A stretch of DNA of 52,661 nt from a virus, in IMG/VR virus record IMGVR_UViG_3300042541_000817, positions 1 through 52,661 of that record; one strand, written 5' to 3'. Numbering within the stretch: the first letter of the stretch is position 1; every line of letters begins with the position of its first letter. This document shows, piece by piece, positions 1-52,661 of the stretch. The notes under the pieces were generated by a model. That model worked only from the letters and a program-made list of their open reading frames with translations. It made no database searches and was not told where the DNA came from. Position numbers and translations under genes: made by a program.

Positions 1-90
1 TACTTTGTTTTCAATACGCTTTTCCATATCTCTTTCTTTTTCAGAGACATGATAGTGGTTTGAATATAGTTTAGCAAAGTGGTGTGGCAT
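1..90 (-). CDS. Partial unknown protein, truncated by window edge
   Basis: Only the first 30 codons are visible; the reading frame runs off the left edge. The start is an ATG that lies six bases after a perfect TATAAT on the minus strand (97-102), the leaderless arrangement used by many genes here. The visible residues are basic and charged, and no family can be named from them. Confidence 0.5.
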   Translation of the reverse strand, partial: MPHHFAKLYSNHYHVSEKERDMEKRIENKV

Positions 91-272
91 ATATTAATTA
101 TACACCTGGTTTGACAAACCAAGGTTTCTATGGTATAAGGTTTGGGGATATAAAGGTTTGGATCGTAATGCTTCAGTGGGGGCTACGGTTTTGGGGTTCG
201 TAATGTCTTTTCGTAATAAGGTTTAGAGGTTTGGTACTTGACAAATATCCAAAAATATGTCACGTGCGCTTT
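91..272 (-). promoter_or_regulatory. Intergenic regulatory spacer with leaderless promoter
   Basis: About 180 non-coding bases between the stop of the 273-536 gene and the next start. It holds CACGTG at 261-266, several AAGGTTT words and TTCGTAAT repeats of unknown meaning, and a minus-strand -10 box TATAAT (97-102) with TTGTCA (112-117) nine bases upstream of it. The layout matches the simpler copies of the spacer that recurs through the left arm. Confidence 0.6.
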
Positions 273-536
273 TCACTCATCATCTTCTAAAAGATCGGTG
301 ATATCTTCAAACCCTGTATCCTCAATATCTAAACCTAAGATAAGCAGATCAAATGATTCGTTTATATATTTCTCTAGTGTTGGTGTGCTATTAATTATCC
401 CCTCGGCATATGCAAAAGCAAGTGGCAAACCAAGATCATTGTATACAAAGAAATCTGCCAACTCTTCATCATCTTTATAATTTAACCAGAGTTGTCCTAA
501 GATCAGGGCCTTACTTTCAAAAGTTGTTTTTGGCAT
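273..536 (-). CDS. Unknown small acidic phage protein
   Basis: An 87-residue, strongly acidic protein ending in an Asp/Glu-rich tail. An AAGGAAGG ribosome site lies about 8 bases before the ATG. Its first codons overlap the end of the upstream 517-723 gene by 20 bases, so the two are probably translated from one message. No signal peptide, membrane segment or metal motif is visible and I do not recognise the family. Confidence 0.65.
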   Translation of the reverse strand: MPKTTFESKALILGQLWLNYKDDEELADFFVYNDLGLPLAFAYAEGIINSTPTLEKYINESFDLLILGLDIEDTGFEDITDLLEDDE

Positions 537-723
537 AATTTGTACCTTCCTTAGTCTCTTTGGCTGATTCTGCTATTACCTGTAATCTATTATACACGAC
601 ATTGGGTTGGGACTTTGCTAAGTATTCCCCCACTAATTCCAAATCAACTCTGAGGTCGGAAATCTCATTGCCAAGTTTATTAGCAACCTTTTCCTCCGCT
701 GTCAGTATTCGTCTTATACGCAT
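517..723 (-). CDS. Unknown small helical phage protein
   Basis: A 68-residue charged protein, probably helical, basic at the N-terminus. A strong GGAGGAGG site precedes the ATG. A -10 like box (TACAAT or GATAAT) sits between this start and the hairpins at 757-819, so it probably begins a short two-gene transcript with 273-536. Function not recognisable. Confidence 0.65.
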   Translation of the reverse strand: MRIRRILTAEEKVANKLGNEISDLRVDLELVGEYLAKSQPNVVYNRLQVIAESAKETKEGTNYAKNNF

Positions 724-756
724 AGTCCTCCTCCATTATCTATTGTATCAAAAAGT

Positions 757-819
757 AGGGGAAAGGGCAACCCCACGCTGCCCCTCCCCTGTAGGTCTAG
801 GAGACCCAGTCCTAGACCT
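757..819 (-). terminator. Two hairpins at the end of the long left operon
   Basis: AGGTCTAGGA (793-802) and TCCTAGACCT (810-819) form a perfect 10-bp stem with a 7-base loop, and the second arm covers the stop codon of the 812-1177 gene. Just beyond, AGGGG...GGGC and GCCC...CCCCT (about 757-789) form a second GC-rich hairpin followed on the minus strand by a short T run. The second is the better intrinsic terminator. The first, overlapping the stop codon, could protect the mRNA end or affect termination of translation. Confidence 0.6.
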
Positions 820-1177
820 GCTCAACTAAAACTTTTGGAGCATATGCATTAATAAAGTCAACCCAGCCAATAACATTTCTATTATTGTCAATGATAGTTT
901 CTTTAGCAATGTCGATGACTACCGTCGTTTCCCCCAGGTCATAGTTACTCCCAGTGATTGAATAAATTCCAAACCCTGTCTCATCAAGAATAGAATCTTG
1001 CATAAGGTAACTAATCATCATACGATTGAAGTAAGCATAGTCTGACCACCTAGGCTTTGCATGCTGCAGGGCCATTGCTAGGTCCCGCTGCCATTCAGTC
1101 TCACCCCAGTGGCTATATAGGACCACATGGGCCTCATCTTCAACATCCTTAAATACAAAATTAATACGGGCTCCCAT
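812..1177 (-). CDS. Conserved-looking phage protein of unknown function
   Basis: A 121-residue soluble protein. It looks like a small actinophage accessory family but I cannot name it. It is the last gene of a long coupled operon, and its ATG overlaps the stop of the upstream gene (TAATG). The 3' end lies inside a perfect hairpin. No catalytic motif is visible. Confidence 0.7.
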   Translation of the reverse strand: MGARINFVFKDVEDEAHVVLYSHWGETEWQRDLAMALQHAKPRWSDYAYFNRMMISYLMQDSILDETGFGIYSITGSNYDLGETTVVIDIAKETIIDNNRNVIGWVDFINAYAPKVLVEQV

Positions 1178-1323
1178 TAGTCATTCTCCTTAAAAGATAC
1201 GATTGATAGTTGGCTTAGTACTTCATTGAGCAGCGCTTCTTCATCTTCTGCCTCTGCTTCATATCTAAATGTCATGTAATCGCCTGTTGGCTCAAAGATA
1301 ACTTCTACTTTAAATTCTGACAT
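1177..1323 (-). CDS. Small acidic unknown protein (48 aa)
   Basis: A 48-codon reading frame that exactly fills the space between two genes and is coupled to both by TAATG overlaps, which is strong evidence it is translated. The protein is very acidic in its middle (a run of Glu, Ala and Asp). Nothing indicates a function. Confidence 0.7.
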   Translation of the reverse strand: MSEFKVEVIFEPTGDYMTFRYEAEAEDEEALLNEVLSQLSIVSFKEND

Positions 1324-1646
1324 TATTCAATCTCACCTTCGAAATCAATAACTACCTTGCTAACTCGTCCGTCCTCGTTGAGTTGAACATAGACAGGGTA
1401 AAGTCCGTCACCATAGCCTGTGTTGAATACAACAGCAGAACCGATACCAAGTTCGCCATAAGAATTAGAAATGGTTGTGGCGCAAGCGCCGTGATAAGAA
1501 TAGTCGCCTTGCTTTCCGTCTAACTCGAATGCTTCTCCGTCATTGGTATTCCATTGGTCAAGGTAGCAGGGGTCGCCTACCATTGCTTGTCCGCTATCTA
1601 CCGCAAATGAACCTGCTAATACAAGTTCGTCTAATACATACTTCAT
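1323..1646 (-). CDS. DUF4241-like phage protein
   Basis: A 107-residue protein. The GDPCYL segment near residue 25 and the GELGIGSAVVFNTGYGDG segment with the following YPVY are typical of small DUF4241-type proteins found in many phages. The family has no firm biochemical role. The start is fixed by an ATGA overlap with the upstream gene and a GGAG site. The family call is from recalled motifs, not a search. Confidence 0.7.
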   Translation of the reverse strand: MKYVLDELVLAGSFAVDSGQAMVGDPCYLDQWNTNDGEAFELDGKQGDYSYHGACATTISNSYGELGIGSAVVFNTGYGDGLYPVYVQLNEDGRVSKVVIDFEGEIE

Positions 1647-2098
1647 TGGGTCTCCTTTATTGTTAGTCCTACTAAGGTCATTTCATCAAGTGTAGCACAT
1701 TCTGTGCATTTTTCCAAATCGTGGTCTTGGAAGGAATCTCTAATAAGATTATCAGGGTCTTCCAGTTCAGCATGGCAGTTCTCACAGAAGTACCAGTTAT
1801 AGCCAATACGGATTTGAATGGTAGTGTCAGGTGGGCACGGTACCTCAGTAATGAAGTATCCTAATCTATTTACAAATCCCCAGCCAGACCAGATATAGGA
1901 GCCACCGTCATCGCCATCCCCATACATCCAGATTTTGTCAGGGGATTGAGATTTAACAAACTCTACCTCATCACCATATGTCTCAAACATAATGCCACCC
2001 TCCCCATTATCAAATGAGGCATTTGGGTCTATATGATTAGTGATTGGTTTGTATGTAGTTAGCCATTCATCAAATTCCATTTCAATAAACTTATCCAT
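1643..2098 (-). CDS. Unknown protein with C-terminal zinc-ribbon-like CxxC pairs
   Basis: A 151-residue acidic protein. The C-terminal third has CENC and, about 30 residues later, CTEC, which together could bind one zinc. I start it at the ATG that overlaps the stop of the upstream gene; the frame stays open for nine more codons upstream, but that longer start would overlap the neighbour further. Partner or nucleic acid target unknown. Confidence 0.7.
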   Translation of the reverse strand: MDKFIEMEFDEWLTTYKPITNHIDPNASFDNGEGGIMFETYGDEVEFVKSQSPDKIWMYGDGDDGGSYIWSGWGFVNRLGYFITEVPCPPDTTIQIRIGYNWYFCENCHAELEDPDNLIRDSFQDHDLEKCTECATLDEMTLVGLTIKETQ

Positions 2099-2363
2099 TT
2101 TTCTTAGCCCTATCACTAATAGCAAAGGATAGTTGATATGTTAGGGCATATACCCATGACAGAGCGTCCATTTGGCCTTCCCAGTATTTACGCTCCATAG
2201 AATCCATTGCCTCTTCTGTATATTCTTCTTGCTCAACAGCGGCATTGTATTCTTTTTCAGCCTCAAGCATGAGGTTCTTAAGTTCACCATGGAGGATGTC
2301 TGTGCCTGATTCTCCAAGGTCAATGAGTTTCTGTAGTCGTGGTTCTAGGTCTGTTGTCATCAT
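2091..2363 (-). CDS. Unknown helical phage protein
   Basis: A 90-residue, mostly alpha-helical acidic protein ending in a basic tail. It has two consecutive ATG codons, either of which may be used. It is coupled by overlap to genes on both sides. Family not recognised. Confidence 0.65.
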   Translation of the reverse strand: MMTTDLEPRLQKLIDLGESGTDILHGELKNLMLEAEKEYNAAVEQEEYTEEAMDSMERKYWEGQMDALSWVYALTYQLSFAISDRAKKNG

Positions 2364-2569
2364 TACTCTAGTATACCCTCGGCCACTGACAAAATGTGGG
2401 AGGTGGCAATCATCTGTCCATTTAGAGATATATCCTCTATCTCCAAGTCCCAGTATTCATCTGAGTTCATATCTTCAATTAGTATCATTTCAGATTTGAG
2501 TTTCTCAGAATCTTGCTCCAGCGATAGGAGGTGCAGTTTCATGTATTCTTTAAGTGTGTTTAGGTCCAT
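2363..2569 (-). CDS. Unknown small protein with its own leaderless promoter
   Basis: A 68-residue acidic helical protein. The ATG lies exactly six bases after TATAAT (minus strand), so it can be made from a leaderless message even though it sits inside an operon; the upstream 2573-2812 gene ends only three bases away. No motif is visible. Confidence 0.65.
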   Translation of the reverse strand: MDLNTLKEYMKLHLLSLEQDSEKLKSEMILIEDMNSDEYWDLEIEDISLNGQMIATSHILSVAEGILE

Positions 2570-2572
2570 ATA

Positions 2573-2812
2573 TTAATTATAGGGGTTTGAGTTGATTTTT
2601 ACAACTTGGCGGGGTGTGACTTTAATCACAGGTTCATAGTCAGGGGTAGGATCCTCATCTACATGTGTAACAGTAGCATCCCATTTGCTTAATAGGATTA
2701 CATGAGATGATGCATGGCAAATGCAGGCGGGATCAATCTGAGGCTCAACTGATGCAGTAATCTCTATAAGAGCATCACAGTCAGTACATAGATAAGTAAA
2801 CTTAGTCCACAT
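2573..2812 (-). CDS. Small zinc-ribbon-like protein
   Basis: A 79-residue protein with CTDC near residue 9 and a CIC...H cluster near residue 31, suggesting a small metal-binding fold. The start is set by a TAATG overlap with the tiny gene upstream. It is one of several Cys-pair microproteins in this arm. Function unknown. Confidence 0.65.
   Translation of the reverse strand: MWTKFTYLCTDCDALIEITASVEPQIDPACICHASSHVILLSKWDATVTHVDEDPTPDYEPVIKVTPRQVVKINSNPYN
2576..2604 (-). promoter_or_regulatory. Internal leaderless promoter
   Basis: On the minus strand TTGTAA (2599-2604), a 17-base spacer, TATAAT (2576-2581), six bases, then the ATG of the 2363-2569 gene. The promoter lies inside the 3' end of the preceding gene and would raise expression of the distal half of the operon. 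Confidence 0.65.
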
Positions 2813-2892
2813 TAGCAGTCCTCACAAGTAGTATCGCCATAGGTAATAGATACTCCACAGTCAGAGCACCAGGATTCATCATACATTCCCAT
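2812..2892 (-). CDS. 26-residue zinc-ribbon microprotein
   Basis: An open frame of 26 codons with CSDC near the middle and CEDC at the very end, spaced as in one zinc knuckle. It fills the gap between two genes exactly, with TAATG overlaps on both sides, which argues against a chance frame. Probably a minimal metal-binding peptide; role unknown. Confidence 0.6.
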   Translation of the reverse strand: MGMYDESWCSDCGVSITYGDTTCEDC

Positions 2893-3053
2893 TACTCACC
2901 CCAATACTTTATAATAGTATTCATAGTCATATGGAGATTACAATCGCAATCCCCACCATTCATGTTCTCCATGAATTCAAAGTGCGATAGGTTGTCCTCA
3001 TAGATTTCTGTTACCAGTTCATCTATGGTGTATGGTTTGTGGGTTGTGGTCAT
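2892..3053 (-). CDS. Unknown small protein (53 aa)
   Basis: A 53-residue protein with a CDC pair near residue 36. The start is chosen at the ATG overlapping the upstream stop (ATGA), giving a start with MTTTHKPYT, rather than an in-frame ATG 21 bases earlier inside the neighbour. Family not recognised. Confidence 0.6.
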   Translation of the reverse strand: MTTTHKPYTIDELVTEIYEDNLSHFEFMENMNGGDCDCNLHMTMNTIIKYWGE

Positions 3054-3280
3054 ACTGTACAAGACTCCTGACATATGTGATAGGCTTTTAGAGATGATAC
3101 TGTCAATTCTAACATTTCGTCAGGGTATCTGTCAAGCACCCAATTAAGTGCTTCACCAGCAGTATTGAAGTCAGAGGCAGTGCTACTTTCTCCATAGCCT
3201 TGTATAGTTGCTTCCCAGCAGTCAACGCCACCAGGGGAGCAGGAGTATTCCATTTCGTATATTTCTACATTTAGGGTCAT
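3050..3280 (-). CDS. Unknown small protein, first gene of the left operon
   Basis: A 76-residue acidic protein with several cysteines. It is the first gene of a run of ten coupled genes ending at 812. The ATG is six bases after a CATAAT -10 box, which itself is 17 bases from a perfect TTGACA, so the message is predicted to be leaderless. No function is visible. Confidence 0.7.
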   Translation of the reverse strand: MTLNVEIYEMEYSCSPGGVDCWEATIQGYGESSTASDFNTAGEALNWVLDRYPDEMLELTVSSLKAYHICQESCTV

Positions 3281-3440
3281 GTATTAATTATGACAGGAAT
3301 CCTGGGAAATGTCAAGTCTATCGTAAAGATTTTTTGGTTTGATATTTTTGGGGATTTTTAATAGTCTTCGTAAAGATTTTTTAATTTGACATTTTTATGT
3401 CCGATATGTCTGAATTGTCCACACGTGCGGATTTTCTTTG
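3281..3440 (-). promoter_or_regulatory. Regulatory spacer: strong leaderless promoter, TGTCC repeats, CACGTG
   Basis: Minus-strand TTGACA (3310-3315), a 17-base spacer and CATAAT (3287-3292) form a near-consensus promoter six bases from the next ATG. Upstream of it TGTCC-like words start at 3398, 3407 and 3416, a 9-bp phase, followed by CACGTG (3422-3427). The stretch links the tRNA gene to the long left operon. Confidence 0.7.
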
Positions 3441-3516
3441 CGATTCCGATGGGATTTGAACCCACGATCTCTACAGTGACAGTGTAGCGATTTAAACCAG
3501 ACTAATCTACGGAACC
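3441..3516 (-). tRNA. tRNA-Asp (GUC)
   Basis: A 76-base cloverleaf on the minus strand: a 7-bp acceptor stem (GGTTCCG with CGGAATC, one G-U pair), D stem GATT/AATC, anticodon stem CTACA/TGTAG with loop CTGTCAC giving anticodon GTC, T stem GTGGG/CCCAT with TTCAAAT loop, discriminator G. The 3' CCA is not encoded. It is the only tRNA gene I could find. Confidence 0.93.
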
Positions 3517-3522
3517 AAATGG

Positions 3523-3547
3523 TGAGCAGTTTTTATTCTTACTCAGG
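3523..3547 (-). repeat. GAGCAG stem-loop, copy 1
   Basis: The plus strand reads TGAGCAG ... ACTCAGG, a member of a four-copy stem-loop family (others at 4760, 5854 and 9235). This copy lies between the stop of the DUF932 gene and the tRNA-Asp and has a shortened stem (TGAG/CTCA). It may end the DUF932 transcript or mark a processing site ahead of the tRNA. Confidence 0.55.
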
Positions 3548-3558
3548 AATTTTTTTAA

Positions 3559-4575
3559 TTATGCAATCTGCAAAACATTTTGCACAACTTTTAGCAAACG
3601 ATTCTTTTCTGCATTGATAGCAGGGTCAAATCCGCTTGCGCTTGCAAGGATAGATTCGTTAGAACCACCACGAGCAGAACGATACCAATCAAGGCGTTCA
3701 GTTAGTGCATTGAAAGCACCCCACGCATTACCAGCAATCATTCCATTGAATTCGCCAGTGTAGATGTCATTGATAACATCAACCTTGTTTTCCCATTTCT
3801 TGAAAGCACCCTTAGAATCTTTTTCAGGCTTAGGGTATGCAGCAAGAATGATGTTGTTGAAATCTTGTGCGGTGATTTCTTTTTGAATCATAGCGTTAGC
3901 CATAACATCAAAAGAGTCCATGTACTTATGGGCAAGACCCAAAGTTTCACGAGCAACGGCAACCTTACCAGAAGCGGTCTGAGTGTGGCGAATCTTGAAA
4001 GATTGCTTGACACCATTCTTTTTCTTAGTAGTGTTTAGTGCAAGGTTAAGAGTGTTAGCGCATACAACACGAACAGGTGTGATACTTGCTTGAATAGCGA
4101 TTGAGCCATCGTGTGATGTATTGATAAGTAGATAAGTCTTGACCTTATCTGCAACACCGCTAGGGTCTAAGATTGTTTCACGCTCTAGTGCTAATGCACC
4201 GAATACGACACGACCACCCTTGATTGAACCAGCGGTTTCCCAACGACCTCCGCCATCGAGAATGTTATCACCGAATGAAAATAAATCTTCATTCTGCATA
4301 ACATGATAACGCTCACCAACGACACCAAGAATGTCGGTCTGAGAGTTGTCAGTAGGATTGGTACGCAATACATACTGATAGTTTTTGTCACTTGTTAAGT
4401 GTGATGGGGTTTCCAAATCCTCAAGACGAACATTCCAATTAGAAAGGCTTGCTAGGTCTAGCATTTCTTTTGTTGTTTTTTCCTCTGTGAATACGGTACC
4501 CAATCCATGCCAAGCGGGTTCACGAAATGATGCGAATGAAGCCTTACCATTTTGTGTTTCGATTTCATGTGCCAT
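3559..4575 (-). CDS. DUF932 phage/plasmid-like protein
   Basis: A 338-residue protein. The N-terminus MAHEIET followed by an AxxxxPAWHGLG segment is the hallmark of the DUF932 (phage/plasmid-like, TIGR03299) family, found in many phages and plasmids. Its function is not firmly known; links to plasmid or phage DNA metabolism have been suggested. I start at the ATG seven bases after AAGGAG; a longer frame upstream would begin before the predicted transcription start. Single-gene transcript with its own promoter. Confidence 0.9.
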   Translation of the reverse strand: MAHEIETQNGKASFASFREPAWHGLGTVFTEEKTTKEMLDLASLSNWNVRLEDLETPSHLTSDKNYQYVLRTNPTDNSQTDILGVVGERYHVMQNEDLFSFGDNILDGGGRWETAGSIKGGRVVFGALALERETILDPSGVADKVKTYLLINTSHDGSIAIQASITPVRVVCANTLNLALNTTKKKNGVKQSFKIRHTQTASGKVAVARETLGLAHKYMDSFDVMANAMIQKEITAQDFNNIILAAYPKPEKDSKGAFKKWENKVDVINDIYTGEFNGMIAGNAWGAFNALTERLDWYRSARGGSNESILASASGFDPAINAEKNRLLKVVQNVLQIA

Positions 4576-4802
4576 GAGTTTTCTCCTTTTTTGTTGTTGA
4601 ATTTTAAGTATAGCAGGACGGGCTGACAAATGCAAATCGGGATAGTTAAACATGGGACAAATTGGACATTCCTTAATGTGATTAAATTCACATGATCGTA
4701 AAAGTTATCCACAGACTTATCCACAGGCCCCACGTGTAAATTTTGCGGGAATTAAAAGTTGAGCAGTTTTAAAACATGCTCAGGTTTATTAGTAGCCCCC
4801 TA
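4576..4802 (-). promoter_or_regulatory. Composite regulatory spacer with DnaA-like boxes
   Basis: The most complete copy of the left-arm spacer. In transcription order: stem-loop (4760-4784), CACGTG (4731-4736), two TTATCCACA boxes at 4717-4725 and 4705-4713 (12 bp apart), perfect palindrome TGTGATTAAATTCACA (4677-4692), GGACA at 4664 and 4655 (9 bp apart), TGTCA (4624-4628), 11 bases, TATACT (4607-4612), then a leader with AAGGAG. TTATCCACA matches the DnaA-box consensus; the palindrome matches CRP/GlxR sites. Confidence 0.75.
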
Positions 4803-5231
4803 CTAAATATCTATACGGTCCACACTGGATGATAACCATGTGACATCATCTGAATTGTAAGATACAGTATCGAAATCAATATCATGAATTAGATTCTGTG
4901 CACTTTCTTCATCTCGTGCATTGACTGTAATTGAATAAAGAACTGTGACTTCCAATTCAAATTCTTTTGTTAACTCAAATCCGCAAATATCTGCAATTGC
5001 TTGTGCAGTCTCTTCTGAAATGGTACCGTCGTCCAAGTTTTCTAAGGTCCACTCTTGCATTTCATTACGCATACGAGAGCGCTCTGCAGCCTCACCATAT
5101 GAGCGCTGAGTTACTTTTTGAATGTGCTCTTCAAGTTGTTGAATGCGTTCTTTGTTTTGTACTAGAGTAGTTTCTAAAAACTCTCGTGTCATATAGTGTG
5201 TGTCTGTTGCTACTGTGATTGGTTGGTCCAT
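4803..5231 (-). CDS. Unknown coiled-coil protein
   Basis: A 142-residue acidic protein. Residues about 15-60 are heptad-like and charged, consistent with a coiled coil; the rest looks like a small alpha/beta domain. No family recognised. It has its own promoter (TTGACA plus TGTCA plus TACAAT). Confidence 0.75.
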   Translation of the reverse strand: MDQPITVATDTHYMTREFLETTLVQNKERIQQLEEHIQKVTQRSYGEAAERSRMRNEMQEWTLENLDDGTISEETAQAIADICGFELTKEFELEVTVLYSITVNARDEESAQNLIHDIDFDTVSYNSDDVTWLSSSVDRIDI

Positions 5232-5262
5232 GGGGGCCTCTTTCTGTTAGTTGGTTAATTCA

Positions 5263-5292
5263 ATTGTACTGGGTGCCACTGACATTTGTCAA
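5263..5292 (-). promoter_or_regulatory. TGTCA-type promoter with consensus -35
   Basis: Minus strand: TTGACA (5287-5292), 18 bases, TACAAT (5263-5268), with TGTCA placed exactly 11 bases before the -10 as in nine other left-arm promoters. This copy shows that the TGTCA element lies inside the -35/-10 spacer. Confidence 0.7.
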
Positions 5293-5387
5293 GATCCCTT
5301 GCGGGGAGTAGTTTATACACATACTCAGGTGTCTTATCTCAGGCATACCTACACATCAAGGCGTAGGGCTTAGCAGAGATAAATTAT

Positions 5388-5813
5388 TTAGAGATAACGA
5401 GCAACCGCATTGTAAGTGCTGGTGCTAACTACTTCCTCATCTGTCATCTTGAGAATACGAATTGCGTTAGACATTTCATCTACCATCTCGTTGTAGGTGT
5501 GTCTGTGGATTTGCTCAAAATTACGCTCAGGTTCAGCAGGAAAGTTTGTTCCGCTTTCTACCTTGATGTCAAAATCAACATTGAGAGTTTTGTTCCACTC
5601 ACGATAGTTCGTGCGTAGATTTTCTGCCTTTGAGATTTGACTAATAGCATACTTTACTAATTGTTCGTTCCAAGCCTTTTGTGCTTCTTGGAACTTTGCT
5701 TCGTTCTCATCTTGTGTTTTGTAGTTAGCCTCTAGTTCTGCTAACTTAGTTTCTAGTGCGTTGATAACTCTCTGTGTAGGTATCTTTACGCTAATTGCTT
5801 TTCCTCTTGCCAT
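5388..5813 (-). CDS. Unknown helical phage protein
   Basis: A 141-residue protein with a basic first 15 residues and a long charged helix (about 18-75) that may be a coiled coil. No catalytic motif is visible. The start follows a purine-rich leader (AAAGGAAA). The short stretch 5232-5387 upstream of its neighbour holds only a promoter and imperfect repeats. Confidence 0.7.
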   Translation of the reverse strand: MARGKAISVKIPTQRVINALETKLAELEANYKTQDENEAKFQEAQKAWNEQLVKYAISQISKAENLRTNYREWNKTLNVDFDIKVESGTNFPAEPERNFEQIHRHTYNEMVDEMSNAIRILKMTDEEVVSTSTYNAVARYL

Positions 5814-5853
5814 TGGGTCTGTTTCCTTTTCTTTGTTTTGTTAGGGGGTTGGT

Positions 5854-5884
5854 TGAGCAGTTTATTTATTATCTCATGCTCAGG
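5854..5884 (-). repeat. GAGCAG stem-loop overlapping a promoter, copy 3
   Basis: TGAGCAG ... GCTCAGG with an AT-rich loop. On the minus strand TTGACA, 18 bases and GATAAT run through this element, so here the stem-loop overlaps the promoter and leader of the 5388-5813 gene. A role as operator or leader structure is therefore as likely as termination. Confidence 0.5.
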
Positions 5885-5898
5885 AGATAATTGTCAAA

Positions 5899-6063
5899 CT
5901 ACTTGGCTGTCCAAGTTGTGTATCGTGGCTTGCCATTTACATCTAACTTGACACGAACATTTCCGTTAGCCTGTGGTGTGATTTCTGTGATGATACCACT
6001 TACCTTTGACTTTTGAGTTGTGTAGGTGTCGCCTACTTTGTAAGTTGCGGTTGCTACTGACAT
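5899..6063 (-). CDS. SH3-like small protein A (54 aa)
   Basis: A 54-residue protein, ATG to TAG, with a beta-rich pattern: YKVGDTYTTQKSKVSGIITEI near the start (shown here as two parts of one strand-turn region, residues 8-28). It is clearly related to the 56-residue protein at 6162-6332, sharing the VGD-x-(Y/F)TT-x-K-x-G-I motif. These resemble short SH3/KOW-like folds that bind nucleic acid or protein. Function unknown. Confidence 0.65.
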   Translation of the reverse strand: MSVATATYKVGDTYTTQKSKVSGIITEITPQANGNVRVKLDVNGKPRYTTWTAK

Positions 6064-6102
6064 TTGTTTCCTTCTTTCTGTTAGGGTTTTGCTTACTATC
6101 TA

Positions 6103-6131
6103 ATTATGACATTTCTTGGGAAAAATGTCAA
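6103..6131 (-). promoter_or_regulatory. Promoter with overlapping TGACATTT inverted repeat
   Basis: Minus strand: TTGACA (6126-6131), 17 bases, CATAAT (6103-6108), upstream of the 5899-6063 gene. TGACATTT (6107-6114) and AAATGTCA (6123-6130) form a perfect inverted repeat that covers both promoter hexamers, a likely operator for a dimeric regulator. Confidence 0.65.
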
Positions 6132-6161
6132 GTCTAATTTGAGATTTCTCAAATAGTGAGA

Positions 6162-6332
6162 TTACTTGCTGGTCTTGACCATAGCCAAACGGCGTGAGCC
6201 ATTTGCTAGAACTAGACTAACTCTGGTAAGTTTATTAGACATTGGCTCAAAACTAGCAATACGACCTGTAATGCCTGTCTTGCTTGTCGTGAATAAATCA
6301 CCAATTTGGTATTGGTATCCTCCAAGGGTCAT
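6162..6332 (-). CDS. SH3-like small protein B (56 aa)
   Basis: A 56-residue protein, paralogue of 5899-6063: both have an aromatic-x-(V/I)GD-x-(Y/F)TT-x-K opening, a central basic beta segment and a (T/S)K C-terminus. Both genes have their own promoter, so this is a tandem duplication with separate control. No catalytic residues are visible. Confidence 0.65.
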   Translation of the reverse strand: MTLGGYQYQIGDLFTTSKTGITGRIASFEPMSNKLTRVSLVLANGSRRLAMVKTSK

Positions 6333-6566
6333 TGTTCTGCCTTTCTGTTGTGGGGTTTTGCTTACTATCTAATTCTAGCAGAAAAATGTCAAAAATACCA
6401 ATTCAGCGGAGGATTTGGGGTGTGTCCTTAATCACATCTTAAAGGCGTGTCGTGACTTGACAGATCAAAGATTTTGCCCACGTGCCCTTTCGGGATTACT
6501 ACTGATACAAAAATAAAATAAATAAAAAAAATGCTAAGAACATCCATTGTGTTGAATTCATTTATC
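6333..6566 (-). promoter_or_regulatory. Regulatory spacer
   Basis: About 230 non-coding bases. It contains CACGTG (6479-6484), GGCGTGTC (6444-6451, reverse of the GACACGCC word), the near-palindrome TGTGTCCTTAATCACA (6421-6436), and a promoter-like TTGACA with TAGAAT nine bases away in front of the 6162-6332 gene. The part from 6490 to 6566 is very A-rich with no clear hairpin. Confidence 0.55.
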
Positions 6567-7289
6567 TCATTTCTTACTCGCAGAAAAAATTATGTCACTC
6601 TTAGAGTATACACAAAGTGAGCAAGAAACGCAAGCGCTTCCATTTGTTGAGATAAGCGGAATTTGTTTATTATTCTCAGGACACTTAGCAGCAGGCTTAC
6701 CAATCATTTCTTTTACATCTGCTTGACCAATAGCAAAATTCTTAGCAAGGTATGCCATGCGTACGCCACTATTAATTTTTAGGTCTACTGCGGTTTTTAC
6801 ATTCTCGCTATCTGCAGAAAAGTATAGGCTTAGATTATCAATACCCTTGAGCATTAGAGCAGCACTTGCTACACGAGTATAAACCCAAAATTGAATTTCA
6901 GGATGATTAAGTATTACATGCTTCCATGCGAATGTGTAGGTATCGTTAAAAAAGTCTCCGTCCCAATGAATACGGAATAGTTTAGGAGCGTCTTTCTTAT
7001 TGCAGTCTGCAACAAAATCAACAATCATTTCTTCAAGCAATGCTTTCATAGTATCATGGTCTGCGTCTTTAAGCAATGCCCAATTGTGTAATAGATTAGT
7101 TTTTACTGCGGGGAATAGTCTTTCGAGTTTTCCTGCGTAGCATACGCTTTCACATACGCTAGTGGCACCAGGGCACGAGAAAGCCTTTCCAGCAGGTAAT
7201 CCAAATGTGTTTGCGATACTTGCTTGTTTTCCATTTTTTGTGACAAGGTTAGCCACCTTCCTATCTTTAGAGCGTTTTAGTTTAGTCAT
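6567..7289 (-). CDS. GP88-family phage protein
   Basis: A 240-residue protein matching the Gene Product 88 family of actinophages: early FGLPAGKAFSCPGA segment, then C-x-x-VCYAG, a central RIHWDGDFF segment, and a C-terminal CSLC cluster. The cysteine groups suggest metal or cluster binding. The family has no proven role. The ATG follows a purine-rich leader without a strong ribosome site. Its TGTCA-type promoter (7312-7334) lies inside the upstream 47-codon gene. Confidence 0.88.
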   Translation of the reverse strand: MTKLKRSKDRKVANLVTKNGKQASIANTFGLPAGKAFSCPGATSVCESVCYAGKLERLFPAVKTNLLHNWALLKDADHDTMKALLEEMIVDFVADCNKKDAPKLFRIHWDGDFFNDTYTFAWKHVILNHPEIQFWVYTRVASAALMLKGIDNLSLYFSADSENVKTAVDLKINSGVRMAYLAKNFAIGQADVKEMIGKPAAKCPENNKQIPLISTNGSACVSCSLCVYSKSDIIFSASKK

Positions 7290-7295
7290 GGGGTT

Positions 7296-7439
7296 CTACT
7301 TTCTTTCTTTAATTATAGCGGAGGGGTCTGACAATTTTTTTCTATTGTAGGTTTTCTTTGACGGAACACTTGAGGCAGCATTAGATCTACGCAACTCCAT
7401 AAGTCTGCGTAATTCCTCGGGTGTTTTCTTTTGTGTCAT
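7296..7439 (-). CDS. 47-residue basic leaderless protein
   Basis: An open frame of 47 codons, rich in Lys and Arg. The ATG is six bases after a TAAGAT -10 box with TTGACA 18 bases upstream, so a leaderless message is predicted. The 3' part of the frame contains the promoter of the GP88 gene. The composition (basic, Ser-rich) would fit a nucleic-acid-binding peptide, but no family is recognised. Confidence 0.55.
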   Translation of the reverse strand: MTQKKTPEELRRLMELRRSNAASSVPSKKTYNRKKLSDPSAIIKERK

Positions 7440-7550
7440 AAACTAATCTTAGCATACATGGGATAAAAATGTCAAATCTTAAAATGTGATAAAGATCACA
7501 CGACGCACGTGGGCATTTTTATGCGGGGAAGTGCATAAAAATACTTTTAG
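7440..7550 (-). promoter_or_regulatory. Regulatory spacer with hairpin, CACGTG and CRP-like palindrome
   Basis: Just after the stop of the 7551-7793 gene, a 12-bp hairpin with arms GCATTTTTATGC and GCATAAAAATAC (about 7513-7544) may be a terminator. Then come CACGTG (7506-7511), perfect palindrome TGTGATAAAGATCACA (7485-7500), TTGACA (7470-7475), 18 bases and TAAGAT (7446-7451). The palindrome is centred near -60, as expected for CRP-type activation. Confidence 0.7.
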
Positions 7551-7793
7551 TTATTCTATTGTTTCAATAAAAACATACAACGGAATTAAATCAGTGTAAG
7601 AATAATTGGCAAAGTCTAATTCATCAAATTCATTCTTAGTCTGAATACTCCAATTATCTGCAGTTGAATCACTTTCAATAAACATAACTTCAACAATGTC
7701 ATCACCGACTTTAATTAAATCGCCAATCATTAATTGATCTGGCTTGAGTTCATCTGCAAAGATTAGTTCCATGCTATTTATTGTATCAGACAT
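7551..7793 (-). CDS. Unknown small beta-rich protein
   Basis: An 80-residue acidic protein with LMIGDLIKVGDDIVEV near the middle, an SH3/KOW-like pattern. The gap to the next upstream gene is one base, so it is the last gene of an operon (8520 down to 7551). Function unknown. Confidence 0.65.
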   Translation of the reverse strand: MSDTINSMELIFADELKPDQLMIGDLIKVGDDIVEVMFIESDSTADNWSIQTKNEFDELDFANYSYTDLIPLYVFIETIE

Positions 7794-7794
7794 T

Positions 7795-8010
7795 TTACTT
7801 TCCTCCTACTTTTCCGTCACGATAAAAAATCTTGGTGTGCATTTTGCCATTAGGCTCTGAAAAATTGTAGGTTGCATAGTCATCTGCAAATCCCCAATCC
7901 ACAATTTTATTCCACTCGGTCACTGCGCTAATTGCGTCTGAATAACGACCAACCCAATGAGGTGAAGTATCATTATCATAGGTTGCAGTAATTGCGTATG
8001 AGTATTCCAT
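7795..8010 (-). CDS. Unknown small protein
   Basis: A 71-residue protein. I start it at the ATG that follows AAGGGA and comes one base after the upstream stop, giving MEYSY; an in-frame ATG ten codons earlier lies inside the neighbour. The mix of aromatic and charged residues suggests a compact soluble fold. Not recognised. Confidence 0.65.
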   Translation of the reverse strand: MEYSYAITATYDNDTSPHWVGRYSDAISAVTEWNKIVDWGFADDYATYNFSEPNGKMHTKIFYRDGKVGGK

Positions 8011-8011
8011 T

Positions 8012-8308
8012 TTAGTATTCCCTTTCAATAAGCCACGCATTTAGGTGGTGTTGTTCAATTATTGCATAAGCGGGGGCAGTAGTCAAACCCTTATAGGTTA
8101 TTCCTTCGGGCATAGGTATTTCCAAGTCCCATAGTCCTGCGTCATTTACTGCGTCAATAGCCTCAATACATACCGATACCATAGACTTAGGCACTGGCGG
8201 GTAGTGATTAGCAGATAAGTGAATACCTATCTGAGTTTCTAAATCAAGATGAATACCAAGATTATCAAGTGTTCCGTCTGCCATTTCTGTTGCAAAATTA
8301 CTTCCCAT
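8012..8308 (-). CDS. Unknown actinophage-type protein (98 aa)
   Basis: A 98-residue soluble protein, coupled by a TAATG overlap to the upstream gene. Segments such as VSVCIEAIDAVND look helical. I recall no family with a known role. Confidence 0.65.
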   Translation of the reverse strand: MGSNFATEMADGTLDNLGIHLDLETQIGIHLSANHYPPVPKSMVSVCIEAIDAVNDAGLWDLEIPMPEGITYKGLTTAPAYAIIEQHHLNAWLIEREY

Positions 8309-8520
8309 TATCGTGCTTCTCCGCTCATTAGTAGTTCAGGCTCACTTAGTAGCCCATTATCCCAAATAACACTTCCGTCATAGTCTAATAGTAATTCGTA
8401 GGGATTACACTCGCAAGTTTCTGAGTCAAAATCCTCGCCATTTCCCCAATACAAATTACCTTGACCATTACAAGCATTACAATTCTGTATCGCTCTTAGT
8501 GCGTATTCTAATTTATCCAT
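8308..8520 (-). CDS. Zinc-knuckle small protein, paralogue of 12192-12332
   Basis: A 70-residue protein with CNACNGQG near residue 14 and CEC near residue 32, a DnaJ-type zinc pattern. It clearly resembles the 46-residue plus-strand protein at 12192-12332 (CSTCYGRG, then CDC). The start is the ATG six bases after AGAAGG; an earlier ATG (at 8541) lies six bases after the TAGGAT -10 box and could allow a leaderless longer form. Confidence 0.65.
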   Translation of the reverse strand: MDKLEYALRAIQNCNACNGQGNLYWGNGEDFDSETCECNPYELLLDYDGSVIWDNGLLSEPELLMSGEAR

Positions 8521-8547
8521 TTTTTCCTTCTTTCTGTTCATACTGAA

Positions 8548-8570
8548 ATCCTATCAGATAGGGCTGACAT
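8548..8570 (-). promoter_or_regulatory. TGTCA-type promoter
   Basis: Minus strand TGTCA, 11 bases, TAGGAT (8548-8553); a TTGAAA lies 17 bases from the -10. It drives the operon 8520-7551. Confidence 0.65.
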
Positions 8571-8590
8571 TTTCAACCCTACCCAACCAC

Positions 8591-9088
8591 TCACCAAGAC
8601 GAATGGTACGAAAAGGACAAATTGGACAATTCGGGTAGAGCAAGAATACGCTCTAATTGTTCAATAGTATTCTCTAGGTCACGCCAATACCATTGATCGA
8701 TATCTGTTCCACCAAAGAAAAATCCTTCTTGTGGTGGCAATAGGCTAGGGTCTTTATTTTCTAAAGAGTGCTTACAAATCGCAAGCAATTCTATTAATTT
8801 ATCTTGTGATACATAGTAGTCACCGCAGTCGTCAATTCCTTTTTGTACATTTTTGACAAACCAATTATGAATCTGATTAGCCTTGCGCCAATAAGCACAA
8901 GTCACTTCTACGCTTGCGCCATAGATATCTGTTGCGACATTGGATAATTGTGTTAATTCCATTAGGTTGTTGAATTGCGGATATACCGCTTCAGGTGAGT
9001 CATAAGATAATTCGTCATTATCTCTTAGTGCGTTCCAATTCACTTTTTCCAAGTGTTTCTTGGCTAGTAAGTACATATCTAATCCCAT
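8591..9088 (-). CDS. MGLDMYL-family phage protein
   Basis: A 165-residue protein beginning MGLDMYLLAKK, the start of a small protein family widespread in phages and some bacteria, of unknown role. An aromatic-rich C-terminal part (FFFGGTDIDQWYW) is visible. Preceded by AGAAGG. Its 3' end contains two GGACA words 9 bp apart (8615 and 8624). Confidence 0.8.
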   Translation of the reverse strand: MGLDMYLLAKKHLEKVNWNALRDNDELSYDSPEAVYPQFNNLMELTQLSNVATDIYGASVEVTCAYWRKANQIHNWFVKNVQKGIDDCGDYYVSQDKLIELLAICKHSLENKDPSLLPPQEGFFFGGTDIDQWYWRDLENTIEQLERILALPELSNLSFSYHSSW

Positions 9089-9268
9089 TGGATTACCTTC
9101 TTTCTTTTAGGCTTCTAGCCTATCATTTCCTACTGACAAAATCAAACCGACACGCCGTAAAATCTGGGGGAATATTAAAATGTGTCGTAAATCACCCTGT
9201 GTATAACCCTGTGGATAACCCCACGTGAAATTTTTGAGCAGTTTTAGATCATGCTCAGGATTTGAAAA
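9089..9268 (-). promoter_or_regulatory. Composite regulatory spacer with DnaA-like boxes
   Basis: In transcription order: stem-loop (9235-9259), CACGTG (9222-9227), TGTGGATAA (9210-9218) and TGTGTATAA (9198-9206) 12 bp apart, TGTGTCGTAAATCACC (9181-9196), GACACGCCGTAA (9149-9160), TGTCA, 11 bases, TAGGCT (9117-9122). Same order of parts as in 4576-4802. Confidence 0.75.
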
Positions 9269-9370
9269 CTAGAATCCGTTTTCTTTTATGTCTTTAATTG
9301 CTAATCGCAATAAATAAAATGTTGAAATTAGCAAAGCAAGTTGCACAAGTGTTGTTAAAAATCTGCTCAC
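9269..9370 (-). CDS. 33-residue single-pass membrane peptide
   Basis: GTG start overlapping the upstream stop (GTGA). The peptide has a basic first three residues, a hydrophobic stretch of about 20 residues (LTTLVQLALLISTFYLLRLA), then a charged tail. This looks like a small inner-membrane protein of the kind used in superinfection exclusion or host takeover, but no function can be assigned. Confidence 0.55.
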   Translation of the reverse strand: MSRFLTTLVQLALLISTFYLLRLAIKDIKENGF

Positions 9371-9567
9371 GCATTTACCTCAATTCCTTTATAGCAAGCA
9401 AGAGCAAATCTATTTGCGTCAAATCTTGGATTATCAGTTTCAAACATTAGAGAAAATTCATCTACCAAATCAGCAAATAAAATTTCTCCTTGCTCATCAA
9501 AAACAGAAGTAGCAAAGTAATTGCTAAGAATTTCAGCAGTTGCGACATAGTCTTTTCGTGTCATCAT
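9367..9567 (-). CDS. Unknown small actinophage protein (66 aa)
   Basis: A 66-residue acidic protein. The start MMTRKDYVATAEIL resembles short early proteins in mycobacteriophages and related phages, of unknown role. The start overlaps the stop of the 30-residue gene upstream (ATGA). Confidence 0.65.
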   Translation of the reverse strand: MMTRKDYVATAEILSNYFATSVFDEQGEILFADLVDEFSLMFETDNPRFDANRFALACYKGIEVNA

Positions 9568-9656
9568 TTATGAGCACACTCGCTTTCTATTTCGTGTCCA
9601 AATTCATCTACTAATTCCTCGTAGATTTCGTCTAAGTATTCTAAGTAATCGCTCAT
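9564..9656 (-). CDS. 30-residue acidic peptide A
   Basis: A 30-codon frame coupled by overlaps on both sides (TAATG upstream, ATGA downstream). Very acidic helix ending in a C-terminal HK. It resembles the 30-residue peptide at 10721-10813 in length, acidity, LDEI segment and HK ending, suggesting they are paralogues. Confidence 0.55.
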   Translation of the reverse strand: MSDYLEYLDEIYEELVDEFGHEIESECAHK

Positions 9657-9862
9657 TATTCAGCCACCTTTAGAGTAGCCCAAGAATTGCCCTTATTGAC
9701 TTCATCAAGGACAGGACCGAGAGCAGGCGCAAGCAAATCTTTTAGCATACTTTCAAGAAAGTGAATTTGAATTTCACTATCTAATTCTAATAGTTGCTTA
9801 GCAGTTGGATTATTTTCATCTACCTCAGTTATGAAGTGGAGAGAGTGTTTAATTGTTTTCAT
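9656..9862 (-). CDS. Unknown small protein (68 aa)
   Basis: A 68-residue soluble, mostly helical protein. Second gene of the operon that begins at 10073. No motif recognised. Confidence 0.65.
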   Translation of the reverse strand: MKTIKHSLHFITEVDENNPTAKQLLELDSEIQIHFLESMLKDLLAPALGPVLDEVNKGNSWATLKVAE

Positions 9863-9881
9863 TTATTTTATTTCCTATTCT

Positions 9882-10073
9882 TTAATTTGAGGGGATAAGT
9901 GTGCCACGAAGTGTGCCACGAATTGAGAGAGTGTCGCAAGACATTTTGACCGCAACGCCTACTGGTAATTGAGTAGGATAAGTTGAGATAAATTGAGCAA
10001 CCGCACCTTTAGAGGGCAGGCTAATTTTTTTAGTAGAACCATTAAAGGTTTCTAGTGTTATAGTGTAAGTCAT
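9882..10073 (-). CDS. Small protein, paralogue of 12333-12524
   Basis: A 63-residue protein with the pattern ITLxTxxGSTKK, then LPVGVAV, then an IRG-x-L-x-G end. The plus-strand protein at 12333-12524 has the same length and the same landmarks, so the two are paralogues on opposite strands. Probably a small beta-rich fold. Function unknown. Confidence 0.65.
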   Translation of the reverse strand: MTYTITLETFNGSTKKISLPSKGAVAQFISTYPTQLPVGVAVKMSCDTLSIRGTLRGTLIPSN

Positions 10074-10105
10074 TTTGACTTCCTTTCGTTTTTAGGTATA
10101 AGACT

Positions 10106-10128
10106 ATCTTATACTATGGGGCTGACAA
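10106..10128 (-). promoter_or_regulatory. TGTCA-type promoter
   Basis: Minus strand TGTCA, 11 bases, TAAGAT (10106-10111), then a leader with GAAAGGAAG before the ATG of 9882-10073. It directly follows the stop of the 10129-10341 gene. Confidence 0.65.
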
Positions 10129-10341
10129 TTAGTCTGCGTTTTTTACCGCTAGATAGCGATAGGTATCCTTTAGGTTAAATATTGAGGGATAGTGTGGGCG
10201 AACCTGAACCCGATAAGTATCACAATTAGCATACCAAACCTTATCGGTTTTTTCTGCGTCGATTATTTCGCCATTTATTGAGCGAGAATTGTAAGTCTTG
10301 CCAATTAGCAGACTTTCTACATTATAGACATTTGCTGACAT
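10129..10341 (-). CDS. Small protein, paralogue of 10998-11198
   Basis: A 70-residue protein. Its first half (YNVESLLIGKTYNSRSI) matches the spacing of YSINDLLYGQQYYPRSL in the 66-residue protein at 10998-11198, indicating duplication. Beta-rich C-terminal half. Role unknown. Confidence 0.65.
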   Translation of the reverse strand: MSANVYNVESLLIGKTYNSRSINGEIIDAEKTDKVWYANCDTYRVQVRPHYPSIFNLKDTYRYLAVKNAD

Positions 10342-10637
10342 AGTGTCACTTCCTTTTTTTCTTTAGATAGTAAGTATAGCATTTTTGGCTGACATTATCA
10401 AATCCAAATTCGGACATTTCCGACATTTTGAATGTGATACTCATCACACCGATTTTGCTATTTATTTAATTGTATAAGAGAATACTACCAGATAAATCTC
10501 AAAAAGTCAAGGCGACACGCCGTAAATGCGAGATTTATTTATGTGACCTTAAACACATTTTGCTTGTGGATAACCTGTGGATAAGTGCACGTGCAAAATT
10601 TGCAAAGTTTTTCTCTGCAATTTTGTTTTTATTTATT
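10342..10637 (-). promoter_or_regulatory. Large composite regulatory spacer
   Basis: In transcription order: a hairpin with arms CAAAATTTGCA/TGCAATTTTG (about 10593-10625), CACGTG (10588-10593), TGTGGATAA twice (10576-10584 and 10565-10573, 11 bp apart), TGTGACCTTAAACACA (10542-10557), a nested hairpin ATAAATCTC/GAGATTTAT (10492-10538) enclosing GGCG-ACA-CGCC, perfect palindrome TGTGATACTCATCACA (10433-10448), GGACA/CGACA at 10412/10421, TTGATA and TGTCA upstream of TATACT (10373-10378). Confidence 0.75.
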
Positions 10638-10724
10638 TTATTTCTTTACACTTAAGTAGTCGCTAATATTTACATACACAATGTATGCAACATAGGCTAA
10701 TACTGAAACAAAAATAATTTTCAT
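10638..10724 (-). CDS. 28-residue membrane peptide
   Basis: A 28-codon frame coupled by ATGA overlap to the 30-residue gene upstream. The first 20 residues (IIFVSVLAYVAYIVYV) form one membrane segment. Similar in size and type to the 9269-9370 peptide. Role unknown. Confidence 0.5.
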   Translation of the reverse strand: MKIIFVSVLAYVAYIVYVNISDYLSVKK

Positions 10725-10813
10725 TTATGATCTCCAATTTCATCTAGCAATTCCCAAAGTATTGGCTCTAATTCTTTAGCAACCAAATCTAATTTATCTT
10801 GTAAGTTTTTCAT
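10721..10813 (-). CDS. 30-residue acidic peptide B
   Basis: A 30-codon frame, coupled to the upstream zinc-ribbon gene and the downstream membrane peptide by ATGA overlaps. Helical, ending in HK like peptide A at 9564-9656. Probably translated; function unknown. Confidence 0.5.
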   Translation of the reverse strand: MKNLQDKLDLVAKELEPILWELLDEIGDHK

Positions 10814-10998
10814 AGTGGCAAAATCTCTTTTCCATAGTATCCAACTGCTTCAACTAAGTTAATTACACTTTTGTATTCATTACAATTAAAGCAAATTCTA
10901 TTTTCTTTATTCATAGTGGTTGAGCAATAAACGCAGATATTATCTTGAAGGTTAAATCCTAACGCTTCAATTTCATTAAGGGACATAGATATTTTCAT
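10810..10998 (-). CDS. Small zinc-ribbon protein (62 aa)
   Basis: A 62-residue protein with CVYC at residue 22 and CFNC at residue 36, a typical four-cysteine zinc ribbon. Coupled by TAATG and ATGA overlaps. Could bind nucleic acid or a host protein; nothing more specific is visible. Confidence 0.65.
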   Translation of the reverse strand: MKISMSLNEIEALGFNLQDNICVYCSTTMNKENRICFNCNEYKSVINLVEAVGYYGKEILPL

Positions 10999-11198
10999 TA
11001 GTTATCCTCAACCTTCACGCTAATAGTAGCCCAATTATTGCCATTAAAGCGAATAGCAAAAGCCTTATAGCCTTCGGGAGTATAGACATCGCTTCTCTCA
11101 GTAGAGTAGTTAATTTCACCATTAAGGTGTTTTCTCACAAGAGAGCGAGGATAGTATTGCTGACCATAGAGCAGGTCATTTATTGAATAAGTTTTCAT
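10998..11198 (-). CDS. Small protein, paralogue of 10129-10341
   Basis: A 66-residue protein with a YSxNDLLxGxxYxPRSL opening, shared with 10129-10341. First gene of the operon 11198-10638. Its TGTCA promoter (11232-11254) lies inside the 3' end of the upstream gene. Confidence 0.65.
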   Translation of the reverse strand: MKTYSINDLLYGQQYYPRSLVRKHLNGEINYSTERSDVYTPEGYKAFAIRFNGNNWATISVKVEDN

Positions 11199-11221
11199 TT
11201 AAGTTATTACCTTTCTTTTCT

Positions 11222-11398
11222 TTACTTAGTAAGTCTATCAGAAGCCTCTGACATTTCCTTACACTTATTAGGGTTATCCCACCAAGGGAAGCCCTCATGG
11301 TAGGTAGCAGGGGCAAGGACTACCTGACCGCAAGGGCATAGGTTCATCATGCCTTTAGGGTAGTCGTGTATAGTAGCGAACCTATTCCAAATACTCAT
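11222..11398 (-). CDS. Small Cys-containing protein (58 aa)
   Basis: A 58-codon frame whose ATG overlaps the stop of 11398-11604 (TAATG). It has CPC near residue 21 and another Cys near residue 46, with a PWW segment between. The last codons contain the promoter for the next operon: TGTCA, 11 bases, TAGACT (11232-11237). Function unknown. Confidence 0.6.
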   Translation of the reverse strand: MSIWNRFATIHDYPKGMMNLCPCGQVVLAPATYHEGFPWWDNPNKCKEMSEASDRLTK

Positions 11399-11604
11399 TA
11401 GTTAGCAACCTGACAAGAACCGCTAAGAGATTTCCAAGCAGACCAACCGCTAAGGCGGTCTGGGTCTTCTACCCAATAAGAGGTTATGTCTAATTCGCAA
11501 TTAGAGCAAGTCGCATAGCGGTCATACTCATCACTTACGATAGATGATTTAATTGCTTCGTGTGTAGAGAAGCCTAGTTTTTTTAGTAGTGTTTGTTCGT
11601 TCAT
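11398..11604 (-). CDS. Small CxxC protein, paralogue of 12016-12195
   Basis: A 68-residue protein with CSNCELDI, then W-x-x-DPDRL-x-x-WSAW. The plus-strand 59-residue protein at 12016-12195 carries the same series (CMDCENNI, DPERL, WSDW), so they are paralogues. A leader with GAAAGG precedes the ATG. Possible zinc binder. Confidence 0.65.
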   Translation of the reverse strand: MNEQTLLKKLGFSTHEAIKSSIVSDEYDRYATCSNCELDITSYWVEDPDRLSGWSAWKSLSGSCQVAN

Positions 11605-12015
11605 TTTAGAACCAACCTTTCTTTTTCTTTATGTAGCAAGTCTAGCAGAGGGGTCTGACAAATCGGGGCATTTATTCGCTAGGCTCACTGTGATTTATCT
11701 CACATTTATTTGCTAGGCTCACTGCCCGATTTATCCCTTATTTAGTTTTTCTTACTCCGTAAGTCTAACATAAAAATCTCAAAAAAGCAAATCGACACGC
11801 CGTACTACAAGTGTGTTTCTTATCACATTAGTTATCAACAGCCTGTGGATAAGTCCACGTGTGACACGTGCAAATTCGGACATTATGGACATGTGATTAG
11901 TATCACAAAAATAGTTTTCCGACACGCCCGAGAAACAGGTCAAAATGTCAGTGGTCTGTGTTAGACTTACAGTAGTAAGAAAATGAGAAACTCTCATTAA
12001 GAAAGGTGGTCTCAA
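11605..12015 (+). promoter_or_regulatory. Divergent regulatory region between the two arms
   Basis: This 411-base gap has no convincing gene. Minus-strand promoter TGTCA-N11-TAGACT (11639-11660) faces left; plus-strand TGTCA (11946-11950), 11 bases, TAGACT (11962-11967) faces right. Between them: perfect palindromes TGTGATTTATCTCACA (11689-11704) and TGTGATTAGTATCACA (11892-11907), TGTGTTTCTTATCACA (11812-11827), DnaA-like TTATCAACA (11832-11840) and TGTGGATAA (11844-11852), CACGTG twice (11856, 11865), GACACGCC at 11794 and 11921, GGACA at 11878 and 11887, and a repeated GCTAGGCTCACTG. Confidence 0.75.
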
Positions 12016-12195
12016 ATGACTACACTAACAATAACAAAATGCGTAGAGCATAAGCCTATGCTATCCGCTATCTCCAATGTAGGAGATGAGCAATTCACTT
12101 TCTGTATGGATTGTGAAAATAACATAGAGCGTTGGTATAACGATACCGACCCTGAAAGACTACCAATGTGGTCAGATTGGAGTGTATCTCTATGA
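12016..12195 (+). CDS. Small CxxC protein, plus-strand paralogue
   Basis: A 59-codon gene preceded by AAAGGTGG. It holds CMDC near residue 31 and the DPERL...WSDW segment also found in the minus-strand protein 11398-11604. First gene of a three-gene operon, coupled to the next by ATGA-type overlap. Function unknown. Confidence 0.65.
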   Translation: MTTLTITKCVEHKPMLSAISNVGDEQFTFCMDCENNIERWYNDTDPERLPMWSDWSVSL

Positions 12196-12332
12196 TAAAC
12201 TCAGTTAAAACTATTGATTGCTCTACCTGTTATGGTAGAGGCTACATATTTTTCGGGGACAATGATGATTGTGCCATTGAAACATGTGATTGCGTATTAA
12301 ATGATGAACTAAATGTAGATTGGATTAACTAA
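12192..12332 (+). CDS. 46-residue zinc-knuckle protein, paralogue of 8308-8520
   Basis: A 46-codon gene overlapping the end of the first gene and followed directly by the next ATG (TAA then ATG). CSTCYGRG and a later CDC match the zinc-knuckle pattern of the 70-residue minus-strand protein at 8308-8520. Confidence 0.65.
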   Translation: MINSVKTIDCSTCYGRGYIFFGDNDDCAIETCDCVLNDELNVDWIN

Positions 12333-12524
12333 ATGATAAATGTAACACTAACAACAACAACAGGCTCCACTAAGGGCATGAGGTTTGATACTAAGAATGA
12401 TGTCCTGCTATTCATTGAGAAGATGTCCGATACACTGCCTATCGGTACAGCAGTGAATATTGACGCACCACTCATTGGAATACATAGTGGGTGGATACAG
12501 GGTAAGCGTCTACAAAACACATAG
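12333..12524 (+). CDS. Small protein, paralogue of 9882-10073
   Basis: A 63-residue protein starting directly after the previous stop. Shares GSTK, the LPIGTAV segment and the G-x-I/L-x-G end with 9882-10073. Last gene of the operon; a strong terminator follows. Confidence 0.65.
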   Translation: MINVTLTTTTGSTKGMRFDTKNDVLLFIEKMSDTLPIGTAVNIDAPLIGIHSGWIQGKRLQNT

Positions 12525-12542
12525 CCTTATCTATTAAAAGAT

Positions 12543-12572
12543 TAGTGGGTCTATGGGCTCACTATTTTTTTT
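12543..12572 (+). terminator. Intrinsic terminator of the plus-strand operon
   Basis: TAGTGGGTC, loop TATG, GGCTCACTA form a 9-bp stem (two G-U pairs), followed by eight T. It ends the 12016-12524 transcript before the HNH gene. Confidence 0.85.
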
Positions 12573-12676
12573 GATCATTTTTTGTTTATTTATGTATCAT
12601 ACATCTAAACAAAATATTCCAATTTACTCTAATTAAGAAATCTGAAAACAAATCTGAATTATGATATACTTAAACC

Positions 12677-13249
12677 ATGAGAAAACAATACACACGAGTC
12701 CAATACGACGAAAACGGTTTAAAGCAATGCACAAATTGCCAGGAATACAAAGAGACATCTAACTTCCATAAATACTCTAAGGCTCAAGATAGTTTGAAAC
12801 CTTGGTGTAAGGTTTGTGTAAGAGAATACGACTTGGCAGAAGATGATCCAAAAAGGGTTATGCCTAGAAAAAAGCAGGGGGAATTAATTCATTGTCGTAG
12901 ATGTGAAAAATATCTAGATAAATCTAACTTCTGGCGTGGCTCAACATATTGTCGTCCATGCAAGGTTTATATAGGTATAAACTCTAACCTTAGAAATAAA
13001 AACCTGACTATAGAAAAATATTCAGAATTAGAAAAATCTCAAAATGGGGTTTGTAAAATTTGCGGGAATACAGATTATAAGCGTTTATCCGTAGACCATG
13101 ATCATGCATGCTGTCCTGGAGAAAAAACTTGTGGAAACTGCACAAGAGGCTTATTGTGCTCTAGATGCAATAGAGCCCTAGGCTCTGTTAATGATGATGT
13201 AAAACTGTTACAAACTATGATACGATATTTAAATGGGGATATTAAATAA
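12677..13249 (+). CDS. HNH endonuclease, endonuclease VII family
   Basis: A 190-residue protein. The C-terminal part has the recombination endonuclease VII pattern: CKIC (126-129), VDHDHACC (139-146), CGNCTRGLLCSRCN (152-165). The N-terminal half carries two more Cys pairs (CTNC/CKVC and CRRC/CRPC), extra zinc ribbons. In phages such enzymes either resolve branched DNA or act as free-standing homing nucleases. TATACT is six bases before the ATG (leaderless). It is followed by a short repeat shared with a downstream gene. Confidence 0.85.
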   Translation: MRKQYTRVQYDENGLKQCTNCQEYKETSNFHKYSKAQDSLKPWCKVCVREYDLAEDDPKRVMPRKKQGELIHCRRCEKYLDKSNFWRGSTYCRPCKVYIGINSNLRNKNLTIEKYSELEKSQNGVCKICGNTDYKRLSVDHDHACCPGEKTCGNCTRGLLCSRCNRALGSVNDDVKLLQTMIRYLNGDIK

Positions 13250-13264
13250 CCTAGAAAATGCCTG
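13246..13264 (+). repeat. 19-bp direct repeat, copy 1 (copy 2 at 13426-13444)
   Basis: ATAACCTAGAAAATGCCTG occurs at the end of the HNH gene and again inside the 13407-13604 gene, exactly 180 bases later. The first copy begins in the last codons of the HNH gene. It may be the trace of a recombination event that joined the HNH gene to this locus. Confidence 0.65.
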
Positions 13265-13306
13265 TGGGGTTTATAGGGTTTTTCAGAATTGTGCTATAAT
13301 AAGATC

Positions 13307-13402
13307 ATGACAGAAGAAACCACATCTTTAAAACTTTGCTGTGATGCATGCACATGCACCAACTCTCACAGTTCTAAGCCACCAGTAGAAGAAGTAGAGT
13401 AA
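13307..13402 (+). CDS. 31-residue Cys-rich leaderless peptide
   Basis: The ATG is six bases after TATAAT (13295-13300). The peptide has four cysteines (CCDACTC) and a His, enough for one metal site. Short but well supported by its promoter and by the closely following gene at 13407. Confidence 0.5.
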   Translation: MTEETTSLKLCCDACTCTNSHSSKPPVEEVE

Positions 13403-13406
13403 TTCC

Positions 13407-13604
13407 ATGGGCATAGGGTTTTTAGATAACCTAGAAAATGCCTGGGATGAAAATCTATTTCTGGAATCAAAACCAATACCTGAAACAGACAACATGGGTA
13501 GAGAAAAGTTTTGGGAAGATCTAGGAAGACCAGAATATGAAAACCTGGCTGTAAAAATATTTTCAGAAACTTGTTGCAAAGATTGTAGTTGCAAAAATGG
13601 ATAG
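13407..13604 (+). CDS. 65-residue protein with C-terminal Cys cluster
   Basis: An acidic 65-residue protein ending in CCKDCSC. It carries copy 2 of the 19-bp repeat in its first codons. It overlaps the next small gene by 8 bases. Role unknown. Confidence 0.55.
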   Translation: MGIGFLDNLENAWDENLFLESKPIPETDNMGREKFWEDLGRPEYENLAVKIFSETCCKDCSCKNG

Positions 13605-13767
13605 CGATCAACAACAACTAACTATAGAGCAAGCACAAGCAATTTTATTATTTCAGATTGAGCAAAAACTCAGGGTACATATAGCAAAACAAGTTGAGAA
13701 CAAATTCCACGGAATGTATCATGACGCATCACACGTAATAGCACAATACATACGTAACATGGTCTAA
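13597..13767 (+). CDS. 56-residue helical protein
   Basis: A frame of 56 codons starting inside the end of the previous gene. Gln-rich and predicted helical, with several His near the C-terminus. Probably the third gene of the small operon from 13307. No family recognised. Confidence 0.5.
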   Translation: MDSDQQQLTIEQAQAILLFQIEQKLRVHIAKQVENKFHGMYHDASHVIAQYIRNMV

Positions 13768-13814
13768 AAGTATTTAGATCCGTCTGACTCTTCTAAGTTT
13801 CCAGGGCAAGAAAA

Positions 13815-14045
13815 TTAATCTTCAACTCTATCCAACTCCCACATTCTAATATCTATAAACCCAATTCTAGATTTATCTGCTACTTCTTGGGAATCAGCCT
13901 CTATTGCAATACGAACACTTGTCTCTATATCAATTCCAGAGTTAAGTTTAGTGCCAGCATTCTTTTCATACATTTCCTCTATTACAGATAATATTGGTTT
14001 GTAATAATACTTAGGCAATTGCTCCACCCTCTTTAAGTTTGTCAT
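13815..14045 (-). CDS. Unknown small protein (76 aa)
   Basis: A 76-residue acidic soluble protein, last gene of the minus-strand set 14963-13815. It overlaps the upstream gene by 35 bases. No motif recognised. Confidence 0.55.
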   Translation of the reverse strand: MTNLKRVEQLPKYYYKPILSVIEEMYEKNAGTKLNSGIDIETSVRIAIEADSQEVADKSRIGFIDIRMWELDRVED

Positions 14046-14202
14046 AAATGTTTGACATCATAAAACCAAGACTAGCCTGGCTCTGCTCAATTTGTTTTTC
14101 AAGATCTGCTGCATTTAATCCAGCCTGAAGACCCATTGCTCGGTTATCCTCATTAATGCTATTTAGCATAATATTTACTGCTTCGTCTTTTGTCATACCC
14201 AT
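14011..14202 (-). CDS. Unknown helical protein (63 aa)
   Basis: A 63-residue protein, mostly helical, Gln and Met rich, overlapping the end of the DHH-like gene by about 10 bases. It could start at either of two nearby ATGs. Function unknown. Confidence 0.55.
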   Translation of the reverse strand: MGMTKDEAVNIMLNSINEDNRAMGLQAGLNAADLEKQIEQSQASLGFMMSNIYDKLKEGGAIA

Positions 14203-14963
14203 TCCTTTTCTTGGTCGTAAGTTACAGAGTACTCCCCTGTAAATATTTCGGCGTACGAAATGATATCTCTATTATACCGTATAACGGTTTCTATGCCAAC
14301 TTTGTCACATACATACTTAATACCCTTGACTAGTGGCTCAAACTTCATCCCCTGCCCTTCTAGGGCCTTATTTAAGGTATCCAGATATCTTTCCTTGCCA
14401 TAACGTTTTGACACAAATGCTTGATCAACATATTCAAACCTTGCATCCCTATCATTATCTTTTGCAATGTCCGAATTGTCCATTATATACCTTAATGCAG
14501 GATGATCCATCCTATCAGACCAGTTTCGCATGTTAGGCTCATATTTTTCCATATTGCGTAGTGTTGAATCAGCAAAGGCCATGCGTATTAGGTCTGTATT
14601 GGAGGTTTGAACCTCTGTTGCGAACGAAATCAAAAAAGCGGTTGCGAAAGGAAACTTGTCGCTATAAGTCGTTATGCCGAAATGTACATTCGGATTGAAA
14701 GACTCAGTTGACATACCGTCTTCTAATCGGCGCATATGATTTCCGAGAGATACAAACTCTTGTCGATTCATATCGCAGTCGACGAACAAGCATTGCTCTG
14801 GATCTATCCCGTCGGCGAGACACAAAATGTTTTTGTCATATGAACCCACTATTTTCGAACCGTTAAAACGCTCTATTAATTTTGCGGTCATAAAACCATC
14901 CATGTCGGGAGATATAATTAAATTTTGAGAATGCTCCAGTGTATCAAGTATGTCCGTTTTCAT
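14193..14963 (-). CDS. DHH-phosphoesterase-like protein, degenerate
   Basis: A 256-residue protein. ISPDMDGFMTA (17-27) corresponds to the first motif of DHH/RecJ-type phosphoesterases (xHxDxDGxxxA, here without the first His), and LFVDCDM (about 59-65) to the second. The DHH motif itself is replaced by GNH around residue 74. It may be a divergent nanoRNase or an inactive relative. The 5' part has a different base mix (more CG dinucleotides) from the rest. The assignment is from motifs only. Confidence 0.55.
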   Translation of the reverse strand: MKTDILDTLEHSQNLIISPDMDGFMTAKLIERFNGSKIVGSYDKNILCLADGIDPEQCLFVDCDMNRQEFVSLGNHMRRLEDGMSTESFNPNVHFGITTYSDKFPFATAFLISFATEVQTSNTDLIRMAFADSTLRNMEKYEPNMRNWSDRMDHPALRYIMDNSDIAKDNDRDARFEYVDQAFVSKRYGKERYLDTLNKALEGQGMKFEPLVKGIKYVCDKVGIETVIRYNRDIISYAEIFTGEYSVTYDQEKEWV

Positions 14964-14997
14964 TTTTGTTAAATATACCCCTTATAATAATCTTATT

Positions 14998-15264
14998 ATG
15001 ACAGTACAAGACTGGGCTTCGCTAATCGTAGCCATCTTAACAATTGTATCATCAATCGCTTTTGGAATCAAGTGGCTAGTAAAACACTATCTAATCGAAC
15101 TTAAACCAAATTCTGGATCCAGTCTAAGAGATGCTGTCACAAGGCTAGAAATGGCTTTGGACGAACAAAGAGTTGACTCAATTAAATCCAGAAATCGTCA
15201 AGAAGAAAAGTTGGACGAGATGTATAAAATTTTAATTGATCATATCGCTAACACTAAAAAATAA
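14998..15264 (+). CDS. Small membrane protein with coiled coil
   Basis: An 88-residue protein: one membrane segment at about 8-28, then a charged helical tail (about 40-85). This topology is seen in holin-like or spanin-like phage proteins, but the neighbours do not include a lysis cassette. TATAAT is nine bases before the ATG. The start further upstream at 14950 is unlikely because it precedes the promoter. Confidence 0.6.
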   Translation: MTVQDWASLIVAILTIVSSIAFGIKWLVKHYLIELKPNSGSSLRDAVTRLEMALDEQRVDSIKSRNRQEEKLDEMYKILIDHIANTKK

Positions 15265-15537
15265 TTTGCTATATACTATATATAATATATAAAGATAGTT
15301 TTTAAAACTATAAAGATATCTTTCTTTCTTATATATATTTAAGTATACACTATCGCAATCCTGGCATATAAGACAAACCTTGACAAATCGGACATTACCT
15401 ATTATAACAATTTGATAAACTTTTTATATCATGTCCGTTTTGTCCTTTATGGTATAATTTTCTTGTTGGCTAATACCTTGGTTTGTCCTATACCCACCGA
15501 CCTTGGTATTAGTCAATTTTTATGGTATAATCACAGT
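15265..15537 (+). promoter_or_regulatory. AT-rich promoter region before the fibre genes
   Basis: 15265-15360 is extremely AT-rich with small palindromes (ATAGTTTTTAAAACTAT, AAAGATATCTTT). Then TTGACA (15380-15385), 17 bases, TATAAC; TGTCC at 15432 and 15441 (9 bp apart); another TATAAT at 15453-15458; and TTGGTA, 17 bases, TATAAT (15526-15531), six bases before the first fibre gene. TAATACC and GGTATTA form a possible stem between the last two. Several stacked promoters, likely the main switch to late genes. Confidence 0.65.
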
Positions 15538-15933
15538 ATGCCTATTCACTCTTCTCTTGCTTTTGGTGCCGATCCAGTCACTATGCAGTGGAGCGTTGTT
15601 AGAGGAGATACTGGGACTCTAAGAGTAGAGTTCTATGAGGATAATGAAGTAGATTATTATGATACTACTGGGTGGATTTTTAGAGCAACTGCTTATGATC
15701 AATCTGGTAATGTTTTAGATGCCCTGGATTGTGAGCCTTCAGATGGTTTTGTAGATATTACAGCCCATCCTTCGGTTACAAAAAATTGGGGATCTAAATA
15801 TTCATCAATCGTGGCTCAACTACCATTTGATTTACAGGTAATAATTCCACAAAATATTGAAGACACTGTTTGGACTCCTGTTATTGGAACCATTCAAGTA
15901 TTAGGCGATGTTACCCCAGGAGGTACACTATAA
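15538..15933 (+). CDS. BppU-like virion protein
   Basis: A 131-residue beta-rich protein with the opening MQWSVVRGDTGTLRV, related to WTVVRGDSAAFRV in 26423-26806 and YYKGDTFEFRI in 17304-17756. Such domains resemble the N-terminal part of BppU-type baseplate or fibre proteins. The leaderless start at 15538 is preferred over the longer frame from 15412, which would pass through the promoter. Coupled to the next gene by TAATG. Confidence 0.65.
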   Translation: MPIHSSLAFGADPVTMQWSVVRGDTGTLRVEFYEDNEVDYYDTTGWIFRATAYDQSGNVLDALDCEPSDGFVDITAHPSVTKNWGSKYSSIVAQLPFDLQVIIPQNIEDTVWTPVIGTIQVLGDVTPGGTL

Positions 15934-16538
15934 TGGCAGTTATTAAGATTGTTCCAATGCCAGGCGCAGTTGGAGACAAGGGAGACGAAGGAGCCGTAGG
16001 CCCTCAAGGTCCACAAGGACAAACAGGACAAACAGGACAAAACGGACAAGATGCACTATGGTCATATCAAGGTGCATACAACCCATCTGCTGCTTATGCA
16101 GTTGGAGATGTCGTAGTTTATCAAGGACAACTTTATTATACAAAGTCAGTAACAACTGCTGGAACACTTCCAACAGATACTGCAAAGTTTGATTTAATTG
16201 CATCAAAGGGTGCAGATGGACAACCAGGAACTGATGGTGCCCCAGGTGCAGATGGTTCAACTCCATTTACTTTGGTAGGTGCATATGACAATGGTGCATC
16301 TTACAATTTAGGAATTGCTGTTTATTATAATGGCGGTACATATGTAAGAACTGGTAATCCACTTAATCCTGGATACCCTCCAGAAGTAGGTGCTATCAAT
16401 GCTTCATGGACACCTATTGCAGAAAAAGGCGCAGATGCTGAATTGCCAACGGGAGCAACAGGAACATTCCAAACCTCAGACAGTAAAATAGTTTCAGTAG
16501 TCAACGGAATCATTACATCTATAGAGCCACTGACTTAA
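15933..16538 (+). CDS. Collagen-like fibre protein with repeated WSYQGAY-type domain
   Basis: A 201-residue protein. Collagen-like Gly-X-Y triplets run at about 13-39 and again at about 91-107 and 166-177; between them two copies of a GAY-x(4)-(A/S)Y-x-(V/L)G-x-x-VYY-G domain, similar to small carbohydrate-binding modules of chitinases. Likely a trimeric, sugar-binding virion fibre. GPQGPQGQTG-type triplets have few prolines in the Y position. The start overlaps the previous stop. Confidence 0.75.
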   Translation: MAVIKIVPMPGAVGDKGDEGAVGPQGPQGQTGQTGQNGQDALWSYQGAYNPSAAYAVGDVVVYQGQLYYTKSVTTAGTLPTDTAKFDLIASKGADGQPGTDGAPGADGSTPFTLVGAYDNGASYNLGIAVYYNGGTYVRTGNPLNPGYPPEVGAINASWTPIAEKGADAELPTGATGTFQTSDSKIVSVVNGIITSIEPLT

Positions 16539-16558
16539 TATAGTGAGATAATAACTCC

Positions 16559-17296
16559 ATGGCTGTTTCTAAATCTATGGACTTTCCAGGTGCAAAAAAA
16601 TCATCTTATGCTGCACAAGTAGTTAGCCAAACCTCTCAAGTTACAGAAACACAGTTATACCCAGATTCTGCATTAAACTTTGTTCCAGTCCCTGGACCAC
16701 AAGGCCCACCTGGGCCAGCAGGAAGAGATGGAGAAAGAGGCGAACAAGGTTCCACGGGAAACATTGGACCCAAAGGCGAAAGAGGCCTGCCAGGCAAAGA
16801 TGGAGAAAGTTCTTTATCGGCATCTGGACAGCAGGCAGGTTGGGCATCATATACAAACAACGCAACCAAGCCTATAAAATTAGGAATTACCCAAGGTGAT
16901 GATGGATGGGTCACTATTTGGCTTGACACTAAAGATAAAACCCAGAATGAAAAATATATGCCAAAAGGCTGTACCAGTCTTTGGAACAGCCATCAACGAA
17001 TGCTAAACTTTCACGGTATAAAAGAAGGGTCCCAAGTATTCGTAACATACAACTTCGAACTAACCACCTATACACCTAATACTGAGGTTTGGCTAAGGAC
17101 ATATTTTGCAAGCAAGGATCAGGAGTTTGTCCAGTTTGTTGGATCTTTAAAATATCAGAATGTTTATAATCTTTCTGCTACCCAGCAATTTTTTATAGAA
17201 GATTCTGTCATGTGGGGCAATGGTGCTATACCACAGATTAGAACAGACTTTGATGCATCAGTAATACTCAATTCTATCTACGTCAGCGTGGTATAA
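16559..17296 (+). CDS. Collagen-like fibre protein with C-terminal globular head
   Basis: A 245-residue protein. A strict collagen-like stretch (about 41-81) includes GPPGPAG and GLPGKDG triplets, with proline in the Y position, the place hydroxylated in animal collagens. The C-terminal 150 residues form a beta-rich domain, probably a C1q/TNF-like trimer head. GATAAT is six bases before the ATG. A candidate substrate for the phage prolyl hydroxylase-like enzymes. Confidence 0.75.
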   Translation: MAVSKSMDFPGAKKSSYAAQVVSQTSQVTETQLYPDSALNFVPVPGPQGPPGPAGRDGERGEQGSTGNIGPKGERGLPGKDGESSLSASGQQAGWASYTNNATKPIKLGITQGDDGWVTIWLDTKDKTQNEKYMPKGCTSLWNSHQRMLNFHGIKEGSQVFVTYNFELTTYTPNTEVWLRTYFASKDQEFVQFVGSLKYQNVYNLSATQQFFIEDSVMWGNGAIPQIRTDFDASVILNSIYVSVV

Positions 17297-17303
17297 TAAA
17301 ACC

Positions 17304-17756
17304 ATGGCATTTCCAGCGACCTATGACTTTAACTACTATAAGGGTGATACTTTTGAATTTCGTATCTACCCGAAAAAGAACGATGGAACGGTTTTTGATT
17401 TAAGTACTTTTTATATTCCAACAAACTATGCCAACACTCCAGATGATGTAACAGATACTGTTGCTCCATATGATAGTGCTCAGTTTACTATTGCAAATGT
17501 TCGTGGTTCAGCAGGAGTCCCAATTAAATGTTTTGCTAGGGTATCAGATGACAATACTTTTGTCCAGTGTGCAATTAGACCAGCAGAAGGAAATCAATTA
17601 GTTGCTGGAACAGAATATGTGTATGACGTTGAAGTTAAAAAGCCAGCAGGTTCTGCAGGTAGCGGACAATATGAAATTGTTCAAACCTTGTTAACTGGAA
17701 CAATAACAATTACAGATCAGGTTACAGGCGCTACGTCTGCAACTTCAGGTGCTTAA
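17304..17756 (+). CDS. BppU-like virion protein
   Basis: A 150-residue beta-rich protein with a KGDTFEFRIY segment near the start, related to the 15538 and 26423 proteins. TATAAT (17292-17297) lies six bases before the ATG. It likely forms a structural base for the fibres. Overlaps the next gene (TAATG). Confidence 0.65.
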   Translation: MAFPATYDFNYYKGDTFEFRIYPKKNDGTVFDLSTFYIPTNYANTPDDVTDTVAPYDSAQFTIANVRGSAGVPIKCFARVSDDNTFVQCAIRPAEGNQLVAGTEYVYDVEVKKPAGSAGSGQYEIVQTLLTGTITITDQVTGATSATSGA

Positions 17757-18337
17757 TGGCAGACATCCTATTATCTACCGACGACTTAACAATTTTTGGG
17801 GGACCAGAAAACATAAGCCTTGACCTAGACATAGGACCACAGGGTGATCGTGGAAGTATAATCATTGGTGTTCTTGGAGATCCAAGAGATACAGGTGTTG
17901 CATCTACTATTGTTCAAGATACCCAGGCTCTTGACATTGCTATAGACTATAACCCTTATTCGACAACTTATAAGACAGTTTTTCAAAAAGTTTCTACTGG
18001 AGGAGCATTACAGTGGACCCCTCTACTTACTTTAAAAACAAATTATTATTCATCTGTTAAAGATGTAACGGCTGTAAATGGAATTCTTACAATACCGCCA
18101 ATTAATTTGACAGACATTGCAGACGAGATAAACCTTACATCTGCAAACTTTAGTATTCAATATTCTATTTCATCACCAACAGGAGGACCTGCTTCAACAA
18201 GCCTTGTAGTCAGTGATGTAATAGATAGTCCAATTAGAGCACTACCACTTCAAATAAAGGGTGTAGAATATATTGATAACACTTGGCAGCCAATGGCTGG
18301 TCCAAAGCGTGTTCATTTATTTATTACGGTGGTATAA
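17756..18337 (+). CDS. Fibre protein with short GPQGDRG segment
   Basis: A 193-residue beta-rich protein. After an N-terminal segment of about 26 residues, a single GPQGDRGS collagen-like piece is followed by a beta-rich C-terminal region. Probably another fibre or accessory virion protein. A TATAAT lies across its stop codon, feeding the next gene. Confidence 0.6.
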   Translation: MADILLSTDDLTIFGGPENISLDLDIGPQGDRGSIIIGVLGDPRDTGVASTIVQDTQALDIAIDYNPYSTTYKTVFQKVSTGGALQWTPLLTLKTNYYSSVKDVTAVNGILTIPPINLTDIADEINLTSANFSIQYSISSPTGGPASTSLVVSDVIDSPIRALPLQIKGVEYIDNTWQPMAGPKRVHLFITVV

Positions 18338-18356
18338 TGGCAAGAGGTGATTTATA

Positions 18357-20399
18357 GTGGCAGAAGAGAATATTGACAACACCGTTAGTGGTAGCGGACT
18401 CTTCAATACCAAAATCCCTGGACTTTCAGACGCAGCCGATATTCAGGCAGCCCTAAGACTTTATCACTATGGATCTTATACTTATGATGGCGCCAACACA
18501 GATACTGGGCTTCTTTTAAATCCATCAATTGCAAAACACCTTCAAAACCTTGTAGATGCAGATACAGCCACTAATACATCACTAACAAACCACATATCAA
18601 ATACCGAAAATGTCCACGGTATTGAGGATACAGCAGATTTAGCAACACAATCATTTGTCAATACAGCAATTACTAATGCTATAAGTGGTGCTACTGGAGG
18701 ATACCCAGCCCTAGCAGGAGACGGTATTGATTGGAATTCTGTTGATTTACGATTTGATCTTGAACCACAACTATTAAATAATAATACTGTAATAACTAAG
18801 TCATCTGGATTTACTTTAGATCCCGTCGATGTTAATAAAACTATTTTGCTTTCTACATCATCTCCAATGAATTTAACTATCCCACTAAACTCTTCTGTTA
18901 ATATTCCTGTTGGATATAAGTACACTTTAGTTGAAATAGGATCTGGTAAAACAACTTTTGTTCCAGCATCAGGTGTAACAATTAACAGCAAAAACTCACA
19001 ACTATTTATTGATACACAGTATGGTCAGGCAACATTGGTAAAGGTTGATACAAATAGTTGGGTTGCTTATGGAGATATTTATGAAGGTGCTTCAAGCCCA
19101 ACACCTGTAGCACCTACACCAGTTGCTCCTACTCCTGTAGCCCCTACTCCTACGCCTACTCCTGTAGCGCCTACTCCTGTAGCACCTACACCAGTTGCTC
19201 CTACTCCTGTAGCACCTACACCAGTTGCTCCTACTCCTGTAGCACCTACACCAGTAGCGCCTACTCCAGTAGCGCCTACTCCAGTAGCGCCTACTCCAGT
19301 AGCGCCTACTCCAGTAGCGCCTACTCCAGTAGCACCTACTCCAGTTGCTCCTACTCCTGTAGCACCTACACCAGTAGCGCCTACTCCAGTAGCACCTAAT
19401 AATTTTGCTTATGCAACATTCTGTACTGATTCAGGACCAGACCAAGCAGGAGAAGGTCTCAACTTTACAGATTGTGGAAGTTTAGAAGCCTTTATTAATG
19501 GAAACTTTGTTGGTGTAAATAGTCTTGTATGTCAGATAGGTTCTTACCCAGCACTTCCTACAAATTGCGGGGAAACTTCAGGAATTTGGTATACATTCTG
19601 TGGTAACGTATCAGCAGGATATAATCCAGGAACTGTTATCGGACCAATATTTGATTCATCACAAACATGTTCTCAAGCACTAGCAGAACAAACATCATAT
19701 GGAGAAATTGGGTCAGGCTGGAACTGTGCAACTGGAACTTCTGGATCTTCTTCTGTACCAGCAGCAAATTGTGGAGCCACTCCTACTCCTGTAGCGCCTA
19801 CACCAGTTGCTCCAACACCAGTAGCACCTACTCCAGTAGCACCAACACCAGTTGCTCCAACACCAGTTGCTCCAACACCAGTTGCACCTACTCCTGTAGC
19901 GCCTACTCCAGTAGCACCAAGTTGTGTTCCAGCCGATGCATGGTCATACAACCAGTCTAAGTGTCAGTCATGCGGATATTACTTCAGCACAGAATTTGGA
20001 GAGTGCTCAACAACTCCTTGGAACACGCCAACACCAGTTGCTCCAACACCAGTTGCTCCAACACCAGTTGCTCCAACACCAGTTGCACCTACTCCTGTAG
20101 CGCCTACTCCTGTAGCACCTACTCCTGTAGCGCCTACTCCTGTAGCACCTACACCAGTTGCTCCAACACCAGTAGCACCTACTCCAGTAGCACCTACACC
20201 TGTAGCCCCTACGCCAGTAGCACCTACACCAGTTGCTCCAACACCAGTAGCACCTACACCTGTAGCAGCAACAGGAGTTCAGTGCACAGCCTTTGACATA
20301 AGTATTGGTGCATGCACTGGTGGAGGTTGCGATAATAGTGGCTGTGCTTCAGGTGGATCATGTAGTAATCCACAAAATTTTGCGGGATCAGGATGCTAA
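18357..20399 (+). CDS. TPVAP-repeat fibre protein
   Basis: A 680-residue protein with a GTG start after AGAGGTG. Residues 1-245 are a fibre base with a domain (GIDWNSVDLRFD, then NLTIPLNSS...PVG) also found in the 29641 protein. Then three blocks of TPVAP (about 20, 9 and 16 copies; residues about 246-347, 472-521 and 558-637) separate two Cys-rich domains, and a Cys-rich end (638-680) closes it. The repeats would form an extended polyproline II rod, like plant extensins or arabinogalactan proteins. Thr-Pro and Ala-Pro are good contexts for proline hydroxylation and O-glycosylation. The modification enzymes start 0.7 kb downstream. Confidence 0.85.
   Translation: MAEENIDNTVSGSGLFNTKIPGLSDAADIQAALRLYHYGSYTYDGANTDTGLLLNPSIAKHLQNLVDADTATNTSLTNHISNTENVHGIEDTADLATQSFVNTAITNAISGATGGYPALAGDGIDWNSVDLRFDLEPQLLNNNTVITKSSGFTLDPVDVNKTILLSTSSPMNLTIPLNSSVNIPVGYKYTLVEIGSGKTTFVPASGVTINSKNSQLFIDTQYGQATLVKVDTNSWVAYGDIYEGASSPTPVAPTPVAPTPVAPTPTPTPVAPTPVAPTPVAPTPVAPTPVAPTPVAPTPVAPTPVAPTPVAPTPVAPTPVAPTPVAPTPVAPTPVAPTPVAPTPVAPNNFAYATFCTDSGPDQAGEGLNFTDCGSLEAFINGNFVGVNSLVCQIGSYPALPTNCGETSGIWYTFCGNVSAGYNPGTVIGPIFDSSQTCSQALAEQTSYGEIGSGWNCATGTSGSSSVPAANCGATPTPVAPTPVAPTPVAPTPVAPTPVAPTPVAPTPVAPTPVAPTPVAPSCVPADAWSYNQSKCQSCGYYFSTEFGECSTTPWNTPTPVAPTPVAPTPVAPTPVAPTPVAPTPVAPTPVAPTPVAPTPVAPTPVAPTPVAPTPVAPTPVAPTPVAPTPVAPTPVAATGVQCTAFDISIGACTGGGCDNSGCASGGSCSNPQNFAGSGC
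19096..20268 (+). repeat. Three blocks of 15-bp TPVAP-coding repeats
   Basis: Tandem 15-bp units in blocks 19096-19398, about 19770-19918 and 20029-20268. Third positions vary between ACT/ACA, CCT/CCA, GTA/GTT and GCA/GCT/GCG/GCC, but long runs of identical units occur. Gain or loss of units would keep the frame and change rod length. Confidence 0.9.
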
Positions 20400-20417
20400 T
20401 AAAATGAAGGAGACAAT

Positions 20418-20828
20418 ATGTTAACAGACTCAAGTATTCTATATTCTAGTTACGAAAATGGACCAGGAGGAGTTCCTTTAGTCTGGGTTATAGATGGTCA
20501 GTGTGTATATGATATTCCCACCTCAAATGAGCATGCAGAAATGTTTGTGTTGAGTGATGAAGTTTTGGATATTTCTGAAGATTATCCAGACCATGAAGGC
20601 ATTACCGTTAGATTTGTTAAAGATGGAGAAACGGTTAATGAACTTCAAACATCTGAGTATTTTGGAAGCATACTTCTTAGCAACCCACAGGTCTTAAGTC
20701 TTTTTGACTACCCTTATGGAAGATACGTAGTATCTCCAAATGCTACATTTGATGGAGAAAAATTTATTATTTTGGGCAGAGATACTTCGTTGCTTATGCC
20801 GTGGCATCCAAGTCAAAATAAAGACTAA
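20418..20828 (+). CDS. Unknown protein downstream of TPVAP fibre
   Basis: A 136-residue acidic protein. A GAAGGAGA site precedes the ATG. It shares no recognised family, but sits between the fibre and the modification operon, so it might be a fibre chaperone or accessory subunit. Inference from position only. Confidence 0.7.
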   Translation: MLTDSSILYSSYENGPGGVPLVWVIDGQCVYDIPTSNEHAEMFVLSDEVLDISEDYPDHEGITVRFVKDGETVNELQTSEYFGSILLSNPQVLSLFDYPYGRYVVSPNATFDGEKFIILGRDTSLLMPWHPSQNKD

Positions 20829-20874
20829 TAACTTTTAGTGTATAATAGTTTTATAACGACTAAAGGGGACAATA

Positions 20875-21105
20875 ATGTCAAAATCAAAATGGCAAGAATA
20901 TAAAGAAAAAAATGGAGTTACTCCATTAGACATACTTAATCCAAACACAAAACATGCCTCTGAAGATTTGGCAACCACAAGACTATCTATTTGTAAAGTA
21001 TGTCCAGAATTAATTAAATTAACCACACAATGCAAAAAGTGTGGCTGCTTTATGGCTGCAAAAACAAAATTAGAAGCGGCAAAGTGTCCAATTGGAAAAT
21101 GGTAA
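20875..21105 (+). CDS. DUF6171-like zinc-binding protein
   Basis: A 76-residue protein. RLSICKVCPEL, then CKKCGCFMAAKTKL and a CPIGKW end match the DUF6171 pattern seen next to fibre and oxygenase genes in other phages. The five cysteines suggest a zinc ribbon. Own promoter (TATAAT about 35 bases upstream) and a GGGG ribosome site. First gene of the modification operon to 25141. Confidence 0.75.
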   Translation: MSKSKWQEYKEKNGVTPLDILNPNTKHASEDLATTRLSICKVCPELIKLTTQCKKCGCFMAAKTKLEAAKCPIGKW

Positions 21106-21106
21106 A

Positions 21107-21709
21107 ATGGAAAAAAACGAATTATGCCCTGGAATTTTTGTTTATAGTAATGTTATAGAAAATTTTATTTTTGATTCTTTGATTGAAGATATTGAAGAAG
21201 GGATGAAATATCTCAATATACAGTGGCAACAGTCTCAGGTAGAACACAAAGAAGGCGTAACAGTTGACACTAATTCAAGAGATACACAAATTATTGGTGT
21301 AGAATATCGAGATCATATTGTTGAAAATTTTTCAACACCACACGAAGCGTTTTACTTAAATCTTTCAAATATATTTTTTAAAGCGTTTAATCCAAGAGAA
21401 CATGATTACAAGTCTATGTTTGGCTGCCAGACTACTTGGCACGATCAGTACGGAATTTTAAAATACGGTGTTGGTCAAAAATTTACTAATCATATAGATG
21501 ATCACATAAATCATCATAGAAGAATTTCTACAACGTTTTATTTAAATGAAAATTATGAAGGTGGAGAAATTATTTTCCCTAGGTTTAATGTAAAATATAA
21601 ACCGAAAAAAAATGAATTATTAGTTTTTCCTTCTACGTTTGTTTATAATCATTCAGTATCTCCAGTTCTTGAAGGAGAAAGATACGCAGTTGTTAGTTGG
21701 ATGCGATGA
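21107..21709 (+). CDS. 2OG/Fe(II) oxygenase 1, prolyl 4-hydroxylase-like
   Basis: A 200-residue enzyme with the full active-site set: H129-x-D131 and H182 for iron, R192 for 2-oxoglutarate, and the YLNENYEGGEI segment typical of the P4H-type family. Such enzymes hydroxylate a C-H bond using O2 and 2-oxoglutarate, classically on proline. The ATG lies one base after the previous stop; a TTG further upstream is less likely. Substrate not shown by the sequence. Confidence 0.88.
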   Translation: MEKNELCPGIFVYSNVIENFIFDSLIEDIEEGMKYLNIQWQQSQVEHKEGVTVDTNSRDTQIIGVEYRDHIVENFSTPHEAFYLNLSNIFFKAFNPREHDYKSMFGCQTTWHDQYGILKYGVGQKFTNHIDDHINHHRRISTTFYLNENYEGGEIIFPRFNVKYKPKKNELLVFPSTFVYNHSVSPVLEGERYAVVSWMR

Positions 21710-22278
21710 AAGAGCCACAACTAGTTGATAAGATTTTAAGCAAAGAAGATTATGACAGGCTAAAGGATGCTTTGGTAAATCCTAAGAGTTTTGGGTTTGA
21801 TCCTGGCTTTAGTAGATATTGTATTGGGGATGGTGGACTTCCGATTCTAAAAGAATTAGCAGACAAACTGGTTCCTATTGCAAGAGAAGCCTTTGATAGC
21901 GAAAGATTATTACCTACATATACATTATTTGCTCATTATGAGGGGCAAAATCCAGAACCAAGTTTGTACAAACACAAAGACGACAACGCATGCACCTACA
22001 CTCTTGATATGTGTGTTTATCAGGTAGAGCCATGGGATATTTACGTTGATGACAAGGCCTATACTCTTTATCCAAATCAAGCCTTGGCATACTATGGAAA
22101 CGATCAGTTCCATTGGAGAGAAAAGTTTCCAAATCCCGAAACAAATCATGTTGCAATGATTTTCTTTCATTTTGCAGAACCAGATCACTGGTGGTTTGTC
22201 AAGGGTCCAGAATATTTGCAGGTAGTAAGAAAACAAATTACAGAAGAACAATGGAGACTCCAGTATGAAAACAAATAA
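21706..22278 (+). CDS. 2OG/Fe(II) oxygenase-like protein 2, divergent
   Basis: A 190-residue protein, coupled to oxygenase 1 by ATGA. H90-x-D92 and H136 (in FHWREKF) can bind iron, but the Arg or Lys expected ten residues after the last His is missing. It may bind 2-oxoglutarate differently. The fold pattern YTLDMCVYQ...LYPNQALAYYG supports the jelly-roll family. Likely works with its neighbour. Confidence 0.65.
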   Translation: MKEPQLVDKILSKEDYDRLKDALVNPKSFGFDPGFSRYCIGDGGLPILKELADKLVPIAREAFDSERLLPTYTLFAHYEGQNPEPSLYKHKDDNACTYTLDMCVYQVEPWDIYVDDKAYTLYPNQALAYYGNDQFHWREKFPNPETNHVAMIFFHFAEPDHWWFVKGPEYLQVVRKQITEEQWRLQYENK

Positions 22279-23302
22279 GATATTTTTTCAACACTGGAAT
22301 CCTTGCGGGTTAATAAATCAAGTAATGAGTCTAGAGTTAGCAATAGGTATTTCACATGAAACAAATGCAACTGTTGTAGTTCATAATGCAAGCAACAAGG
22401 GTGATCATTTATTTGATTTTAGGACTGTTCCAATTCACACTCCTTCAAGATTTCATAACATTCAAAGAAAAGGATTTACAAATCCAGACCAGTTTCCACA
22501 TCTATTAGATTTATTAGACTTTGATTCAAATTTAATTGTAATTGATCAAAAAATAGACAACTTTAAGCAAGAAGAATTAATAGTAGACGATATGTTAAAT
22601 AACTACTACTACAGTAATAGCCCAGAAATAACAGAAGATGAACTGGCATTCGCTGAAGGTAGACAAAGATTGCCACTAGATAGACCAATACATCTAAAAG
22701 GAACATTAGGATGGTACTCAAGATTCTTCTATAACAGAAGCCCTGAACTAGACAAGGCATTATCTTTAGTTAGGTTTAAGAAAGAGTACACAGACTTGGC
22801 CAAAAAGATATCTAATTCTTTAGGCAGATTTCAAGGTATGCATTTAAGACTAACTGACCATGTGCACATGTTTGAAACTACTCAAGAAATGTTTGAGTCT
22901 TGGATTAATAACTTTGAGAAAAATAACTTGCCAATAGTTTTGTCAACAGATGAACCAGGGCATAAAATGGTTGAAGATAATAAGCATAGATTTATGCTAT
23001 TAGATGAATACATTGTTAATAACTTTGCAGAAGACTTCAAATCCTTACAATTTCAGGATGAAGTAGTTTTTGGTTTAATCTGTAATCTAGTTATGCATGA
23101 TTCAGAAACTTTTGTTGGTACATCAGGAAGCACCTATACTGCATATATCCATAGAAATAGAAATCAAACTGGTATTGAAACTTGGAATTTCTTTGATAAT
23201 CCAGAAACAACAGAAGGTCACCCATATTCTTGGAATGGTTATCCACTAAACCCTGGCAGAAAAATGTGGTGGAGAGAATGGAAGGAGTCTAGATTAACAT
23301 GA
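22265..23302 (+). CDS. O-fucosyltransferase-like glycosyltransferase
   Basis: A 345-residue protein with the landmarks of GDP-fucose O-fucosyltransferases (PF10250 type): NPCGLINQVMSLE near residues 12-24 in the place of the GG-x-NNQ loop, HLRLTD at 193-198 for donor binding, and VGTSGSTYTAYI at 284-295. This fold attaches GDP-linked L-sugars to Ser or Thr of proteins. The neighbouring epimerase makes the L-galactose form, which differs from L-fucose only by an oxygen at C6. Overlaps the previous gene. Confidence 0.75.
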   Translation: MKTNKIFFQHWNPCGLINQVMSLELAIGISHETNATVVVHNASNKGDHLFDFRTVPIHTPSRFHNIQRKGFTNPDQFPHLLDLLDFDSNLIVIDQKIDNFKQEELIVDDMLNNYYYSNSPEITEDELAFAEGRQRLPLDRPIHLKGTLGWYSRFFYNRSPELDKALSLVRFKKEYTDLAKKISNSLGRFQGMHLRLTDHVHMFETTQEMFESWINNFEKNNLPIVLSTDEPGHKMVEDNKHRFMLLDEYIVNNFAEDFKSLQFQDEVVFGLICNLVMHDSETFVGTSGSTYTAYIHRNRNQTGIETWNFFDNPETTEGHPYSWNGYPLNPGRKMWWREWKESRLT

Positions 23303-24321
23303 AAACAGCATTAGTGCTTGGAGCAGGGGGCTTCATTGGAAGTCATATGGTAAAGCGTTTAAAGTCTGAAGGATATTGGGTTAGAGGTGTTGACTTAAAG
23401 AATCCAGATTTTTCAGATACTTATGCTGACGAGTTTATAGAAAGAGATCTATCTCTATATGATAATATGGAAAAAGTGATTCAGTTTAAAGGATATTCTG
23501 GTAACTTTTATAATGAAATTCCTTATAAGTTAATAGCATCCTTTGATGAAATATATCAGTTTGCAGCAGATATGGGCGGAGCAGGATATATTTTTACTGG
23601 AAATAATGATTCTCAAATTATGGAAAACTCTGCACTTATAAACCTTAATCTTTTAAGAGCACAATCAAGATTTAATGAAAAATATGCAATTAATAAAACC
23701 AAGATATTTTATTCAAGTTCTGCCTGCATGTATCCTGACTACAAACAGTTAGATGTTAATAATCCTGGACTTAAAGAGTCTGATGCATACCCTGCAGATC
23801 CTGACAGCGAGTATGGCTGGGAGAAACTATTTAGTGAGAGAATGTTCTTAGCATTTAATAGAAACAACAAGATCCCTGTAGCCATTGCCAGATATCATAA
23901 TATTTATGGACCAGAAGGAACTTGGGATGGTGGAAAAGAAAAAGCACCAGCAGCAATATGTAGAAAAGTTATTCAGTCAGATGGATTTATAGAAATTTGG
24001 GGGGATGGAGAACAAACCCGTTCATTCCTATATATAGATGAATGCATAGAGGCAACAAGAAGACTGATGGAATCAGATTTTACTGGGCCTGTTAATATTG
24101 GTTCTGAGGAAATGGTTACCATTAATCAACTTGTAGATATTGCTTGTAGTATTGAAGGAAAAACTTTAAGCAAGATGCATATCCCAGGTCCTTTGGGTGT
24201 TAGAGGAAGAAACTCCAATAATGACTTAGTTAGAGATAAGTTAGATTGGGACTATTCCATGTCTCTTAAAGATGGAATAGAAAAAACTTATAACTGGATC
24301 AAGGATCAAATAAATGGATAA
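23299..24321 (+). CDS. GDP-mannose 3,5-epimerase, plant-like
   Basis: A 340-residue SDR epimerase. GAGGFIGSHM (8-17) binds NAD. ADMGGAGYI (90-98), SSSACMYP with C143, Y172-GWEK176 and the GGKEKAPAA segment with K215 match the catalytic residues of Arabidopsis GME (C145, Y174, K178, K217), and the C-terminal half (HNIYGPEGTW, PVNIGSEEMV, IPGPLGVRGRNS) is close to it. The reaction turns GDP-D-mannose into GDP-L-galactose and GDP-L-gulose. ATGA overlap with the transferase upstream. GDP-mannose must come from the host. Confidence 0.87.
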   Translation: MKTALVLGAGGFIGSHMVKRLKSEGYWVRGVDLKNPDFSDTYADEFIERDLSLYDNMEKVIQFKGYSGNFYNEIPYKLIASFDEIYQFAADMGGAGYIFTGNNDSQIMENSALINLNLLRAQSRFNEKYAINKTKIFYSSSACMYPDYKQLDVNNPGLKESDAYPADPDSEYGWEKLFSERMFLAFNRNNKIPVAIARYHNIYGPEGTWDGGKEKAPAAICRKVIQSDGFIEIWGDGEQTRSFLYIDECIEATRRLMESDFTGPVNIGSEEMVTINQLVDIACSIEGKTLSKMHIPGPLGVRGRNSNNDLVRDKLDWDYSMSLKDGIEKTYNWIKDQING

Positions 24322-25141
24322 GCAAGAAGTTGTAAAAGAAGTTTTTCTTCAAGATGGTATTGGAGCACAATTATGGAGAAAACTATACTTAATGTCCTAT
24401 GCAAAATATTATAATTTGTTATTTGAAGATACACCAATTACAGATTTCTTAATTCATGAGTCTGACAAAGTACACAGTGAAGAAGAAAAAATTGAATTTA
24501 TAAATAAATTTAATACTATAATAAAAAATCCATGGGAAGGTATAGATTTTTCTAATCAAGACAATTTTGTTCTTTCCGAAAAGGTTGGACTGGGATACGA
24601 AAAACTACATCTAAATGCAGGAGTAGCCCCAGGACCCTGGCCATTTTTAGAAGTTGCCAAAGAATTTAGCACAATAGAACAAACTGAAAACAATGTAGTT
24701 ATTCACATACGAAGAGGCAATGTGATTCCAGAAAATCCAAGGTGGGTAGATGAGTCTGTCTATATAGAAATGCTAAAACAATTACCAAACTTTCTAAAGA
24801 AAATAAACTTTGTTCCAGACAGAGTAATAATTTTAACAGATGCTCCAGATTCAAACAAAAAGTTTAAGCCTATAAATCAAAATCAATTAGATAAGTGGAG
24901 ACAGCCTTATTTGCACAAAGACGAAAACAATTCTTTTGACACAATTTCCTTAAACTTTGAATTACTTAAAGATGCTTATCTAGGTATTGAAATTTTAAAT
25001 AGTTTAGATACTTACACAGCATTTACTATGATGGTGATGGCAAAAGTCTTAATAACTGGAAGATCTGCATTTAGTCAATCTGCTGGTCTGCTATCAAAAA
25101 ATACTGTTTTGTCAGTTGACAACTATAGAAGTTTCTTTTAA
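24314..25141 (+). CDS. Fucosyltransferase-like glycosyltransferase 2
   Basis: A 275-residue protein. GIGAQLWRKLYLM (15-27) corresponds to the N-terminal loop and VVIHIRRGN (128-136) to the HxRRxD donor-binding motif of GT11-type alpha-1,2/1,6-fucosyltransferases; LITGRSAFSQSAGLLS near the end is the usual C-terminal motif. It likely extends the glycan begun by the other transferase. Last gene of the operon, before a terminator. Confidence 0.75.
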   Translation: MDKQEVVKEVFLQDGIGAQLWRKLYLMSYAKYYNLLFEDTPITDFLIHESDKVHSEEEKIEFINKFNTIIKNPWEGIDFSNQDNFVLSEKVGLGYEKLHLNAGVAPGPWPFLEVAKEFSTIEQTENNVVIHIRRGNVIPENPRWVDESVYIEMLKQLPNFLKKINFVPDRVIILTDAPDSNKKFKPINQNQLDKWRQPYLHKDENNSFDTISLNFELLKDAYLGIEILNSLDTYTAFTMMVMAKVLITGRSAFSQSAGLLSKNTVLSVDNYRSFF

Positions 25142-25157
25142 AGTGTGCAATAAAACA

Positions 25158-25192
25158 CCCCCAGGGATTTCTCCAAGGGGGCATTTTTTTTT
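25158..25192. terminator. Bidirectional intrinsic terminator
   Basis: CCCCC (25158-25162) and GGGGG (25177-25181) with inner AGG/CC pairing, followed on the plus strand by about nine T. It separates the plus-strand modification operon from the convergent lytic gene. Confidence 0.85.
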
Positions 25193-25197
25193 ATATA

Positions 25198-25761
25198 TTA
25201 CTTAGGAAATTTAGCCATCCACTCTTTGGTCCTTGGGGTAATACCCTTCCATGAAGACCAGTCTTCTCCGCCCCTAGACATGTAGTATGCAATCTCAGCA
25301 TTTTTGACGGGATTGAACAATTCAGCATTAGAGTCCAAATCAAACTTATCCCTGCGGTCTGGGCCCAGTCTATCAATCATATTAATTTGGAACATTCCAT
25401 AAGAGGAGTCCCCAGTCTTATGGTTGCCATTAAACGCCAAAGGCCTACCATTAGATTCTTTCTTGGCAATGGCCCAAGCCACTACAAGATCTTGCCCCTT
25501 AAACCCTATAAGGGAAAGGAGTTGCTTTAGTTCAATGTCGGTCAGAGATGTCTTATTCTCAAAACTCTCTAGCCTTTTTGCCTTAGAAACCAAAAAAACC
25601 TCTTTCGAGGCGTTTCCTTGCTCTTGAGCCTGTTCTATGCTCAAACTATTTTTGTCACCTATTCGTGTTTCAGCATTAGCAGCGTTTGACAAAGTCGCTA
25701 CTAAAGTCAGTATGCTGAGTATGCTAATGATCTCTTTGTTTCTTTCGATAAATTTAATCAT
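25198..25761 (-). CDS. Exported lytic transglycosylase (SLT/lysozyme-like)
   Basis: A 187-residue protein. An N-terminal hydrophobic segment (11-25) ends at an A-x-A signal cleavage site (about 28-30). The catalytic domain has AIAKKESNG with Glu102 and the DSSYGMFQINM motif of SLT-fold enzymes that cut peptidoglycan glycan strands. An AAGGAGG site precedes the ATG. It stands alone on the minus strand between two fibre regions, with no holin beside it. Confidence 0.87.
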   Translation of the reverse strand: MIKFIERNKEIISILSILTLVATLSNAANAETRIGDKNSLSIEQAQEQGNASKEVFLVSKAKRLESFENKTSLTDIELKQLLSLIGFKGQDLVVAWAIAKKESNGRPLAFNGNHKTGDSSYGMFQINMIDRLGPDRRDKFDLDSNAELFNPVKNAEIAYYMSRGGEDWSSWKGITPRTKEWMAKFPK

Positions 25762-25864
25762 AGTTTCCTCCTTAGAAAACAATAACACCTTGGTAGGTGT
25801 TACTACCAAGTATAACATGAAATTTATTGAAAAGTCAAGTTTATAGGGTGGTATAATAAAGATT

Positions 25865-26410
25865 ATGCCACAAGCGTCATCTAACTATCCTACTATGCAA
25901 TATCCTATTGCTTCAGATCCCGTGAATGTACACGGAGATTTTAAAGTATTAGTTGATGCTTTAAATAATATTCTTCCTCCCCTGGGATACGGCGCAGCAT
26001 ATCTTGATGTTAGAAATACTACAGGCACAGCAATTTCTCAGGGCATTCCAGTATTTATTAGTGGTAGTCTTTCTGGAAAATCATTAATTCAAAAATATGA
26101 TCCATCAAGTGTATCTCATAATCCAGATGTTCCAATTTTAGGTTTAGTAAAAAATGATATTCCAAATAATTCTAATGGTTTGGTTATTGTCTCTGGAGTT
26201 ATTCAAATGAATACAACAGGTTTGGGTTCTGCTGGAACAAAAATTTATGTAGACAATACTGGAACCCTTGTTGCGGGTCGTCCATCAACTGGTCCAGCAA
26301 GATATATAGCAGTTGTTGCTATTCAGGCAACGCTTGCTGAAGGTGGAATGCTAATTGTTCAAACAAAGGGTAACGGTACATGGGGAGCCCTTAAAGACGG
26401 GTTGTCGTGA
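25865..26410 (+). CDS. Virion fibre or decoration protein
   Basis: A 181-residue beta-rich protein with the segments YLDVRNTTGTAISQGIPVFISG and LGLVKNDIPNN...VVSGVI (residues 46-67, 95-115), typical of head-fibre or tail-spike domains in aquatic phages. TATAAT (25852-25857) lies seven bases before the ATG. Exact virion place unknown. Confidence 0.65.
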   Translation: MPQASSNYPTMQYPIASDPVNVHGDFKVLVDALNNILPPLGYGAAYLDVRNTTGTAISQGIPVFISGSLSGKSLIQKYDPSSVSHNPDVPILGLVKNDIPNNSNGLVIVSGVIQMNTTGLGSAGTKIYVDNTGTLVAGRPSTGPARYIAVVAIQATLAEGGMLIVQTKGNGTWGALKDGLS

Positions 26411-26422
26411 TATAATAACATT

Positions 26423-26806
26423 ATGGCTACCTTTAGAAACCAACCCACAGACTCTTATGCATTAGGTGCAGCACCTCCAGAAATTCGTTGGACTGTTGTT
26501 CGTGGAGATTCTGCAGCATTTCGTGTTTATGTAACTAACGATGCAAGAGAGCCACTGCTTCTTGATGACTGGGAAGTTGATATGGACATTCGTCGTAATG
26601 GAGCACTTATTGTTTCTTTATCTCCTCAGCCAATTGAGTTTCAAGATACAGAGGGGAGTTTCACGGTAAACATTACATCTTCTCAATCAGAACTTCTTGA
26701 GACGGGAGACATCTTTGACATCCAACTTACAGAACTTTTATCAGAGGGCAGAGTTTGGACGGTAGCCAAAGGGTCAATGGTTATCATTGAAGATGTAACA
26801 AATTAA
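26423..26806 (+). CDS. BppU-like virion protein
   Basis: A 127-residue protein with WTVVRGDSAAFRV, related to 15538-15933 and 17304-17756. TATAAT (26411-26416) lies six bases before the ATG. Overlaps the next gene by TAATG. Probably a structural base for fibres. Confidence 0.65.
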   Translation: MATFRNQPTDSYALGAAPPEIRWTVVRGDSAAFRVYVTNDAREPLLLDDWEVDMDIRRNGALIVSLSPQPIEFQDTEGSFTVNITSSQSELLETGDIFDIQLTELLSEGRVWTVAKGSMVIIEDVTN

Positions 26807-27051
26807 TGACAACAAACCTAACCCCACTATCACAAGAGTTTTACAGAACAACACATAGGCTTGCTCACACACAAATCAAAGACCTTGATGTCAAAAGAAT
26901 AAGGATAGATCACTTCCAGCCAAAGGCTAGAGTTGAAGAGGTTTTGCCATTTAGAGTTCAGTTTATTAACGTAAGTGTGTTTGGATATTCTAAAACTAAT
27001 CCCCCGCCAATTCCGCTACAGGTAATTGGCTATAGCAACTATATTCTTTAA
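26806..27051 (+). CDS. Unknown virion-associated protein (81 aa)
   Basis: An 81-residue basic protein, coupled to the preceding gene. Likely a small structural or assembly protein by position only. Confidence 0.55.
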   Translation: MTTNLTPLSQEFYRTTHRLAHTQIKDLDVKRIRIDHFQPKARVEEVLPFRVQFINVSVFGYSKTNPPPIPLQVIGYSNYIL

Positions 27052-27084
27052 TAGTATTATTAAAAGGGGTGTTATAATTACCAC

Positions 27085-27531
27085 ATGGCGAAAATATCAA
27101 TTTCAAACGTAAAGTCTCTCTTTGAAACAGGAGATAGGCCTACTCAAGAAAATTATGAAGATTTAATTGATACCGCAACTGCCCAAGCAACAGATTTGGG
27201 TTCTTATGGTAACAATGAAAATACAATCACTGGTATTGAGAACGTAACTGTAATTGATAACTTTGATGCTACAGTTTGGCGTATGGTTAAGTATATTATT
27301 TCAATATCCAAGACCACAGCAGGGGACAACAAGTTCTATGCAACCGAACTAACAATTCTCGTTGACGGTGCAAATGTATCAGTCAGCGAATACGGAACAA
27401 TAGACAATGATGGGAATATTGGCACCATAAGCGTCTCTCGCACTGGAAATACCGTGGCTATTACAGTCACTCCAGATCCTGCGATCAAGCCAGTCACTGC
27501 ACGGTTCGCCCGTATAGGACTTAAGGCATAA
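27085..27531 (+). CDS. Short fibre protein
   Basis: A 148-residue protein. Residues about 65-148 match the C-terminal region of the 27548 fibre (VSxVILxxD...VSVSEYGxxxxDGxxGxxSVxxxGNxVxxxVT pattern), so the two share a terminal domain. TATAAT (27073-27078) lies six bases before the ATG. Confidence 0.65.
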   Translation: MAKISISNVKSLFETGDRPTQENYEDLIDTATAQATDLGSYGNNENTITGIENVTVIDNFDATVWRMVKYIISISKTTAGDNKFYATELTILVDGANVSVSEYGTIDNDGNIGTISVSRTGNTVAITVTPDPAIKPVTARFARIGLKA

Positions 27532-27547
27532 CTAAGGAGATAATAAA

Positions 27548-29101
27548 ATGGCAACAGTAGTAAAAGACTTTAAAGTAAAGAATGGTCTCATTGTCGAAGG
27601 CACAACAGCAACAGTAAACAATTTTGACGTTCTTACTAAGAAAACAGACGATCAAACATACATCGTCAATTTAATTGGTGGTACAGCCACCTCAGCAAAC
27701 GAAGCAAACAAGGTTGTAAAGCGTGATGCTTCAGGCAACTTTGCAGCAGGAACAATTACAGCAAACCTAACTGGTGCTGTAACTGGTAACGCTTCAACAG
27801 CAACAACTCTTGAAACTTCTCGTACAATTGAACTTACTGGAGATGTAACTGGTCAAGTTAACTTCAATGGTTCACAAAATGTTCAAATTTCAACAACTCT
27901 TAATGGCTCTTTTGCAACAGATGCAGAAGTTGCTACAGCAAAGGGCGAAGCAATTGATGCTGCAGCAGCATACACAGACACTCGTGAAGGTCTAATCACA
28001 ACTGCTTATCAGTCATACGCTGACACAGCAGAAGCAGATGCTAAGGCATACACAGACACTCGTGAAGGTCTAATCACAACTGCTTATCAGTCATACGCTG
28101 ACACAGCAGAAGCAGATGCAGTAACAACTGCAAACGCTTACACAGATGCTGAAATTGCAGCACTTGTAGATTCAGCACCAGAACTTCTTGATACACTCAA
28201 TGAACTGGCAGCAGCAATTGGAGACAATCCAAACTATGCAACAGATCTTGCTACATCAGTAGGAACAAAGGTTTCAAAGGCTGGCGATACAATGACTGGA
28301 CTTCTTGTCCTTTCAGCAGATCCATCAGCAAACCTTGGAGCAGCAACTAAGCAGTATGTAGATACAGCAGAATCAGACGCAAATGCATACACAGACACTC
28401 GTGAAGGTCTAATCACAACTGCTTATCAGTCATACGCTGACACAGCAGAAGCAGATGCTAAGACATATGCAGATGGTCTTGCTTCAACAATTAACGGAAC
28501 TATTGCAGCACTTGATACAGACGATGTAGCAGAAGGTTCAAACTTTTACTACACTGCTGCTCGTGCAAAGGCAGAGGCAGCAACGCTTCTTGCAAATGCA
28601 ATAAAGACAAACATTACAATTACCAAGGATGGATCAGATAATCTAACAATTACCGCAGAAAACGGTGTTGCAGATTCTTCAACTACAGACCTTGCAGAAG
28701 GAACAAACCTTTATTTTACAAATGCTCGTGCAGTAACCGCTCTTGAGGCAGTCACACCTGACTTCCCTGCAGTAGAGATTGCAAGCATTGCAAAGCAGGT
28801 AGCAGCAGAAGCATCTGTTGAAACTGCAAGCACAAACACAGCAGTGTCATGGGCCAAGGCTTCATATCGCTCTGCTGAATTCTTGGTTAAGATTGCTAAT
28901 GGATCTCACACAGATGTTTCAAAGGTTATCCTAACACTTGACACTTCAGACAATGTCGCTATCACAGAATACGCAATGGTTGGAACAAATGGTTCTCTTG
29001 GATCAGTTTCAGCAGATGTTTCTGGTAACGATGTTCGTCTTCGTGTTACAACAGCCAACAACACCTCAGTAGTAGGCGTTGTCGGAACACTTTTAAAGTA
29101 A
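27548..29101 (+). CDS. Tail fibre with AYTDTREG repeats
   Basis: A 517-residue fibre. N-terminal MATVVKDFKVKNGLIVEG motif is shared with the 29136 protein. Three near-identical 26-residue repeats begin AYTDTREG (DNA copies at 27968, 28046 and 28385), followed by LAEGTNLYFTNARAV-type segments common in phage fibres and the C-terminal domain shared with 27085-27531. AAGGAGA site. Likely a trimeric receptor-binding or accessory fibre. Confidence 0.8.
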   Translation: MATVVKDFKVKNGLIVEGTTATVNNFDVLTKKTDDQTYIVNLIGGTATSANEANKVVKRDASGNFAAGTITANLTGAVTGNASTATTLETSRTIELTGDVTGQVNFNGSQNVQISTTLNGSFATDAEVATAKGEAIDAAAAYTDTREGLITTAYQSYADTAEADAKAYTDTREGLITTAYQSYADTAEADAVTTANAYTDAEIAALVDSAPELLDTLNELAAAIGDNPNYATDLATSVGTKVSKAGDTMTGLLVLSADPSANLGAATKQYVDTAESDANAYTDTREGLITTAYQSYADTAEADAKTYADGLASTINGTIAALDTDDVAEGSNFYYTAARAKAEAATLLANAIKTNITITKDGSDNLTITAENGVADSSTTDLAEGTNLYFTNARAVTALEAVTPDFPAVEIASIAKQVAAEASVETASTNTAVSWAKASYRSAEFLVKIANGSHTDVSKVILTLDTSDNVAITEYAMVGTNGSLGSVSADVSGNDVRLRVTTANNTSVVGVVGTLLK

Positions 29102-29135
29102 TAAAAAAATAAATAGTTGGAAGAAGGAGTAGTAA

Positions 29136-29585
29136 ATGGCAACAGTCAATAAGGACTTTAAAGTCAAGAATGGACTCCAGGTCGCAGGATCTGGTAGTTT
29201 TGGAGGGACTTTAACAGTCGCAGAGCCAACAGAGGCTACACATGTAGCAACTAAGGCATATGTTGACAATCGCTCAATGGCTGTTGGCAGCACTGCTCCT
29301 TCTTCACCAACTAATGGAACAATGTGGTTAGACACTCTAACAAATAGAGTGAACTTTTATTACAATGGAGTTTGGTATACCCAAGCAACTATTGATGATA
29401 CAAACAATCTTCCACAACATATTCACGATACTGCAATTGATGGAACTGGTTTCATAGTATCTCAGTTTTATGAAGGCGGATCGTTTAATAGCCCATTGGG
29501 CATAGGTTTGGATGCAGGTGGCCCCTCTACAACAGAGTGGACAGTTGTATTCGATGGCGGTAGTGTAGTAGATAACTTTAATTAA
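29136..29585 (+). CDS. Short fibre protein
   Basis: A 149-residue protein. Opens with MATVNKDFKVKNGLQV as in the previous gene, then ATKAYVDN and a PTNGTMWLDT...FYYNGVWY segment seen in many phage fibres. GAAGGAG site. Probably assembles with the neighbour. Confidence 0.7.
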   Translation: MATVNKDFKVKNGLQVAGSGSFGGTLTVAEPTEATHVATKAYVDNRSMAVGSTAPSSPTNGTMWLDTLTNRVNFYYNGVWYTQATIDDTNNLPQHIHDTAIDGTGFIVSQFYEGGSFNSPLGIGLDAGGPSTTEWTVVFDGGSVVDNFN

Positions 29586-29640
29586 AAAATTGATGTTATA
29601 ATAAGACTAGTTCATGGGCAGACCCCATAAGGAGATATAA

Positions 29641-31191
29641 ATGGCAACAAGAATGCAACAGCGCAGAGGTACTGCAGCCCAATGGACGGCTGCCAATCCA
29701 GTATTAGCAGCAGGTGAAATCGGTTTTGAAACCGACACAAGTAAATTTAAAATGGGTAACGGGTCCTCAGCATGGACTGCTCTAACATATTTTGCTAACG
29801 CAGCAGAATTAGCAGCCATTATTGATGGTGCCCCAGATCTTCTAAATACTCTTAATGAACTAGCAGCATCCATTGGAGATGACCCAGCATTTTTAACAAC
29901 AATAGCAACAAATCTGAGCAATCACGCAACAGATACAACAGTAATTCACGGAATTGCAGATACAGCACAACTTGCAACCTTGTCTTCAGTTAATGAAGCA
30001 ATTTCTGATTCACTTGGGACACACACTGCAGACACAACCCTTGTTCATGGTATTGCCGATACTTCACTTCTTGTAACAACAGCAGATCTCAACACATCGG
30101 TTGGTACAACAGCAAGTGATGCAGCAGCAGCACTTTCTGCACATAATTCAGATACAACTCTAGTTCATGGTATTGCTGATACATCTCTTCTTGCAACTAC
30201 AGGAGATGTTGAAACAGCATCATCCGATGCAGCAGCAGCACTTTCTGCACATAATTCAGATACAACTCTAGTTCATGGTATTGCTGATACATCTCTTCTT
30301 GCAACTACAGGAGATGTTGAAACAGCATCATCCGATGCAGCAGCAGCACTTCTTGCACACGGACTATTAACTGAAAATGTTCATGGAATTTTAAATACAG
30401 CAGATCTAGCAACAACATCATTTGTTACAGACGCAGTCGAAGGCGCAGCAGTAGATCAGTCATCACTGGCTGGAACTGGAATTGACTGGAACTCTGTTGA
30501 CATTAGATTTGATATTGATTCAACTGTAGCAACTAAGACATACGCAGATGATGCAGTATCAACACACAATGACGACACAACAAATGTACACGGCATTGCA
30601 GACACATCACTTCTTGCAACAACTGCAGATGTAGCAGCAGTTACAAAAACCACTCTAGGTCTTGGAAATGTTGACAATACATCAGATGCTGACAAGCCAG
30701 TTTCAACAGCAACTGTAACAGCAATCGCAACAGCAAAGTCTGAAGCAATTGCAGAAGTAACAGCAGTTATTGATGGTGCACCAAACGCACTTAACACCCT
30801 TAACGAACTTGCTGCAGCACTTGGCGATGATGCTAACTTTGCTTCAACAGTTACAACATCACTTGCAACAAAGGTAGATTCATACACACCAATTACACAA
30901 AAGACAGCATCTTATACTCTATCAACGCTAGATCACAGAGATGATTTAATTGAAATGGGTTCAGCATCAGCACTTACATTAACAATCCCACTAAATTCAT
31001 CAATTGCTTACCCAGTTGGAACATCACTAGATATCCTTCAAACTGGTGCAGGTCAAGTAACGATTGCTGGAGCAGCAGGAGTTACCGTAAATGCAACACC
31101 AGGTCTTAAGTTGAGAACTCAGTGGTCATCTGCAACTCTTTTCAAGAGAGCAGAAAACACATGGGTTGTCTACGGCGACTTGACAGCGTAA
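29641..31191 (+). CDS. Tail fibre with Mtd-like N-terminus and AHNSDTTLVHGIADT repeats
   Basis: A 516-residue fibre. MATRMQQRRGTAAQW with the following AGEIGFETDTSKFKMG is the N-terminal domain also found in Mtd-type receptor-binding proteins. Several D-T-T-x-V-H-G-I-A-D-T repeats follow, two of them identical at DNA level (30118-30333). The C-terminal 130 residues match the base domain of the TPVAP protein. TATAAT and AAGGAGA lie upstream. Confidence 0.8.
   Translation: MATRMQQRRGTAAQWTAANPVLAAGEIGFETDTSKFKMGNGSSAWTALTYFANAAELAAIIDGAPDLLNTLNELAASIGDDPAFLTTIATNLSNHATDTTVIHGIADTAQLATLSSVNEAISDSLGTHTADTTLVHGIADTSLLVTTADLNTSVGTTASDAAAALSAHNSDTTLVHGIADTSLLATTGDVETASSDAAAALSAHNSDTTLVHGIADTSLLATTGDVETASSDAAAALLAHGLLTENVHGILNTADLATTSFVTDAVEGAAVDQSSLAGTGIDWNSVDIRFDIDSTVATKTYADDAVSTHNDDTTNVHGIADTSLLATTADVAAVTKTTLGLGNVDNTSDADKPVSTATVTAIATAKSEAIAEVTAVIDGAPNALNTLNELAAALGDDANFASTVTTSLATKVDSYTPITQKTASYTLSTLDHRDDLIEMGSASALTLTIPLNSSIAYPVGTSLDILQTGAGQVTIAGAAGVTVNATPGLKLRTQWSSATLFKRAENTWVVYGDLTA
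30118..30333 (+). repeat. Two 108-bp tandem copies in fibre gene
   Basis: Units 30118-30225 and 30226-30333 are practically identical at nucleotide level and encode 36 residues each; a partial third copy follows. A recent in-frame duplication. Confidence 0.85.
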
Positions 31192-31223
31192 TACAAAATT
31201 CAATAAGAAATTAGGAGATACAA

Positions 31224-32096
31224 ATGGCAGCAGGTAAGAAATCAGGGAGAAAGTCCCAAGCGTCAAATGACTTTTTGGAGCCATTAAAGCCAACAATTAC
31301 TAGTGCTACAAACGTAGGAACAGGTCGTGCGTTTAATAATGGTGCAGTTACTGTTGCATTTTCTTTGCCTGCACTTTCTCCAGCAGCCACATCTTTTACA
31401 GTAACAGCAAGCACAGGACAGACAGCAACTGGAGCATCTTCTCCACTAACCGTAACTGGAATTGCTTCTTCAGCAGCACCAACATTTACAGTAACAGCAA
31501 CTAACGCAGCAGGAACCTCTGCTGCTTCTGATCCATCTGCTGCAGTAACGGTAACAACAGTTCCAGCAACTCCCTCTGCTCCTACTGCTACGACTGGAGT
31601 AGACTTAGATACAGTATCTTGGACAGCCCCTAATAATGGTGGATCTGCGATTACTTCGTATACTTGGGCGTCTTCAGATGGGAAGGGTGCAACTCTTAAT
31701 GCAACCTCTACCACTGTAGTTCAAGAAGGAAGCACTTCACAAACATATACTGTTTATGCAACAAATGCAAATGGAAACTCTTTGGTTTCTCCTGCATCTA
31801 ATTCTGTTACCACTACCCCGCCATTTTTCCCTCCATTCTTCCCACCATTCTTCCCATTCTTCCCTCCATTTTTCCCTCCATTCTTCCCATTCTTCCCACC
31901 GTTCTTCCCATTCTTCCCATTCTTCCCATTCTTCCCACCGTTCTTCCCATTCTTCCCATTCTTCCCACCATTCTTCCCGTTCTTCCCATTCTTCCCATTC
32001 TTCCCACCGTTCTTCCCATTCTTCCCATTCTTCCCACCATTTTTCCCACCACGCTTTGGAGGATGCGACTGCGTCTGTAATGGACTCTGTGTCTAA
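31224..32096 (+). CDS. FnIII-like protein with Phe-Pro-only repeat
   Basis: A 290-residue protein. Residues about 25-195 are Ig/fibronectin III-like domains (VPATPSAPTAT...SYTWASSDG). Residues about 198-276 contain only Phe and Pro, as FFPP and FFPF units; the end is RFGG followed by CDCVCNGLC. The Phe-Pro stretch is too hydrophobic for an ordinary soluble linker; it may insert in membranes or fibre cores. Possible substrate of the phage oxygenases. AGGAGA site. Confidence 0.8.
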   Translation: MAAGKKSGRKSQASNDFLEPLKPTITSATNVGTGRAFNNGAVTVAFSLPALSPAATSFTVTASTGQTATGASSPLTVTGIASSAAPTFTVTATNAAGTSAASDPSAAVTVTTVPATPSAPTATTGVDLDTVSWTAPNNGGSAITSYTWASSDGKGATLNATSTTVVQEGSTSQTYTVYATNANGNSLVSPASNSVTTTPPFFPPFFPPFFPFFPPFFPPFFPFFPPFFPFFPFFPFFPPFFPFFPFFPPFFPFFPFFPFFPPFFPFFPFFPPFFPPRFGGCDCVCNGLCV

Positions 32097-32131
32097 CATG
32101 GTATACTTTATTAAAATAAAAGGAGATAAAA

Positions 32132-32578
32132 ATGTATAGTGCAATAGTAAAAAATGATGATCAAACCTGGGATATATTTTTTGATTTTAATTATTATTCA
32201 ATGGTTAGGTTGTCATCCCTAAAAGAAGCATGGGATAGCGAATTGCCTATAGTTCCTATGGAAATAACTGCATACAAAAACACAGCGTTGATAGGTGCTT
32301 TCTGGGACGGATCTTCTTTTTCTGGAGGTCATGAGTTAGATGGCATACACTATAAAGCGCTACCAGATACAGTAGAGTTTTGGGAATCTCATAAAGTTTA
32401 CGGATTTTTGTGTGATAATGTTTTGATTGCTATGATAGTTACAACAAATGATACAGATTTTGCAGAACTTGTTGCTGCTGCTTTTGAAGGAGAAGTTAAA
32501 TTTATTAAGCATGAAGGGCTTCCTTTTGGCAAAAGCATTAAGTATAATACTGAAACGAGAGAGAGTTCTTTAGCATAA
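32132..32578 (+). CDS. Unknown protein
   Basis: A 148-residue acidic soluble protein with own promoter (TATACT about 27 bases upstream) and a strong AAGGAGA site. Many aromatics in the first half (FFDFNYYSM). No family recognised. It links fibre region II to the oxygenase cluster. Confidence 0.65.
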   Translation: MYSAIVKNDDQTWDIFFDFNYYSMVRLSSLKEAWDSELPIVPMEITAYKNTALIGAFWDGSSFSGGHELDGIHYKALPDTVEFWESHKVYGFLCDNVLIAMIVTTNDTDFAELVAAAFEGEVKFIKHEGLPFGKSIKYNTETRESSLA

Positions 32579-32630
32579 ATTATTATTTCCTATTTGTGAT
32601 ATAATATATACATAGAGTAAAGGAAAAAGT

Positions 32631-33344
32631 ATGACAATTTATGATGAAAATGAAACTCCATGGTTTACTAAAGATAGATCAGAAACATCACTAAATAGGT
32701 ATTCATCAAGGAATATCGGCAACAACATCTTAGTTGAAAATCCAGCCCTAGGAATTAATTTATACAGAAATGTATTTTCAAAAGAAGATTCTGAAAGATA
32801 TATTAAAATTCTTGAATCTAATTTAGGCGGTAATGGTAAATACAAATGGTCAGAGGCAAAAGTAACCAACTCTGATGTTCCAATTAAAAAGGCTAGAGAT
32901 GCTGTAGACTTTAGATTTAAGCAAGAAAACTTAGGTCCAAGAGACGAACACAATGCTGAACTTTTAGACTTACATGAAGAAATATATCAAAAGTTAAAGT
33001 TTTGCGTTGATGATTATGCACGGTATTGGGGAATAAATGTCATATACTATGAAGCCTTTAACTTTGTAAAATATGAAGGAGAAGGAACACACTTCAATAT
33101 TCATGCAGACCATGGACCAATGTATAACTGTACAGTGTCTGCCGTTGTCTATATAAATGAAGATTACGAGGGGGGAGAGATTAGGTTTCCGAGAATGGAT
33201 AACTACACTCATACTCCAAAAATAGGAGACATTGTTCTTTGTCCATCTAACTATATTTATGAGCATGCATCTTTGCCAATGAAAGAAGGAACTAAATATT
33301 GTGTTGTCGTAATGACAGACATTAATGAACTGGGACACAAGTAG
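32631..33344 (+). CDS. 2OG/Fe(II) oxygenase 3, P4H-like
   Basis: A 237-residue enzyme: H158-x-D160, H212 and K222 (Lys in place of Arg, as in animal prolyl 4-hydroxylases), plus VVYINEDYEGGEI. A 70-residue N-terminal extension sets it apart. TATAAT and AAAGGA precede it. It is closest in layout to the 34121 enzyme (both have YNCTVS after the first metal motif), indicating duplication. Confidence 0.88.
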   Translation: MTIYDENETPWFTKDRSETSLNRYSSRNIGNNILVENPALGINLYRNVFSKEDSERYIKILESNLGGNGKYKWSEAKVTNSDVPIKKARDAVDFRFKQENLGPRDEHNAELLDLHEEIYQKLKFCVDDYARYWGINVIYYEAFNFVKYEGEGTHFNIHADHGPMYNCTVSAVVYINEDYEGGEIRFPRMDNYTHTPKIGDIVLCPSNYIYEHASLPMKEGTKYCVVVMTDINELGHK

Positions 33345-34111
33345 TGTCTTTAGTTGCAAAGTTTACAGCATTCAGGCCTTGGATAAACAAAGAGGATATC
33401 TCTGTTCCTGTTCCTACACAAAAAGAAATACCAGACTGGTATAAGGATGCAGATAGATTTGCAAAAATGCCAAACGGAGAATACTATAAAGCAACAAAAG
33501 AGGTTTGTCCATTTCCCAAAGAAGGAACAACAGATGACTATGGAAAGATCCCAACATGGAAAGCGTGTCCTGCAATTATGGATGCGTTTGCGACAGGATA
33601 TGTATTTAAAACTCCTTGTGATCTAACATTTGCTAAAAATTCTCAGGGAATAATTAATGTAACAATTAATGACCCTAAGTATAAAGACTTTTGTACTCAA
33701 AGACCTCCAATGCCACAATTCGAACATCCAAAAGGATACTACCAACACCATTTTGCCTGGAGTTCTCCGTGGGGCCTAGAACTTCCAGAAGGATATAGTG
33801 CATTATTTATGACTCCAATGAACAGGTTTGATCTTCCATTTTTAAATACAACTGGAATTGTTGACTCTGACAAAGTTCATCTTCTTGGAAGTTTTCCATT
33901 TTTTATTGCAGATGGTTGGGAAGGCACTATTCCAGCAGGAACCCCATATTTGCAAGTCCTTCCATTTAAAAGAGAAAATTGGGATCATGATATAGAGATT
34001 TCAGATCAATCTTCTATATATGGTAAAATGGTAGATAACGCAAAGTTCTATCGTCAACCTGACGGGGGCGTATATATTAAAAAAGTTTGGTCACGCAGAG
34101 AGTATAAATAG
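33344..34111 (+). CDS. DUF6065-like protein A
   Basis: A 255-residue protein with GTG start that overlaps the previous stop. Segments VPVPTQKEIPDWYK near residue 20, PWGLELPEGYSALFMTPMNR (about 140-160), and IPAGTPYLQVLPFKRE (about 207-222) match the layout of DUF6065-type proteins of phages, whose role is unknown. It is interleaved with oxygenases, so it may supply or present their substrate. Confidence 0.6.
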   Translation: MSLVAKFTAFRPWINKEDISVPVPTQKEIPDWYKDADRFAKMPNGEYYKATKEVCPFPKEGTTDDYGKIPTWKACPAIMDAFATGYVFKTPCDLTFAKNSQGIINVTINDPKYKDFCTQRPPMPQFEHPKGYYQHHFAWSSPWGLELPEGYSALFMTPMNRFDLPFLNTTGIVDSDKVHLLGSFPFFIADGWEGTIPAGTPYLQVLPFKRENWDHDIEISDQSSIYGKMVDNAKFYRQPDGGVYIKKVWSRREYK

Positions 34112-34120
34112 GAGATACAA

Positions 34121-34804
34121 ATGCAAACATGGACAGATAAAGAAAGTCTTGGAAATGGAATAACCTGTTATAGAGGGGTTATTAAAAAAGAGTTTGATGT
34201 AGTCAATAGGCTTGAAAATACTTTAGGTTCTGTTGCTGGGTACGGAGAGTTGTCTACAGAAGGTAAAAGATATCACTGGATGCCAGCATATGTTGGTTAT
34301 CAACAACTTATGCCAGACTACAGAGACTGTGTAGATTTTAAATTTAAAAAAACAGACATTGAACAAGATAAAAGTGAAGAGTCTTTAAAGTTGCAGTCTC
34401 TTTGGCAGGACATCTATGATGCACAATCTGCAGCAGTAGAGGACTACAGACGAGACTACAACATTATGCCACTTAAATATTGGGAAGCCTTTAATTTTAT
34501 TAAATATGGTCCAGGCCAACACTTTAAAGAGCATCATGATCATGGATACTCCTACAACTGTACTGTTTCGTTGGTCGCTTATGTAAATGATGACTATGAG
34601 GGTGGAGAGTTATTTTTTAGACTACAGGGTTTAAACATTAAGCCAAAGGCTGGAGATCTTTACATCTTCCCATCTAACTTTATGTATCCTCATCAGGCTA
34701 TGCCAGTTCATTCTGGAACTAAATACTCTATTGTTACCATGCTTGACTATAGTAAAAAGTATCATACGCCAGACATGTATGATCCTAAATGGGATAATGA
34801 ATAG
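34121..34804 (+). CDS. 2OG/Fe(II) oxygenase 4, P4H-like
   Basis: A 227-residue enzyme: H138-x-D140, H191 and K201, with VAYVNDDYEGGEL. Sister of the 32631 enzyme by the shared GYSYNCTVS/GPMYNCTVS and SGTKYSIVTM/EGTKYCVVVM segments. AGGAGA site before the ATG. Confidence 0.88.
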   Translation: MQTWTDKESLGNGITCYRGVIKKEFDVVNRLENTLGSVAGYGELSTEGKRYHWMPAYVGYQQLMPDYRDCVDFKFKKTDIEQDKSEESLKLQSLWQDIYDAQSAAVEDYRRDYNIMPLKYWEAFNFIKYGPGQHFKEHHDHGYSYNCTVSLVAYVNDDYEGGELFFRLQGLNIKPKAGDLYIFPSNFMYPHQAMPVHSGTKYSIVTMLDYSKKYHTPDMYDPKWDNE

Positions 34805-35514
34805 TGTATAACATAATAGTTGAAAAAATGCCAGGGTGTATTTTTGAAATAAATCCAATGTCAATAAAAAGAGATTGGATGGATGCTACATCAGAAAACC
34901 ATGCTTATAGATGTTTCCCAGTAACGCAAGCAAATGTCGTTGGCTACAGTCTTTCTTGTAAAGAGGATATTGAGTTTATTTGGGACGGGATAAACGATCA
35001 AACTCAAGATCATGTAACAATATTTAATCCAGAAAGATCATATTCTGGAAGAGGTCAGTCATCAGTAAGCCTAGACACAGGGTTAATATTTAGAACTATA
35101 GAAGAACTCAGCATCCTCACTATAAATCCAGTAAATTATTTTAATGATGAGTTTGAAACGATGTCATCCTTAATAAGTACTTCTTTTTATGACAACCCCT
35201 TGCCGTTAGCAATTAAAGCAAGGTTTGCAAATAAAAGGGTAACAATTAAGGCTGGAACTCCAGTAGCAACAATAATACCAATATCCTTAACAGGCTTAAA
35301 CAATACTGAAATTAATATTATAAAGTATCAAGATAATGACAAAAAAAGAGAGCAAGCAAACAGGTCTTATGGAGAGGCTGCACAAGTTCTTAATTCTTCG
35401 GGAGAATGGACAGACTGGTATAGAAACGCTGTAAATGAAAAACAAGAATCTCTGGGCTCTCATGAAACAAAAACTTTAAAACTCATTGTAAAAGATAGTT
35501 CTGGTGAGTTATGA
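34804..35514 (+). CDS. DUF6065-like protein B
   Basis: A 236-residue protein with GTG start overlapping the previous stop. CFPVTQANVVGYSL (about 38-51), FRTIEELSILTINPVNYF, and VTIKAGTPVATIIPI are typical of DUF6065. Same architecture as protein A at 33344, so oxygenase and DUF6065 genes appear to have duplicated as a pair. Function unknown. Confidence 0.65.
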   Translation: MYNIIVEKMPGCIFEINPMSIKRDWMDATSENHAYRCFPVTQANVVGYSLSCKEDIEFIWDGINDQTQDHVTIFNPERSYSGRGQSSVSLDTGLIFRTIEELSILTINPVNYFNDEFETMSSLISTSFYDNPLPLAIKARFANKRVTIKAGTPVATIIPISLTGLNNTEINIIKYQDNDKKREQANRSYGEAAQVLNSSGEWTDWYRNAVNEKQESLGSHETKTLKLIVKDSSGEL

Positions 35515-35966
35515 GTGAACTAAATCCAACACATGAAGATATAGTAAGCGAATATATAAAAAATGCCAAAGAAGGAAAGGTTGGCCATTACATGATAACA
35601 GTTGCTAGAGATGGGGAGTCTCCAGTACGGTCTATAATATCATTTGACAACATAGACGAGGCATTTAAAGGTTACTCAATGTATGAAGATGCTGGGTTTG
35701 CAAAAGATTATCTTACAGTTTCCCTATATCAGCCATCAGGAATAGTCACTACAAAAGTTTTAAAAAGAAATCATGCTGGAGATCCTTCGTTTGTTAGGCA
35801 AAATTATATTGATACGGTTGAAGCCTTGCACTCTGTTAAACATAAGTTAAGCAAAGAAGACTACGAAGAGATGTGTATTAAAATTGTTACCTCATTTGCA
35901 AAAGACAACTGGAGATTTAATGCAGACAGGTTTTTAAAACAACTAGAAATAGAAAGGACATTGTAG
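35511..35966 (+). CDS. Unknown protein in oxygenase cluster
   Basis: A 151-residue soluble protein, ATGA overlap with the DUF6065 gene. The N-terminal half has a small alpha/beta pattern (GHYMITVARDGESP); the rest is helical. Not recognised. Confidence 0.65.
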   Translation: MSELNPTHEDIVSEYIKNAKEGKVGHYMITVARDGESPVRSIISFDNIDEAFKGYSMYEDAGFAKDYLTVSLYQPSGIVTTKVLKRNHAGDPSFVRQNYIDTVEALHSVKHKLSKEDYEEMCIKIVTSFAKDNWRFNADRFLKQLEIERTL

Positions 35967-35992
35967 GATAAACCCTATGATATAATCTTATT

Positions 35993-36667
35993 ATGGACAA
36001 AGAAAAAGCCACTGTTGTAGTTAGAAAGCCATCGATAACCCCGTCTGGCTGGTTTGGCGATAGTAAAGATATGATCGTAGAGTTAGAAAACTTTATGACA
36101 CAAGAAGAGATTGAGTTTTTAGAAAAGGCTGCAAAGTCTTTAACTATTTGGGATGTAACAGAAAGCCATGTAAACGAAAATGGAACTGTTGTTTATGATT
36201 CAGAATACTGGAAAGACAGAGTTGCAACCAGTCCAACACTTAACAAAAATGATCCATCAATTGCTCCAGTAATCGCAGGACTTTTTGAAAGGTTAAAGCC
36301 TATAGTAGAAGATTTTTATAAAGTAAAGGTTATCCCTACTGGAACAACAATTGTAAAATGGCTTCCAGGACAATTTCAAAAACCGCATGCAGACAAAGAG
36401 TTGCACGAAGGCCCAGATGCTGGCCTACCAAATGATTTTCCAAACTATGATCTTTCAAGTTTGTTTTATTTAAACGATGACTACGAAGGTGGAGAACTAT
36501 ACTTTCCACTGCAAGAAGTGCAGTTTAAACCTAAAAAAGGCGCTGCATACTTTTTCCCAGGTGACAAGAACTATATCCACGGGGTAACAGAAATTAAAAG
36601 TGGTTTAAGATTTACCTGTCCTTTCTTTTGGGAAATTACAGAGCATACAGGAGATCGAAAGCCATGA
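35993..36667 (+). CDS. 2OG/Fe(II) oxygenase 5, P4H-like
   Basis: A 224-residue enzyme: H132-x-D134, H196, R206, with LFYLNDDYEGGELYF. Leaderless start: TATAAT (35981-35986) six bases before the ATG. It heads a run of four coupled oxygenases. Confidence 0.88.
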   Translation: MDKEKATVVVRKPSITPSGWFGDSKDMIVELENFMTQEEIEFLEKAAKSLTIWDVTESHVNENGTVVYDSEYWKDRVATSPTLNKNDPSIAPVIAGLFERLKPIVEDFYKVKVIPTGTTIVKWLPGQFQKPHADKELHEGPDAGLPNDFPNYDLSSLFYLNDDYEGGELYFPLQEVQFKPKKGAAYFFPGDKNYIHGVTEIKSGLRFTCPFFWEITEHTGDRKP

Positions 36668-37533
36668 TAGCAATGTCTTCAAAAAGTTTGGATTCTGTTG
36701 AGTTGTATCCTAAAATAATTGTGTATAAGAATTTATTTAAAGATATTGCAAAAACTACAAAATTACTTGAAGAAGAAAGCGAAGACGGTTTGTTTTCGCC
36801 ATGGACAAAATGGTCTAATTTTGGAGAATATCTCAATCCGTTGTTTAAAAATGACCCTTTCCAACTATTAATAGGCATGATAAGAGTAATAAAAACAACA
36901 AATTTAAAACAAGAAGAACATAAAAATGCAATATTGGAACTTTATGAAAATTTCTATATAGCAACAAAAGACTACGCAAATAGGTTTGATATTGAGATAG
37001 ATGATCAAAAAATTGTAAAAACACACGAGGGCCAAGACATAAAAGAATGGGTGATTAATGGTCCATCAATAGCAAGATACAGAACAGACATCACAGATCC
37101 AGTTGCAATGACGTATCATTCTGACTATATCCGTGAGCCAATCACTAGTCCAGGGCATAAATATGTCATAACGGCCCTGACATACTTTAATGATAATTAT
37201 TCTGGCGGTGAAATTGATTTTATTGTTGATGGAGAAGCCTACATGTATAAACCACAGGCTGGAGATGTTTTGGTATTTCCTTCAGGGCATCCACAAATTT
37301 TAACTAAAGAGGGAAAGATATACCTACACGGAGTTATGCCAGCGCAAGGTTTTAAGAAGTATATCTCCAGAATGTATTGGATGAAATACGAACCAGGAGA
37401 ATCCGCATGGTTTGAACAAGAAGAAAAGTTTGGAAAAGAAGTCTGGAACAAAATGCAAGAAAAGATTATGGAAGAGTTTAGAAATGCTCATCCAAATAAA
37501 CATAGTGCTGAAAGGGAGAAAAGAATATCATGA
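36664..37533 (+). CDS. 2OG/Fe(II) oxygenase 6, long form
   Basis: A 289-residue enzyme, starting at the ATG that overlaps the previous stop (ATGA) rather than at a TTG 36 bases earlier. H152-x-D154, H222, with K232 or R236 for 2-oxoglutarate, and YFNDNYSGGEIDF. The C-terminal 50 residues are a charged helix absent from the others. Confidence 0.82.
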   Translation: MIAMSSKSLDSVELYPKIIVYKNLFKDIAKTTKLLEEESEDGLFSPWTKWSNFGEYLNPLFKNDPFQLLIGMIRVIKTTNLKQEEHKNAILELYENFYIATKDYANRFDIEIDDQKIVKTHEGQDIKEWVINGPSIARYRTDITDPVAMTYHSDYIREPITSPGHKYVITALTYFNDNYSGGEIDFIVDGEAYMYKPQAGDVLVFPSGHPQILTKEGKIYLHGVMPAQGFKKYISRMYWMKYEPGESAWFEQEEKFGKEVWNKMQEKIMEEFRNAHPNKHSAEREKRIS

Positions 37534-38279
37534 ATCTAGAAAACAAAAACAGAATAACTAAAGATATAGTTGTTTATGAAAACTTCATTGATGCAGATAC
37601 TGCTGAAAAACTTGTAAAAGTTTTAGATAAACATGTCGAGGTTGGAACAATCACATGGATGCCAATATCATTCTACGAATCCTATTCTTCTGTATTACCA
37701 CAAGATGATGATGAGCATGTTATTGCAGAAGGTCTTCCTACTACTATTTTTTCAGACATGAAGCAGGGGATAATTGAAGCAGTAGCAAGTGTTCATGACC
37801 TTGATCCAAAGATAATTTCTCAAATTGGATATCATACTCAAAAGTGGGAGCCAGGAGCATACGCAAGAAAACATTCCGACAATACCGATGAGCACGGACA
37901 CTCTGGTGCCTTTACAAGGAGTAGATATGCTGCATTCTTATATCTAAATGATAATTTTGAAGGAGGAATGTTGCAGTTCCCAGATCAAGACATAAGCATA
38001 CAGCCCAAAGTTGGAATGCTTGCTGCATTTGACGGGGGATTTAACAACATGCACGAAGTAACCCTTATCACTAGTGGAGTTAGATACACCATAGGTTCTT
38101 TTTGGGATGATCGAGAAGAAGATGCATACCCACAAGAAGTAAGAGATGCATGGGCAGCAGAAATGAAAGAAACTAGAGCGCATCAAGAAATTGAAAGAGC
38201 CGAGTGGCAAGAACTCTTAAAACAGGGTTGGAAACTTGATGCTAATGGAAATAAATATAAAGCAGATGATTTAAAATGA
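37530..38279 (+). CDS. 2OG/Fe(II) oxygenase 7, P4H-like
   Basis: A 249-residue enzyme: H115-x-D117, H175, R185, with LYLNDNFEGGMLQF. A C-terminal charged tail of about 50 residues follows the catalytic domain. ATGA overlap with the preceding gene. Confidence 0.86.
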   Translation: MNLENKNRITKDIVVYENFIDADTAEKLVKVLDKHVEVGTITWMPISFYESYSSVLPQDDDEHVIAEGLPTTIFSDMKQGIIEAVASVHDLDPKIISQIGYHTQKWEPGAYARKHSDNTDEHGHSGAFTRSRYAAFLYLNDNFEGGMLQFPDQDISIQPKVGMLAAFDGGFNNMHEVTLITSGVRYTIGSFWDDREEDAYPQEVRDAWAAEMKETRAHQEIERAEWQELLKQGWKLDANGNKYKADDLK

Positions 38280-38938
38280 ATGTTTTTTTAAAAAAAGAGT
38301 TCGATGATGCTGGATATAACACTGAGGTTTTCCATGACCAGGTTTTGTTTATTTATGATTTTTTAAAAGACGGAGAGTTAGAAATTTTATGGAACATAAT
38401 TAATACCACTGACAACGCAGACTGGTCAATAGAGTATACTAAAAATCTTGCCAGGTTTTGCATGGAAAAATTTGGAAGGGACGATGTTGAAAATTTAATT
38501 TCAGAAGGTAAATTTGAAAAAACTCTTGGATGGGAAGATAAAAATCTAGATATTACCAAGAGACCTATAAGCACAGTTCTTCAAAGAAGGCTTGGAGAGT
38601 TACTTGAAAAAGCAGACCCATCCCTAGAACTCGCTGGGTTTGGAACTCTTCAAAGAATGCAAGAGGGCGTTGAACTAAAAGCACATACGGACCAGAATAC
38701 CGATCCATCAATTAAATATGCTGCTATACTATATATTAATGATGACTACAAAGATGGAACTTTGTTTTTTTATAACAAAGAGAATTCAGATTTGAGGCCA
38801 AAGCCAGGAACCTTGCTTATTTTTCCAGGTAACGAAGAATATGAGCATGGAGTAAGACATGTTGGAGAAGGTCCTATTCGTTATGTGACTGTAGGATTTA
38901 TGAAGACAATTGGTTTTTATGAAAATAATAAGTACTAA
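38276..38938 (+). CDS. 2OG/Fe(II) oxygenase 8, P4H-like
   Basis: A 220-residue enzyme: H137-x-D139, H191, R202, with LYINDDYKDGTLFF in the place of the EGGE segment. ATGA overlap. Ends 12 bases before the next oxygenase. Confidence 0.85.
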   Translation: MNVFLKKEFDDAGYNTEVFHDQVLFIYDFLKDGELEILWNIINTTDNADWSIEYTKNLARFCMEKFGRDDVENLISEGKFEKTLGWEDKNLDITKRPISTVLQRRLGELLEKADPSLELAGFGTLQRMQEGVELKAHTDQNTDPSIKYAAILYINDDYKDGTLFFYNKENSDLRPKPGTLLIFPGNEEYEHGVRHVGEGPIRYVTVGFMKTIGFYENNKY

Positions 38939-38949
38939 GGAGAAATACT

Positions 38950-39579
38950 ATGGAAAGAGAAATACTTGAAGAAAAGGTCTACTATTACACAAACGTAATT
39001 GAAGACCCAAAGAAACTTGTTGATGCAATTGAAAATGACAACAAAGATCCTTGGGGTGAATGGATGGCGTGTAGTGGAGAAGCGTATGTTTATGGAACAG
39101 ATAAAACCATTGCTCTAACTTCAGATGCTGATGAAAAAAATAAGTATATCTATAATACCTTACAAAAAGCATTTGACGATGTAGCAAGAGACTATGCAAA
39201 AGCCCAAGGAATTACAGATGAACCAAAACTATTTCCACAGTATCCAATTAAAAAGTATCAGCCAGGAACATTTATGGGTGCACACTTTGATCAACAAGAA
39301 GGAGACCAAAGACTTAAAGTTTCTTTTGTTATGTATTTAAATGACGATTATGAAGGCGGAGAAATTTCTTTTACAATTGCTTCTCCAGAAGGAGTACTAA
39401 CTCAGCCTAGCCCAGAACCAGATTTTGATGATGCTAAAACTAGAGGAAACTATAACTTTTATGTAAAGCCCAAGGCTGGAAGTATAATTGTTTTCCCTCC
39501 ATCACCACCATATCATCACACCGCACACCTAGTAAAAAGTGGCGAAAAGATTATGGTTCCACAGCACTGGATTCATTAA
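38950..39579 (+). CDS. 2OG/Fe(II) oxygenase 9, P4H-like
   Basis: A 209-residue enzyme: H112-x-D114, H190, K200, with MYLNDDYEGGEISF. An insert of about 25 residues (LTQPSPEPDFDD) sits between the two metal motifs. AAGGAGA site. Last oxygenase before the reductase. Confidence 0.86.
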   Translation: MEREILEEKVYYYTNVIEDPKKLVDAIENDNKDPWGEWMACSGEAYVYGTDKTIALTSDADEKNKYIYNTLQKAFDDVARDYAKAQGITDEPKLFPQYPIKKYQPGTFMGAHFDQQEGDQRLKVSFVMYLNDDYEGGEISFTIASPEGVLTQPSPEPDFDDAKTRGNYNFYVKPKAGSIIVFPPSPPYHHTAHLVKSGEKIMVPQHWIH

Positions 39580-39629
39580 TCTTTTATAAAATAGTTTTTA
39601 TTAACTCTTAACTACAACTTTAGGGGAGA

Positions 39630-39659
39630 GTTTTGCTTTTTGCAAAACACTGCTATACT
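39630..39659 (+). promoter_or_regulatory. Palindromic operator in the reductase promoter
   Basis: GTTTTGC and GCAAAAC (39630-39636, 39642-39648) form a perfect inverted repeat. TTTTGC at 39631 is 17 bases from an extended -10 box TGCTATACT (TATACT 39654-39659), so a bound dimer would cover the -35 region. It is not an NrdR-box match. Confidence 0.65.
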
Positions 39660-39696
39660 TAACACTTATTCCGTTTTTGAAAGGACGATACACATT

Positions 39697-41730
39697 ATGT
39701 CAGATTTTTTTAGTTTTAGGCTTCCAGAAGACTTTGTAGAAAAGTATATAAAAGTTGAAAGCCCATTTGGATTTAAAGATGCAGCAGAAAATTCACTTGG
39801 AGAAATTACTTTTATTCGTACTTATTCTAGGATGAAGGAAGATGGAACTAAAGAAAGATGGCACGAAGTTTGTCGTCGTGTAATCGAGGGGATGTATTCA
39901 GTTCAAAAGAACCATGCCAAAGAAAACCGTTTGCCATGGAATGACTATAAGGCTCAGAAGTCAGCACAAGAAGCATACGACAGAATGTTTAATTTAAAGT
40001 GGACACCACCAGGTCGTGGCATGTGGGCATTTGGAACCCCTATGACCATGGAAAAGAAAAACTCAGCAGCATTACAAAACTGTGCAATGGTATCAACGAA
40101 AGACCTTGACAAAAATGATCCAGGAGCATTGTTTGCTTGGGTTATGGATGCCCTTATGCTTGGCATTGGCGTAGGGTTTGATACAGTGGGACAGGATAAA
40201 AATTTCTCTATTTATGCCCCCACAGAGCCAGAGCAAATCTTTGAGATTCCAGACACTCGTGAAGGGTGGGTAGAGTCAGTCAGAGTTTTAATTAATTCAT
40301 ATCTCAGGCCAAATCAGAACATCCAGAAGTTTAACTATGACTTAATTAGGCCCCTAGGAGCCCCTATAAAGGGTTTTGGCGGGGTTGCATCAGGTCCTGC
40401 ACCCCTTATCAGGTTGCACAATCAAATAGACCGTGTGATAGGCTCTAGGGCTGGAGAAACCCTAGATTCTCGTGCTATTGTGGACTTGGTTAATTTAATT
40501 GGAACCTGTGTGGTTTCAGGAAATGTTAGAAGATCAGCAACCCTTGCTTTGGGTAGTGCTGGAGACGATGTGTTTATGAATTTAAAGAACTCTGAGTCAT
40601 TTCCAGAACGAAACTCTTTTGATCCAGAAAATCCAGGGTGGGCATGGATGTCTAATAATTCTATCTCAGCAGAAGTAGGAACAAAGTATGAAGACTATGT
40701 AGATTTAATTACTGAAAACGGAGAACCAGGTTTTATCTGGCTTGATGTTGCTCGTAATTATGGACGACTAAAGGATGCGCCAGACGGTAAGGATTATCGT
40801 GTGATGGGATTTAACCCATGTGCGGAGCAGCCATTGGAATCATACGAACTATGTACACTTGTAGAAGTGCACTTAAATCGTCATGAATCTAAGGAGGACT
40901 TCCTGCGTACCCTGAAGTTTGCATACCTTTATGGAAAGACTGTAACACTTGTTCCAACACACTGGCCACAAACAAACGGTATCATGCAACGTAATCGTCG
41001 TATTGGTACATCTCTAACAGGTATTGCATCATTTGCAGATCAAAAGGGTTTACCAACCGTTCGTGAATGGATGGACGAAGGATATAATAAAATCCGTCAC
41101 TATGACCACCAGTATTCAGAATGGCTATGTGTTCGTGAATCAATTCGTGTAACAACTGTTAAGCCATCAGGATCAGTTTCAATTCTTTCTGGTGCAACCC
41201 CTGGAGTTCACTGGGGACCTGGAGGAGAGTTCTTCCTTCGTGCAGTTCGTTTTGGGAATACAGATCCGATGATGCATTTGTTTAAAGCAGCGGGGTATAC
41301 AATTGAAGATGACGTAGTATCAGCAAACACGTCAGTAGTTTACTTCCCAATCAAGTCAGGCCATCCAAGATCTGAAAAGGATGTAACCCTGTTTGAGAAG
41401 ATTGCACTTGCTGCAACTGCTCAAAAGTATTGGTCTGACAATGGTGTTTCTGTAACACTTTCATTTGATAAGGAGACAGAGTCAAAGCATGTAGTGCCAG
41501 CACTGCATATGTACGAGGGACAATTAAAGGCAGTCTCATTCCTGCCAATGGGAAATCATACATATCCACAACAGCCATATACTCAGATTACTGAAGAGCA
41601 ATACGAGTCATATATTGGCAAGTTAAAGCACATTGATTTTTCTGCTATTTATGATGGAGCAGAAAATCTTGAGGCTCAAGGAGAGTCTTATTGCACAACT
41701 GACTATTGTGAAATAAAGATAAACAAATAG
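39697..41730 (+). CDS. nrdJ: AdoCbl-dependent (class II) ribonucleoside-triphosphate reductase
   Basis: A 677-residue enzyme. C129 (NCAMVST), C375-x-E377 (NPCAEQ), C386 (11 residues after C375) and the C-terminal C666/C671 pair match C119, C408, E410, C419, C731 and C736 of the Lactobacillus leichmannii enzyme in spacing. KPSGSVS and PGVHWGPG segments fit too. It turns ribonucleotides into deoxyribonucleotides using vitamin B12, supplying DNA precursors. I start at the ATG after GAAAGGA, downstream of the promoter, not at an ATG 57 bases earlier that lies in the promoter. Confidence 0.93.
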   Translation: MSDFFSFRLPEDFVEKYIKVESPFGFKDAAENSLGEITFIRTYSRMKEDGTKERWHEVCRRVIEGMYSVQKNHAKENRLPWNDYKAQKSAQEAYDRMFNLKWTPPGRGMWAFGTPMTMEKKNSAALQNCAMVSTKDLDKNDPGALFAWVMDALMLGIGVGFDTVGQDKNFSIYAPTEPEQIFEIPDTREGWVESVRVLINSYLRPNQNIQKFNYDLIRPLGAPIKGFGGVASGPAPLIRLHNQIDRVIGSRAGETLDSRAIVDLVNLIGTCVVSGNVRRSATLALGSAGDDVFMNLKNSESFPERNSFDPENPGWAWMSNNSISAEVGTKYEDYVDLITENGEPGFIWLDVARNYGRLKDAPDGKDYRVMGFNPCAEQPLESYELCTLVEVHLNRHESKEDFLRTLKFAYLYGKTVTLVPTHWPQTNGIMQRNRRIGTSLTGIASFADQKGLPTVREWMDEGYNKIRHYDHQYSEWLCVRESIRVTTVKPSGSVSILSGATPGVHWGPGGEFFLRAVRFGNTDPMMHLFKAAGYTIEDDVVSANTSVVYFPIKSGHPRSEKDVTLFEKIALAATAQKYWSDNGVSVTLSFDKETESKHVVPALHMYEGQLKAVSFLPMGNHTYPQQPYTQITEEQYESYIGKLKHIDFSAIYDGAENLEAQGESYCTTDYCEIKINK

Positions 41731-41755
41731 TCTTCTGTGGTAAAATAGACTCATA

Positions 41756-44700
41756 ATGTCTACTCCATCAAACCTATACGCAGAAAAGGTGTTTGCAGAA
41801 CACCCAACAGGTCTTTGGGCTCTTGACGATAATGCAGATTATATTTCTTTAATTTCTGAACCACAAAGAAATCTATCTAACTGGACGATTACTGGCGGTA
41901 CTCATCAAGACTATCCACAGTCAATAGGCGAACCATTCATCAATAGTTATGTAGGCAAAATTACAGCAACTCCAACTAGCAACGAGTTAGCATCGATTGT
42001 TGCAATAAGCAATGAGATTATGGATCTGCGAGATATGAGCGATTACTTGGGAACATTTTCCGTTGGTGGATACTTTTATTCTGAAAGTGCCTATATTGCA
42101 GGTTTTGAAATTGGGTATCAATATGAAGATACGACCAGCGGACAGATTGTTACACATCTAAAAAATTATGACACCATCATAAACAATAGTTGGGTTTTTA
42201 TATCAGAAACATTTGATATACCACCAGACGATTCAAAAATACAACTAGTGTTTAAGATTAATTTTATTGGGGGATCAGAAATAGAAGATGTGTTTTTAAT
42301 AAACGGAATTACTTTTGGGCAATGGTCAGAAGAGTTTGCATCAACTTCTCTAGGAACAACCTTAATAGATATTCCTTCAACAATTTCAATTGCTCCACAG
42401 AAAGGCCTTGTTGCAAAATGCTATGGATTACAAGAACTTGATGCCTACTATTTGGCTTCTGAAAATATGCTTAAAGCAAAAAATTTAAGCATCCCAATGG
42501 TTTATGGAGCATCCAGCCTAACAGCATTATATCCAAATGGATCAAATCCATCTCTTATAATTCCTGGAGTAGGACTTTTAAATGAGTCTGGAAAATTTAA
42601 AGAATACACTCTTGAAACTTGGTTAAGGGTAAACTCTTATACTAATGAAACAAAAAAAATCATAGGACCAATCGCTTCGGATGATGGTATATATGTTGAC
42701 GGTCCAGCGATAGGTCTTAAAGTTGGTAAAGAATATAGAACATATTATGTTGGAGAGTGGACAAGACCAATGCTCGTTCACTTGAGAGTTGGAATAGACA
42801 TTGTTTCTCTTGTTATTAATGGGCAAGAAGTTATATCTTTAGATTATGACAGAGAAACTATTTCTTTCCCAGAAATGTTTAATGAAAACGAAAAAGACCA
42901 AGACTGGATAGGGTTTTATGCACACGAAGAAGTTTATCCAATAGAAATTGATTGTGTTGGAATTTATCCATATGTAGTTGCAACCGCTATGGCAAAAAGA
43001 AGATTTGTTTTTGGTCAAGGTGTAGAAATACCAGAAAATATTAATACATCATATAGCGGAACTTCCGTATTTATTGATTATGCTTTTGCAGATTATACTG
43101 CCAATTATTCTTACCCAAAGGTTGGATCCTGGCAACAAGCATTTAACGATAACACATCAATTGTTAATAAATCTTTATCTGTGCCATCTGGACCTCTTCC
43201 AGAAATAGTCCTGTCGTCAAAAACAGAAAAAGATTTACTGTCAGACTGTAAGTTAGTTCAGTCATCTGATACAGAAAACTTTTTTTCTTTTAGGCCTAAC
43301 CCTACTTGGAATTTAGTTTCTGGTTATTTATTTTTTAAAAACTTTGATTTTTTAAAAAGCCCAGTATCTGCCTTTTATGGTTGTATGAGAATCCCAGATT
43401 CATCTCCTACTGTTCAAACACTTTTTAGAATTGAAAAAGAAAACACCAACAGTTATTTTGCAATAGAACTAATTAACAATCAAATATCATACTCTATAAA
43501 TTATGACGGAATTTTAGAAACAATATACTCTCCAACTGTCGCAGAGCCTGGGGAATTAATTGATGTTGGAATAAATATTCCAGCGTTTGTTTCTAGGTTT
43601 GGAAATCCAGCCTCAGATTTCTTTGGATCTTTATCAGATTTAAGACTATATGTAGGCGGTAAAAAAGACGAAACTTCTACATTTACGGGTAAAATTTATA
43701 AGATTGGCTTTTGTACAAAATACAACTTTCAAAAAATTAGGTCATTATTTAATGAGATAGGTGTTCCAGTTTGGAACGAAGATCTTTTTGCTGTGTATCA
43801 GAACAATCAGTTAATAAATATAGACGGTGGAGTAGACACAACATCAATGTCGCCACATGGAGGAACAACAGATACGGCTAACGGCGCTATATCTGGAGGT
43901 GGTGTTTTTATATCTGATGAAGATTTTCTTATAGATCATGTGGCAAGTTATACTCTTTTGCCAGATGAAATTTTTGATACATACAGTTTAACAGTGTCTG
44001 CAAACGCATATTGGGAAGATCAAATTCCGCTAACATATTTTGCTGAATCAGTTTTAGATAAACGGGGGGATCAGTATTTTGACCTTGATTTTATACAGTT
44101 TAATATAGACTATCCAATACCATCAAAAACTATTGCAATAGAAACTGAACCAGTTGACTGGACATATGCAGAACTTGCTAATGAGTATGGTCTGCCAGTT
44201 CAAAGAACTTATGAGTCACTTGATAATTATTTATTTACTGGTTATAATGATTATGAAGATCTTAAAAACAAAATAGCAAAAGACTATAGGTATGACACAG
44301 ATGGAGCAATAGTAAAAACTTATGTTACATTTCAGTATACAGAGTTGGGGGCAAATCAAACTTCTTTTTATTTTACAAAAACAGAAAGACCTTCTAGAAA
44401 TGGAATTTTAATTCCTGGCTCAGACTGGATGACTACAAAGTATGAAGTTGTAGACAATATGATAATTTATCCACCAGTTGGTGTAGACTTTAACGATCTC
44501 TCTATAGTTACGCATATTGATATAAATGTTAAAAATTCATCAACTCACAATGTCAATATTAAAAAACTTTCTTACGCATCGCAGGCACTAAATGAATCAG
44601 ACGCAAGTCCAATAGGAACTAGGTTTGGAACCCCTATATACCCATATACCAAAACTGGAATTTACTATAACTTTAAAAAGAATAATCCATTTTCTATATA

Positions 44701-45472
44701 TACTGGATCATCTCCATATTTGTATCTTACAAAAACAAGTGGTATTCAAGTAAAGGGGCAGTACGATCCTATTGTTAATCGTGGACTTTCTATTCCTATG
44801 AATACAAGCAGAGCAAATAACTTTAAAGTAATAGCAATGCAAATGGCTGTTAGATTTGATGGAGACTACTTTCCATACGCACCAACTCAAATATTTGAAG
44901 TAGAAAGCAAAGGATCATATATAAAGTTTTACATGGTTGCAAATGACCCAAGTGGAAGAAGAGCAAAAATTTACGCAATTGATGCAAAGACTGGTTTAGT
45001 TCAAGACGGCATTGGGTTTTACTGGAACGGAAAGATTGTAAAAGAGCCAGTGCTAACTCTTCAAGAGTGGGGATTCTTAGGTATTAATTTTGCAGACAGT
45101 CTTGACTTTTCATTTTTTGAAGGGGCAACAAGATTGACTGGCCCACTAATGTTTAATAGTATTTCTTACTATCAATCAACAAACCTTCAAGAAGTCCAAA
45201 ACATATCAGAAAGACCATGGTTTAGGGTAAAGGTTTTATCTGGTTTAGGTCTGGACTGGGAGTTCTGGAATGTTGGATCATTTAACTGGAATAAAGTTCT
45301 TGTGTTGGCTGAAACCAGTTATTATGGAGTAAACCCATCAGAGGTATACAAGAGTTATACTGGAACAAATAAATTAATTGTAGGAGACAACTTCCCATTG
45401 ACAGTTGGAGATTATGCGTACTCTTTATATAATGACATTTCCTGGAATAAATTTACGGTTGATCCCGTTTAA
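41756..45472 (+). CDS. Large LamG-like virion protein
   Basis: A 1238-residue protein without signal peptide. LWALDD at the start and YTLETWLRVN...VHLRVGIDIVSLVINGQEV (about 283-365) indicate a concanavalin/laminin G-like jelly roll, and similar weaker patterns recur later, e.g. around 540-650 and 1020-1110. Such proteins are often adhesins or large minor tail proteins that bind glycans. TAAAAT is nine bases before the ATG. Confidence 0.75.
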   Translation: MSTPSNLYAEKVFAEHPTGLWALDDNADYISLISEPQRNLSNWTITGGTHQDYPQSIGEPFINSYVGKITATPTSNELASIVAISNEIMDLRDMSDYLGTFSVGGYFYSESAYIAGFEIGYQYEDTTSGQIVTHLKNYDTIINNSWVFISETFDIPPDDSKIQLVFKINFIGGSEIEDVFLINGITFGQWSEEFASTSLGTTLIDIPSTISIAPQKGLVAKCYGLQELDAYYLASENMLKAKNLSIPMVYGASSLTALYPNGSNPSLIIPGVGLLNESGKFKEYTLETWLRVNSYTNETKKIIGPIASDDGIYVDGPAIGLKVGKEYRTYYVGEWTRPMLVHLRVGIDIVSLVINGQEVISLDYDRETISFPEMFNENEKDQDWIGFYAHEEVYPIEIDCVGIYPYVVATAMAKRRFVFGQGVEIPENINTSYSGTSVFIDYAFADYTANYSYPKVGSWQQAFNDNTSIVNKSLSVPSGPLPEIVLSSKTEKDLLSDCKLVQSSDTENFFSFRPNPTWNLVSGYLFFKNFDFLKSPVSAFYGCMRIPDSSPTVQTLFRIEKENTNSYFAIELINNQISYSINYDGILETIYSPTVAEPGELIDVGINIPAFVSRFGNPASDFFGSLSDLRLYVGGKKDETSTFTGKIYKIGFCTKYNFQKIRSLFNEIGVPVWNEDLFAVYQNNQLINIDGGVDTTSMSPHGGTTDTANGAISGGGVFISDEDFLIDHVASYTLLPDEIFDTYSLTVSANAYWEDQIPLTYFAESVLDKRGDQYFDLDFIQFNIDYPIPSKTIAIETEPVDWTYAELANEYGLPVQRTYESLDNYLFTGYNDYEDLKNKIAKDYRYDTDGAIVKTYVTFQYTELGANQTSFYFTKTERPSRNGILIPGSDWMTTKYEVVDNMIIYPPVGVDFNDLSIVTHIDINVKNSSTHNVNIKKLSYASQALNESDASPIGTRFGTPIYPYTKTGIYYNFKKNNPFSIYTGSSPYLYLTKTSGIQVKGQYDPIVNRGLSIPMNTSRANNFKVIAMQMAVRFDGDYFPYAPTQIFEVESKGSYIKFYMVANDPSGRRAKIYAIDAKTGLVQDGIGFYWNGKIVKEPVLTLQEWGFLGINFADSLDFSFFEGATRLTGPLMFNSISYYQSTNLQEVQNISERPWFRVKVLSGLGLDWEFWNVGSFNWNKVLVLAETSYYGVNPSEVYKSYTGTNKLIVGDNFPLTVGDYAYSLYNDISWNKFTVDPV

Positions 45473-45490
45473 TATGGTATACTTGTGGAT

Positions 45491-45877
45491 ATGGATTCGT
45501 TAATAGACCCAAAAACTGGTCAACCAATTGTTAAAAATGTCAGACGTAGAGTCATTGAAAAAGATTATGACTGGGGTCTATACATTTATAAAAAGGCCAA
45601 CGGAAGATATTTCTCAGATGGTCATGGTTCTGTCTTAAATATTCCTTCTATGCGAGGGGATATTTCAAAAATTTCAGAACTAAAGCAGGCAGCAATACAC
45701 TACGGAGACCCAGGAGACGGAACTGTAGAATTTATTGCTGGCTCATCTCGTGTATCTGAAGAAGAGTATAGCGAGCAAGTAGACAGAATGAACTCTGGAT
45801 TGCTTCCTAATCTAAACGATCTTGGAGCAGTTCAAGCAGCAAAAGATACAATAGCATTGTATGGAGACGAGGAGTAA
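45491..45877 (+). CDS. Unknown protein upstream of portal
   Basis: A 128-residue protein. TATACT lies seven bases before the ATG; a GTG two codons earlier is possible but lies one base after the box. In many phages a small gene with this place belongs to the packaging or head module. Not recognised as a small terminase. Confidence 0.65.
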   Translation: MDSLIDPKTGQPIVKNVRRRVIEKDYDWGLYIYKKANGRYFSDGHGSVLNIPSMRGDISKISELKQAAIHYGDPGDGTVEFIAGSSRVSEEEYSEQVDRMNSGLLPNLNDLGAVQAAKDTIALYGDEE

Positions 45878-45879
45878 TT

Positions 45880-47472
45880 ATGGAAGATAACGAAATTGTT
45901 ATTGGGGCAAGCATTGATCGTGCAATCAGTAAAGACGAGCCATTCTTAAACTCAGATCCTTTTAAGGGTAATTGGGAAACACTAAAGACTCTAGACGGCC
46001 TAGACTCAAACTTTAAAAGACGCATAAGCAGATCTTCAACAAAGATGGTTGAACCAACAACGCAATACACAACTGCAGCACTTGCTGGAAAAAGCGGTAT
46101 TGATGGAGCACAGTCAAAAGAAATAAACCCAGGCCTAGTATATGTAAACGGCTACGGAATGTTCGATGTTATTACACCACCATGGAACCTATATGAATTG
46201 GCAAACTATTACGACACTTCTTTTGCAAACCACGCAGCCATTGATGCAAAGGTAGAAAACATTGTCGGACTTGGCTATGAGTTTCATATCTCTCAAAGAA
46301 CAATGCTTCGTTTAGAGTCTTCAGAAGACAATAGCGCTACACAAAAGGCAAGAAAAAGAATTGAAAGAACTAAGATTGAAGCAAGAGATTGGCTAGAGTC
46401 ACTCAATGACGATGACTCTTTTACTGCAACTATGGAAAAGGTTTATACAGATCTTCAATCAACTGGAAACGGATATCTAGAAGTAGGAAGAACTACTCGT
46501 GGAGAGATTGGGTATGTCGGTCACATCCCAGCAACAACAATGAGAGTAAGAAGAATCAAAGACGGATATGTACAAATTATTGGAAATAAGATTGTTTACT
46601 TCCGTAATTTTGGAGCAAAGAATCCAAACCCACTAACAACAGATGCAAGACCAAACGAGATTATTCACTTTAAGCAATACTCACCTCTTAACACTTTCTA
46701 CGGAGTACCAGACATTATGTCGGCCATCAACTCCCTGCATGGAGACTCGCTTGCTTCACAATATAATATTGACTACTTTGCAAATAAAGCAGTGCCAAGA
46801 TACGTAGTAACACTAAAAGGTGCAAAACTTTCTGGAGACGCAGAAGATAAGATGTTCCGATTCTTGCAGACAAATCTCAGAGGGCAGTCACACAGAACGC
46901 TATATATTCCACTTCCAGGTGATAGCGAAAACAATAAAGTTGAATTTAAAATGGAACCCATCGAAGACGGTATACAAGACGGCTCATTTAAAGAGTATCG
47001 TAAGCAAAACCGTGATGACATCCTGGTAGCACATCAAGTGCCATTGTCTAAACTTGGAGGTGGCGATTCTGGATCTATTGCAGCAGCACTTGCACAGGAT
47101 CGTACCTTTAAGGAGCAGGTTGCAAGGCCAGCACAAAGACAATTGGAAAAAATGATCAATAAGATCATTCGTGAAAAGACAGACATTGTTGAATTTGTAT
47201 TTAACGAGTTAACCCTAACAGATGAAATCGCACAATCTCAAATCCTTGAGAGGTATGTAAAGAATCAGATCATGACTCCGAATGAAGCACGAGTTGCTCT
47301 TGACATGCCACAGCGAGAAGGTGGGGACGAAGTCTTACAACTTAAGCCAGAGGCTGCAGCAGAAGCAAGCACAACAAGGGCTAGGGATTCAGAGAGAACA
47401 AACAACAACTCTGACAGTTCTTCAACCGTTGCTGGACGAAATCCAAAGGGTGAAGGAAGAAAAACTCCCTGA
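45880..47472 (+). CDS. Phage portal protein
   Basis: A 530-residue protein with the layout of HK97/PBSX-type portals: PWNLYELANYYDTSFANHAAIDAKVENIVG (core helices, in part around residues 100-130), GNGYLEVGR, IIHFKQYSP...YGVPDIMSA, HQVPLSKLGG, and TLTDEIAQSQI...MTPNEAR-x-x-LDMP near the end. It forms the ring through which DNA enters the head. The C-terminal 50 residues are Ser/Asn-rich and probably flexible. GAGGAG site. Confidence 0.9.
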   Translation: MEDNEIVIGASIDRAISKDEPFLNSDPFKGNWETLKTLDGLDSNFKRRISRSSTKMVEPTTQYTTAALAGKSGIDGAQSKEINPGLVYVNGYGMFDVITPPWNLYELANYYDTSFANHAAIDAKVENIVGLGYEFHISQRTMLRLESSEDNSATQKARKRIERTKIEARDWLESLNDDDSFTATMEKVYTDLQSTGNGYLEVGRTTRGEIGYVGHIPATTMRVRRIKDGYVQIIGNKIVYFRNFGAKNPNPLTTDARPNEIIHFKQYSPLNTFYGVPDIMSAINSLHGDSLASQYNIDYFANKAVPRYVVTLKGAKLSGDAEDKMFRFLQTNLRGQSHRTLYIPLPGDSENNKVEFKMEPIEDGIQDGSFKEYRKQNRDDILVAHQVPLSKLGGGDSGSIAAALAQDRTFKEQVARPAQRQLEKMINKIIREKTDIVEFVFNELTLTDEIAQSQILERYVKNQIMTPNEARVALDMPQREGGDEVLQLKPEAAAEASTTRARDSERTNNNSDSSSTVAGRNPKGEGRKTP

Positions 47473-47527
47473 TGTCCGATATGTCCAGAATGTGATACTT
47501 GTGTAAAATGGAGGGTATAATATAGTG
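47473..47527 (+). promoter_or_regulatory. Leaderless promoter with 9-bp TGTCC repeat
   Basis: TGTCC at 47473 and 47482 and TGTGA at 47491 keep a 9-bp phase. TATAAT (47516-47521) lies six bases before the GTG at 47528. So the protease and scaffold have a promoter separate from the portal, with the same repeat family as the left arm. Confidence 0.65.
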
Positions 47528-48862
47528 GTGAGCAATATATCTAAAGCCCATTGGAATTCAGATGGGGAAAATCTTCGTCTATCAATGCCTTTTAGTAAGG
47601 TCGACAAAGAACGACGCATCGTTTCAGGTTTTGCATCATTAGACAATCTAGACAAGCAGATGGATATCGTAACAGCAGAAGCATCTATGAACGCTTTTGC
47701 AAAGTTTAGAGGAAACATTCGTGAAATGCATCAACCACTTGCAGTTGGTAAGATGGTAAATTTTAAAGAAGATAAGTATTTTGATCCAGACTCAAAGAAA
47801 TTTTACAGAGGCGTTTTCGTTTCAGCATATGTTTCAAAAGGTGCACAAGATACTTGGGAAAAAGTTCTAGACGGAACACTAACAGGTTTTTCTATTGGTG
47901 GACGAATGAACAAATGGGATGACGGATTTGATGAAAAGTCAGACTCACAAATTAGAATTATTAAAGACTACGACCTGATAGAGTTAAGCCTTGTAGATTC
48001 ACCAGCAAATCAATTTGCCAATATAGTATCGGTTGAAAAAGTTGATGGTGTAGATATCGTAAAGGGAGACTTAACAGTTTTAGAAAATGTTTTTTACGAC
48101 AAGGAAAACGGTATTGTAATATCATCTGAGAACGAATCAGAACTCAGCCCAGTCAGTGGAGAACAAATGGAAAATATAGGGTTCGTTGAAAAAACGGATA
48201 ACGAAAAAACAGTAATGATAAAATTCTTAGTTGATAGTGCTAAAGGCATTAATACTTCTAAGATTAACAAGGAGGTACAACCTATGACAAAATCAAAAAC
48301 ACAAGTTGAAAAGACAGATGTAGTTGAAGATGTTGTGGTCGCTCCAGAGGCAGATGCATCAGTTGCAGAAGTTACTGAACAAGTTGCTAAGGCAGAAGAG
48401 GTTGAGGCAACAGAAGTTGCTAAGACCGATGAAGTTGTAGCAGAAGAGATTACTAAAGCAGAAGATGCTGAAGCAGTCGAAACAGTAGTTGAAGCAGTTG
48501 TAGAAGTATCTAAGTCAGAAGAGGTAGTTGCAGAAGCAGTTACCGAAATGAAAAATACTCTAGAATCAGCCTTTAGCGATCTAGTGTCAACAGTAAAGGC
48601 TTTGCAAGCAGAAGTAGAACTTCTTAAGTCTTCAAAGGTAGATGTTGATACAGTTAAGGATTCATTTGCAGCAGTTGCAAAAGATATTGCAGCAGTATCA
48701 AGTGAATTTAATGAATTTGGAAAACGAGTAGACGCTGTGGAAGCAGACACCGCATTCCGAAAGTCTGGAGATATCGGCGATATCTTTCAGAATCAATCTG
48801 AAACGGTTGAAAAATCCCTATGGGGCGGTAGTTTCCTCAAAACAGCCGATCTATTCAAATGA
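47528..48862 (+). CDS. Prohead protease with fused scaffold
   Basis: A 444-residue protein. Residues about 15-180 have the HK97/XkdF-type prohead protease pattern: RRIVSGFASLDNLDKQMDIV, IREMHQPLAVGK with the likely catalytic His, GFSIGGRM and LIELSLVDSPAN with the catalytic Ser. Residues 250-440 are Ala/Glu/Val-rich and helical, the scaffold. It cuts scaffold and capsid N-termini during head maturation. The GTG at 47528 is chosen because it is six bases after TATAAT. Confidence 0.9.
   Translation: MSNISKAHWNSDGENLRLSMPFSKVDKERRIVSGFASLDNLDKQMDIVTAEASMNAFAKFRGNIREMHQPLAVGKMVNFKEDKYFDPDSKKFYRGVFVSAYVSKGAQDTWEKVLDGTLTGFSIGGRMNKWDDGFDEKSDSQIRIIKDYDLIELSLVDSPANQFANIVSVEKVDGVDIVKGDLTVLENVFYDKENGIVISSENESELSPVSGEQMENIGFVEKTDNEKTVMIKFLVDSAKGINTSKINKEVQPMTKSKTQVEKTDVVEDVVVAPEADASVAEVTEQVAKAEEVEATEVAKTDEVVAEEITKAEDAEAVETVVEAVVEVSKSEEVVAEAVTEMKNTLESAFSDLVSTVKALQAEVELLKSSKVDVDTVKDSFAAVAKDIAAVSSEFNEFGKRVDAVEADTAFRKSGDIGDIFQNQSETVEKSLWGGSFLKTADLFK
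48284..48862 (+). CDS. Nested in-frame scaffold protein
   Basis: Inside the protease gene AAGGAGG is followed eight bases later by ATG at 48284, in the same frame. It would give a 192-residue protein consisting only of the scaffold: Val/Glu/Ala repeats, then a coiled coil (about 80-165). This is the arrangement of lambda C and Nu3. The ribosome site is among the strongest in the window. Confidence 0.7.
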   Translation: MTKSKTQVEKTDVVEDVVVAPEADASVAEVTEQVAKAEEVEATEVAKTDEVVAEEITKAEDAEAVETVVEAVVEVSKSEEVVAEAVTEMKNTLESAFSDLVSTVKALQAEVELLKSSKVDVDTVKDSFAAVAKDIAAVSSEFNEFGKRVDAVEADTAFRKSGDIGDIFQNQSETVEKSLWGGSFLKTADLFK

Positions 48863-48885
48863 ACAAATCACTAGGAGGTGACAAT

Positions 48886-50016
48886 ATGTCAGAAGAAATA
48901 ATCAAAAACCAGCCAGGCGCTGAAGCAAATCTAGGAGGAGAAACTCCAGGTCTGTATCAGGGTCAAGGTGCTTTCGCATCAGGTGGTATTGGTGGAGTAT
49001 CAAATCCAGGAGCAAACACTCTCGGAAACATTCCAACAGCAACACTTGGATCAACAAGCGGAGCAAATGCTGTTAACCCTAGTGGTTCAGCGGCTTCTGG
49101 AATTTTGCGCCCCGAGCAGGCACGTCGTTTTATCGACTATGTTTGGGACGCTACAGTATTAGCAAAGGATGGCCGTCGTGTAACAATGAAGGCTAATTCA
49201 ATGGAACTTGAGAAGGTAAACGTCGGTGAGCGTGTAATTCGTGCAGCAGCGCAAGCAATTGGTACATACACAAACACAGGCGCAACATTCTCTAAGGTCG
49301 AACTTACTACCAAGAAGATTCGTCTTGATTGGGAAGTAACAGCAGAATCATTGGAAGATGGTGTAGAAGGTGACGCTCTAGAAGATCACTTAGTACGCTT
49401 GATGACCAACGCATTCGCAAATGATATCGAAGATCTCGCTATCAATGGTGATGGTTCAACAGGAGCATTCTTGTCAATCATGCCAGGCTTTATTAAGAAG
49501 ACCAAAGATGGTGGAGCACATGAGTCAGTAGTGACCGTAGCAGATAATGCTTGGACACCTGATGTAATGCAGGGCATCATCAATGCAATGCCACGTAAGT
49601 ACCGTGCACTTAAGAACAATCTTAAGTTCTACGCAGGTACAGACGTATTCGGTGGAATCGTTAAGAATAACGGTACACTTGCTGATGCAGTTGCTGAAGC
49701 GTTTGCTGGACAAATTCCAGGAAGCACACAAGCAAATCGTCAGAACTACCTTGATGGTATCGGACAGACATTCGGTGGAGCACGTACAACTCGTGTTCTC
49801 GGAATCGAAGTTCAGGAAGTTCCTTACTACCCAGCAGGATATGTCGACTTGACATTCCCAGCAAACCGTGTATGGGGATTCCAAAGAGACATCACTGTAA
49901 ACCGTGAATACGTAGCAAAGAAGGACACGATTGAATACACAGTATTCGTTCGCTTCGGACTCCAGTTGGAAGAAGAAGACGCCATTTCTTACGCAGATGC
50001 TGCTTCAGACTCATAG
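48886..50016 (+). CDS. Major capsid protein, HK97 fold
   Basis: A 376-residue protein placed directly after protease/scaffold. The start follows AGGAGGTGA seven bases away; an ATG overlapping the protease stop is less likely. The first 70 residues are Gly/Ala/Ser-rich and likely removed or disordered. IRLDWEVTAESLEDG and the C-terminal VFVRFGLQLEEEDA segment fit HK97-type capsids. Codons use more C-ending forms (CGT/CGC, AAG, TAC) than the neighbours, as in highly expressed genes. Confidence 0.9.
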   Translation: MSEEIIKNQPGAEANLGGETPGLYQGQGAFASGGIGGVSNPGANTLGNIPTATLGSTSGANAVNPSGSAASGILRPEQARRFIDYVWDATVLAKDGRRVTMKANSMELEKVNVGERVIRAAAQAIGTYTNTGATFSKVELTTKKIRLDWEVTAESLEDGVEGDALEDHLVRLMTNAFANDIEDLAINGDGSTGAFLSIMPGFIKKTKDGGAHESVVTVADNAWTPDVMQGIINAMPRKYRALKNNLKFYAGTDVFGGIVKNNGTLADAVAEAFAGQIPGSTQANRQNYLDGIGQTFGGARTTRVLGIEVQEVPYYPAGYVDLTFPANRVWGFQRDITVNREYVAKKDTIEYTVFVRFGLQLEEEDAISYADAASDS

Positions 50017-50038
50017 TCTGTAACCAGTAACCTTTAAT

Positions 50039-50070
50039 GGGGGGCGGGAGTTCACTCTCCTGTCCCCCTT
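50039..50070 (+). terminator. Hairpin after the capsid gene
   Basis: GGGGG...GGGAG pairs with CTCC...CCCCC around a six-base loop, with one bulge, followed by a short T-poor tail (TTAATACTTTAG). Likely a partial terminator or 3' end protection for the capsid message. A new TATAAT (50084-50089) follows. Confidence 0.7.
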
Positions 50071-50107
50071 AATACTTTAGTGATATAATACAAACAAGGA
50101 GGATACA

Positions 50108-50539
50108 ATGGAAAATAATGATAAAGAAATGCGATCAATACATGAATTTGTAGAAGAGCCAGCACAAGCACCAGAGCCAGTACAAGCACCAGAACCAGTA
50201 CAAGCACCAGAACCAGTACAGGAGCCAGTACAAGCACCAGTAGTTGAGGCACCAGTTGTCGAAGAACCAGCAGTGGAAGAGCCAGTCCAGGCACTAGGAT
50301 TTACTAAAACAGGAGCAATTGGTTCAATGGCAGCAGACGGCCCTAAGAAAACTGTTAAGGTAGATGGTCTTGGAGACAAGGTCGCTATTCACTCAACAAA
50401 AAGCGTTTATTGGTCAGAAGTCGGGTCTGTAACTAAAGGTTACAATATTGTAACAAAACAACAGGCAGACAAGTGGTTAACTCGCAAACATGTTAGAATT
50501 GCAGAACCAGAAGAAGTCAAGAAGGCTTTTGGTTTGTAA
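50108..50539 (+). CDS. Head-associated protein with VQAPEP repeats
   Basis: A 143-residue protein. Residues about 16-60 are Pro/Glu/Val/Gln repeats (APEPVQ, APVVE) with 15-18 bp DNA periodicity; the C-terminal 75 residues form a small globular domain (KSVYWSEVGSVTKGYNIV). The place after the capsid gene suggests a decoration or connector protein. Its proline repeat is another possible substrate for the oxygenases. AAGGAGG site and own TATAAT. Confidence 0.65.
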   Translation: MENNDKEMRSIHEFVEEPAQAPEPVQAPEPVQAPEPVQEPVQAPVVEAPVVEEPAVEEPVQALGFTKTGAIGSMAADGPKKTVKVDGLGDKVAIHSTKSVYWSEVGSVTKGYNIVTKQQADKWLTRKHVRIAEPEEVKKAFGL

Positions 50540-50541
50540 AA

Positions 50542-51423
50542 ATGGAAATATTGAGGGTTCCGCCATACGCTAATATACCAGTTACTTATACAGTTCCTAC
50601 ATCTGTAGTGGACGAAGATGTAACTGTTACTGTTACCGATTTGGCGGACCTTTCAATTTCTACATTAGAATTTGATGAACTTTCAACGGGAGACACAGTA
50701 ACAATAAACCTTCCTGGAAGATATGACTCTGACTATAGAGTAGAAGTTATTATTGACGGAGATATTGTTTCTGATACTACATACGAAATAGTCAGGCCGT
50801 ACGTAAACCCAACTACAAAGGGAGATACAGCCTCAGACATTTCTGCCTATGCAGATAATGAAGAATTAGCAAGAGCAATTATTGATTCAATAGTTGGAGA
50901 AGGATTTTATTATAAGAAAAAGGTTTTAAATTTTACAGGAACTGGATCAGACTATTTGCCTATCTGGGATGATGTAAAAAAAGTTTTAACGGTATATGAA
51001 AATAACAAATTGGTTACAGACAGAGAATATGAAGTAACATCTGACAAGACAGCAATTGTTGAGAAATCAACGGACAATATTAATCGTGCAGAGTCAGCCC
51101 CACTAGTATTACCTGCAGCGTCTTCTGATTCATTAGATCCACAGTTTATTTATAGAGGATTTGGAAAAACTTGGGACTACAGAATAACCGTCGAATACGG
51201 ACACACATCTGTTCCATCAGATATTGTTAAGGCAACAGAGATGCTTGTTCACGATATAGAATGCGGGAAGTTAGATTATTACAAGAGATTTATTTCTTCA
51301 TACAACACAGATCAATATAGAATTCAATTTGATAAAGGTTTATTCGAAGGAACAGGAAATATACTTGTAGACAAGATACTCTCGAAGTATACTAAGTCTA
51401 TTACAAAACTTGGGGTGTTGTAA
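50542..51423 (+). CDS. Head-tail connector-like protein
   Basis: A 293-residue protein. The first 95 residues are Ig-like (VPTSVVDEDVTVTVTD...GRYDSDYRVEV). The C-terminal part (ATEMLVHDIECGKLDYYKR) is helical as in gp6-type adaptors. Assignment rests mainly on position. Confidence 0.6.
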   Translation: MEILRVPPYANIPVTYTVPTSVVDEDVTVTVTDLADLSISTLEFDELSTGDTVTINLPGRYDSDYRVEVIIDGDIVSDTTYEIVRPYVNPTTKGDTASDISAYADNEELARAIIDSIVGEGFYYKKKVLNFTGTGSDYLPIWDDVKKVLTVYENNKLVTDREYEVTSDKTAIVEKSTDNINRAESAPLVLPAASSDSLDPQFIYRGFGKTWDYRITVEYGHTSVPSDIVKATEMLVHDIECGKLDYYKRFISSYNTDQYRIQFDKGLFEGTGNILVDKILSKYTKSITKLGVL

Positions 51424-51872
51424 TGACTGTTTGTGAAACTCCAGACTTTATGTTTCCAATGCAAGCCTCTCTATATCATCCAATTGTTGAGCAAGGCGAC
51501 TTTGGAGCAATTAAAAAACAATGGGTTTTAGATAGAACCTTTGCTTGCAGTTTTTCATCAGGAGGCTCAGCATTTAAAGAAGAAGTAAAGCCAAATGTAA
51601 ACATTACTCAGAATAGCATTTTAGTTGGAAGGACAAAGTCAGACATTAGAATATCTTCCAGAGACAACAAGAATTCTTTAACTAATATACTCATAACAGA
51701 TGTAAAAGATCAAGAAGGAAACCTAGTTTATCTAGAAACCTCTGGTCCAAGATCTGGTAAGGGAACGCTATTTGAGATAGCGACCTACGAGCCTTTTGTA
51801 GGACCATTTGGAGTAGTAGAATCTTATAAGTTGATTATCAGAAGATCAGAAAATCAAACAGGTGACGTATGA
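51423..51872 (+). CDS. Head closure-like protein
   Basis: A 149-residue beta-rich protein that overlaps both neighbours. Size and order (adaptor, closure, neck) fit a head-completion protein of the SPP1 gp16 type. No specific motif; call is by context. Confidence 0.5.
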   Translation: MTVCETPDFMFPMQASLYHPIVEQGDFGAIKKQWVLDRTFACSFSSGGSAFKEEVKPNVNITQNSILVGRTKSDIRISSRDNKNSLTNILITDVKDQEGNLVYLETSGPRSGKGTLFEIATYEPFVGPFGVVESYKLIIRRSENQTGDV

Positions 51873-52543
51873 GAACAGTATTTAATTCTATGCAATTTAA
51901 AAAAGATATGAACAATATTGTTGATTACTCTGTTGGATTTTTAGAGGGTATTCATAGAGGAAAAACTGTATTTTTAAAAACACTAGGACTAGAAACAGTA
52001 GAACTTATGAAAGAGTTTATAGACTCAAACGCAAGGGTAAACCCAGAAATGCTGCACCATATTTACGAATGGCATCAAACAGGAAGCCCCAGTGCAAGAC
52101 TATACGACATATCATATACCACCAGCCAATTGGGACTATCTTTTAAATCATCTTTTAGTCAGTCTACATCAATTAAGAATGGATCAAGAACTCCGTTTTA
52201 TGACAAGGCAAGAATTATGGAAGAAGGAATTCCAGTTACAATTAGGCCAAGGCTTGCTCAGGCTTTAGCGTTTGAAGATAATGGAGAAATGGTGTTTACA
52301 AAAAATGAAGTTAGAGTTGACAATCCTGGAGGAACTGCAGTAGAAGGTGGTTTTGAAAAAGTGTTTGATATGTTCTTTAATAGATATTTTTCTCAAGCAT
52401 TCTTAAGGGTTAGTGGAGTTGCCAAGTATCTTGAAAATCCAATAGTGTACAAAAAAGATATGGCAGCAGGAAAGAGAATGGGTAGATCAAAAGGAATTTC
52501 AACAGGCTATCGCTGGATTGCTAACGCAGGAGTGGGTGCATAA
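51869..52543 (+). CDS. Neck or tail-completion protein
   Basis: A 224-residue basic protein overlapping the preceding gene by ATGA. Order and size fit an HK97 gp10-like neck protein, and a GIPVTIRPR segment near residue 125 is compatible. Not certain. Confidence 0.5.
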   Translation: MRTVFNSMQFKKDMNNIVDYSVGFLEGIHRGKTVFLKTLGLETVELMKEFIDSNARVNPEMLHHIYEWHQTGSPSARLYDISYTTSQLGLSFKSSFSQSTSIKNGSRTPFYDKARIMEEGIPVTIRPRLAQALAFEDNGEMVFTKNEVRVDNPGGTAVEGGFEKVFDMFFNRYFSQAFLRVSGVAKYLENPIVYKKDMAAGKRMGRSKGISTGYRWIANAGVGA

Positions 52544-52661
52544 TGTCAGTAGTCATCGATCATCCACCATCATTTATCAACGCATTTTTACAGCAAAAAC
52601 TTGGTCCAGACTTTGGCGCTATCCCAATGTTTCCAACAGTACCAACAGACATGGCTTCATT
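52543..52661 (+). CDS. Partial protein, probably tail terminator
   Basis: ATG overlaps the previous stop (TAATG); 39 codons are visible before the window ends. In this gene order a tail terminator is expected next. The visible part, rich in Pro and hydrophobic residues, does not decide it. Confidence 0.55.
   Translation, partial: MSVVIDHPPSFINAFLQQKLGPDFGAIPMFPTVPTDMAS

Follow-up and report, generated by a model that had tools for sequence, protein, structure and literature searches.

Pro-rich rods, Cys-rich knobs and adjoining 2OG oxygenase genes in a putative fibre protein of a tailed phage

Why would a phage keep prolyl hydroxylase-like genes a short way behind the gene of a Pro-rich repeat protein? 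The question is raised by the window analysed here, the whole stretch of 52,661 bases that makes up one IMG/VR virus record. It comes from an uncultured tailed phage whose portal, protease and capsid genes lie at 45.9-50.0 kb. The portal is 46-48% identical to those of Streptomyces phages of Stanwilliamsviridae, which makes an actinobacterial host likely. The use of prolyl 4-hydroxylase (P4H) by viruses has been called cryptic in a study of the Baltic virome (PMC9301287). In the open-access literature, the scope of our search, no earlier account of phage fibres with hydroxyproline or with Pro-rich rods was found.

Rods, knobs and base

An initial annotation of ORF 18357-20399 described about 45 TPVAP repeats arranged as three rods separated by Cys-rich domains, and both the count and the layout hold (Table 1). 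The translation contains 43 exact units in three arrays (19 + 9 + 15) with partial units at the array edges, and the period-15 arrays found by TRF (19107-19398, 19782-19918 and 20031-20267) are the same ones. All 18 Cys of the 680-aa protein (18/18) fall between or after the arrays: two Cys-rich blocks lie between arrays, of which the first comprises two domains, and the C-terminal end is another such block. The 43 units are written in 15 different 15-mers, in which every difference falls at a third codon position and none changes an amino acid, indicating that the peptide is selected and is not a chance low-complexity stretch. The rods would be extended as polyproline II and, at ~0.31 nm per residue, would span roughly 31, 15 and 25 nm, while the Cys-rich knobs may act as binding modules. 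A collagen-type rod was considered and rejected, the TPVAP unit having no Gly and no Gly-X-Y triplets. A Pfam search of the 680-aa protein matched no family.

Table 1. Features of the rod gene and of the genes directly downstream, with positions in the window
Feature	Position	Strand	Remarks
Rod-and-knob fibre-type protein gene	18357..20399	+	680 aa, GTG start; open frame; identical in 3 IMG/VR contigs, related in 57 lineages
Conserved N-terminal segment	18357..18773	+	aa 1-139; IDNT...ALRLYHYG motif, invariant alignment columns; model pLDDT mostly <60
Beta domain as in phage spikes and minor tail proteins	18774..19079	+	aa 140-241; phrog, tblastn, Foldseek
Rod 1	19098..19397	+	aa 248-347, 19 TPVAP units
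Cys-rich knob K1a	19398..19568	+	aa 348-404; homologous segments in L006, L007, L016
Cys-rich knob K1b	19569..19775	+	aa 405-473; copies 60-81% identical in L017, L101, L074
Rod 2	19776..19919	+	aa 474-521, 9 TPVAP units
Cys-rich knob K2	19920..20024	+	aa 522-556, C-x12-C-x2-C-x10-C; 68 matches in 34 ORFs, near several rod types
Rod 3	20025..20267	+	aa 557-637, 15 TPVAP units; near-identical L116 has 16
C-terminal Cys-rich knob K3	20268..20396	+	aa 638-680; 98% in L116, 42% in L074
Small ORF U	20418..20828	+	occurs in 7 lineages
Small DUF6171-like Cys-rich ORF	20875..21105	+	PF19668, phrog_13558; adjoins rod gene in 56/57 lineages
Type A prolyl-4-hydroxylase-like 2OG-Fe(II) oxygenase	21107..21709	+	PF13640 E 1e-17; nearest solved, Bacillus P4H 3itq/5hv0
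Type B 2OG oxygenase fold protein	21706..22278	+	H90-x-D92, H136 conserved; model pLDDT 91.7
O-FucT-like glycosyltransferase candidate	22265..23302	+	PF10250 E 2e-4, below cut-off; 15 lineages have a homologue downstream
NAD-dependent epimerase/dehydratase, nucleotide-sugar type	23299..24321	+	PF01370 E 5e-35
Possible glycosyltransferase	24314..25141	+	weak phrog_2644 match only

The N-terminal 246 aa are non-repetitive and fibre-like, with the arrays beginning after them. Residues 135-241 match phrog_8780 and phrog_21978 (E 1e-12 to 5e-14), and phrog_16053 was also matched, these being minor tail or structural families; a domain found in minor tail proteins of Gordonia phages shares 35-42% identity with residues 144-241 (tblastn, phrog_8780). 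In phrog_8780 the shared domain is the C-terminal end, whereas here 440 aa of rods and knobs follow it. A structure model of the base, built from 20 relatives and confident only from about residue 140 (aa 140-246), is matched in Foldseek by the Pa223 capsid spike (3e-5), the KP1 baseplate and CBA120 TSP4 (probability 1.00 for all three), and more weakly by T4 gp10. Family membership, Gordonia homology and the spike-like beta fold place the protein in a fibre or spike family, and homology together with gene position supports the earlier prediction of a virion protein for the product of the ORF. From sequence and model, we read the base as that of a spike or fibre that could be placed on either tail or head; by analogy, it is probably trimeric.

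The closest described architecture is that of the EPclA/B collagen-like fibres of EHEC prophages, trimers in which a repetitive rod lies between globular domains and which appear as dumbbells in electron microscopy (PMC3368898). The likeness lies in the combination of a repetitive rod with globular fibre domains; the rods of the window protein are without Gly-X-Y. According to the same paper (PMC3368898), bacteria and viruses do not have the prolyl hydroxylases that collagen requires, whereas the phage of the window carries several P4H-like genes.

Further repetitive ORFs occur in the window. A rod-less paralogue at 29641-31191 carries the same beta domain at its end and an Mtd_N domain at its N-terminus; tandem repeats of 108 nt lie at 30118-30359. 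The ORF at 31224-32096 encodes a second low-complexity virion-type protein that starts with a PKD/fn3-like part, continues as a rod of (PPFF/PFF)n and finishes Cys-rich; its PPFF unit is also found within the rod-protein tails of the related contigs L015, L017, L019-L022 and L065. Two ORFs at 15870-17296 have short collagen-like Gly-X-Y stretches (PF01391), one of them with a CBM_5_12 match as well. An exact 78-nt tandem duplication (27968-28119) lies in the fibre-type ORF 27548-29101, and a small ORF behind the capsid gene (50108-50539) carries QAPEPV repeats.

Rod length, rod unit and knobs across relatives

Relatives of the base are encoded in at least 286 viral contig stretches, from which 57 distinct full-gene lineages were compared. 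The initial annotation had proposed that rod length may differ between strains with the frame kept, and such differences were found. Contig L116 is 99.24% identical to window positions 19920-26089 (6,184 bases compared), and its rod 3 has 16 units against 15, with four copies of ACACCAGTTGCTCCA where the window has three. Three further sets of near-identical contigs (L019 vs L020-22; L058 vs L051/L083; L082/L088 vs L066/L069/L087) are exactly one unit apart, by 5 or 7 aa, with identical flanks. The unit count is the same in the window and in L001-L003, four identical contigs of which the last three come from three other samples. Because the records are metagenome assemblies, with arrays of up to 300 bp that are partly made of identical units, these differences might be artefacts of short-read assembly. 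This is quite improbable: they always amount to exactly one in-frame unit, the L116 difference sits in a run of 45 vs 60 bp, below ordinary read length, and the four mutually identical contigs agree on the count. Frame-preserving change of rod length between near-identical phages is supported.

Beyond changes of length, the whole unit is swapped between lineages and the knobs are shuffled. While base identity ranges over 47-100%, the rod unit is TPVAP, VTP, AVTP, TP, PTPTT, PTPTPVA, APAPV or Thr-rich, usually with one predominant type within a single protein. On the base tree (57 rows), at least 35 changes of unit type are required, along with 16 changes of type A, the oxygenase described below. 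In L016 and L017, whose bases are 99.5% identical over 600 nt, the rod is PT in one and TPVAP in the other, and the downstream enzyme blocks differ as well. L027 and L029 differ by one whole knob, and K2 patterns adjoin TPVAP, PT, VTP and other rods. The tails of relatives also contain PASTA and fn3 domains, with weak CBM, TSP1 and Hint matches.

Some relatives depart from this layout. Hint/intein-like C-termini were recognized by eye in L004, L007, L008, L015 and L024-L029; Pfam Hint_2 matched weakly, in 3/35 members (best E 0.0017). Self-cleavage is possible. In L033 (1363-3858) the base is a separate ORF of 252 aa and the TPVAP rods form their own ORF starting MSPLFRGPSGIGIFLAA, a split arrangement also seen in L061, L078, L092 and L117. 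A query with knob K2 and the rod against 50,697 isolate phage records gave no match at the sensitivity used, and a scan of 84,980 species genomes (prophage or host) with two peptide patterns confirmed no homologue.

Enzyme genes and rod composition

The genes behind the rod gene include two predicted 2OG oxygenases and several candidate sugar enzymes (Table 1). Among solved sequences, bacterial P4Hs are nearest to type A (E 2e-7), and the residues H140, D142 and H193 (H-x-D...H metal ligands) and R203 (2OG-binding) are conserved in 34/34. Type A is described as prolyl-4-hydroxylase-like and as a candidate peptidyl-proline enzyme. Type B has no Pfam match and gave no hits in a PDB sequence search; its model has the DSBH fold, with PHD2, PBCV-1 vCPH (5c5t) and AlkB among the top Foldseek matches. 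In relatives with Thr-rich rods, a gene close behind the rod gene encodes a PF11397 protein (E 1e-20 to 1e-39); the rod gene of the window has none adjoining it. A PDB sequence search with this protein gave no hits; PF11397 corresponds to CAZy GT60, the Skp1 hydroxyproline/polypeptide GlcNAc transferases.

Further enzyme genes occur in relatives and in the window. A radical SAM/SPASM gene lies downstream of the rod gene, mostly with Thr-rich rods, in L182, L134, L141, L145, L025, L014, L016 and L175, and in L015, L024, L025 and L198 the gene of a divergent 2OG oxygenase either overlaps a Thr-rich rod gene at its end or directly adjoins it there. In the window, six PF13640 2OG-oxygenase genes (32631, 34121, 35993, 37530, 38276 and 38950) lie at 32631-39579, between fibre genes and the class II ribonucleotide reductase; a seventh, at 36628, was detected by protein scan only. 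The gene at 32631 starts ~0.5 kb downstream of the PPFF-rod ORF. In the Streptomyces relative BoomerJR there are none.

Evidence that the enzyme set tracks rod composition across the family is suggestive to good. A type A or type B gene accompanies 47/49 lineages with Pro-rich tails (>10% Pro) and 0/8 Pro-poor ones (Fisher p 2.7e-8), and a PF11397 GlcNAc transferase gene accompanies 16/23 lineages above 20.5% Thr against 1/34 below (p 6e-8); the pooling of A with B behind these figures, like the thresholds for Pro, for Thr and for the A score, was decided post hoc with the data already seen, and plain Fisher tests overstate independence here, because rod and enzyme genes are adjacent and exchangeable as one block (L016 vs L017). 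Type A, defined as a class by a score gap in intact loci (>=172 vs <=109), is by itself associated with long exact Pro arrays (median 57 vs 15 Pro, p 7e-6) but not significantly with the Pro fraction of the tail (rank test, p 0.31). Related lineages are non-independent, and the tests corrected on the base tree rest on few informative pairs: for type A and long Pro arrays, the best of them, ~6 independent pairs agree and 0 are opposed (p ~0.03), and for A-or-B with Pro fraction and for the GlcNAc transferase with Thr, ~3.4 pairs to 0 agree in direction in each case without being significant.

Within 1.5 kb downstream of rod genes, P4H-like genes occur at 0.37/kb (33 genes in 89 kb), against 0-0.07/kb (13 genes in 558 kb) in the remaining bins of the same contigs. 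Fourteen downstream gene families were screened against rod composition; PF11397 surfaced as the family most strongly associated with Pro-poor rods, the radical SAM/SPASM gene likewise tends to accompany Pro-poor rods (p 6e-4), and most of the others have no association. BLAST clustering put type A and the divergent 2OG genes found next to Thr-rich rods into one group (39 lineages), which was not associated with composition (p 0.25).

Interpretation and significance

The explanation that is modestly favoured, a little beyond even, is a virion appendage whose rods are hydroxylated, and perhaps glycosylated, by the neighbouring enzymes. The fibre-like base is conserved and ends in a beta domain of spike/baseplate type; the three (TPVAP)n rods space out the small Cys-rich knobs and drift in length by whole 15-nt units with the frame kept. 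The match between composition and enzymes suggests that the rods are chemically modified: the Pro-rich rods would most likely be hydroxylated by the 2OG-Fe(II) oxygenases at 21107-21709 and/or 21706-22278, and might then be glycosylated by the downstream sugar enzymes, with the FucT-like enzyme as a possible sugar adder. Across the family, rod composition and the adjoining enzyme set shift together. A virion location, a role in receptor binding and stiffness of the rods are what we infer for the protein. The wider proposal that exchangeable low-complexity rods, each with cognate enzymes (hydroxylases for Pro, GlcNAc transferase for Thr), space interchangeable knobs on virion fibres is more tentative, and we place it somewhat short of even.

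Plant extensins and arabinogalactan proteins, which are made in the secretory pathway of eukaryotes, also have Ala-Pro, Thr-Pro and Val-Pro repeats and are served by prolyl hydroxylases and glycosyltransferases. Their likeness to the rods of the window is functional only, and no common ancestry is claimed. Among viruses, a close parallel is PBCV-1 vCPH, whose structure 5c5t is among the top fold matches of type B. Pro-rich repeats that the virus itself encodes were reportedly among its substrates, and we know of no rod protein beside its gene. PBCV-1 is a eukaryotic virus, whereas here a tailed phage has the enzyme adjoining a Pro-rich virion-type protein, with composition-matched variants. 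The P4H of PBCV-1 hydroxylates Pro-containing peptides, but hydroxyproline was not found in virions and the role of the enzyme is unknown (PMC7019647). That none was found in those virions despite an active P4H is a warning against reading the present locus as one of modification.

The main rival to modification sees in the rods simple Pro/Thr linkers, flexible and resistant to proteases, of the sort that joins the modules of secreted bacterial enzymes. The oxygenases and sugar enzymes would then act on other targets and be tied to the rods by ancestry and block exchange only. Many unit types are tolerated, rod and enzyme genes are able to move as one block, and the phage has many other 2OG genes; the six further PF13640 genes distant from the rod gene mean that its 2OG enzymes may have other jobs. 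However, enzyme class follows composition both ways (2OG enzymes with Pro, GlcNAc transferase with Thr), the same small gene stands between rod and enzymes in 56/57 lineages whatever the rod, and the tree requires at least 35 changes of rod unit but 16 of type A. Most other downstream families are moreover unassociated with composition, with exceptions that include the radical SAM gene (p 6e-4). Linkers are considered rather unlikely, though a serious competitor.

It is markedly less probable that the 2OG oxygenases have their role in the metabolism of the infected host or in the repair of nucleic acids and lie by the rod gene incidentally. For cyanophage 2OG oxygenases, a part in nitrogen signalling or in DNA repair has been proposed (PMC3037559), and among isolate phages it is cyanophages that carry the nearest A-type genes. 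The A-type genes nevertheless cluster within 1.5 kb downstream of rod genes and are missing beside Pro-poor rods, and their nearest solved sequences are prolyl hydroxylases. Least likely of all is a secreted or cell-surface protein of the infected cell outside the virion, as might be argued from a rod gene that lies upstream of the portal and not after the tape measure like the tail genes of the Streptomyces relative, since the base has its matches among domains of phage minor tail proteins and spikes, the neighbours include collagen-like fibre proteins and the Mtd_N fibre paralogue, and the pattern-limited scan of 84,980 species genomes found no homologue.

The protein, which is likely to make contact with the host, is a case in which rod length, rod chemistry and knobs change fast while the base stays constant. 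The family is a modular phage fibre, a known type, and would possibly be a new kind if modification were shown; if the proposal is true, it would represent a modular, chemically modified adhesion system undescribed for phages. For the role of viral P4Hs, the Pro-rich rod, whose gene lies a few hundred bases upstream, provides a concrete, testable substrate, and close relatives provide natural swaps of rod and enzyme.
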